Positions 1 to 34,208 of a stretch of DNA of 34,208 nucleotides are shown here, piece after piece. Numbering within the stretch: the stretch's first letter is position 1; each line of letters begins with the position of its first letter. The stretch lies in assembly GCF_000379465.1 (NCBI RefSeq), contig NZ_KB905413.1:167-34374 (forward strand), written 5' to 3'. This DNA is from Sciscionella marina DSM 45152. Its GTDB lineage: Bacteria; Actinomycetota; Actinomycetes; Mycobacteriales; Pseudonocardiaceae. The position numbers and the translations under genes are program-made. The notes beneath the pieces were generated by a model. The model saw only the letters and a program-made list of their open reading frames with translations, was not told the DNA's origin and ran no database searches.

Positions 1-2
1 GG

Positions 3-68
3 AAACCCGCATTGAACGCGTTCGCGAACACGTTCGGTGACCGCTGGCCGGCCGCCGAGAAGTACTAA
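3..68 (+). mobile_element. 3' end of an IS256-family transposase gene
   Basis: The window opens inside a reading frame that ends at TAA 66-68. Its last residues, PALNAFANTFGDRWPAAEKY, resemble the C-terminus of actinobacterial Mutator/IS256-type transposases (ALNAFAITF.DR.PAAE.Y from memory). Only about 21 codons are visible, so neither the catalytic DDE residues nor the integrity of the element can be judged. A possible terminal repeat, GGACAACCC, lies near 122-130 and resembles the inverse of the GGGTTGTGTCC end at 33342. The family call is from recall, not alignment. Confidence 0.5.
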
Positions 69-144
69 CCACCAACGCCGAAAACACCGAACCTGTTACA
101 GGCCCTCGGCGCACCAAGATAAGGACAACCCAGCAGGGCGTCAG

Positions 145-496
145 TCAGTAATCGAGCGACGACCCGGGACGAGAACGCGTCTCATCATCAAGGTCGGTGA
201 TCTTGGAGATCGTCTCCCGCGAGACCTGCGCCCCATAGATCTCCGCCAGGTGCGCCTGAATCTCTCCGGTGGCGAAACGTCCCCTCCCGGCCCCGAGGCA
301 CATCGATCCGGACATCGCCCCCATCGGTACCCACCGTCTTCGACGACGATCCGCTCTGCTCGTTCCACCCGAACTTCCCGGCAGCCTCACCTTTCTCGTA
401 CCCGAGGGGCTCATCCAGCTCGGTGTTCAGCGCCGACTCCGACACCATCTTCGTGACCGGCCGTAACAGCCCGTTCGGGCCGACCAGTGATACCCC
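145..496 (-). pseudogene. decayed IS256-family transposase N-terminal fragment
   Basis: Two frames on the minus strand together give IS256-type N-terminal sequence. Positions 496 to about 280 encode LVGPNGLLRPVTKMVSESAL, then LGYEKGEAAG, SKTVGTDGGDVRIDVPRGR and EGTF. A second frame continues with FATGEIQAHLAEIYGAQVSR and ETISKITD, then stops at 145. Intact relatives have about 25 more residues between these blocks, so the copy has an internal deletion plus a frameshift, and it lacks the catalytic domain. It points toward the plus-strand transposase end at 3-68. It is a relic and cannot encode an active transposase. Confidence 0.75.
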
Positions 497-624
497 CTCC
501 ACTCGCGCGCCGGCCGGACGGGTGGCGGGCGGTTCGCCTGGGCCCGAGCGATGCCTACCACCGGTTCTACGGGTAGTGGGCAGCGTTTGCCGACCGACCG
601 GCCTGACGGCGCGAGGGGTGATCC
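497..624. other. gap between IS relic and tetR
   Basis: No protein-like frame, convincing hairpin with a T tract, or repeat was found here. It separates the IS256 relic from the end of the tetR gene and is probably the left junction of the accessory region. Confidence 0.4.
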
Positions 625-1266
625 TCAGCCGCCAGTTTCCTCCGAAGCACCAGGATGGCTGGCTTGGCCAGTGAGCCGACAACCGGTCGCCAGGTTCGCG
701 TAGCCGAGTAGGTGCGTCTCTGCTTCGTGGGCGCCGACTGACAGCTGTCCGACGACATGGTGGCCGAACGCGTCTTCCAAAGCGACCATGTTGTGGGCTA
801 CTGCCGAGGACGACTCGGACAGGGTGAAGACCCCGAGCCCCTGGCCGACGTCGAGTATCGACTGGTAGATCGCGACTTGCCGGTCGTACAGCGAGCGGCG
901 CAGTACGTGCACCACCGGGTTGCGGCGCACCAGCGGCGCGAACTCGTAGAGCAGGACACACAGCTCGTCGTCCGGGCCCACCGGTAGCCCGGAACGGATC
1001 ATCGCGACGAGCCGTTCGCGGGGATCCTCGATCGCCTCGACAGTTCTGCGGCGTTGTGTCGCGAACCGGTCGACAGCGTCGCCGTACACGATCTGAAAGA
1101 GTTCGTCGACTTCCGGGAAGTAGTAGTTGACGAGTCCGGACGACAGGCCTGCCTCCGCGGCGATGTTGCGCACGGTGACGGCCGCCAGTCCTTCGCGGAC
1201 GATCACCGCGCGTGCGGCGGCCATGAACTCGTCCCGCCGAGCCTGTTGGTTTTTACGGCGTGCCAT
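625..1266 (-). CDS. TetR/AcrR family transcriptional regulator
   Basis: A 213-residue protein of normal TetR length. The N-terminus begins MARRKNQQARRDEFMAAARA and is followed by a typical helix-turn-helix (VTVRNIAAEAGLSSGLVNYY at about residues 29-48). The C-terminal ligand domain looks BetI-like. The ATG at 1266 is chosen because AGGTGA lies about 8 nt upstream and the HTH then sits at the usual distance from the start. The gene follows the amidohydrolase on the same strand after 37 nt, so it may be the last gene of the peptide-uptake operon and repress the promoter near 10340-10369. The ligand is unknown. The family is certain; the operon control is inference. Confidence 0.88.
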   Translation of the reverse strand: MARRKNQQARRDEFMAAARAVIVREGLAAVTVRNIAAEAGLSSGLVNYYFPEVDELFQIVYGDAVDRFATQRRRTVEAIEDPRERLVAMIRSGLPVGPDDELCVLLYEFAPLVRRNPVVHVLRRSLYDRQVAIYQSILDVGQGLGVFTLSESSSAVAHNMVALEDAFGHHVVGQLSVGAHEAETHLLGYANLATGCRLTGQASHPGASEETGG

Positions 1267-1303
1267 CAGGGAAGTATCACCTGCCGCAGACAGTGTCCTA
1301 CCA

Positions 1304-2947
1304 TCAGGCGGTTCGCGAAGTGACCTGCTCGGCACCGACCCAGGTGGACACGACCGGGATTCGCCCGATCTCGTCGGGGGCGCTGGTCTCGGGATCGGCG
1401 CCGAGCACGACGAAGTCGGCAAGGTAGCCGGGGGCGAGGCGTCCCTTCGTTGCTTCTTCGCCGGTGGCGCTCGCCGATCCGACCGTGTAGAGCGCCAAGG
1501 CTTCTCGCACCGAGATGCGCTGTGACGGTCCGAGGAGGTCCCCGTTCGCCGACGTGCGGGTGACGCAGCTCTGCACCGCCAGCAGTGGCTCGACGGGGCC
1601 ACAGGGATAGTCGCTTGACCCGGCCACGGTGATTCCGGAGTCGAGGAAGCTGCGGTGGGCGAACATTCGCTCCAGCCGGGCGGCGCCGTACCACTCGAGC
1701 AGCGCGTCGCCGTGGTACCAGACGTAGCTGCCGAACGGGACCGCGATCAGGTCCAGGGCTCGCATCCGCGCGAGGATTTCGGGGGTGACGATCGAGCAGT
1801 GCTCGATCCGGTGCCGCAGCCGCGTTCTCTCGGGTGTTGCCCGATCGGCCGCCTCGAGGGCATCGAGCAGGAGTGAGATCGCGCGGTCGCCGTTGGCGTG
1901 TACTCCGAGCCGGATTCCGGCGCGCTGTGCTCGGATGGCGAGGTCGGTGAGCATGGCGACGTCGGCCACCTGGATGCCGTGGTCGTCGTGGCCCGCACTG
2001 TCGTGGAAAGGCCGGTCCAGCAGGCAGGTGCGGCCGGCGACGGCGCCATCGACGAATGCTTTGACGCCGACGACTCGTACCCGGTCACCTCCGAACCCGG
2101 ACATGATGCCCACATCGGCGAGCCCGTCGAGAAACGGGTGCCTGATCAGTGTTGCGACCCGCAGCGACAATCGCCCGCGACGCTCGGCCTCCTGGTAGTG
2201 CCGCAACACCTGCGGGCTCACCAGCGCGTCGCAGATCGAGGTGACTCCCGCGGCGTGTAGCTCACCGGCGAACTGATCCAGCCCCTGGAGGAATTCCTCC
2301 GGGGCGGGCTCCGGCAGGATTGGTGCCGGCCTGCCTGCCGTGGGGGAGGTGTAGGCGGACAGCGACCGCTCGTAGAGCAGTCCGTTGAGCCGGCCCGCGC
2401 CGTCGCGGCCGAGGTCGCCGCCGGCAGGTGGCTCGGTGTCGTCGTCGAGGCCGCCCGCGGTGAGGCCGGCCGAGTTGGTGACGGCCCAGTGCCCGGCGAT
2501 GTGCACGACGAGGATGGGGTGCTCGCGCGAGATTCCGTCCAGAAACGCGCGGTCGATGCTCTGCCCGCCGGTGGTGCGCATGTGGTCGTAGCGTTCCGCG
2601 CGTATCCACCGTCGCGGTGGTGTCCGGGCGGCGGCCTCGGACAGTGCGGTGGTGAGGGCGGCGCGGTTACCCACGCGTTCGGGCGAAAGGTCGACGTGGA
2701 GCTTCGACTTGGCGCCCCAGGACGGGTGTGCGTGCGCGTCGTGGAAGCCGGGGACGACGACGTGATCCAGGTCGATGACTTCGGCTCGGGGAAAGCGGGT
2801 GCGCATCTCTGCACCGCTGCCGACCGCTACGACCTGTTCTCCGCAGGTGGCGAACGCGGTGGCGTCCGGGCCGGCCATGGTGATCACCCGCTGGGCGCGG
2901 AAGATCCGGACAAGGTGCCGCATCGGGTCGTCGGTCTGCACAGGCAT
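1304..2947 (-). CDS. amidohydrolase family 3 protein (YtcJ-like)
   Basis: A 547-residue metal-dependent hydrolase of the amidohydrolase superfamily. The metal motif PGFHDAHAHPSWG (D70, H72, H74 from this start) follows a short beta-sandwich lead-in. Later blocks LGVHANGDRAI, RHRIEHCSIV and AGSSDYPCGPVEPLLAVQ are typical of the YtcJ group. These enzymes hydrolyse amides, ureas or N-acyl compounds, but the substrate cannot be read from the sequence. ATG 2947 is 1 nt past the upstream peptidase stop, which implies translational coupling; ATG 2923 is an alternative. No signal peptide is seen, so it is likely cytoplasmic and processes what the neighbouring ABC transporter brings in. Confidence 0.88.
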   Translation of the reverse strand: MPVQTDDPMRHLVRIFRAQRVITMAGPDATAFATCGEQVVAVGSGAEMRTRFPRAEVIDLDHVVVPGFHDAHAHPSWGAKSKLHVDLSPERVGNRAALTTALSEAAARTPPRRWIRAERYDHMRTTGGQSIDRAFLDGISREHPILVVHIAGHWAVTNSAGLTAGGLDDDTEPPAGGDLGRDGAGRLNGLLYERSLSAYTSPTAGRPAPILPEPAPEEFLQGLDQFAGELHAAGVTSICDALVSPQVLRHYQEAERRGRLSLRVATLIRHPFLDGLADVGIMSGFGGDRVRVVGVKAFVDGAVAGRTCLLDRPFHDSAGHDDHGIQVADVAMLTDLAIRAQRAGIRLGVHANGDRAISLLLDALEAADRATPERTRLRHRIEHCSIVTPEILARMRALDLIAVPFGSYVWYHGDALLEWYGAARLERMFAHRSFLDSGITVAGSSDYPCGPVEPLLAVQSCVTRTSANGDLLGPSQRISVREALALYTVGSASATGEEATKGRLAPGYLADFVVLGADPETSAPDEIGRIPVVSTWVGAEQVTSRTA

Positions 2948-2948
2948 C

Positions 2949-3899
2949 TCACACAGTGTCGGTAGGCACGTCGTCGGCGGGGATGTCACGAAGCGCAGGC
3001 ACGTCGTGCAAGGTGGTGGCGTTGCGTACCGCGTCGCGGACGGCCTCGGCTGTGACGGTGGCGGCCACCGCCTCCAGTGCGCTCACGTTCGAGACCGGCA
3101 CGGTTGCGGTGGAGACAGCGAAAGCGGTGTCGCCGTCGAGCCCGGTGGCTGAGGGCGACACCGCCTGCGCGATGCCCCCGTGTCCGGCGTGTGCCAGTCG
3201 CCAGGTGGCGCGCTTGTCCAGGTGGGCGTCGGTGGCGACCACGACGAGGGTTGTGGCCTGGCCCCAGTCGAGCGTCGGCTGTGCATCGTCGGCCAGTGCG
3301 TCGACGACCCGCACGTGTCGTCCTCCGCGGAGCAGCCCGGCGAGCACTCTCCCGTCCTGTCCTATGACGTCTCCCATGGGATTGGCGACGGCCCACGCGG
3401 CCACCGTGGCGCCCTGGGCGGTGGTGCGGCCGGCGCGGCCGAAGCCGCCCTTCATCGCCGCTGCCGGGCCGTCGAGGGAACCGGCGGTGGCGCCGGTTCC
3501 CGCGCCGACGGTGCCCACGTCCTCGGTGCCTGCCGGGACCGCCGTGCGCACCGCGTGCTCGGTGGCCGCCGGGGTGGGCCAGTCGACCCGCCCGAGCGGC
3601 AGGTCGTAGATCACCGCCGCGAGCACGGACGGCACGGGCTTGGGCTGCGGGACCGGGCCGCCCAGCAGTTGCGTGAGATGCGCGGCAGCGGTCAGGCCGT
3701 AGGAGCTTCCTCCGGTCAGCACGATCGCGTCGGCGTGGTCGGCCGCGCCGCCCGGCTCGAAGACCGGGGTGTTGAGGGTGCCGGTGTTCTGGCCACGGAC
3801 AGCGGCTGCCGCGATCGAAGCCTGCGGCAGGAGGAACACGGTGAGCCCGGTGGCCGCGTCCCGGTCGGTCCAGTGGCCGATCCGGATCCCGTCGATCAT
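2949..3899 (-). CDS. P1 family peptidase, Thr-nucleophile subgroup
   Basis: A 316-residue N-terminal-nucleophile hydrolase of peptidase family S58/P1 (the DmpA, BapA and NylC fold). Family landmarks are LTGGSSYGLTAAA near residue 62, VGTVGAGTGATAG at 128-140 and MKGGFG at 149-154. The segment GQATTLVVVATDA (about 213-225) aligns with the autocleavage site of the family. The expected nucleophile is Thr216, since NylC-like members use Thr where DmpA uses Ser. The precursor would cut itself into alpha and beta chains. GGAG lies 5 nt before ATG 3899. It sits between the ABC ATPase gene and the amidohydrolase and probably cleaves an imported peptide or oligoamide. Substrate unknown. Confidence 0.85.
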   Translation of the reverse strand: MIDGIRIGHWTDRDAATGLTVFLLPQASIAAAAVRGQNTGTLNTPVFEPGGAADHADAIVLTGGSSYGLTAAAHLTQLLGGPVPQPKPVPSVLAAVIYDLPLGRVDWPTPAATEHAVRTAVPAGTEDVGTVGAGTGATAGSLDGPAAAMKGGFGRAGRTTAQGATVAAWAVANPMGDVIGQDGRVLAGLLRGGRHVRVVDALADDAQPTLDWGQATTLVVVATDAHLDKRATWRLAHAGHGGIAQAVSPSATGLDGDTAFAVSTATVPVSNVSALEAVAATVTAEAVRDAVRNATTLHDVPALRDIPADDVPTDTV

Positions 3900-3908
3900 G
3901 AAGTCTCC

Positions 3909-4664
3909 TCAGATGTCGCTTGCCAGCTGGAGCTTGCGCGTGTATTCATGCTTCGCGGGCTCGTAGAATCGATGGGCGGATCCCTCGTCGACGATCGCCC
4001 CTGCCTGCAGCACGATGATGCGGTCGGCGACGTAACGGGTGGCGCGAAGATCGTGCGAGATGAAGATCGCGCCGAACCGGTGCACGTCCTGCAACGAACG
4101 GATCAGGTTGATGATCTGTGCCTGCACCGACACGTCCAGAGCGCTCACGGCCTCGTCGAACAGGACGAACCGTGGCTCGGTGACCAGGGCTCGCGCGATG
4201 CTCACCCGTTGGCGTTGGCCGCCGGAAAGTTGGGCGGGGTATCGCTGCGCGAACGACGGGTCCAGCCCGACCTGTTCGAGGATCTGCAGTACGCGCTCGC
4301 GCCGACCGGTCCGGTCGGCACGAGCGAGGGCCAGCGGTTCGGCCACCGAACGCTCCACGGTCAGCCGCGGGTTGAGTGAGGTCTGTGGATGCTGCAACAC
4401 GACGCTGAGCGTTCCGGGTCGCTGTCGGCGCATCGGCGTGCCGGTGAAACGGACCTGGCCTGATTCGGGCCGCATCAGCCCGAGGCACAGTTTCCCGACT
4501 GTGCTCTTCCCGGATCCGGACTCGCCGACCAGCCCGATCATCTCCCCCGGTGCGATCTGCAGCGAGAAGCTCTCGAGTACCGGCGTGCGTACCCGGGCCC
4601 AGGCCGATCCCTGGGAATAGGCGAAGGAGACGTCGTCGAGTTCGACGAGCGGCGGTTCAGCCAC
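3909..4664 (-). CDS. dipeptide/oligopeptide ABC transporter ATP-binding protein (OppF/DppF-like)
   Basis: A 251-residue ATPase subunit. The Walker A motif is GLVGESGSGKST, the signature is LSGGQRQRVSIARAL, and the Walker B region is FVLFDEAVSALD, followed by an H-loop ISHD. The frame is open further upstream, but the chosen start is GTG 4664 because AGGAGGA lies 8 nt before it and the protein then begins VAEPPLVELDDVSFAY like its relatives. It overlaps the end of the first ATPase gene by 8 nt. The C-terminal extension typical of OppF is short. It pairs with the other ATPase to drive the two permeases. Confidence 0.9.
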   Translation of the reverse strand: MAEPPLVELDDVSFAYSQGSAWARVRTPVLESFSLQIAPGEMIGLVGESGSGKSTVGKLCLGLMRPESGQVRFTGTPMRRQRPGTLSVVLQHPQTSLNPRLTVERSVAEPLALARADRTGRRERVLQILEQVGLDPSFAQRYPAQLSGGQRQRVSIARALVTEPRFVLFDEAVSALDVSVQAQIINLIRSLQDVHRFGAIFISHDLRATRYVADRIIVLQAGAIVDEGSAHRFYEPAKHEYTRKLQLASDI

Positions 4665-5658
4665 GGCTGGTTTCCTCCTGGTGAGCGGACGCGACGACCG
4701 GCAGATGACACAGCGTCTGTGCCTCTCCGACGTGGTGCAGCTCGGGCCGCACCGTGAGGCATTCGGCAAGCACGGACCGGCAGCGGGGCGCGAAGCCACA
4801 TCCCTGGGTGGCCGAGCGCAGCACGGGCGGCTGTCCCGGGATCGGTTCGACCCGCTGGCCGGGTTGCTCATGACCGAGCGCGGAGGCGAGCAACTCCCGC
4901 GTATAGGGGTGGGCAGGGTTTGCGAACAGCACGGCGGGCGGTCCCTGCTCCACGACCCGGCCGCCGTACATGACGGCGACCCGGTCGCAGAAGCGGCGCA
5001 CGGCGGGCAGATCGTGGCTCATCAGCACCACTGCCGTGCTGTGGTGGCGAGCCTGGTCCACGAGGAGCTCGAGAATCTCGGCCTGGATCGACGCGTCGAG
5101 CGAGGCGGTGGGTTCATCGGCGATCACCGCTGCCGGCCGGTTGGCCAGGGCGATCGCGATCGAGACGCGCTGGGCCATCCCGCCGGAGAGCTGGTGGGGA
5201 TAAGCCCGTGCGGCGGTCGTGGGATCGGGCAGTCGCACCTGTTCCAGCAGCGCATGGATCTCCGCAGTGGACGCCCGCCCTTCGTGCTCGGCGGCGAGTG
5301 CCCAGCGCAGCTGTCGTTCCACGCGGGCGGTCGGGTCGAGTGTGCCGATGGGGTCCTGGAACACGAATCCGAGCCGTGCACGGCGCAGTGCCCGCAGTTC
5401 ACGCTCCCCGGTGTGCAGGACCGAGTGGTCCTCGATGTGCGCCTCACCGGACTCGATCCGGGCCTCCCGCGGCAACGCGCCGGCCAGGGCCGCTCCGAGC
5501 GTGCTCTTGCCCGAACCGCTCTCGCCGACGATGCCGAGCACTTCGGCGGGCGCCACCGAGATCGAGGCGTCGTCGAGAGCACGCACTCGCTCGCGCCGGG
5601 TCCGGTACTCCACGACCAGCCCGCGTGCCTCCAGGATCGTCTGGGTCTGTTCCTTCAT
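4657..5658 (-). CDS. dipeptide/oligopeptide ABC transporter ATP-binding protein (OppD/DppD-like)
   Basis: A 333-residue ATPase. Walker A is GIVGESGSGKSTLG, the signature is LSGGMAQRVSIAIAL, and Walker B is AVIADEPTASLD. The C-terminal part holds the OppD-type cysteine-rich tail (GCGFAPRCRSVLAECL near residue 290). That region binds an iron-sulfur cluster in some relatives, although that role is not shown here. ATG 5658 overlaps the permease stop as ATGA, which fixes the start and indicates coupling. It forms the ATPase pair of a peptide-type importer with the gene that follows. Confidence 0.92.
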   Translation of the reverse strand: MKEQTQTILEARGLVVEYRTRRERVRALDDASISVAPAEVLGIVGESGSGKSTLGAALAGALPREARIESGEAHIEDHSVLHTGERELRALRRARLGFVFQDPIGTLDPTARVERQLRWALAAEHEGRASTAEIHALLEQVRLPDPTTAARAYPHQLSGGMAQRVSIAIALANRPAAVIADEPTASLDASIQAEILELLVDQARHHSTAVVLMSHDLPAVRRFCDRVAVMYGGRVVEQGPPAVLFANPAHPYTRELLASALGHEQPGQRVEPIPGQPPVLRSATQGCGFAPRCRSVLAECLTVRPELHHVGEAQTLCHLPVVASAHQEETSRG

Positions 5659-6530
5659 TGCTCCCGCCTCTGGGCTCGTAGCGAGTCGCCGACCAGATTG
5701 AAAGCAAGGACAGCCAGCCCGAGCACGAAGCCCGGAATGAGCAGATAGGACGGTGCCACGGTGAGGTAGAGCCGCCCGGCCCCGACCAGCGCACCGAGGG
5801 AGGTGTCGGGTGCCTGCACCCCGAGCCCGAGGAAACTGATCCCGCCCTCGACCAGCATCCCCAGCGAGATCGAATAGGTGCACTGCACGATCACCGCCTC
5901 ACGCATGTTCGGCAACAGGTGCCGACGAACGATCCAGCCCAGCCTGGCACCGGCGACCTCGGCCGAAGTGACGAAGTCGAGTTCGACGATCCGCAGCGCC
6001 TCGGCCCGGGCCACCCGGATCATCGTCGGCAGTGTCACGGCCACGATCGCCACGATCGCCGCCGGTCGGCCCGGGCCGAGCACGACCGACACCAGCACCG
6101 CGATAAGGATCGTCGGGAAGCTGAACAGCACATCGGTGACGCGGGTGATCAGCTGGTCGACCCGCCGCGACGCGTAGGCGGCGCAGCACCCGATCGCGAC
6201 CCCGACGACGGTGGCCACGAGCACCGCGATCGCCGACAGCACGATCGTGACACCGATCGCCGACGCGACCCGAGGCAGCAGCGAGCGGCCCAACTCGTCG
6301 GTGCCCAGCAGGAACCTCGCCGAGGGGCCCGCGACGCGCGGCCCGACCGAGGCGAGCGGATCGCCAAGCGGCAGCAGTGGATGCAGAATCCCCACCCCTA
6401 CCAGCAGCACCAGCAATAGCAGCCCGAGCCACCCGAGCGGGTCCCCGCGGAACGGGATGCGCAAGCTCCGGGGCGCCGACCGGGCGGGACGGGCCGCAGC
6501 CGGTGCCCCCGTCGTCGATGAGTCCGTCAT
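5655..6530 (-). CDS. ABC transporter permease (OppC/DppC-like)
   Basis: A 291-residue inner-membrane permease. An N-terminal OppC segment with one membrane helix (about residues 33-52) precedes the FLLGTDELGRSLLPR block typical of this family. The BPD-transport domain follows, with five further helices and an EAA loop (EVAGARLGWIVRRHLLPN). ATG 6530 overlaps the stop of the preceding permease as ATGA. It should form the translocation channel with the OppB-like partner. The substrate class, peptide or nickel-type, cannot be separated by sequence alone; the two flanking peptidases favour a peptide or amide. Confidence 0.92.
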   Translation of the reverse strand: MTDSSTTGAPAAARPARSAPRSLRIPFRGDPLGWLGLLLLVLLVGVGILHPLLPLGDPLASVGPRVAGPSARFLLGTDELGRSLLPRVASAIGVTIVLSAIAVLVATVVGVAIGCCAAYASRRVDQLITRVTDVLFSFPTILIAVLVSVVLGPGRPAAIVAIVAVTLPTMIRVARAEALRIVELDFVTSAEVAGARLGWIVRRHLLPNMREAVIVQCTYSISLGMLVEGGISFLGLGVQAPDTSLGALVGAGRLYLTVAPSYLLIPGFVLGLAVLAFNLVGDSLRAQRREQ

Positions 6531-7488
6531 GCGGCCCCCCTGCGTCCCACTCGCGGATCGATGACGCCGTAGAGCACGTCGATGAGCATGTTGATCACCA
6601 CGAAGGCCGCGGCCGCCGCCAGCACCACGCCCTGCACGGCCGGATAGTCGCGCTGGTCCGCGGCGTTGATCAGGTAGCTGCCGAGCCCGTTGAGCGCGAA
6701 CAGGTTCTCCACGATCGCTGCGCCGCCGAGCAGGTAGGCCAGGTAGATGCCGAACACGGTGAGAACGGGCGCGGCGATGTTGCGCCACAGGTGGTGCCGG
6801 TAGGTGGTGAGCACCGGGAGGCCGCGAATCTCGGTGGCGCGCACGTAAGGCTCGTCGAGCACCGTGCCGACGGCCCTGCGGGTGGTCGCCATCACCACCC
6901 CGATCCCGAAGGTGGAGAGCACGAGCGCGGGCGGCACCGCGGCGGCGAGGTTACCGGCGGGGTCGTCGACCAGGCTCGGCCACACTCCCACGGTGAACGG
7001 CACCACGTAGGTGGTGATGACGAAGACGAGCAGGCCGCCGAGCAGGATCTCCGGCAGGCTCAGGAACAGGACGTTGACCAGGCGGGTGGCGGTGGCCGAA
7101 CCCCGCCGGCGGGCGCTGACTCCGCCCAGCAGCCCCAGCGCGACACCGGGCACCACGGTGAACAGGCCGCCGAGGACGGCGAGCTCGATGGTGACCCGCG
7201 CCCGGCCGAAGATCTCGCCGGCCACCGGTTGCCGCTGCGCAGGGACGTGCCGAGATCGCCGGTGAACAACCCGCCGAACCAGTTCGTGAACTGTAGGAAC
7301 ACCGGCTGGTCGAGGCCGTACTTGGTCACCGCCGCGGCCCGTTCGGCTGGTGTCGCCTGCGGCCCCACCAGCACGTCGACGTAGTTGCCCGGCACCAGTC
7401 GCATGGCGATGAACACGACGAGGGCCACCCCGAGCAGTGTCAGCAGCGCGACGACGGCCTGCCGGAGGACGAACCCGAGTAGCCCCAC
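6527..7488 (-). pseudogene. ABC transporter permease (OppB/DppB-like), single-base frameshift
   Basis: Two overlapping frames make up one permease. The first runs from GTG 7488 (MGLLGFVLRQAVVALL to GDLGTSLRSG). The second continues as PVAGEIFGRARVTIELAVLG and ends at 6527. The junction is at 7225-7233, where the coding strand reads GGCAACCGG. Adding one base (GGCCAACCGG) restores the expected SGQPVAGEIF and gives about 320 residues, the normal family length. As given, the product from 7488 would stop near 7060. GGAGGAAGG precedes GTG 7488. Either the gene is freshly broken, which would disable the importer, or this is a sequencing error; the intact reading frame on both sides makes both plausible. 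Six membrane helices can be traced across the two parts. Confidence 0.85.
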
Positions 7489-7492
7489 CCCG

Positions 7493-9121
7493 TCACCTTC
7501 CTCCGACGTGGGTCCGGGACAGCGCCTCGACGTGGCGCATCGGGTCCACGTTGCCGTCCAGACCGCTGATCTTGGCCGTGACGCGGTCCGATCGGTAGGC
7601 GACGACTACCGGCTTGGTGACCAGCGGAATGGTGTTCGCCTGCTGCTCGATGGCTTCCGCCGCCCGCCGGGCGGCCTCGGTCACCACGCCGCCCTCGGCC
7701 TGCCAGGCCTGCGTGATGAGCTCGGTCAGGTGTGGATCCTTCTGCTGGAATCCCACCGCGAACGGGGCCAGCTGCGGGCTCCAGTTGCGCATCGCCATCA
7801 GCGGACCCCCGAACGCGGCGTAGTACGTGACGGTGGCGTCCATCTGTGCCGGCACAGACACCCAGGCCCGCTGGTTGAGCACGCCTTCTTCGAGCTGGGT
7901 GGCCACCACGGTCACGCCGATCTCGGCGAGGCTCTGCTGGATGATCTGGGTGATGGCGCCACCGACGGTGTCGCCAGCGGTGGCACCGTAGATGATCTCG
8001 AATCGCAGGTTGGGGTGACCGGCTTCGGCCAGCAGCGACCTGGCCCGATCGGGATCACGACGCAGCGAAGACGGTATCGCCCCCGGAAAGGCTGCCGACA
8101 CCACACCGGTGACCTCGCCGGCGTCCGCAAGGGCGACGCGCCGGATCTTCTCGCGGTCGATGCCACAAGCGATGGCCTGCCGGACCCGGGGATCGGCGAA
8201 GGGGGTAGCGCCGCAGGCGTTCAGGGTCAGGACGAAGAAGTCGGTGCATTGCTGCACCCGCACGGCGAGGTTCGGGATGCTCGACAGCAGCAGGGGCGCG
8301 TCGGGCTGGTCGAAATCGGCGATGTCGATGCTGCCGTTGCCAAGGGCGGCGATCCGCGAGTTCACGTCCGGCATGATCGGGATGACAAGGCGGTCCGCGG
8401 CCGGCGAACGCCAGGCGTGCGGATTGCGGACCAGGACCCAGCGTTGATCCTGCTCGTGGCTTTGCACCAGGAACGGTCCCGTGCCGAGCATCTCGGTAGT
8501 CGGGTCGAGCCCGCCGGCGTCGATCTCCTTCATCGGCAGGATCACCGCAGACGCAGCGCTGAGCGCGGACAGGAACGTGCGGCTGGGCGCGGCAAGCCTG
8601 AACCGCACCGTCCGGTCGTCGAGCTTGCTGACCGTGGTGCTCGGGCCGCCGATGAAACTGGCGAACGATGTCGGGTTCTCCGGATCGAGATGTCGCCGGA
8701 AGGTCTCGACCACATCATCGGCGGTCAGCGGGCGGCCGTGGGAGAACACGGCATCGGGACGCAGCGAGAAGACGTACTCGGTCGGCGAGGGAGTCTGCCA
8801 GCTCTGCGCCAGCGCCGGCACTACGTTCAGGTTGTCGTCGAGCTCGACCAGCGGGTCGTAGATCACCTGGATCAGGTCCCACGAGGAACCCAGGTTCGAC
8901 TTCGGCGGATCGAGCGCGATGGCTTCAGCACTCTTACCCCAGATGACCGTGCCGCCCGGTACTGCGGTGGCGGGCCCGATACCGCCACCGACCTCGGCGC
9001 GCCTCGCGCACCCCGACAGCACCCCGGGAACCGCGATACCGGCCCCTCCGGTGAGCAGCGCACGCAACACGGCTCGACGACCGACGCCAGTGCTTCCGGA
9101 TGGAGGAACCGGGGCTGTCAC
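7493..9121 (-). CDS. ABC transporter substrate-binding lipoprotein, family 5
   Basis: A 542-residue extracellular solute-binding protein of the DppA/OppA family (SBP_bac_5). The N-terminus has a twin-arginine-like stretch (GRRAVLRALLTGGAG, Arg15-Arg16) and a lipobox LSGC ending at Cys38, so it is probably exported by Tat or Sec and anchored as a lipoprotein. The mature part shows the family pattern LIQVIYDPLVELDDNLNVVP, then FSLRPDAVFSHGRPLTADDV. GTG 9121 overlaps the upstream peptidase stop as GTGA. It captures the substrate for the following permeases. The ligand is unknown, and position-specific pocket residues cannot be read by eye. Confidence 0.92.
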   Translation of the reverse strand: MTAPVPPSGSTGVGRRAVLRALLTGGAGIAVPGVLSGCARRAEVGGGIGPATAVPGGTVIWGKSAEAIALDPPKSNLGSSWDLIQVIYDPLVELDDNLNVVPALAQSWQTPSPTEYVFSLRPDAVFSHGRPLTADDVVETFRRHLDPENPTSFASFIGGPSTTVSKLDDRTVRFRLAAPSRTFLSALSAASAVILPMKEIDAGGLDPTTEMLGTGPFLVQSHEQDQRWVLVRNPHAWRSPAADRLVIPIMPDVNSRIAALGNGSIDIADFDQPDAPLLLSSIPNLAVRVQQCTDFFVLTLNACGATPFADPRVRQAIACGIDREKIRRVALADAGEVTGVVSAAFPGAIPSSLRRDPDRARSLLAEAGHPNLRFEIIYGATAGDTVGGAITQIIQQSLAEIGVTVVATQLEEGVLNQRAWVSVPAQMDATVTYYAAFGGPLMAMRNWSPQLAPFAVGFQQKDPHLTELITQAWQAEGGVVTEAARRAAEAIEQQANTIPLVTKPVVVAYRSDRVTAKISGLDGNVDPMRHVEALSRTHVGGR

Positions 9122-10299
9122 GACGTTTCCTCGGGCAGCGCAGAGCAGAAGGAACGGGTGTATCGGCCGTGCGCCTCGAGCACCGCGACGAGACCCTCGT
9201 GCGGCAGCGCATAGGCGCGGACACCGTCACGACCGGTCACAGAACGGGCAGCCACCAGCGCATTGAGGATCGACTCCTCGGTGGCCTCCACTGCGGCGGC
9301 GAACAGCGGGTCGATACTCCCGTCGGCGAGCATCGCCACCGGCCGGGGCCCGGGAGTATCGGCGCCGTACTCGCTCTTACGCAGCCTGTTACCGGTGGCG
9401 AAGGCGAGCACGAGCTCGCCGCTGAAATGCTCGCCCACCCCTCCGGTGCGAGCGATCCCGAACGACGCCCGCTGCGCGAGACGGGTGCACTGATGCGGGA
9501 GCAACGGAGCATCGGTGGCCACGACCACGATGATCGAGCCGCCGCCCTCGACGGGCACGGTCGTTTCCGGCGGCACCGGAATCGGGACCTCCGCCGGACC
9601 GAGATGGCACCCGACCGGAACCCCATCGACCGACAGCCTGTCGCGGCGGCCCTGATTGGCCTGGACCAACACCCCAAGCGTGTACCGGCTGTCCCCGCTT
9701 GTCTCGATTTCGCGAGAGGCCGTGCCAATGCCGCCCTTGAAACCATGGCAAATCGTCCCGGTGCCCGCACCGACGTTGCCCTCGGCGACCGCACCGCCCA
9801 CGGCAGCACTCAGGGCGTGCCCCACGTGTTCGGGGCACACGTGGAAGCCGTTGATGTCGTTCAGGACACCATCCCAAGTCTCCCCCACCACCGGCAGACC
9901 CCAGAACAGTTCACCGGGATCGCGTGCCGCGACCTCGGCCCGCACCAGCGCATCGCGCACCACCCCGACGCTATGGGAATTGGTCAGACCGACAGGCGAG
10001 GTCAGCATCCCACTCTCCCGCACCCACTCCAGCCCGGTGAGCTCACCGTTGCCATTGAGCCGGTGACACCCCGCGAACACCGGGCGACTCCAGATCCCCT
10101 TGTCGTGTGGCAGGACGACCGTGACGCCCGTGCGCACCGGCCCCCGACCCCTGACCAGCACGCCCGTCCCCCCGACGAGCGTGCAATGCCCCACCCGGAC
10201 CCCGGAGACGTCAGTGATCGCATTAGCGGGGCCCGGCGAGCCACTGCCGATGACTATGCCGAGATCCCGTGCACGCGTCGGACCCAGAGGTCGCGTCAT
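9118..10299 (-). CDS. P1 family peptidase, DmpA-like aminopeptidase
   Basis: A 393-residue member of family S58, close in layout to Ochrobactrum DmpA (L-aminopeptidase/D-esterase). N-terminal landmarks are NAITDVSGVRVGHCTL and TGVTVVLPH. The conserved GNVGAGTG (174-181) and FKGGIGTASR follow. The autocleavage site GGGSIIVVVATDAPLLPHQ places the nucleophile at Ser255, near the Ser250 of DmpA. ATG 10299 is chosen because GAGAGGA lies 5 nt upstream and the family N-terminus then begins correctly. It is the first gene of the leftward operon, followed without gap by the binding protein. Such enzymes release N-terminal residues from peptides, including beta- or D-residue substrates in some members. 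Confidence 0.92.
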   Translation of the reverse strand: MTRPLGPTRARDLGIVIGSGSPGPANAITDVSGVRVGHCTLVGGTGVLVRGRGPVRTGVTVVLPHDKGIWSRPVFAGCHRLNGNGELTGLEWVRESGMLTSPVGLTNSHSVGVVRDALVRAEVAARDPGELFWGLPVVGETWDGVLNDINGFHVCPEHVGHALSAAVGGAVAEGNVGAGTGTICHGFKGGIGTASREIETSGDSRYTLGVLVQANQGRRDRLSVDGVPVGCHLGPAEVPIPVPPETTVPVEGGGSIIVVVATDAPLLPHQCTRLAQRASFGIARTGGVGEHFSGELVLAFATGNRLRKSEYGADTPGPRPVAMLADGSIDPLFAAAVEATEESILNALVAARSVTGRDGVRAYALPHEGLVAVLEAHGRYTRSFCSALPEETS

Positions 10300-10329
10300 T
10301 GCAATCCTCTCACGACTCAAGCCGTCATA

Positions 10330-10369
10330 ACTTGAGCAAGTGTACAAAGATAGCTCGGCCGCCTGTCAA
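10330..10369 (-). promoter_or_regulatory. candidate promoter and operator of the peptide-uptake operon
   Basis: On the minus strand TTGACA (10369-10364) is followed after 19 nt by TACACT (10344-10339), then the DmpA-like gene starts at 10299. The 12-bp element ACTTGAGCAAGT (10330-10341) has perfect 5-bp arms around AG and overlaps the -10. That position suits a repressor such as the TetR at 625-1266. The spacing is longer than ideal. Confidence 0.45.
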
Positions 10370-10432
10370 GACCATCGGGAATAAAGCGCAAAGATGATCA
10401 CGGCGACAGGGGTATCAGAACTGGACGGTCAA

Positions 10433-10990
10433 TCAAAGTATCGGTGAGTACAGGCCGCCGGTTGCCGTATGGCAGAGCCCTGGCCCGAAGGCCGCCGACG
10501 CACATGGCCGCGATCGGCCTCGGGCAAGCGAACGCCATGCCGCCGATGGGCGGACGATGTTTCGAACATGCCGATCGTGAACGAAGACCAACGAATGATC
10601 CGGCTTCTCCCTCGACGAAACCGTGTCCGTGCCGACCTTCGGAAGCCTCCTCGTCTCGACACCGAGTCCAGCGGATCGACACCGCCGCCGCATCCGGCAC
10701 GTTCTCAACCGGCTTCCTCGCTCGACCGCTGCCAGGATGTGCGGGACGAACCCCGCGAGCACCACTCCGCACGCACCGTCGGGCCTGCCCAGCGCCGCAG
10801 CTTCCAGCACGCGCCCGCGCAACCGCGGCAGCCCGAGAGCATCGAGCCCAGCGACGTCTCGGAGCCAATCACCAGCCACGATCTCGCCATCAGTGCCGAG
10901 CACCTCGGCTACCGCGATCGAAACAGCACCTCGCCCGGCACAAAGGACCGCTGCGATAAAGGAATACGGAGCGCCCGCTGCTTCGGTCGG
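10433..10990 (-). pseudogene. decayed coding region, family not recognised
   Basis: The minus strand holds a stretch that reads like real protein (AGAPYSFIAAVLCAGRGAVS, then IAVAEVLGTDGEIVAGDWLR, then GVVLAGFVPHILAAVERGS). It then loses protein character near 10710, and other frames take over without clear domains. I do not recognise the family. No plausible start codon with a ribosome-binding site was found for a full gene. The interpretation is a remnant of a gene broken by deletion or frameshifts, lying between the peptide operon and the membrane protein. The rest of the gap 10370-11038 shows nothing else. Confidence 0.35.
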
Positions 10991-11038
10991 TGTCGTGGTC
11001 GGTTGCGCTGGATCGGTCGGGATTATTAGCGTCCGGGC

Positions 11039-12046
11039 ATGCGTCAGCGACTACGTCGACTCGCGCCCGCGGCCGGGCTGTTTCTGCTCGCCCCGCTGGT
11101 GGGCGAGTTCCTGCTCGGCAACCTGCCGATCGACAAGCTCGGCGTGCTGCCGATCTTCGCGCTGCTCTACGGGGCGGGCGCGCTGCTGATCCGCGAAACG
11201 GTACGACGCACCGGCCGCGGCTGGCCCGCGATCGTGCTGCTCGCCGCGGCGTACGCGCTGCTCGAAGAGGGCCCGGTCGACCAACTGCTGTGGAACCCCT
11301 CATACGGCGGAAGGCAGCACACACTCGCCGGCGACGCATACCTCCCGGCACTCGGCACGAACCTCTCGGTGGTGCAGGCCGTGCTCTCCCTGCACACCAT
11401 CTGGAGCATCAGCGTGCCGATCGCCCTGGTCGAGACGTTCGTGCCGACGCGTCGCACGGCGCCCTGGCTGGGCCGTATCGGGCTGACGGTCACCGGCGTC
11501 CTGTTCGCCCTCGGCGTGGCCGCCGCGTACAGCGAAAGCCAGAGAACGGGACAGTTCCATGCCACCCCTGGCCAGTACGCCGGTGCCCTGGTGGTGATCG
11601 TCGCGCTGGTCGTGCTGGGCTTCGCTGTCCCCTACCGGCCGCACCCGATCGACCGGACGGCACCGAGCCCATGGCTGGTCGGCGCGCTCACCCTGATACT
11701 GACCAGCCTGCTGCTCTACCTGGTGATGTTCTGGCCCGGCCGCCTGTCCCAATGGGTGAGCGTGGCCGCCTGGTGCGTCGTGGCCGCCGCGCTAGCCATC
11801 CTGATCGGGCGCTGGTCCCGCTACCGCGACTGGGGCGCCGCACACCGGCTCGGCCTGGCTGCCGGCGCACTTCTGACCTACACCTGGATCGCGTTCCTCC
11901 ACCAACCCGTCGGCGGCCTCCCGGACCCGCGTGCCCAGCTAGTCGATCTCGCCGGTAACACGGTTTTCGCGCTCCTGGCGGTGGCGCTGATCGTGCTCGC
12001 CGCCCGAGCCGTCCGCCGTACAGCGAGAACCCCGGCTCGGTACTGA
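11039..12046 (+). CDS. polytopic integral membrane protein of unknown function
   Basis: A 335-residue protein with about ten hydrophobic helices, for example GLFLLAPLVGEFLLGN, LPIFALLYGAGALLI, LVVIVALVVLGFAV and LTLILTSLLLYLVMFW. A loop or helix end holds EEGPVDQLLWNPSYGG near residues 76-91. The Glu pair faintly recalls CPBP-type membrane proteases, but the other motifs of that family were not found, so no function is assigned. The start ATG 11039 has no strong ribosome-binding site. The gene stands alone, divergent from the peptide operon. Codon use is normal for the window, so it looks functional. Confidence 0.75.
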   Translation: MRQRLRRLAPAAGLFLLAPLVGEFLLGNLPIDKLGVLPIFALLYGAGALLIRETVRRTGRGWPAIVLLAAAYALLEEGPVDQLLWNPSYGGRQHTLAGDAYLPALGTNLSVVQAVLSLHTIWSISVPIALVETFVPTRRTAPWLGRIGLTVTGVLFALGVAAAYSESQRTGQFHATPGQYAGALVVIVALVVLGFAVPYRPHPIDRTAPSPWLVGALTLILTSLLLYLVMFWPGRLSQWVSVAAWCVVAAALAILIGRWSRYRDWGAAHRLGLAAGALLTYTWIAFLHQPVGGLPDPRAQLVDLAGNTVFALLAVALIVLAARAVRRTARTPARY

Positions 12047-12297
12047 GCAGCGGGCAGCGCGACAGCGGTAGCGGCTGGTTTGCCGGGTTCCGCGACCTCG
12101 CAGCGGGCACCGCGGGCCTCATCGGACTCCTCAATCCCGTCACCGGCGTGTGCTCCGTGGCACCCTCATCACCGGTCGCTCCCCCGACGATCAACCAAAC
12201 CCTCGCCTTGTTCCAGGGGTACGTCGGTTTACTGCCCGGGCAAGCCGATGCGGCTCGCGTCGTGCGATGGTTCCACGCGAAGCTCTCGCTGCCCTGT
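12047..12297. other. gene-free stretch before integrase scar
   Basis: Short protein-like fragments occur on both strands (for example QTLALFQGYVGLLPGQADAA on the plus strand), but none has a start, a ribosome-binding site and a recognisable family. I consider this debris linked to the recombinase fragment that follows. No tRNA gene was seen that could have served as an attachment site. Confidence 0.3.
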
Positions 12298-12400
12298 CTG
12301 CACGGCCCACCCCACGGGACTCCCTCGTGTTCGTCGCCGGAGTCGACCGCAAAGTCGTCCAAGAACGTCTCGGCCACTCGCGCATCAGCAGCACAGTCAC
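12298..12400 (+). pseudogene. tyrosine recombinase (integrase) C-terminal fragment
   Basis: The plus strand encodes LVFVAGVDRKVVQERLGHSRIS, matching the segment just before the catalytic tyrosine of phage-type integrases (AGV..KVVQERLGHSSI..T). Upstream bases can be read as a shifted LRHTHGT box, which would carry the R-H-x-x-H motif. Downstream the expected Tyr-containing tail is replaced by STVTGAST and lost. The rest of the recombinase is absent. It is a scar of an integrated element, located at the truncated end of the adjacent TetR gene. Confidence 0.55.
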
Positions 12401-12595
12401 TGGAGCATCAACGCAGGTAAGGAATTCGACGCTGTCACGGATCTTGTGGATCTGGATCATGTCCCGCATGAAGAGAGCGGTGCATCCGCAAGGCTTACCT
12501 GCCAAGTACACACAGTTCCTTGGCGTACATGCGGTACTGCGGCTCGTCTCCATACGATCGGTGACAGAGTCGTTCGCGTTGCACACCGTGCGAAC

Positions 12596-13100
12596 CGTGA
12601 GGAGTGTGTCGAGGTGCCTGTGCAGGATCGCCTGCGCGCGTTCGGGTGGCATTCGGTCGGGTGCGGTCACGGCATCCAGGCTGAGGACGTCGAGCAGTGC
12701 GGCCAACCGGTCGGTTCTGCCGGACCACCGTGCGCAGCGAGTCGGACAGGTCACGCGCGTAGGGCCGGAGAGTGTCGTTGGTGCGTGCTGCGGTGGTGAA
12801 GGCCAGCCACACGCTCGTCTCTTCTCTCAGCCGCCGGCGGTCCTGTGGTGACTCGGCAATGCGGAGGTTGTCGACGTGTGCTGGCACACGGGCGTTCACC
12901 GCGTCGTTCAGTGCCTGCTGCGCGAAAAGCATCAGCCCGTCGTGGTCGGCGAAGTAGTGCCTCACCGAGCCGATCGCCAGTCCGGCCTCCGCCGCAACAT
13001 TGTGCAGTGATGCCGCGTGGAGTCCGTGGCGGAGCACGACGCGGAACACCGCTTTGGCGATGCCCTGGCGCCGGGCTTCGGGATCGACGAGCTCGGGCAC
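12596..13100 (-). pseudogene. TetR family regulator, frameshifted and 3'-truncated
   Basis: The first frame from 13100 gives a good TetR N-terminus: MPELVDPEARRQGIAKAVFR, then an HTH (AASLHNVAAEAGLAIGSVRH) and a BetI-like middle. Near 12712-12722 the frame changes. The other frame supplies the expected continuation RLAALLDVLSLDAVTAPDRM and RAQAILHRHLDTLL, ending about 12599. After that point homology stops and the frame runs on into the integrase scar to 12191. As given, the unshifted frame ends at 12495. A one-base indel plus loss of the native 3' end argues for a real pseudogene. It may once have regulated a neighbouring catabolic gene. Confidence 0.75.
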
Positions 13101-13194
13101 AGTGCTCGTTCCGTTGTCGGGCCTTAGCGGGCCGGCGCCGCCAGCGGAGCAATCAGTCGTCTGAAATAAGTTCTGAGAGCCGCTATCAAGTCGC

Positions 13195-14412
13195 TCAGGA
13201 AATCTCGCGGTTGTCGAAGAGGTGGCCCATGCGGCGGTGTTTCGTAGCGAGGTAGTGAATGTTCGTAGGAGCAGCGCCGACGGCTAGGGAAAGGCGGCGC
13301 ACCACGGAAACTCCACCGGCTTCCAAGCTACGAATCTTGTCGGGATTGTTGGTCAGCAGCTGGACGTGGGTCGTGTTGAGATCACGTAGTATGGCTGCCG
13401 CTGCCCCGTATTCGCGCGCGTCTTCCGGTGTGCCGATGCGGAGGTTGGCGTCCACTGTGTCCAGTCCCTCGTCCTGAAGTTCGTACGCGGCCAGCTTCTT
13501 TCTGAGCCCGATGGCCCGACCTTCGTGTCCGCGCAGATACACCACCACCCCACCGTCCCGCCCGATGCGCTCCAGTGCGGCGTCGAGCTGCGGGCCGCAG
13601 TCGCAGCGCTGCGAGCCGAGTGATTCACCGGTAAGGCACTCGGAGTGGACTCGCACGATGGTCTCATCGCTCGGGTTTCCACGAACGAGCACGAGATGAT
13701 CGGCACCCGTGCGCAGGTCGAGATAGCCTAGTGCGCGGAAATGTCCGTGTCTGGTGGGTAGCTCGGTCTCCGCGGTTCGCACCACTCGCGGATCCTCTGC
13801 GGTCGGCAGGGGGTTCCATTGACGGTAGCCGATCAGTTCGGCGATCGTGAGCGTCGGCAAGCTGAACCGGTGCGCGACGGCCTCGACCCCGGGACCTCGC
13901 AGCATCGAGCCGTCCTCGTCCACGAGTTCTGCGATAGCCGCGACCGGCGGCACACCGGCCAGTCGGCATAGGTCGACCGATGCCTCCGTGTGCCCTGGCC
14001 GCTCGAGGACACCCCCGGCTCGTGCCCGCAGCGGCAGGATATGACCGGGACGGGTGAGATCAGCACTCGTGCTTGCGGGGTTCGCGAGTGCCTGGAGGGT
14101 ACGCGCACGGTCTGCAGCGCTGATTCCGGTGGTGACACCGGTTTTTGCGTCTACGGTCACGGTGTAGGCAGTGCCTCGAGAGTCCTCGTTGTACGCCACC
14201 ATCGCTGGCAGCGCCAGCTCCGCCGCGCGATGCGGGGGCATCGGCGCGCACAGCAGCCCGGAGGTGTGCCGGACGGTCCAGGCGATCCAGTCTGGCGTCA
14301 CCGCGTGCGCGGCGAGTACGACATCACCTTCGTTCTCACGGTCGGCGGCGTCGGTCACAAGTACCGGCCGGCCGGACTTCAAAGCGGCTACTGCCATGTG
14401 AATTCGATCCAT
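13195..14412 (-). CDS. ribBA: bifunctional 3,4-dihydroxy-2-butanone-4-phosphate synthase / GTP cyclohydrolase II
   Basis: A 405-residue fusion catalysing the two entry steps of riboflavin synthesis. The RibB half has VTDAADRENEGDVVLAA, the HTSG box, RPGHILPLRA and GGVLERPGHTEASVDL. The RibA half has the zinc-binding pattern VHSECLTGESLGSQRCDC, then YLRGHEGRAIGL, where relatives usually have GRGIGL, and LLTNNPDKIRSLE. ATG 14412 is preferred over the in-frame GTG 14448. A perfect TATAAT lies exactly 6 nt upstream, implying a leaderless start, and the N-terminus MDRIHMAVAAL then fits the family. GTG 14448 overlaps the MarR stop and remains possible. Its place beside a flavin-dependent monooxygenase suggests it boosts flavin supply for that pathway and is not the housekeeping copy. 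Confidence 0.93.
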   Translation of the reverse strand: MDRIHMAVAALKSGRPVLVTDAADRENEGDVVLAAHAVTPDWIAWTVRHTSGLLCAPMPPHRAAELALPAMVAYNEDSRGTAYTVTVDAKTGVTTGISAADRARTLQALANPASTSADLTRPGHILPLRARAGGVLERPGHTEASVDLCRLAGVPPVAAIAELVDEDGSMLRGPGVEAVAHRFSLPTLTIAELIGYRQWNPLPTAEDPRVVRTAETELPTRHGHFRALGYLDLRTGADHLVLVRGNPSDETIVRVHSECLTGESLGSQRCDCGPQLDAALERIGRDGGVVVYLRGHEGRAIGLRKKLAAYELQDEGLDTVDANLRIGTPEDAREYGAAAAILRDLNTTHVQLLTNNPDKIRSLEAGGVSVVRRLSLAVGAAPTNIHYLATKHRRMGHLFDNREIS

Positions 14413-14434
14413 AAGCTCATTATAAGCATGCTTA
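14413..14434 (-). promoter_or_regulatory. leaderless ribBA promoter with perfect palindrome (site A)
   Basis: TATAAT occupies 14424-14419 on the minus strand, followed by GAGCTT and the ATG at 14412. The perfect 12-bp palindrome TAAGCATGCTTA (14423-14434) covers the upstream edge of the -10. No clear -35 was found. The same core AGCATGCT recurs at 15044 and 25252, so this is a candidate operator for the adjacent MarR protein. Confidence 0.6.
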
Positions 14435-14444
14435 CGATCCTGGG

Positions 14445-14900
14445 TCACTGCCTGTCCGTGCGCTCCTCGTCGCGCGACTCACCTTCAACCACTTGCGCCG
14501 CCTGTCGCAGCTGACGGTCAGCGGCCGCGATGTCGTCTCGGCCGAGTACCGAGTTGAGCGTGTCGCTGATCTTGAGCACGGCGCTCCCCATCTCCGCGAG
14601 CGCAGCAAGGCCGGCCTTGGTGACTTCGAGCGAGTGGGCTCGCTCACTCTCCGGATGCGCGCCGCGGACGACGAAACCGCGTTTCTCCAGTTGCGTGATC
14701 ATGCGCGTCATCGTTTGCGGACGGGCATAGCAACGGCGGGACAGTTGGGCGAGCGTGAGATGCGGCTGATTGGCCAGTATGCGCAGCGCGGTGTAACTGG
14801 ACAGTGTCATGTTCCACGGCCGGAGTCGCACATTGCCGATCCGCGAGACCGCACGCTCGAATCGGAACACGGCGTCGATCAGGGAAGACGCCTCATCCAT
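14445..14900 (-). CDS. MarR family transcriptional regulator
   Basis: A 151-residue winged-helix regulator of typical MarR length. The core reads LRILANQPHLTLAQLSRRCY (first helices and HTH), then TMTRMITQLEKRGFVVRG and AHPESERAHSLEVTKAGLAA, which is the wing with its D/E-R basic pattern. ATG 14900 gives the usual family length; the frame stays open to a TTG at 15023. The stop overlaps GTG 14448 of the ribBA frame. It lies between ribBA and the divergent flavin-reductase operon, both of which carry AGCATGCT palindromes in their promoters, so it is the best candidate for the regulator of this cluster. MarR proteins often respond to aromatic or acyl-CoA ligands; the ligand here is unknown. Confidence 0.9.
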   Translation of the reverse strand: MDEASSLIDAVFRFERAVSRIGNVRLRPWNMTLSSYTALRILANQPHLTLAQLSRRCYARPQTMTRMITQLEKRGFVVRGAHPESERAHSLEVTKAGLAALAEMGSAVLKISDTLNSVLGRDDIAAADRQLRQAAQVVEGESRDEERTDRQ

Positions 14901-15011
14901 GTCGGTTTCTCGTCGCACGGGCGAGCGACCGTCATCAAACGGGTCGATATAAGGAAACTGGCCTGCCACTCCCACAGTGTAGTGGTAGCGCGCGGACGGG
15001 TCTTCAGTATG

Positions 15012-15053
15012 TTGCTTGACCAAAAGAGTGCTTGTATCATGTCAGCATGCTTA
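15012..15053 (+). promoter_or_regulatory. leaderless promoter of the monooxygenase operon with operator over the start codon (site B)
   Basis: TTGCTT (15012-15017) and TATCAT (15035-15040) are 17 nt apart. The ATG at 15047 follows the -10 by exactly 6 nt, so transcription would begin at or next to the start codon. The element TCAGCATGCTTA (15042-15053) differs by one base from the perfect palindrome at 14423 and contains the start codon within its AGCATGCT core. Confidence 0.6.
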
Positions 15054-15526
15054 CAAAAATGGCGTTCCGATCGACGTTGGGGCATTTCCCCAGCGGGGTA
15101 GTCGCCGTCACCAGTCGTGACGCGCACGGCGAGCCGGTGGGGATGGCTGTCTCGTCGTTCACCTCGGTTTCGCTCGAACCCCCTTTGGTGGCATTCCTGC
15201 CTTCCAAGTCGTCTTCGACGTTTCCGATCATCGCTCGGCGCGGCACCTTCTGCGTCAACGTCCTGGCCGTCGGCCAGGAAGACATCTGCCGCGCCTTGGC
15301 CGTGCCGGGCGGGGACAAATTCACCCGTGTGAGCTGGCACCCCGGATCACACGACGATCCCGTGCTCGATGGTGTCGTGGCCTGGCTCGGTTGCACGATC
15401 ACCTCCGTGCACGACGCTGGCGACCACGACATCGTCGTGGGCCACGTTGACGACCTGGCTGCCGATGGTTCAGCGGACCCACTGCTGTTTTTCCGCAGCC
15501 AGTACCACCATGTCGCTGCCGCTTGA
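15047..15526 (+). CDS. flavin reductase domain protein (HpaC-like)
   Basis: A 159-residue NAD(P)H:flavin oxidoreductase of the HpaC/NtaB type. The N-terminal block FRSTLGHFPSGVVAVTSRD is the family signature, followed by PVGMAVSSFTSVSLEPPLVA, GTFCVNVLAVGQED and a C-terminal DHDIVVGHVDDL. Such proteins make free reduced FMN or FAD for a partner monooxygenase; here the partner is most likely the SsuD-like enzyme two genes downstream. ATG 15047 is chosen on the leaderless promoter; ATG 15059 and TTG 15032 are in frame. No ribosome-binding site is visible, in line with leaderless translation. It is the first gene of a six-gene rightward run. Confidence 0.92.
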   Translation: MLTKMAFRSTLGHFPSGVVAVTSRDAHGEPVGMAVSSFTSVSLEPPLVAFLPSKSSSTFPIIARRGTFCVNVLAVGQEDICRALAVPGGDKFTRVSWHPGSHDDPVLDGVVAWLGCTITSVHDAGDHDIVVGHVDDLAADGSADPLLFFRSQYHHVAAA

Positions 15527-15559
15527 TCTCAACCCTGTCACATCCGCGGAGGCCGGTTC

Positions 15560-16549
15560 ATGACCATTTTGACCTTGCCCGATGCCCGCGCTCTCGTGAC
15601 GAAGGCGATGTCCTGTGCCGGGCAGTCACCGGCGGACGCCGACGTCATTGCCGATCATCTGCTCGACTGTGAACAGCGAGGCTTGTCGTTCGGCGGGCTT
15701 GCACGCGCGGTGTCTATCGTGGAACGTCACCGGACCACACACGAAGAACCGCGGCCGATCCGCGTCGTTGCCGAAACCTCGGTCTCGGCAACGCTCGACG
15801 GCGGCGACCAGGTGGGGTACCTCGTTGGCATGCGAGCGCTTGCGCTGGCGATGTCCAAGGCTCGCGAGCGCGGGATAGCCGTAGTCGGTGCCCACAACAC
15901 CTGGTACACGGGAATGTTTTCCTACTATCTGGAGAAAGCCGCCGTTGCGGGTTTCTCGGGGATGATCGCAGGCAGCGGACCTGGCGTGGTCGCTCCGTAC
16001 GGTGGTACCGAAGGCCGGTTCGGTACGAACCCCATCGCGTTCGGTTTCCCCGCGAGCCCGACGCCGGTCATCTGGGACATCGGCACATCCGCTGTCATGT
16101 ATGGCGAGGTGGCGCTGAAAGCCAGGCTCGGCGAACGCCTGGAACAGGGGCAAGCGTACGACTTCGACGGCGTCCCGACACGCGATCCTGCTGCCGCTTT
16201 GGATGGCGCGTTCGCCGTCTGGGGCGGACACAAAGGTTCCGGGCTGGCCATGGTTGTACAGCTGCTCGGGATGATGAGCGGTGCGGCTGCTGACCCGCCC
16301 GGCATCTCCGACTGTGGCTTCTTCGTGCTGTTGGTCGACCCGGCCGTGCTGACCGATCCAGACGACTACCAGGACAGGGTCACCGAATTCGCCGCGTCGA
16401 TGCGGGCAACGAGGCCGGTCGAAGGCGAGGCAGGGGTCCGAGTGCCGTTCGATCGGTCCGTGGCCTGCCGTGCGGAGACGCTTCGACGCGGCACGATCGA
16501 CGTGCCCGACGCCGTGGTCACGGCACTTCAGAAGTCGACGTCCGCCTGA
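15560..16549 (+). CDS. Ldh family NAD(P)-dependent oxidoreductase (malate/L-lactate dehydrogenase type 2)
   Basis: A 329-residue member of the LDH2/MDH2 family, whose members reduce 2-keto acids, ureidoglycolate or cyclic imino acids. Family blocks are VAPYGGTEGRFGTNPIAFGF (about residue 134) and WGGHKGSGLAMVVQLL (about 222). Where most members show NSNHFG with the catalytic His, this protein has HNTWYTGMFSYY, so the usual His appears to be Tyr or displaced. That may indicate a distinct subgroup or substrate. GGAGG lies 8 nt before ATG 15560. It follows the flavin reductase by 33 nt and is probably cotranscribed. Confidence 0.85.
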   Translation: MTILTLPDARALVTKAMSCAGQSPADADVIADHLLDCEQRGLSFGGLARAVSIVERHRTTHEEPRPIRVVAETSVSATLDGGDQVGYLVGMRALALAMSKARERGIAVVGAHNTWYTGMFSYYLEKAAVAGFSGMIAGSGPGVVAPYGGTEGRFGTNPIAFGFPASPTPVIWDIGTSAVMYGEVALKARLGERLEQGQAYDFDGVPTRDPAAALDGAFAVWGGHKGSGLAMVVQLLGMMSGAAADPPGISDCGFFVLLVDPAVLTDPDDYQDRVTEFAASMRATRPVEGEAGVRVPFDRSVACRAETLRRGTIDVPDAVVTALQKSTSA

Positions 16550-16689
16550 GCATACACACGACCTCGCGATCAAACCGTCCCGAACGACCCGGTGCCCCGC
16601 GGCTGCGCCCAGGCGGAGTCGCGCATCCGGCACCCCGACCATTTCACCAGGCACCAGACCTGGTTGGCAGACAATCAAAGGAGGACACC

Positions 16690-17712
16690 ATGGTCCAGTT
16701 CTTTACCGGGCTCCAGCCCCTCGAGGCCGGCGAGACCGACCCGGACCGAATGCTCGAGCGGGTCCACGAACTGGACCGGTCGCAGGCGATCGACCGGGTA
16801 CTGGTCGGGTACTCCTCGACCTGGCCGCACAACCATGCGACCGCGCCCTTTGCGCTCGCGGCAACCGAGAAATTCTCCCCGATCGTCGCCCATCGGCCCG
16901 GTGTCATGCCGCCGGTGGCAGCGGCACGATACTTCGCGACCCTGGATGTGTTGGCGCGCGGACGGCTCGCTATCAACCTCGTCGTCGGTGGGTCCGATAA
17001 AGACTTGCGCCGCGAGTCCGACGACCTGCCTAAGGAGGAGCGCTATCGGCGCGCGATCGAGTACCTTGATGTGATCCGCCGAACCTGGACCGCAACCGAT
17101 CAGTTCGACCACCATGGCGACTACTACGCCGCAGAAGCGGTGAAGATCCAAACAAAGCCTGCGCAGGGGCAAGTGCCGATCTTCATGGGCGGGGAGAGCG
17201 ATAACGCGGTCGACTTCGGCGCGCGTCACGCGGACCTGTACATGCTGTGGGGGGAACCGTTCGCGGGCACGAAGGAACGCATCGAACGGGTTGTCGCTGC
17301 ATCCGAACGCTACGAGCGGCAGATGCGGTTCTCGCTGAGCCTACGGCTGTTCGTCGGCGATTCCGACGACGATGCCTGGGCGCAAGCCCGTGCGGTCGAA
17401 CACCAAATCGCGGCAGCGAGTGGCCAGTTCCTCCGTTCCTCCTCGACCGACACTTCGGTGGGGCGGCAGCGGGCGCTGGCGTTGACCGAGGAGGAGCTGC
17501 ATGACGACTGCTTCTGGACCGGGCTGACGAAATTGCTCGGTGGTTTCGCCAACTCCCAAGCGCTCGTCGGCACCGAGGAGCGCATCCTGAACACGTTGGG
17601 CACCTACCGTGATCTCGGCATCGACACGTTCCTGGTGACCACAGGCGCCGAGGCAGCCTGGGACCCGACGCTCGAAGACTTCCTGGCCCGGGCGAAGAAG
17701 GAGCTGGGATGA
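16690..17712 (+). CDS. LLM class flavin-dependent monooxygenase (SsuD-like)
   Basis: A 340-residue bacterial-luciferase-like TIM barrel. Sequence blocks match alkanesulfonate monooxygenase SsuD: LVGYSSTWPHNHATAPFALA, FSPIVAHRPGVMPPVAAARY, LDVLARGRLAINLVVGGSDK and YMLWGEPFAGTKERIERV. SsuD enzymes use FMNH2 from a separate reductase to cleave C-S bonds. Other members of the group attack C-N or C-C bonds, so the substrate may be a sulfonate but is not proven. The reductase at 15047 fits as partner. AAAGGAGG (16677-16684) precedes ATG 16690. A 140-nt gap separates it from the dehydrogenase. Its stop overlaps the ligase start as ATGA. Confidence 0.9.
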   Translation: MVQFFTGLQPLEAGETDPDRMLERVHELDRSQAIDRVLVGYSSTWPHNHATAPFALAATEKFSPIVAHRPGVMPPVAAARYFATLDVLARGRLAINLVVGGSDKDLRRESDDLPKEERYRRAIEYLDVIRRTWTATDQFDHHGDYYAAEAVKIQTKPAQGQVPIFMGGESDNAVDFGARHADLYMLWGEPFAGTKERIERVVAASERYERQMRFSLSLRLFVGDSDDDAWAQARAVEHQIAAASGQFLRSSSTDTSVGRQRALALTEEELHDDCFWTGLTKLLGGFANSQALVGTEERILNTLGTYRDLGIDTFLVTTGAEAAWDPTLEDFLARAKKELG

Positions 17713-19325
17713 CCCGGACCGTCGTGTCACCCAAGGAACTCGCGGACGACACCGTCGGTGGTCTCGTCGCCGCACGGGCCCGGACACTCCAGGACAAGCC
17801 CGCCTTGGTGTCCGGCGATACCGAACTCACCTACGGTCACCTGGACGAGACCGTTTCCCAGGTGGCCCGCGGCCTGCTCGCGATCGGTTCCGCGCCGGGC
17901 GACTCCGTCGGCATCCTGCTGCCCAACCGTGTCGAGTATCTGCTCGCCTGGTTCGGTGCCGCCCGGGCAGGGCTGGTCGAGGTGCCGGTCAACACCGCCT
18001 ACAAGGGCATGTTTCTCGATCACGCGCTGCGCAGTACCGCCGTGCGGGTCTTGGTCACCGAGGCCGGCCTCCTCGAGCTCGTCGCCGACCTTCCCGAACC
18101 ACCTGAAACGCTCACGACGGTGGTCTTGCTGGACGAGGTCAGGCCCAGCCGCACGCTGCCCGGCGTCAGAGTGCTGACCTGGCGTGAGCTTCTCGCCGAC
18201 GGCGAATGCGCAGCCGAGCTGCCCGAGGTCGGCCCGGCGGATCCGGTGGCGATCATGTTGACCTCCGGCACTACCGGCCACAGCAAAGGAGTCGTCTACC
18301 CCAACCGCATGCAAGTGGTCGCCGCCCGAGAGTGCACAGCGCAAATGGGCACCACCCCCGATGAACGGCTTTACACATGCCTGCCGCTGTTCCACGGTGC
18401 TGCGCAGGTCAATCTCGCTTTGCACGGCCTGTACGCCGGTGCGACCGTGGTACTCGGCAGGCGGTTTTCCGCGAGCCGGTTCTGGGACGAGTTGCGCGCG
18501 AATCGCGTCACCCAGTTCAACGCACTCGGCTCGATGCTGCCGGCACTCCTCGCGCAGCCGGCCTCGAACTCCGACCGCGACCACCATGCGCAGCGTGCGT
18601 TTGCCGCCCCCGCCCCAGAAACGGTACTCCAACCGTTCGAGAAACGCTTCGGTGTGCACATCGTCGAAGGCTACGGACTCACCGAGACCAAGAACATTCT
18701 TTACAACCCGCTGTCAGGGCGCAGGATCGGCTCGATCGGGTTGCCCACAGCATCATCCATCGTCGAGGTCCACGACACGTCCGGGCAACCAGCTGCGCCG
18801 GGCCAGGCGGGCGAAATCGTCTACCGCCCCCGTGAGCCGCACATCATGTTTTCCGGCTACCACCACGATGCCGAGGCGACCCTCGCGACGATCCGCGATC
18901 TGTGGTGGCACACAGGGGATCTCGGCTACACCGACGAGGATGGCTACTTCTATTTCATCGACCGTAAGAAAGATGCGCTGCGCCGCCGCGGCGAGAACAT
19001 ATCCTCGCACGAGGTCGAATCCGTACTGCTCGCCTACCCAGGAGTCGTCGCCGCCGCCGTCGTCGGCACACCCTCGGAACTCGGTGAAGACGAGGTACTG
19101 GCCTTACTACAGCTGGAATCCGGACAGCAGCTCGATTTCGCTGAGCTCTTCTCTTACTGCGACCGGTCGATGCCGCACTTCATGGTGCCCCGCTATTACC
19201 GGGTCCTCGACCAGCTACCTGCCACCCCGACCGGCAAAGTGCGCAAGACCGAACTGCGCAGTCAGGGGCGGACCGGCGCATGGGACGCGCAGCTCGCCGG
19301 GCTCACACCGACCCGCCATGCCTGA
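17709..19325 (+). CDS. class I adenylate-forming acyl-CoA synthetase (CaiC/FadD-like)
   Basis: A 538-residue AMP-binding ligase that should activate a carboxylic acid with ATP and CoA. Motifs are MLTSGTTGHSKGVVYPN (phosphate loop, about 180), VEGYGLTETKNILYNP (about 318), WWHTGDLGYTDEDGYFYFID, DRKKDALRRRGENISSHEVE and the terminal PTGKVRKTEL with the catalytic Lys. The overall pattern resembles crotonobetaine/carnitine-CoA ligases and other short-acid ligases; substrate specificity cannot be read safely. It is translationally coupled to the monooxygenase (ATGA overlap), so its substrate is likely the acid formed by, or upstream of, that enzyme. The lyase gene follows. Confidence 0.93.
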   Translation: MTRTVVSPKELADDTVGGLVAARARTLQDKPALVSGDTELTYGHLDETVSQVARGLLAIGSAPGDSVGILLPNRVEYLLAWFGAARAGLVEVPVNTAYKGMFLDHALRSTAVRVLVTEAGLLELVADLPEPPETLTTVVLLDEVRPSRTLPGVRVLTWRELLADGECAAELPEVGPADPVAIMLTSGTTGHSKGVVYPNRMQVVAARECTAQMGTTPDERLYTCLPLFHGAAQVNLALHGLYAGATVVLGRRFSASRFWDELRANRVTQFNALGSMLPALLAQPASNSDRDHHAQRAFAAPAPETVLQPFEKRFGVHIVEGYGLTETKNILYNPLSGRRIGSIGLPTASSIVEVHDTSGQPAAPGQAGEIVYRPREPHIMFSGYHHDAEATLATIRDLWWHTGDLGYTDEDGYFYFIDRKKDALRRRGENISSHEVESVLLAYPGVVAAAVVGTPSELGEDEVLALLQLESGQQLDFAELFSYCDRSMPHFMVPRYYRVLDQLPATPTGKVRKTELRSQGRTGAWDAQLAGLTPTRHA

Positions 19326-19335
19326 AGGAACCACC

Positions 19336-20265
19336 ATGGTCGACGAAGTACACATTCGTGAGATCGCGCCACGCCTGACGTTCCAGAACCATCTCGTCCC
19401 GACCGAGGTCAAAATCGAACTGGTGCGACGACTCATCGACGCCGGGGTCCGGGCATTCGAGCTGTCTTCCTTCGTGCGGCCGGACCTGATCCCGGGACTC
19501 GCCGATGCCGAAGACGTGTTCTCGGGCATCCCTCGTGTGCCCGGGCTGCGCCTAGGCTGCTGTGTTGGCAATACTCACGGACTCGTGCGGGCTATCGACG
19601 CCGGCGCGGATGCCGCGTCGTTCCTGCTGTCGGCCGACGAGGACTTCGCCCTCGCCAACACCGGACGCTCCACGACAGAATCCCTGAGCGAACTCGAACG
19701 CATGGCGGCCTACGCCGCCGACTACGACATCGTGCTCGCCACGTACGTGATTTTCGCCTGGGGCGGCCCCACCGGCCCCGCCAGGGACGGAGCACAGCTT
19801 GAACCACTGGCGCGCCGGTTGCTCGATATCGGCGTGGATCATTGGATCCTCGCCGACTCGTCCGGATACGCGGCCCCGCCGCAGGTGCGCGAGCTCGTGA
19901 CCACCGCACTCGCCCATGTACCCGCCGAAAATCTCACCGTGCAGATACACGACACGCGCGGCATGGGCCTGGCCGCCTTGCCGTCCCTGCTCGAGCTTGG
20001 TATTCGCAACATCGATACCGCGCTCGCAGGCAGCGGTGGACACCCCGCCATGCCAGGTACTCCGGGGGGCGGAATTTGCACCGAAGACGCCATCCAGTTC
20101 CTCGAACTGTGTGGCGTACCGACCGGCATCCACCTGCCCCGGCTCGTCGACACGGCCAACTGGTTCGCCGAGCAAATCGGCATACCCAACAAAGGTTTCG
20201 TACGGCACACCGGCCCGGTACCACGTGAGAACGGGGCCACGAAGCCACTGACATTCACCTGGTGA
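19336..20265 (+). CDS. HMG-CoA lyase-like protein with altered active site
   Basis: A 309-residue TIM barrel of the HMGL-like/DRE family. The overall pattern is clear: HIREIAPRLTFQN at the start, VGNTHGLVRAIDAGADAASF, SADEDFALANTGRSTTES, a late IHDTRGMGLAALPSLLELGI and GGICTED. Compared with human HMG-CoA lyase, several key positions differ. The metal ligand Asp42 corresponds to Leu14, His233 to Gln203, Asn275 to Gly246 and catalytic Cys266 to His236, while Arg41 (Arg13) and His235 (His205) remain. It is therefore unlikely to be a normal HMG-CoA lyase. It could cleave or rearrange another CoA ester made by the preceding ligase. ATG 19336 with GAAGGA upstream is preferred to ATG 19318, which overlaps the ligase. 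Confidence 0.8.
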   Translation: MVDEVHIREIAPRLTFQNHLVPTEVKIELVRRLIDAGVRAFELSSFVRPDLIPGLADAEDVFSGIPRVPGLRLGCCVGNTHGLVRAIDAGADAASFLLSADEDFALANTGRSTTESLSELERMAAYAADYDIVLATYVIFAWGGPTGPARDGAQLEPLARRLLDIGVDHWILADSSGYAAPPQVRELVTTALAHVPAENLTVQIHDTRGMGLAALPSLLELGIRNIDTALAGSGGHPAMPGTPGGGICTEDAIQFLELCGVPTGIHLPRLVDTANWFAEQIGIPNKGFVRHTGPVPRENGATKPLTFTW

Positions 20266-20292
20266 CAAAGCTACCGAACCAAGGAGAAAGCC

Positions 20293-21759
20293 ATGCCGAA
20301 AGTTGTCGTCGCCGGCGCGGGTTTGGCCGGGCTCACCGCCGCGATCTCCGCTCGTGAAGCCGGTGCGAACGTGGTACTGCTGGAGAAAGGCGACCGCACC
20401 GACGTCGGCGGCAACGCCGCGTTCTCCGGAGGATTATTCCTATTCTGCTACGACGGACCGGCCGATCTGACCTCGATCACCCAGGACTACGAAGCCGGCA
20501 TGTGGGCCGACCGGATCGAGGCGCCGCCGTACACCACTGAGGCCTACACGGACGAGTTGATGGCGATGAGCAACGGCCGCGCCGACCCGCAACTCGTCAG
20601 AGCACTCACGAACAGGTCGCTCGACACCGTGCGGTGGCTCACCGAGAAAGGCGTGCGCTTCACCTTCAACCGCACTGTGGGTGCCCACGTTCGTGAGGGC
20701 ATCCTGCACATCCCGCCTGGGCAGATTCTGACCAGCACCGGCAACGGCATGTCGCGCGGGTTCGAGGTGATCAAACCGTTGGTGCGGCGCGCCGAGCAGC
20801 TCGGGGTCGAGTTCCGCTGGTCCACGCCGCTCGTCGAAGTGCTTCGTAGCAATGGACGTGCCGTTGCTGCCGCAGTCGGCGACGATGAACCCGTACCGGC
20901 CGACGCACTGGTGATCACTAGCGGTGGGTTTCAGGCAAACACCGAACTGCGGCGCCGTTACCTGGGGCCGGAGTGGGAGAACGTCAAACTCCGTGGCACC
21001 CGCTTGGCCACGGGTGACGGGCTCACGGCGGCGCTGCGTGCCGGCGCGGGTGAGGCTGGAACGTGGGCAAGCTGCCACTCGGCGGCCGTGGATCCGACAA
21101 TGCCCTCGCCTGGGTGCAGCGAGGCAGCACCACCGTTCCCACTGCACGGTTTCTGGCTTGGCGTGCTCGTCAACCGGGATGGCGAGCGGTTCGTCGACGA
21201 AGGCCCCGGCCCCTGGGTGAAGAACTACTCGAAAATGGGCAAGGCGATCATGCGCCAACCGGGTTGCGAGGCGTACGAGATCTTCGACCAACGCACCGCG
21301 AAACGCGTGGCCGACGAGTTCGCCGGGGACGCGGTCCCGATCGTGGCGGCCACCGTGCCCGAACTCGCCGAGCGCATCGGCACCCCAGCTGACGCGCTCG
21401 TCCGAACGATCAAGGAGTTCAATCGCGCCTGCCAAGACAGCCGGACCGCGAAAGGCATCACGCCCCCCAAATCGCAGGACGCCACTCCACTGGACCACCC
21501 GCCGTTTGTCGCCTACCATGCCGTCGCCGGGTTGACGTTTACCTTCGGCGGGGTACGGATAGACCCGAACGGACGGGCCCTCGATCCCGACGGCGTCCCC
21601 GTACCCGGTCTGTACGCGGCGGGTGAGGCCACCGGGGGCCTGTTCTATGGGGACTACCCCGGCGGTGCCGCCCTTATGCGCGCCGCGGTATTCGGCCGCG
21701 CAGCGGGCCGCACCGCCGCGATCGAGGGTTCCGATTCAGCCGGACTGGAGAGTTTCTAG
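20293..21759 (+). CDS. FAD-dependent dehydrogenase/fumarate reductase flavoprotein family (TcuA-like)
   Basis: A 488-residue FAD_binding_2 flavoprotein. The dinucleotide motif VVVAGAGLAGLTAAISAREA is followed by LLEKG and GGNAAFSGGLFLF. The second FAD contact region is GLYAAGEATGGLFYGDYPGG near the C-terminus. This layout fits tricarballylate dehydrogenase TcuA, fumarate reductase flavoprotein and 3-ketosteroid dehydrogenase; TcuA is closest by feel because of the GGNA.FSGG..F.YDG block. It should desaturate a CH-CH bond next to a carbonyl or carboxylate. AAGGAG lies upstream of ATG 20293 and the gene follows the lyase by 27 nt. Its last 24 nt overlap the convergent MmgE/PrpD gene. Confidence 0.88.
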   Translation: MPKVVVAGAGLAGLTAAISAREAGANVVLLEKGDRTDVGGNAAFSGGLFLFCYDGPADLTSITQDYEAGMWADRIEAPPYTTEAYTDELMAMSNGRADPQLVRALTNRSLDTVRWLTEKGVRFTFNRTVGAHVREGILHIPPGQILTSTGNGMSRGFEVIKPLVRRAEQLGVEFRWSTPLVEVLRSNGRAVAAAVGDDEPVPADALVITSGGFQANTELRRRYLGPEWENVKLRGTRLATGDGLTAALRAGAGEAGTWASCHSAAVDPTMPSPGCSEAAPPFPLHGFWLGVLVNRDGERFVDEGPGPWVKNYSKMGKAIMRQPGCEAYEIFDQRTAKRVADEFAGDAVPIVAATVPELAERIGTPADALVRTIKEFNRACQDSRTAKGITPPKSQDATPLDHPPFVAYHAVAGLTFTFGGVRIDPNGRALDPDGVPVPGLYAAGEATGGLFYGDYPGGAALMRAAVFGRAAGRTAAIEGSDSAGLESF

Positions 21760-23082
21760 CAGGCGCGACAACGGGATCCGGTCGAGACCAGCAATGCAGT
21801 CCAAGATCGCCTGGCTGCCGGCGCGGCCGTAAACGGGATCAACTGCCAAATGAAACCGCCGGACGATCTGCACGGCGGTCATCGAGGGAAAGGCATCCTG
21901 CTCGGCAACCAGCGTGGACCCGTTGTCGAGTAGCACCTCGACATGGGATCCATTCCGCTGTGGGAATTCCTTGGTAAGGTGCGGATCCACCGTCAGCCGC
22001 GACCGGGCGGCCAACTGTTTCGTCCCGAGGTCATCGAGGTTCTTCCAGTTCTGGTCGAAGATACCGCCAGTCACGAGTACGGAAGCAACGCTGAACTGCA
22101 CACTCAACTGCGCGGCGACGACATCGGTGACCGGGCCGCTGTTGTTGCACCCCGGATACCGCACCGCCTGCTCTGGGAGTCGGATGCCGACTGCTTCGAT
22201 GCGCTTCCAGTCCGGATGGTGCCGTCGCACGATCTCCTCGGCCAACTGGCACGGCCCCTGGACGTAGATGCACGCCGGGGCGGGCTTGTGCACGATGTCG
22301 CGAATCGCGTAACCGCTGCCCAGCCCTTCGATGAGCCGGGACGACCGGTGCCGCGCACCGAAGCCCGCGAGCAATCCCGCCTCGCCCTCCAGGGCACCGC
22401 GGGCCGCGGTCAATTTGTGGCGTGCCAGCAAGGCCGCCTCCACACCCGCCCGCGCAGCCATCGCCGAATGCAGCACATGCTCCTGCGTACCGGCGCGCGC
22501 CCATTCGTTGAGCCCGCACGCGGCACTCGCCGCCATGCCGAGCGCGCCCTGAGTGCCGTGGCGATCGAGCGCCAAGAGGTGCGCACATGCCGCGGCCGCC
22601 GCGACCGGTCCCGTCAGACCGGTCGGCCGGAACGTCGCAGCCACCCCCGGCGTGATCAGTGCGGAACCGAGACGGCACATTACTTCATAGCCGACCACCA
22701 CCGCGGACAACAACCGGCCGGCAGGCACATCCTCCTGCTCCGCCAACGCCAGTAGTGCGGGAAAAAGCACCATGCCAGGATGCGAGGAGCTCTCGACGTG
22801 CGTGTCAGTGCGAGCAGTCGCCGCCGCCGACACACTGGTGAGATAAGCCGCAGTCGGAGCGGTGGCACGTGTGGCCGCACCCAGCACCTGCGCGGCACCC
22901 TCATCCCCACCGGATACACCCAGTGCCTTCACGGCTGAGCGCGCTTCTTCCGAAGAAACGAGCGCCGCGGACAAAAAGTCCGCCAGACACAACTTGGCCT
23001 TGACGATGACGTCCCCTGGCATCCGTTGCGTTGCCACGCTCACACAAAAGCCCGCCAACTCACCCGTGATGTCACCGCACAT
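21736..23082 (-). CDS. MmgE/PrpD family protein (first copy)
   Basis: A 448-residue protein of the family that includes 2-methylcitrate dehydratase, cis-aconitate decarboxylase and iminodisuccinate epimerase. Family parts visible are LCLADFLSAALVSSEEA, a THVESSSHPGMVLFPALLAL block and VHKPAPACIYVQGP, matching the KPYPxC region. The usual acidic LDFDD before the DTH motif is replaced by TARTD, so catalysis may differ from typical PrpD. It is transcribed toward the FAD dehydrogenase and overlaps it by 24 nt tail to tail. ATG 23082 has TATACT exactly 6 nt upstream and no ribosome-binding site, so it is probably leaderless. It likely belongs to the MarR-controlled pathway. Confidence 0.88.
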   Translation of the reverse strand: MCGDITGELAGFCVSVATQRMPGDVIVKAKLCLADFLSAALVSSEEARSAVKALGVSGGDEGAAQVLGAATRATAPTAAYLTSVSAAATARTDTHVESSSHPGMVLFPALLALAEQEDVPAGRLLSAVVVGYEVMCRLGSALITPGVAATFRPTGLTGPVAAAAACAHLLALDRHGTQGALGMAASAACGLNEWARAGTQEHVLHSAMAARAGVEAALLARHKLTAARGALEGEAGLLAGFGARHRSSRLIEGLGSGYAIRDIVHKPAPACIYVQGPCQLAEEIVRRHHPDWKRIEAVGIRLPEQAVRYPGCNNSGPVTDVVAAQLSVQFSVASVLVTGGIFDQNWKNLDDLGTKQLAARSRLTVDPHLTKEFPQRNGSHVEVLLDNGSTLVAEQDAFPSMTAVQIVRRFHLAVDPVYGRAGSQAILDCIAGLDRIPLSRLLETLQSG

Positions 23083-23102
23083 GCCTGTAGTATAAGCATA
23101 CT
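23083..23102 (-). promoter_or_regulatory. leaderless promoter of MmgE/PrpD with AGCATACT element (site C)
   Basis: TATACT (23094-23089, minus strand) is followed by ACAGGC and the ATG at 23082. The top strand reads AGTATAAGCATACT (23089-23102), an inverted repeat AGTAT-AAGC-ATACT. It shares TATAAGCAT(G/A)CT with site A at ribBA. The spacing from -10 to ATG is identical at sites A, B and C. Confidence 0.5.
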
Positions 23103-23107
23103 GCTGA

Positions 23108-23123
23108 TAAGTTAGCTAACTTA
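23108..23123. promoter_or_regulatory. perfect 16-bp palindrome in a divergent intergenic region
   Basis: TAAGTTAGCTAACTTA reads identically on both strands. It lies in the 57-bp space between the MmgE/PrpD and NIPSNAP starts, about 14-29 nt upstream of the MmgE -10 and 17 nt before the NIPSNAP start. Perfect palindromes of this size are typical TetR, GntR or MarR operators. Its sequence differs from sites A-C, so a second regulator could act here. Confidence 0.6.
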
Positions 23124-23139
23124 CTTATGGAGTGTTGCC

Positions 23140-23754
23140 GTGCTGTACGAACTCACCAACCTCGCACTGAAGCTGTACACCGTGCCGAAAGCGCTATCCA
23201 CGCTGGAGGACTACACCACCGGCGTCGCGGCGCGTGGCAGATTATTGGGCTGCTGGGAAATAGAGCATGGCATCATCGTCGGCCGGGTAATCCTCCTTCG
23301 CGAGTTCCAGGACGCCGTACAACTCACTGAGGAGCGAGAGCAGATTCTCGCCAGCTCCAATCCCTTCGGGATCGGTGAGTACTTGGAGTCGTTCACCGTC
23401 GAGAGCTATGCGCAGTTCCCTTTCCTGCCGCCTGTCCGCACCGGAAGGTGCGGCAACGTCTACGAGATTCGCACCTATAGGTTGAAAGTAGGTGGACTTC
23501 TCCCGACGATGTCCGGCTGGGAAGCCGCGTTACCCGAACGCACCAAGCTTTTCCCTCTGACCACGGCGATGTACGGCCTGGACGGCGCACCTCGAATCAC
23601 GCACATCTGGCCTTTCCCCAGCCTCGACGAACGTTTGACCATTCGCCGCAACTCCTACGAACGCGGTATCTGGCCCCCGAAAAACGGCCCGGAGAACATC
23701 ACTCATGCGACTTCCACCATCGCCCTTCCCACCGCCTTCTCACCGTTACATTGA
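23140..23754 (+). CDS. NIPSNAP family protein
   Basis: A 204-residue protein made of two tandem NIPSNAP-like ferredoxin-type domains. The first begins MLYELTNLALKLYTV and the second begins NVYEIRTYRLKVGG near residue 103, matching the YEIRTY.LKPG pattern, with LFPLTTAMYGLDGAPRITHI later. The biochemical role of the family is poorly defined; in bacteria members often sit next to monooxygenase and degradation genes. GTG 23140 is chosen because GGAG (23129-23132) is 7 nt upstream and the domain begins at once. It diverges from MmgE/PrpD and is probably coregulated with it. Confidence 0.85.
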   Translation: MLYELTNLALKLYTVPKALSTLEDYTTGVAARGRLLGCWEIEHGIIVGRVILLREFQDAVQLTEEREQILASSNPFGIGEYLESFTVESYAQFPFLPPVRTGRCGNVYEIRTYRLKVGGLLPTMSGWEAALPERTKLFPLTTAMYGLDGAPRITHIWPFPSLDERLTIRRNSYERGIWPPKNGPENITHATSTIALPTAFSPLH

Positions 23755-23900
23755 GCTGCACACCACCTCGAACCGGCGCTTCAGACGCCGTGATGATCCA
23801 TCAGTCGAATACGCTGCCGGACACACTCGTTCCAACATCGCGAGAAGGTTCAACCGAGGTGGGGACATGCCTGAGGTCGGCGGCATCGGGATTCAGCTTG
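23755..23900. other. convergent gap between NIPSNAP and hydrolase genes
   Basis: A short hairpin CGGCG-cttcaga-CGCCG occupies 23774-23790, 20 nt after the NIPSNAP stop. It has no T tract, so terminator activity is doubtful. Nothing else was recognised. Confidence 0.25.
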
Positions 23901-24977
23901 TCAATGGACTGCCGTGTCAATCCATCGGCTTGCCGCGCGATACCACTCCTGGGCGTTGCGTTCGAGGTTGATGCAGTGCCCGGCATTCGGGAGTACATAC
24001 CCCTGCAACTGGGCGCCGGGTCCGTAGTACGGGGCCTCGTGTCGGCGTATGGCCTGTCCGCTGGAACAGTCCCGTCCCCCTAGTCCGGCACAGAAAAATT
24101 TGTCCTTCCCACCCTCGACGACGAGTGTCGGAACATTGATATGACGTGTCAGACCGTCGAGCTGATGGACCGGGAAGGCCATTTCGGGTAATGGCAAGGT
24201 CGCTTTCGTTTGTTCATCGACTACGGGCACTTCCGGATCGGTGTCAGCAGGATTGTAAAACAGCCCCGCCCTCGTACCGGGTCGGGTCGTAATATATGTC
24301 GGATCCAAAACGTAGCGGAATTTTGGATCTAGCATCGCCGGTTGTACAGATGTCCCCAATCCGACGATAGCACGTAGTGTGATCGGGAGGAGAGGGTTCG
24401 GGTGCATCATGCCGGTTACGATGAGCCCGTCGATGTCTCGGTATGTCGCTGCTTCCACCCACGCCACCGCTGATCCGACCGAATGGCCCTCGAGAACAAC
24501 TTTCCTGAAGCTTCTGTCTCCGATGGCTCCGCCACGCAGGTCACGAATGAGCTGGTGCACTGTCCGAGCTACAGCAGACAGTGTCACCGATGCACCGAGA
24601 GGAAGCGAACTACGCCCCGATCCGATCGGGTCGATAGTGAAAGTCGCTTTGCCGCTCTCGGCCATAGCACGAACATACGAATAGCGTTCTGGGCGATAGG
24701 GGAAGTCCCAATAACTGTGGTCATAAGCACCACCGGGAACCAACAACTGAACGGTGCGCGTTTGCCCACTGGACGGAAGGCAGAGTCGGCCATGAACTTG
24801 AAAATGTGCCGGTCCATGTGCAACAAGTCGAACTGGCGTGATTGTGTTCATACAACGGATACCTTGGCCATCAGCGGCATAAGCAGGTGCCGATTCCGAG
24901 GTGCCGAAAATCGCGGCGGTGATGAGCACTGCGAGCACAGTCAAGAAGCGCGGGCTTCGTATATTACGCGGGAGCAT
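23901..24977 (-). CDS. secreted alpha/beta hydrolase
   Basis: A 358-residue alpha/beta hydrolase with a Sec signal peptide (MLPRNIRSPRFLTVLAVLIT, likely cut after AYA at 32-34). The nucleophile elbow is GHSVG with Ser166. An acid candidate lies in VVEGGKDKFF and the catalytic His in NAGHCINLE near the end. It probably hydrolyses an ester or amide outside the cell. ATG 24977 is chosen because GGAAGG lies 6-7 nt upstream and the signal peptide begins there; the frame is open to 25148. By eye its GC content is lower than the neighbours and it uses more A/T-ending codons, which suggests a separate origin. A promoter with a site-B-like operator lies about 275 bp upstream. Confidence 0.87.
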   Translation of the reverse strand: MLPRNIRSPRFLTVLAVLITAAIFGTSESAPAYAADGQGIRCMNTITPVRLVAHGPAHFQVHGRLCLPSSGQTRTVQLLVPGGAYDHSYWDFPYRPERYSYVRAMAESGKATFTIDPIGSGRSSLPLGASVTLSAVARTVHQLIRDLRGGAIGDRSFRKVVLEGHSVGSAVAWVEAATYRDIDGLIVTGMMHPNPLLPITLRAIVGLGTSVQPAMLDPKFRYVLDPTYITTRPGTRAGLFYNPADTDPEVPVVDEQTKATLPLPEMAFPVHQLDGLTRHINVPTLVVEGGKDKFFCAGLGGRDCSSGQAIRRHEAPYYGPGAQLQGYVLPNAGHCINLERNAQEWYRAASRWIDTAVH

Positions 24978-25206
24978 AGTCGCCCTTCCGCCGATCGTGG
25001 CACGCTCGATGGGGCGAATTGTTGAACGTCGATACAACAGAACTCCGGTGGAGCTGATCAACCTGAGGAGTCGCTTGGCCGCGGACGCCCCGCGTCGCGT
25101 GGATGAGCGGAGACAAGCTCTCAGGCACTTTGCCGACGACATGACCACCCACAGGGCAGCACCTCCCGGTTCGCGTTATTCCCTCGGTGCACGACGAAGC
25201 AAGATC

Positions 25207-25257
25207 TCACTTACCCGCTCCAAAACCGAATACACGCCTTCTCGTCAATACAAGCAT
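25207..25257 (-). other. possible 16-residue leader or gene remnant after site E
   Basis: The ATG inside the site E operator opens a short frame, MLVLTRRRVFGFGAGK, ending in TGA. As at site B, the start codon lies within AGCATGCT and is followed by CTT. It could be a leader peptide or the stub of a lost gene. There is no evidence that it is translated. Confidence 0.25.
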
Positions 25258-25290
25258 GCTGATACTAGATACGGAAGCTGTCTCTGTCAA
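25251..25290 (-). promoter_or_regulatory. strong promoter with AGCATGCT operator (site E)
   Basis: On the minus strand TTGACA (25290-25285) and TAGTAT (25267-25262) are exactly 17 nt apart. The operator-like TCAGCATGCTTG covers 25262-25251, at the expected transcription start. It matches site B in 11 of 12 positions. It points toward the secreted hydrolase, about 275 bp away, with no intact gene between. The rest of 24978-25467 shows nothing convincing. Confidence 0.6.
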
Positions 25291-25467
25291 CGGCCGCGCC
25301 TTCCGGTTGCTACGGCCAGCCGCAAAATAGGCAGACCAGTGGTCCTCGTCGCATGCTGCGGCGATGCCTATCGGCACGAGGCTTGTCGCCGATGTGCGGC
25401 CGGTTCGCGTGGCACGTGTGGACGCTGCGGTCCCCGCGGCGCTGCGGTGTTCGGTACAGCGGGGCGG

Positions 25468-26250
25468 CTATTGTTCCGGTTCGCTTGCCAGCAGGGCGCG
25501 GGAGATCGCGGCGGCGGTTGCCGTGATGTCGGCGGCGAGTTTCTCGGCGACGGCTCTGGTCAGCCGGAACGATGGCGCGCCCATGGCGACGGCGGCGACG
25601 AGCGTCCTTCCTGCCCCGAAAACGGGCGCGGCCAGTGAGTTCAGTCCCGGTTCCCGTTCCTCCTCGGTGAAGGCCCAGCCCTGTTTGCGGACCTGGTCGA
25701 GCAGCTTCTCCAGCACCTGCGGATCGGTGATGCTGTATTCGGTGTAGCCGGGTAGCCCTTCTTCGAGCGCCGCCTGGTGGGCCTGTTCGTCGTAGGCCAT
25801 CAGCACTTTCCCCGCCGCCCCTGCCTGGAGCGGCAGGATCTGGCCGATGTAGCCGCGGTAGATGATGGAGTGCGTGGATTCGGCGCCGAGCACGGAGACC
25901 CGGTTAGTGCCCTGGCGGACGTAGATGCCACAGGATTCCCGGCTGCGGTCGCGTAGCGCGGTGATGTGCGGTCCGGCGGCGGCGAGCAGATCGGAACCGG
26001 CTTTCGCTGCCGCGGACCACGCGGTGACACGCAGGCCGATGCTGTACTCCTGGCGCTGGCGCTGGAGCAGGTTCTCGCCGACGAGAGTGCGCAGGATGCG
26101 CGCGACGGTCGAGGTCGGCATGCCAGTGGCCTGGACGATGTCGGCCGCGCGCAGCCTCGGCGTTGTGGCGGAGAAACAGTCGAGTATCTGCGCCGACTTG
26201 CGCACGACCTGCACCGAACCGCCGTCGGTCCGTTCCCGATCGGTTGGCAC
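25468..26250 (-). CDS. IclR family transcriptional regulator
   Basis: A 260-residue IclR-type regulator. The N-terminal winged helix reads SAQILDCFSATTPRLRAADI and GMPTSTVARILRTLVGENLL. The effector domain contains RESCGIYVRQG, ILPLQAGAAGKVLMAYDEQ and the C-terminal LNSLAAPVFGAGRTLVAAVA block. GTG 26250 is the start; the ribosome-binding site is weak. It is divergent from the operon starting at 26419, and a perfect 24-bp inverted repeat lies between them, so it most likely controls that operon and perhaps itself. IclR proteins commonly sense small organic acids, which suits the enzymes next door. Ligand unknown. Confidence 0.92.
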   Translation of the reverse strand: MPTDRERTDGGSVQVVRKSAQILDCFSATTPRLRAADIVQATGMPTSTVARILRTLVGENLLQRQRQEYSIGLRVTAWSAAAKAGSDLLAAAGPHITALRDRSRESCGIYVRQGTNRVSVLGAESTHSIIYRGYIGQILPLQAGAAGKVLMAYDEQAHQAALEEGLPGYTEYSITDPQVLEKLLDQVRKQGWAFTEEEREPGLNSLAAPVFGAGRTLVAAVAMGAPSFRLTRAVAEKLAADITATAAAISRALLASEPEQ

Positions 26251-26320
26251 CCTGACGACCTCGCTTCCCGCAGTGCGGCAAGAGCTGCCGCTGGCCGGTC
26301 AAATTCGCATGCCTTTGTGC

Positions 26321-26344
26321 CGTCTGTCAAGTCCTTGACAGACG
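26321..26344. promoter_or_regulatory. 24-bp inverted repeat, candidate IclR operator
   Basis: CGTCTGTCAAG and CTTGACAGACG form perfect 11-bp arms around TC. The element lies 71 bp before the IclR start and 75 bp before the lyase start. Each arm carries a TTGACA or its inverse that could serve as -35 in either direction, although no good -10 was found at 17 nt. Confidence 0.7.
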
Positions 26345-26418
26345 ATGCTGGTTGCCGAAGAGTGAACCGCATTGTGGCAATGATATTCACGATGCAGCAT
26401 TACGGAGGAGTGGTTTTC

Positions 26419-27288
26419 GTGTCGGAGATCCGTTCCCGGTTGCGGGAACTGCTTGCCGAGCGGTCGGCGGTCGTGGCACCTGGCGTGTTCGACGGGCTGT
26501 CCGCGGCATTGACCGTGAGCGCGGGGTTCCGCGCCGCCTACCTGTCGGGCGCGGCGGTCGCGGCCGCGAACGGCCTGCCGGACGTCGGCCTTGCCACGCA
26601 GACGGAGTTCGTGCAGCTGCTGGCGCTGGTCTCGGGCAGGATGGACGTCCCGGTCATCGCGGACGCGGATACCGGCTTCGGCGATGTCACACACGCCTAC
26701 CGCACGGTCCAGCTCTACGAGCGGGCGGGCGCTGCGGCGATCCAGCTTGAGGACCAGGAGTTCCCGAAGCGCTGCGGCCACATCGACGGCAAGCGGGTCG
26801 TGGACGCCGAGGAGTTTGCCCGCAAGATCGAAGCCGCCGCGCAGGCCCGGCGCGATCCGGAAACAGTGCTGATCGGGCGCACCGATGCCTGTGCCGTGCA
26901 CGGTTTCGACGAGGCGGTGCGGAGGGGCAATCTGTACGCCGAGGCCGGGGCTGATCTGGTGTTCCTCGAGGCGCCGGGCACGTTCGACCAGGTGCGGCGG
27001 GTGCCGGCCGAGGTGACGGCGCCAGCGCTGTTCAACCTGGTACCGCGCGGCAAGACGCCGCAGGTCGAATTGGCCGAGCTCGCCGAGCTCGGCTACGCAC
27101 TGGTGATCATGCCCGGCCTGTGCGTGGGCAGCGCAGCTGCCGCCATGCGCGCGGCGCTGGAACGGGCGGCGCGCGGGGACGTGGGTACGGACGGGCAGGA
27201 TTCGCCACGCGGCCTGTTCGACGCGCTCGGCCTGTCGTTCTGGGAGGACCTGCGGGAGAGCTACGCGGGGCAGGCCGCCGATGCCTGA
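26419..27288 (+). CDS. isocitrate lyase/PEP mutase family lyase (methylisocitrate or 2,3-dimethylmalate lyase-like)
   Basis: A 289-residue alpha/beta barrel of the PEP mutase/isocitrate lyase superfamily. Metal-site residues appear as DADTGFGD (82-89) and EDQ (111-113). KRCGH (117-121) carries the Cys119 that is typical of lyases (PrpB, isocitrate lyase, Dml) and absent from PEP mutases and hydrolases. It should split a 2-alkylmalate or methylisocitrate into pyruvate (or glyoxylate) plus an acid. GTG 26419 is chosen because GGAGGAG (26404-26410) is 8 nt upstream and the N-terminus then matches the family. The stop overlaps the next ATG by 8 nt. With the split hydratase and PrpF-like isomerase it resembles 2,3-dimethylmalate lyase context. 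Confidence 0.87.
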   Translation: MSEIRSRLRELLAERSAVVAPGVFDGLSAALTVSAGFRAAYLSGAAVAAANGLPDVGLATQTEFVQLLALVSGRMDVPVIADADTGFGDVTHAYRTVQLYERAGAAAIQLEDQEFPKRCGHIDGKRVVDAEEFARKIEAAAQARRDPETVLIGRTDACAVHGFDEAVRRGNLYAEAGADLVFLEAPGTFDQVRRVPAEVTAPALFNLVPRGKTPQVELAELAELGYALVIMPGLCVGSAAAAMRAALERAARGDVGTDGQDSPRGLFDALGLSFWEDLRESYAGQAADA

Positions 27289-28531
27289 AACGCTGATCCA
27301 GAAGGTACTCGGCCGGGCATCGGGCGGGCAGGCGGAGGTCGGGGAGATCGTTGTCTGCGAGGTGGACCTGACCGCGCTGATCGACATCCAGTTCGCCCAT
27401 GACCGGCTGGCCGATGTGGTCAGCGTCGCGGATCCGGACCGGATCATGATCGTGTTCGATCACGCTGTCCCTGCGCCTTCGATACGCGATGCGGAATCCG
27501 GCCGCAAAGCGCGAGCCTTCGCCGCCGAGCACGGCATCCGGAAGCTGTTCGACCTCGGACAGCACGGCATCGTCCACCAGGTACTCGCCGAGCAAGGGCT
27601 CGCCAGGCCGGGCTGGGTGGTCGCCTGCACCGATTCGCATACCTGCGCGGCGGGCGCTGTCGGTGCGGCGGCACGCGGGCTCGGTCCCGCCGAGGTGCTC
27701 CAGATCGTGTGCACCGGGCGCACCTGGCACCAGGTTCCCCCGACCGTCCACTATGCACTCAGCGGGCGGAAAAGCCCGTGGGTCAACGGAAAAGACATCT
27801 TCCTGCACATCGCGGGTCGGTACGGCGACGCAACAGGGCACGCGGTCGAGTTCGGCGGTCCTGGCCTTGCCGAGCTGCCGATGGCCGACCGGCGGACGAT
27901 CGCGACCCAGGGGGCCGAGATCGGCGCCGACTTCACCATTTTCCCTGCCGATCAGCATTGCCTGGACTATGTCACCGCGGCGGCGCCGGATGCCGAACCG
28001 GCACCGGTGCGACCGGACGAGGACGCCGAATACGCTGCGGTGCGCGGGATCGAGCTAAGTGGCATCTCGCCGATGGTCGCCAGGCCGGGCACCGTGATCG
28101 AGAACGCCGGACCGGTCGGCGACCTCGTCGGCACCAGGATAGACCAGGCGTTCATCGGTTCCTGTGCGAACGGACAGCTCGCCGATCTCGAGGTCGCCGC
28201 GGAAATCCTGAAAGGCCAACAGGTCGCCAGCGGAACCCGGCTGATCGTCACCCCGGCGAGCCAGCGGATCTACCTCGAGGCGTCCAGGCGCGGCCTGCTC
28301 GCCGATCTGGTCGAGGCAGGGGCGACGGTCACCAACCCGACCTGCGGGGCCTGCTTCGGCTACCACATGGGCACCCTGGCCGCCGGCGAGGTGTGCATCA
28401 CCGCGAGTACCCGGAACTTCAAGGGACGCATGGGAAGCACGGAGGCCGAAGTGTACATGGCCTCACCGGCGACCGTGGCCGCTTCTGCGATCAGGGGAGT
28501 CATCAGCGATGTTCGGGAGGTGGTCGGGTGA
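27281..28531 (+). CDS. aconitase/isopropylmalate dehydratase-type large subunit (DmdA-like)
   Basis: A 416-residue 4Fe-4S hydro-lyase of the LeuC/homoaconitase type. The cluster ligands are Cys295 (GSCANG), Cys355 and Cys358 (PTCGACFG). Other family parts are FDHAVPAPSIRDAE, ACTDSHTCAAGAVGAAARGL and ADRRTIATQGAEIGADF. Length fits archaeal-type LeuC and DmdA (about 420), not full aconitase (about 900). It needs the small subunit encoded next. It overlaps the lyase by 8 nt and the small subunit by GTGA. No leu genes are near, so leucine synthesis is unlikely; hydration of a dimethylmaleate- or aconitate-like acid is inferred from context. Confidence 0.9.
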   Translation: MPETLIQKVLGRASGGQAEVGEIVVCEVDLTALIDIQFAHDRLADVVSVADPDRIMIVFDHAVPAPSIRDAESGRKARAFAAEHGIRKLFDLGQHGIVHQVLAEQGLARPGWVVACTDSHTCAAGAVGAAARGLGPAEVLQIVCTGRTWHQVPPTVHYALSGRKSPWVNGKDIFLHIAGRYGDATGHAVEFGGPGLAELPMADRRTIATQGAEIGADFTIFPADQHCLDYVTAAAPDAEPAPVRPDEDAEYAAVRGIELSGISPMVARPGTVIENAGPVGDLVGTRIDQAFIGSCANGQLADLEVAAEILKGQQVASGTRLIVTPASQRIYLEASRRGLLADLVEAGATVTNPTCGACFGYHMGTLAAGEVCITASTRNFKGRMGSTEAEVYMASPATVAASAIRGVISDVREVVG

Positions 28532-29028
28532 ACCAGGTCAGCGGCAGGGCGTGGGTGTTCGGTGACGGTATCAACACCGACGACATGTACCCGGGTTTCG
28601 CGATGCGGCTGCCGATCGAGGAGGCCGCGCGACACATGTTCCACGCGAGCAGGCCGGAATGGCCGCAGCTCGTGCATCCGGGCGATGTCGTCGTCGCCGG
28701 ACGCAATTTCGGGCTCGGCTCGAGCAGACCGGTTCCCTTGCTGTTCCGGGAACTCGGGGTCGCCGCACTGGTCGCGGAGCAGTTCAACAGCCTGTTTTTC
28801 CGCAACTGCATCAACTACGGCCTTCCTGCTGCGACGCTGCCATCGGCGACCAGGCTGATCCGCGAGGGCGAGACGGTGCTGATCGACTTCACCGACGGCA
28901 GCCTGCGCGTCGGCGAAACGGTCCACCCGATCGCGCCGCTGCCTGAGCTGCTGCGTGCGGTGCTCGACGCGGAAGGACTGCTCCGGCAACTCGAACTGGA
29001 CGGCAAACTCCGGCCGGGGAAAGGATAA
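28528..29028 (+). CDS. aconitase/isopropylmalate dehydratase-type small subunit (DmdB-like)
   Basis: A 166-residue swivel-domain subunit. VFGDGINTDDMYPG at the start is the LeuD signature (GDNIDTD). RNFGLGSSRPVPLLFRELGV contains the GSSR substrate-binding loop, and the block NSLFFRNCINYGLPA follows. In IPMI enzymes the loop between these controls substrate size; here GSSRPVP replaces GSSREHA, which suggests a different substrate. GTG 28528 overlaps the large-subunit stop, with GGGAGG 8-9 nt upstream. It forms a heterodimer or tetramer with the preceding protein. The isomerase gene starts 2 nt after its stop. Confidence 0.9.
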   Translation: MNQVSGRAWVFGDGINTDDMYPGFAMRLPIEEAARHMFHASRPEWPQLVHPGDVVVAGRNFGLGSSRPVPLLFRELGVAALVAEQFNSLFFRNCINYGLPAATLPSATRLIREGETVLIDFTDGSLRVGETVHPIAPLPELLRAVLDAEGLLRQLELDGKLRPGKG

Positions 29029-29030
29029 CG

Positions 29031-30167
29031 ATGTCAGACCAGGAAACGGTCCGATGTGTGCTCATGCGAGGCGGTACGAGCAAGGGCGTGTATTTCCACG
29101 AATCCGATCTACCCAAACCAGGACCGCGGAGGGACCGACTGCTCAAGCGGCTGATGGGCACCCCTGACGTACTGCAGATCGACGGGCTCGGCGGTTCCCG
29201 TCCGATCACATCGAAGGTGGCGATCATCGCACCGTCCGCAAGGGACGACGCCGACGTCGACTACACCTTCGCGCAGGTCTCGATCGACGAGGACGAGATC
29301 AATTATACCGGCAACTGCGGCAACATCTCCTCCGGGGTAGGGCCGTTCGCGATCGACGAGGGAATCGTTCCGGCCGTCGACGAGATCACCGAAGTGCGGA
29401 TCCACAACACCAACACCGGGAAAATACTCGTGGCACACGTGCCAGTCGGCGACGGTAAGTCCAAAGTGGATGGTGACTTCGCGCTGCCGGGAGTGCCGGG
29501 TACCGGCGCGGAAATCGTGATGGACTGGAGCGGTACGGTCGGAGCAAAGACCGGCAAACTGCTGCCGACCGGTTGCCCGGTCGATGACATCGAACTGTCC
29601 GACGGGACGTGCGTTGCCGCTACCATCTGCGATGCGGGTAACCCTGCGGTCTGGGCGCACGCCGAAGACTTCGGGCTCACCGGCAGCGAACTCAGCGCGG
29701 AGATCAACGAGAACACCGCGCTGATCGACCGAGTGCGCGAACTGCGCGGCCGGGCCGCCGTGCTCGCTGGTCTCTGCACCGACTGGCGTGCGGTGGACAC
29801 GCAGTCACCTGGCATCCCGCTTGCCGGGCTGGTCGCCCCTCCGGCGGGTTACACGACGCTCAATGGCGCCGATATCGCCGCGCGAGACATGGATCTGCGG
29901 GTCCGCTTGCTGTTCATGAACCGGCTGCACGAAAGCATCGCCGGTACCGCATCGATCTGTCTCACCGCCGCGTCGAGGGTGCCAGGGTCGGTGCCGGGAA
30001 AGGTCGGCGCCAACCGCACGGATGGCTTGCTGCTTGCCGGCCACCCCTCGGGTGTCACCCCGGTGCGGGTCGAGGGCTCGTCCGTCCACTTCGGACTGCT
30101 CGGGTTCAGCCGAACGGCGCGGCGCCTGATGGACGCCACCGCCTACTATCCGCGTTCCACCTTCTGA
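29031..30167 (+). CDS. PrpF family isomerase (3-methylitaconate / methylaconitate isomerase-like)
   Basis: A 378-residue protein with two diaminopimelate-epimerase-like domains. The PrpF signature RGGTSKGVYF is near residue 13, GLGGSRPITSKVAII includes the conserved Ser/Thr-Lys, and TGNCGNISSGVGPFAIDEG carries the catalytic Cys. C-terminal GLLGFSRTARRLMDA also fits. Known members shift a double bond: PrpF acts on 2-methylaconitate, Mii of Eubacterium barkeri on 3-methylitaconate, and GalD on oxalomesaconate. Coupling to a split hydratase and a KRCGH lyase favours a Mii-like role. The start is ATG 29031, with GAAAGGA 5 nt upstream. Confidence 0.9.
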   Translation: MSDQETVRCVLMRGGTSKGVYFHESDLPKPGPRRDRLLKRLMGTPDVLQIDGLGGSRPITSKVAIIAPSARDDADVDYTFAQVSIDEDEINYTGNCGNISSGVGPFAIDEGIVPAVDEITEVRIHNTNTGKILVAHVPVGDGKSKVDGDFALPGVPGTGAEIVMDWSGTVGAKTGKLLPTGCPVDDIELSDGTCVAATICDAGNPAVWAHAEDFGLTGSELSAEINENTALIDRVRELRGRAAVLAGLCTDWRAVDTQSPGIPLAGLVAPPAGYTTLNGADIAARDMDLRVRLLFMNRLHESIAGTASICLTAASRVPGSVPGKVGANRTDGLLLAGHPSGVTPVRVEGSSVHFGLLGFSRTARRLMDATAYYPRSTF

Positions 30168-30183
30168 GCCAACGGGAGTACGC

Positions 30184-31521
30184 ATGGCAATGTTGCCGAT
30201 GCGCAGTGACTCAGCGGAAATCGCCGCGAATCTGGATCGGTTACCGGTCGGCCCATGGCATCGGCGCGTCGTTGCCTTGATGGGGATCGGCACCTTCTTC
30301 AACTTCTTCGAGGTCGGACTCGGCAGCCTGCTTGTCACGCTGATCCCGTCCGCATGGGCGGACACCACGCTGGCCAAGTCGATGGTGATCGGCTCGGCGT
30401 TCGCCGGGGAGCTGATCGGTGCGCTGGTGCTCGCCCCGCTTTCGGATCAGTTCGGCCGACGCAGGATGTTCCAGATCAATCTGCTCGCTTACGCCGGATT
30501 CTCACTACTGTGCACGCTTTCCCCTAGTTTCGCGGTATTCGTACTGCTGCGGGTGATCGTCGGTATCGGGCTCGGTGCCGAACTGGTGCTCGTGGACACC
30601 TATCTCGCCGAGCTCGTACCGGCCGCGCGGCGCGGGCTGCTGATCGGGGTCTGCTATTTCATCGGCTGGCTCGCGCTGCCGGTCTCAGCGCTGCTGGCCG
30701 CGAACCTGCCACATGTGCTGGCAGGCCTGGAAAGCTGGCGGTGGCTGCTGATCATCAGCGCGCTCGGCGCTGTCCTGGTCTGGTTCACCAGACGCGGACT
30801 CAGTGAGTCACCACGGTGGCTGGCCGCCAAGGGCAGACGGGCCGAGGCGCTCGCGGTGCTGCGCAAAATCGGCGGCGATGTGCCTCCCGCCGAGCCGGAC
30901 TCCATATCCACTGTGGACCCGCAGGACCGGCCGAAACTGCTTCGCCGTCCGCTGCTCGGCCGGACGCTGCTGGCCTGCCTGATCTGGGCATGCCAGACGA
31001 TCGGGGTGCTCGGCTTCTCCAGCATCGCGCCGCTTGTGTTGATACACAAGGGATTCAGCGTCCTGCACTCGCTTGGCTATACGGCCGCGACGGCCAGCGG
31101 CTATCCGATCGGTGCCGCACTGGTCGTGTTGTTCGCCGAACGCTTCCAGCGCAAGCATTTGCTGGTGATCTCCTCGGTGCTGGTCGCCGCGAGCGGCGCG
31201 CTCTTCGGCTTCACGAGTTCGGCGTGGCTGGTGGTGCTGGCCGGTACCGCACTGAACGTGTTCAACGTGATCATGGGCAATCTCAGCCATTCCTACACGC
31301 CGGAGCTGTTCCCGACCTCGGTGCGCAGTACGGCGGCAGGGCGAACCTATTCCTTGTCCCGCCTGGTGTCCGCCGTCTTCCCGTTCATCACGCTTCCGTT
31401 CCTGTACGCCTTCGGTGCCGGCGCCCTCTTCGGCGTCTGCGCGATTCTCATCCTCGCGATGAGCATCGGGGTCGCACTGTTCGGACCGCGCACCAATGCC
31501 AGGCAACTCGATACGATCTGA
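30184..31521 (+). CDS. MFS transporter, probable organic-acid symporter
   Basis: A 445-residue major facilitator with 12 predicted helices. The loop 2-3 motif is LAPLSDQFGRRRMF, and helix 4 holds RVIVGIGLGAELVLVDTYLA with LVPAARRGLLIG after it. The second half repeats weaker MFS features (LFPTSVRSTAAGRTY near the end). The pattern fits the metabolite:H+ and sugar porter group; specificity is not readable. It sits inside the operon between the isomerase and the second MmgE/PrpD gene, so it likely imports the di- or tricarboxylate degraded there. ATG 30184 with GGGAG upstream is chosen; ATG 30190 is possible. Confidence 0.9.
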   Translation: MAMLPMRSDSAEIAANLDRLPVGPWHRRVVALMGIGTFFNFFEVGLGSLLVTLIPSAWADTTLAKSMVIGSAFAGELIGALVLAPLSDQFGRRRMFQINLLAYAGFSLLCTLSPSFAVFVLLRVIVGIGLGAELVLVDTYLAELVPAARRGLLIGVCYFIGWLALPVSALLAANLPHVLAGLESWRWLLIISALGAVLVWFTRRGLSESPRWLAAKGRRAEALAVLRKIGGDVPPAEPDSISTVDPQDRPKLLRRPLLGRTLLACLIWACQTIGVLGFSSIAPLVLIHKGFSVLHSLGYTAATASGYPIGAALVVLFAERFQRKHLLVISSVLVAASGALFGFTSSAWLVVLAGTALNVFNVIMGNLSHSYTPELFPTSVRSTAAGRTYSLSRLVSAVFPFITLPFLYAFGAGALFGVCAILILAMSIGVALFGPRTNARQLDTI

Positions 31522-31531
31522 TCGGAGCGAC

Positions 31532-32875
31532 ATGTCCGCGACCGCGAAACTGGCCGAATTCACCACGAGTGATTTGCGGCTGCCCGAACTGGTACCGCCC
31601 CGGCTGCGCGATCTGGTTCTCGACTATATCGGGATTTCGGCGTTCGCCTCGAATCACGCGGAGAACGTGCCCGCCGTGCGCGCCGCGGTCGATGCACTCG
31701 ACCCCGGCGATGGTCAGACAACGGTGATCGGTGAACCTCGCGGCTACCACAGCCAGTACGCCGCGCTGCTCAATGGCTGTTACGCGCATTCCCTCGATTT
31801 CGATGACACCAACCACCTTCAGATCGGGCATCCCGGCGCACCGGTCATCTCCGCGGCATTCGCCGAGGCCGAGGACACTGGAGCGGACGGGCGTGCCTTC
31901 CTCGAGGCACTCGCCGTCGGCTACGAGGTCAGCTGCCGGGTCGGTGCCGCCGTCGGAGCGAGCAGTTACGATCGCGGTTTCCATCTGACCTCGACCTCGG
32001 GGATCTTCGGAGCCGCCGCCGCGGTCGCCCGGCTGCGTTCGTTCGACAAGGAAACGGTGGAGCACACGTTCGGGCTCGTGCTGAGTAAGGCGGCGGGAAC
32101 CATGCAGTACCTGGCGAACGGGGCGTGGAACAAACGGCTGCACCCGGGATTCGCCGCGCACGATGCGCTGGTGTGTGCCACGCTCGCGGGAGCGGGCGTG
32201 CGCGGGGCCGCCCATGCGATCGACGGACAGTACGGTCTGCTGCGCGGATACAGTGACGATCCCCGACCCGCCGCGCTGACCGAGGGGCTCGGCGAGACGT
32301 GGACTCTGCTGGAGACCGCGATCAAACCGTACCCGTCCTGCCGGTTCACTCATGCCGCCGTCGACGCCGCGCTCGCGCTGCGCACACGGGTCCCGGAAAC
32401 CGAACGCGCACAGGCGGAGATCCGGATCGGTCTCTCTCCGACCGCGATGAAGATCGTCGGCGAGCCCGTCACGGCCAAGCTGCGCCCACAGGGTTCGGTC
32501 GATGCGCAGTTCAGCGTGTACTTCCAGGTCGCGGCCGCCTGGCTGGACGGGAAACTGGACTGGCAGAGCTACCAGCGTATCGGCGCGACGGATCTGACCG
32601 CGATGATCGACAGGATCAGCACCGAGGTCGGGGAGCTGGCGGCGCACGAAACCGTGGTGATGGCACGGATCCGAGACCAGGAGTACACCGAGTCGGTCCC
32701 GCTGCCACTCGGTGAGCCGGACAACTGGATCGGCGACGCGGCGCTGCGCGGGAAGTTCACCGGCCTCGCCGGACCAGTGTACGGCGTTGCCCGTGCCGAG
32801 GCGATCGCCGGCGCGGCGGCTGAGCTCGGTACGGGAACCGATATGCGGACGTTCATCGCATCGCTGCGGGCATGA
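31532..32875 (+). CDS. MmgE/PrpD family protein (second copy)
   Basis: A 447-residue MmgE/PrpD protein that keeps the canonical pattern: AHSLDFDDTNHLQIGHPGAP near residue 87 and IKPYPSCRFTHAAVDAAL near 266. Intermediate blocks such as GYEVSCRVGAAVG and SKAAGTMQYLANGAWNKRLH also fit. The family dehydrates 2-methylcitrate, decarboxylates cis-aconitate to itaconate, or epimerises substituted succinates, so it could form or rearrange the acid used by the hydratase. GGAG lies 5 nt before ATG 31532, 10 nt after the transporter stop. It is the last gene of the IclR-linked operon and is more conventional than the copy at 21736. Confidence 0.9.
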   Translation: MSATAKLAEFTTSDLRLPELVPPRLRDLVLDYIGISAFASNHAENVPAVRAAVDALDPGDGQTTVIGEPRGYHSQYAALLNGCYAHSLDFDDTNHLQIGHPGAPVISAAFAEAEDTGADGRAFLEALAVGYEVSCRVGAAVGASSYDRGFHLTSTSGIFGAAAAVARLRSFDKETVEHTFGLVLSKAAGTMQYLANGAWNKRLHPGFAAHDALVCATLAGAGVRGAAHAIDGQYGLLRGYSDDPRPAALTEGLGETWTLLETAIKPYPSCRFTHAAVDAALALRTRVPETERAQAEIRIGLSPTAMKIVGEPVTAKLRPQGSVDAQFSVYFQVAAAWLDGKLDWQSYQRIGATDLTAMIDRISTEVGELAAHETVVMARIRDQEYTESVPLPLGEPDNWIGDAALRGKFTGLAGPVYGVARAEAIAGAAAELGTGTDMRTFIASLRA

Positions 32876-33341
32876 TCGCCCCGGATTTGCCACGTCGTCG
32901 ATGTCAAGAAACTCGGCTCGCGATCACGCGCGATAGCAGGTAACTCGGTCTGTAACGGCGGCGGGCAGCACGGGCTCGCGTCGCGGCGCCCGGTCGAGCG
33001 GCCAGGAGTCCTGGAACAGTCGACCGACGATCGCACATGACCGGATACGCGAGCTACGCCAAGAATCGTCTGCTTGCGTGAGCGCCTGGAACGCCTCTAC
33101 GGCGAACTGCGCACCGCCGGGGCACGATTACGCCGACCGCAACGCCTCCGGCCTCGATGATTCCGTCTCAACCCGACGCGCCGATCGGCCAGTACTGGTT
33201 CCCAGGCGATCCGCGGCCTCGTTTTATGAATCTTGTGACCGATATCGAGGGTCGGGATCGAGATCCGGCGGCTCTGGTACTGCCGCAGGTGTGGAGTATG
33301 AGAGACGGCAGTCGCATGTCGGACCGGGCTCGGGTCTGCCT
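32876..33341. other. gene-free stretch between operon and IS element
   Basis: No intact gene was recognised. At about 33050-33130 the plus strand can be read, with one frame change, as RIRELRQE then LRERLERLYGELRTAGARLR. That resembles the coiled-coil tail of small proteins accompanying integrases, but the evidence is thin. No terminator hairpin was found after the MmgE/PrpD stop. Confidence 0.3.
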
Positions 33342-34208
33342 GGGTTGTGTCCGGCAGTGTGGTGTGCCAGCAGCGCATGTGGGTGTTGAGCGTGTCGTGG
33401 CTGGGAAGAGGGTGGTCACCGCGTGATCCTTCGAAGCGACCAAGCTATGAAGGAGGAAGTTCACGCGATGACCGATATCGAGCGTATCGAGCCGGGCAAG
33501 CTGCTGTCTGATCAACTTGCCGGGGCGGAGCCGGATCTGCTGCGGGAGATGCTGGGCTCGTTCATCCAGACGATCATGGGAGCCGAAGCTGACGCGCTCT
33601 GTGGTGCTGACTACGGGCAACGCGGCAGCGAGCGGGTCAACGCCCGCAACGGCTACCGCCACCGCGACTTCGACACGAGGATGGGAACGATCGAGGTAGC
33701 GATCCCGAAACTGCGGTCCGGCAGCTATTTCCCGGATTGGCTGCTGGAACGCCGCGAACGCGCCGAACGAGCCCTGACCAGCGTCGTGGCCACGTGTTGT
33801 CTGCTGGGAGTCTCGCCGGGGCGGATGGAGAAACTCGTGGAGTCCCTCGGTGTCACGAGCCTGTCGAAATCGCAGGTCTCGACCATGGCCCAAGACCTCG
33901 ACGAACAGGTTGAAACGTTCCGCACCCGACCGCTCGACGCTGGGCCGTATGCGTTCGTGGCCGCCGACGCCTTGGTGCTCAAGGTGCCAGAGAACGGGCG
34001 GGTGATCAATGTGCACTGCCTGGTCGCGACCGGGGTCAACGCCGAGGGCTACCGCGAGATCCTCGGCCTGCAGGTCGCTTCGGGTCAGGACGGGGCCGGC
34101 TGGTTGGCGTTCTTCCGCGACCTCGTCGCCCGCGGACTTACCGGGGTCCAGTTGGTCACCAGTGATGCGCACGCCGGGTTGGTTACCGCGATCGGCGCCA
34201 CCCTGCCC
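33342..34208 (+). mobile_element. IS256-family insertion sequence, left part (runs off the window)
   Basis: The likely left end begins with GGGTTGTGTCCGGCAGTGTG at 33342, about 126 bp before the transposase start, which is a normal distance for this family. The right end lies beyond the window, so inverted repeats and target duplication cannot be checked. The end is assigned by its resemblance to IS256-type termini and by position. Confidence 0.6.
33468..34208 (+). CDS. IS256-family transposase, 3' end outside the window
   Basis: The frame stays open from ATG 33468 to the window end (247 residues seen; intact relatives have about 410-430). The N-terminus is LLREMLGSFIQTIMGAEADA with CGADYGQRGSERVNARNGYR, the classic IS256 entry. 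IPKLRSGSYFPDWLLERRER and VSTMAQDLDEQVETFRTRPL follow. The first catalytic Asp is in YAFVAADALVLKV and the second in LVTSDAHAG; the third acidic residue would lie outside. AGGAGG (33451-33456) supports ATG 33468 over ATG 33447. It belongs to a different subgroup from the relic at 145-496. No disruption is visible, so the element could be active. Confidence 0.9.
   Translation, partial: MTDIERIEPGKLLSDQLAGAEPDLLREMLGSFIQTIMGAEADALCGADYGQRGSERVNARNGYRHRDFDTRMGTIEVAIPKLRSGSYFPDWLLERRERAERALTSVVATCCLLGVSPGRMEKLVESLGVTSLSKSQVSTMAQDLDEQVETFRTRPLDAGPYAFVAADALVLKVPENGRVINVHCLVATGVNAEGYREILGLQVASGQDGAGWLAFFRDLVARGLTGVQLVTSDAHAGLVTAIGATLP

Follow-up and report, generated by a model that had tools for sequence, protein, structure and literature searches.

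An operon of Sciscionella marina that probably hydrates and splits a branched unsaturated acid

To our knowledge, dimethylmaleate chemistry is known only from one anaerobic vitamin fermentation, and the enzyme families considered here are best known together from the anaerobic fermentation of vitamin B3. In that system, the nicotinate fermentation of Eubacterium barkeri, Mii (3-methylitaconate isomerase), DmdA and DmdB (dimethylmaleate hydratase) and Dml (dimethylmalate lyase) yield propionate and pyruvate. The methylcitrate cycle (PrpD, PrpF, AcnB or AcnD, and PrpB) proceeds by dehydration, isomerisation, hydration and cleavage to pyruvate. In Pseudomonas aeruginosa, the PA0878-PA0886 genes for itaconate and methylsuccinate encode, along with enzymes for branched dicarboxylates, a protein of the MmgE/PrpD family, and PA0881 is likely a methylsuccinate isomerase; the route is CoA-dependent, and the cluster as described includes no DmdAB, PrpF or Dml-type lyase (PMC9875883). 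A prpC-acnD-prpF cluster of Variovorax sp. WS11, termed methylcitrate by its authors, contains a gene named dml (PMC9804861).

The locus described here lies in a window of Sciscionella marina DSM 45152 (the whole stretch of 34,208 nucleotides analysed, contig NZ_KB905413.1; Table 1). A sequence-only reading had proposed four coupled genes for a KRCGH-type lyase, DmdA- and DmdB-like subunits and a PrpF isomerase, accompanied by their own transporter and IclR regulator. The open reading frames and model scores confirm these genes and their families and support the class of chemistry, and two MmgE/PrpD-family genes that had been missed are to be added. All four genes hold up and are closely linked: the lyase and DmdA-like genes overlap by 8 bases, the DmdA- and DmdB-like genes by 4 bases, and only 2 bases separate the latter from prpF, all on the plus strand. 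The sequence shows the gene set, the gene order and the family of each protein, with key residues in place, and the overlapping or abutting arrangement argues for a degradation route for a branched acid.

Table 1. Features of the operon and its surroundings (positions in the window)
Feature	Position	Strand	Evidence
Luciferase-like monooxygenase	16690-17712		
TcuA-like FAD dehydrogenase	20293-21759	+	NF006130, 413 bits vs cut-off 369
Second MmgE/PrpD-family gene	21736-23082	-	family match
IclR-family regulator, divergent from the operon	25468-26250	-	PF01614/PF09339
Perfect inverted repeat, candidate IclR operator	26321-26344	no strand	pair of 11-base arms around a 2-base spacer
ICL/PEP-mutase superfamily C-C lyase (Dml-type)	26419-27288	+	PEP_mutase/ICL family, KRCGH catalytic loop
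DmdA-like hydratase large subunit	27281-28531	+	above TIGR02086 and TIGR01343 cut-offs
DmdB-like hydratase small subunit	28528-29028	+	above TIGR02087 'LeuD/DmdB family' cut-off
PrpF-family allylic isomerase	29031-30167	+	PrpF model, 376 bits
MFS transporter	30184-31521	+	PF00083/PF07690
MmgE/PrpD-family enzyme, final operon gene	31532-32875	+	PF03972/PF19305

The operon shares with the E. barkeri set (locus L047) the same four enzyme families, key residues and expected chemistry, but adds the MFS and MmgE/PrpD genes, and its lyase and isomerase belong to other clades. Enzyme families and chemistry class agree with the earlier proposal; common descent with the E. barkeri set is not supported. 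A full 2-methyleneglutarate mutase is absent from the host genome, in agreement with the earlier remark that no B12 mutase is visible: the query (E. barkeri L047:8142-9986, named by eye as this mutase) gave six partial matches, none of which extends beyond residues 452-609 of the 614. The methylcitrate cycle has the same reaction order, but the operon is without PrpC, as also stated before, and its lyase is not PrpB. The citrate synthase family (PF00285) has no match on the operon's contig and matches only on other contigs, one of them in a prpD-prpC pair on contig C35, next to a regulator that looks PrpR-like by eye. All five enzymes occur on pSCATT of Streptantibioticus cattleyicolor (L109; PrpF 66%, DmdA 58%, DmdB 55%, MmgE/PrpD 49% and lyase 48%), in the different order DmdA, DmdB, MmgE/PrpD, PrpF, lyase, and the operon's MFS protein has no match in the 31 kb of that locus.

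The probable role of the operon is the uptake of an unsaturated, branched acid, which is hydrated and then cleaved to yield pyruvate plus a short acid. With moderate confidence, we propose a module that hydrates a 2-methyl-3-R-maleate and cleaves the product to pyruvate and R-CH2-COOH, as an inducible route for an external branched acid. The MFS protein is the probable importer, its direction and substrate both being predictions; MmgE/PrpD and PrpF would epimerise, dehydrate or isomerise the acid to a cis acid of the 2-methyl-3-R-maleate type; DmdA/DmdB would add water to give 2-hydroxy-2-methyl-3-R-succinate; and the KRCGH lyase would cleave the latter, releasing pyruvate and R-CH2-COOH. If R is methyl, these steps would equal the last part of nicotinate breakdown in E. 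barkeri; R may also be another group. The TcuA-like dehydrogenase possibly catalyses an upstream step, and the second MmgE/PrpD gene possibly serves the same pathway.

The lyase carries its KRCGH loop from residue 117, and its best solved relative is the 2,3-dimethylmalate lyase of Aspergillus niger (193 bits, with runners-up close at 184 and 183), which speaks for the proposed module. It scored 246 bits against the PrpB model (cut-off 354), and the Thr of the NxTEFG motif in four PrpB-type sequences (3eoo, 4iqd, the host copy on contig C1, and L018) is replaced by Val. In approximately unbiased (AU) tests, in which whole clades were constrained for both lyase and hydratase, giving weaker values than moves of single sequences, the lyase clade (12 rows) was set apart from the PrpB rows (p 0.013) and from the E. 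barkeri Dml rows (p 0.0005). The lyase lies outside the PrpB group, whereas a place inside it had been named as fatal to the sequence-only reading; the separation of the clade, together with the Val residue, supports the module. The clade was not separated from A. niger dimethylmalate lyase/oxaloacetate hydrolase (p 0.07). Oxaloacetate hydrolase falls on the operon lyase's side of the tree, while the lyases of three related loci (L165, L166 and L203) fall on the opposite side with E. barkeri Dml; both placements count against the module, as does the dml gene of the methylcitrate-named Variovorax cluster.

In the DmdA-like protein, Cys295, Cys355 and Cys358 lie inside the expected cluster-ligand motifs and presumably hold a [4Fe-4S] cluster, as in the family generally. 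Its closest solved relative is an isopropylmalate/citramalate isomerase. The large subunit is nested in a clade of its own kind (support 100/100), outside the branch of bacterial LeuC; a place with LeuC would likewise have spoken against the earlier proposal. The host LeuC itself is encoded on contig C9. Kinship to E. barkeri DmdA is at best that of a sister group (support 89/91; held together at p 0.30); a sister relation of the whole clade to LeuC is not rejected either (p 0.07), and one to archaeal IPMI/HACN gave p 0.05. Moving the operon sequence alone to LeuC gave p 6e-52, a value that such single-row moves exaggerate compared with whole-clade tests. Locus L199, whose DmdA match is in two pieces, was left out of the hydratase trees.

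The DmdB-like protein has the loop PGFAMR and a GSSRP signature. Loops such as YLRT and YLVY are linked to substrate specificity. The loop is of the PGFAMR/K type in 12/12 members of the inner clade, as against PARFLN in E. barkeri, and a Lys or Arg is present in all 12 related loops; its Arg lies over the Arg of homoaconitase YLRT only in a gapless alignment, MAFFT having placed a one-residue gap. The conserved basic residue hints that R is perhaps not simply methyl, and was counted against the module.

The best solved relative of the PrpF protein is E. barkeri 3-methylitaconate isomerase (3g7k; 348 bits, next 244; 47% identity over the printed chain), which favours the module. Lys62 and Cys96 are both present; catalytic Lys and Cys roles were described for Shewanella PrpF (PMC5690661). 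Its clade is separate from E. barkeri Mii with SH-aLRT 100, both in the first tree (22 rows) and in the tree of all 105 PrpF rows (23 rows). The MmgE/PrpD protein is, judged by its family, an epimerase, dehydratase or decarboxylase; its best solved relative is iminodisuccinate epimerase 2hp3, and it scored 49.5 bits against the PrpD model (cut-off 950).

Among narrower readings, a dimethylmaleate/3-methylitaconate route proper (R = methyl, with propionate and pyruvate as products) is rather unlikely. Mii and dimethylmalate lyase as the closest solved isomerase and lyase and the possible sister relation of the hydratase clade to the E. barkeri group point toward it, but the lyase clade apart from E. 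barkeri Dml, the separate isomerase clade and the different DmdB loop point away. Riboflavin or lumichrome as a source of dimethylmaleate was considered and rejected, since the known pathway ends in acetoacetate and pyruvate and uses other enzymes (PMC12746152).

We consider improbable a CoA-independent route with R = H, from itaconate through citraconate and citramalate to acetate and pyruvate. The closest solved large subunit would suit it, and itaconate is among the substrates of E. barkeri Mii (PMC4720413), but the described aerobic itaconate route uses CoA esters (PMC9875883) and the conserved basic residue of the DmdB loop would have no partner. A methylcitrate-cycle variant fed by uptake of 2-methylcitrate or 2-methylaconitate (R = CH2COOH) would give this residue a counterpart, provided that it is aligned without the gap, and would accommodate the MmgE/PrpD and PrpF families and the nearby TcuA-like dehydrogenase; it is nevertheless quite unlikely in view of the separation of the lyase clade from PrpB (at no better than p 0.013), the missing PrpB Thr, the low PrpD score and the prpD-prpC pair on contig C35.

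A phosphonate pathway like that for pantaphos (hvr) has similar parts (PEP-mutase-family protein, LeuCD homologues, flavin monooxygenase and MFS exporter; PMC7858074), and a luciferase-like monooxygenase lies in the window, but it is highly improbable and was rejected, because the protein bears the KRCGH lyase loop and scored 113.7 bits against PEP mutase TIGR02320 (cut-off 319.55). Trans-aconitate assimilation of the tar type (PrpF-family isomerase and MFS protein) was also rejected, since two genes suffice and the hydratase and lyase would stand idle (PMC11495376).

The distribution of the genes bears on the module in both directions. From the scan of genome contigs, the best 80 of 557 relatives were used. 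In the census of PrpF loci (105-row tree, neighbours within 10 kb), 20 other loci fell inside the operon's PrpF clade and 80 outside. Within the clade, a Dml-type lyase was found at 14 loci, a LeuC-type match at 12, MmgE/PrpD at 12 and all three at 7; outside it, the numbers were 12, 40, 5 and 1, made up of 10, 13, 5 and 1 at the 21 loci around Mii and 2, 27, 0 and 0 at the remaining 59. The co-occurrence of lyase and MmgE/PrpD with the clade supports the module. LeuC-type matches were not enriched (12/20 versus 40/80, p 0.46), which counts against it; many of those outside the clade are longer aconitase-like proteins. Fisher p values of this census are overstated because the loci are related (e.g. 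three near-identical Xenophilus-type loci). Also counted against the module are the six of 20 clade loci at which no lyase lies close by; one of these six is on a contig of just 3.9 kb.

The hydratase model A2 matched 10/397 and 6/394 genomes, the host included, with 11 other genomes in all, and flanks were taken from every one of these 11 (one contig of 3.1 kb, one stretch of 15 kb). No PrpF match lay beside the hydratase in the fetched DNA of any of them, and two (L200 and L201) were also without the lyase, which again tells against the module; PrpF looks optional beside the hydratase. A PrpF search of the phylum matched 12/296 genomes at 1e-40, the host included, and no DmdA/DmdB match was found in the flanks of the 8 examined among the 11 others; a search of the order matched 42/397 genomes, with flanks taken for 4 of the 41 others. 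The recurring actinobacterial core is lyase-DmdA-DmdB, accompanied variably by PrpF, MmgE/PrpD, luciferase-like and arylmalonate-decarboxylase-like genes. Proteobacterial clusters combine the same PrpF clade and a lyase with a LeuC of another branch; since the two hydratase groups are distinct branches (100/100 and 100/99), the enzyme set seems to have been assembled more than once.

That the set recurs in actinobacteria and proteobacteria, where the hydratases belong to two branches, suggests that it serves the breakdown of some carbon source in soil that is yet unnamed as a pathway, and the recurring version of the operon yields testable substrates. No description of such a cluster was found in searches of open-access papers, covering the top entries of long result lists, with subscription journals mostly outside the search, and none of these clusters was found to have a tested activity, which counts against the module. 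As a bolder and doubtful extension, lyase-DmdA-DmdB may be a plug-in serving as the final stage in the degradation of many 2-methyl-3-substituted maleates, built at least twice from hydratases of different branches, with its own front end for each R (PrpF, MmgE/PrpD, flavin monooxygenase, or an arylmalonate-decarboxylase-like or racemase-like protein). From the Lys/Arg of the DmdB loop, R in the inner clade would then be carboxylated, as in hematinic-acid-type tetrapyrrole decay products, an example confined to this reading, for which the literature search found no bacterial route.

The IclR protein would control the operon, probably by binding the 11-base inverted repeat, which contains TTGACA. 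The repeat has no second site in the genome with up to three mismatches, and no sigma-70 promoter-like site was found in 25400-33500. One other repeat with 11-base arms is present in the window (3476-3501), compared with an average of 0.4 per window in 20 Markov shuffles. In the nearest relative cluster (L197), an IclR match (42%) likewise adjoins the lyase gene.

The sequence-only reading had described four coupled genes, for a lyase, DmdA- and DmdB-like hydratase subunits and a PrpF-family isomerase. ORF reading gave the same four genes, overlapping or abutting, and the families were those assigned by Pfam and NCBIfam; the confirmed set was extended by an MFS gene and an MmgE/PrpD gene of the same operon. 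The IclR gene is aligned divergently from the operon, and the spacer carries a perfect inverted repeat with 11-base arms and a 2-base gap, which is probably the IclR operator. A genome-wide search at up to three mismatches detected no second site, and the window contains one other repeat with the same arm length (expectation in shuffled sequence, 0.4 per window). No full sigma-70-like site was found by promoter scan, although the repeat includes TTGACA. The contig, of 34,374 bases and almost wholly covered by the window, belongs to an actinobacterial genome of 8.5 Mb (98% complete). In a related cluster (L196, positions 11596-11613), the palindrome AATACAACTGGTTGTATT, a candidate operator, lies in the spacer that separates the lyase gene from a divergent luciferase-like gene.

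Features of the operon and its surroundings in the window
Feature	Coordinates	Strand	Setting
Oligopeptide-type ABC transporter genes	2949-10347	-	flanked by two P1/DmpA-type aminopeptidases; all by eye
Inverted repeat, same arm length	3476-3501		
RibBA-type gene	13195-14448	-	
Ldh_2 dehydrogenase	15560-16549		precedes the 16690-21759 group
Tightly packed gene group	16690-21759	+	luciferase-like monooxygenase, acyl-CoA ligase, HMG-CoA-lyase-like and TcuA-like genes
Inverted repeat, candidate operator	26321-26344		between IclR and lyase genes
MFS gene	30184-31521	+	3' of the four genes, same operon
MmgE/PrpD gene	31532-32875	+	after MFS, same operon
Mutator-family transposase gene	33465-34208	+	truncated by contig end; about 0.6 kb behind operon

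The reactions of these enzyme families fit the scheme R-C(COOH)=C(CH3)-COOH -> R-CH(COOH)-C(OH)(CH3)-COOH -> R-CH2-COOH + pyruvate. The operon enzymes would hydrate such a 2-methyl-3-R-maleate and then cleave the product into R-CH2-COOH and pyruvate, R being CH3 in the Eubacterium barkeri nicotinate fermentation, CH2COOH in the methylcitrate case and H for citraconate. The dimethylmaleate/methylitaconate-type route proposed earlier is plausible as a class of chemistry, judged from the sequences, but descent from the E. barkeri pathway was not upheld: forcing the 12-row lyase clade together with E. barkeri Dml gave p 0.0005, and PrpF falls in a clade separate from the 3-methylitaconate isomerase Mii (SH-aLRT 100; 22 of 59 rows in one tree, 23 of 105 in the other). 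Mii is nevertheless the best solved relative of PrpF (348 bits, against 244 for the next, PrpF-type; 47% identity over the printed chain), and PrpF has the Lys and Cys positions important in Shewanella PrpF (PMC5690661).

Among solved structures, the lyase is closest to Aspergillus niger 2,3-dimethylmalate lyase (193 bits), followed by 4iqd (184) and petal death protein (183); PrpB scores less, at 152. KRCGH is present. Placement with PrpB, the outcome named as adverse to the proposal, was disfavored both by the joint clade (p 0.013) and by Val in NxTEFG, where the four PrpB-type rows carry Thr. The lyase falls in a group of 24 rows (99/95) that holds most actinobacterial and proteobacterial cluster lyases as well as A. 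niger DML and oxaloacetate hydrolase, the lyases of L165, L166 and L203 lying on the opposite side of the tree; forcing the 12-row clade with A. niger DML/oxaloacetate hydrolase gave p 0.07. The position of oxaloacetate hydrolase on this side counts against the hydration and cleavage scheme given above.

The hydratase large subunit retains Cys295, Cys355 and Cys358 and belongs to a 15-row clade (100/100). In the best tree this clade has the E. barkeri group as its sister (support 89/91), and holding the two together gave p 0.30. Neither LeuC (p 0.07) nor archaeal isopropylmalate isomerase/homoaconitase (p 0.05) was clearly rejected as the sister. The 14 small subunits read, that of the window among them, have GSSRP; the E. 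barkeri protein has GSSRE at this place, as do all three solved references. In the DmdB loop, Lys or Arg is found in 12 of 12 inner-clade members (window, the pSCATT cluster L109, L191-L199 and L202); with L201 left out of the reading, Asp occupies this position in L200 and L203, and the copy on contig C2 carries Phe followed directly by Lys. Aligned without gap, which is uncertain, the basic residue coincides with the homoaconitase Arg that recognises the extra carboxylate; on that alignment it would mean a carboxylated R.

Further points count against the scheme. The TcuA-like dehydrogenase encoded nearby, which scores 413 bits where the cut-off is 369, could point to a tricarballylate-like substrate. 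The host prpD-prpC genes on contig C35 argue against a plain methylcitrate cycle and leave an imported methylcitrate analogue unaffected. A Variovorax gene named dml lies within a cluster called methylcitrate (PMC9804861). The group at 16690-21759 may feed the operon. The MmgE/PrpD protein scores far under the PrpD cut-off; among solved proteins it is closest to iminodisuccinate epimerase and to a Bacillus IRG1 entry. A Pseudomonas member with a fold most like iminodisuccinate epimerase likely isomerises methylsuccinate (PMC9875883).

Within 10 kb of PrpF genes of the window's clade, a lyase was found at 14 of 20 loci, a LeuC-type match at 12, MmgE/PrpD at 12 and all three at 7. The corresponding numbers were 10, 13, 5 and 1 for 21 loci around Mii, and 2, 27, 0 and 0 for the remaining 59. 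Against all 80 others, lyase (p 4e-6) and MmgE/PrpD (p 5e-7) were enriched beside the window's clade, and the LeuC-type match was not (p 0.46). Loci of Xenophilus, Variovorax, Cupriavidus, Paraburkholderia fungorum, Tsuneonella and others combine PrpF and lyase with LeuC of the bacterial branch, several also with MmgE/PrpD, the small subunit being annotated in L111 and read by eye in L037. The latter, from P. fungorum, holds four MmgE/PrpD matches, two PrpF genes, lyase and LeuC in one 17 kb stretch. The Streptantibioticus cattleyicolor pSCATT megaplasmid resembles the window in having all five enzymes within one cluster.

The window-type hydratase occurs in 11 other genomes, with the lyase adjoining in 9 and MmgE/PrpD upstream of the lyase in 5; in a sixth (L200) the MmgE/PrpD match is weak and some 3 kb off. 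The stretches fetched from these 11 genomes contain no PrpF. Rhodococcus sp. USK10 has NitT-type ABC genes (by eye) close to its module; a luciferase-like protein is also encoded there, as is one of the arylmalonate-decarboxylase family. The host itself has a second module (C2, 50287-57122; L169, 5288-12123), composed of an isochorismatase-family protein (by eye, Gly at the usual Cys position), DmdA' (45%), DmdB' (47%), lyase' (47%), luciferase-like monooxygenase, SDR (by eye), flavin reductase and RibB-like protein, perhaps a different pathway with the same terminal module. This module and the distribution in other genomes point to lyase-DmdA-DmdB as the core, to which the isomerase adds one front end among several. 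A RibBA-type gene stands near each DmdAB region of the genome, that of the second module (L169, 11086-12123) being shorter, with 345 aa.
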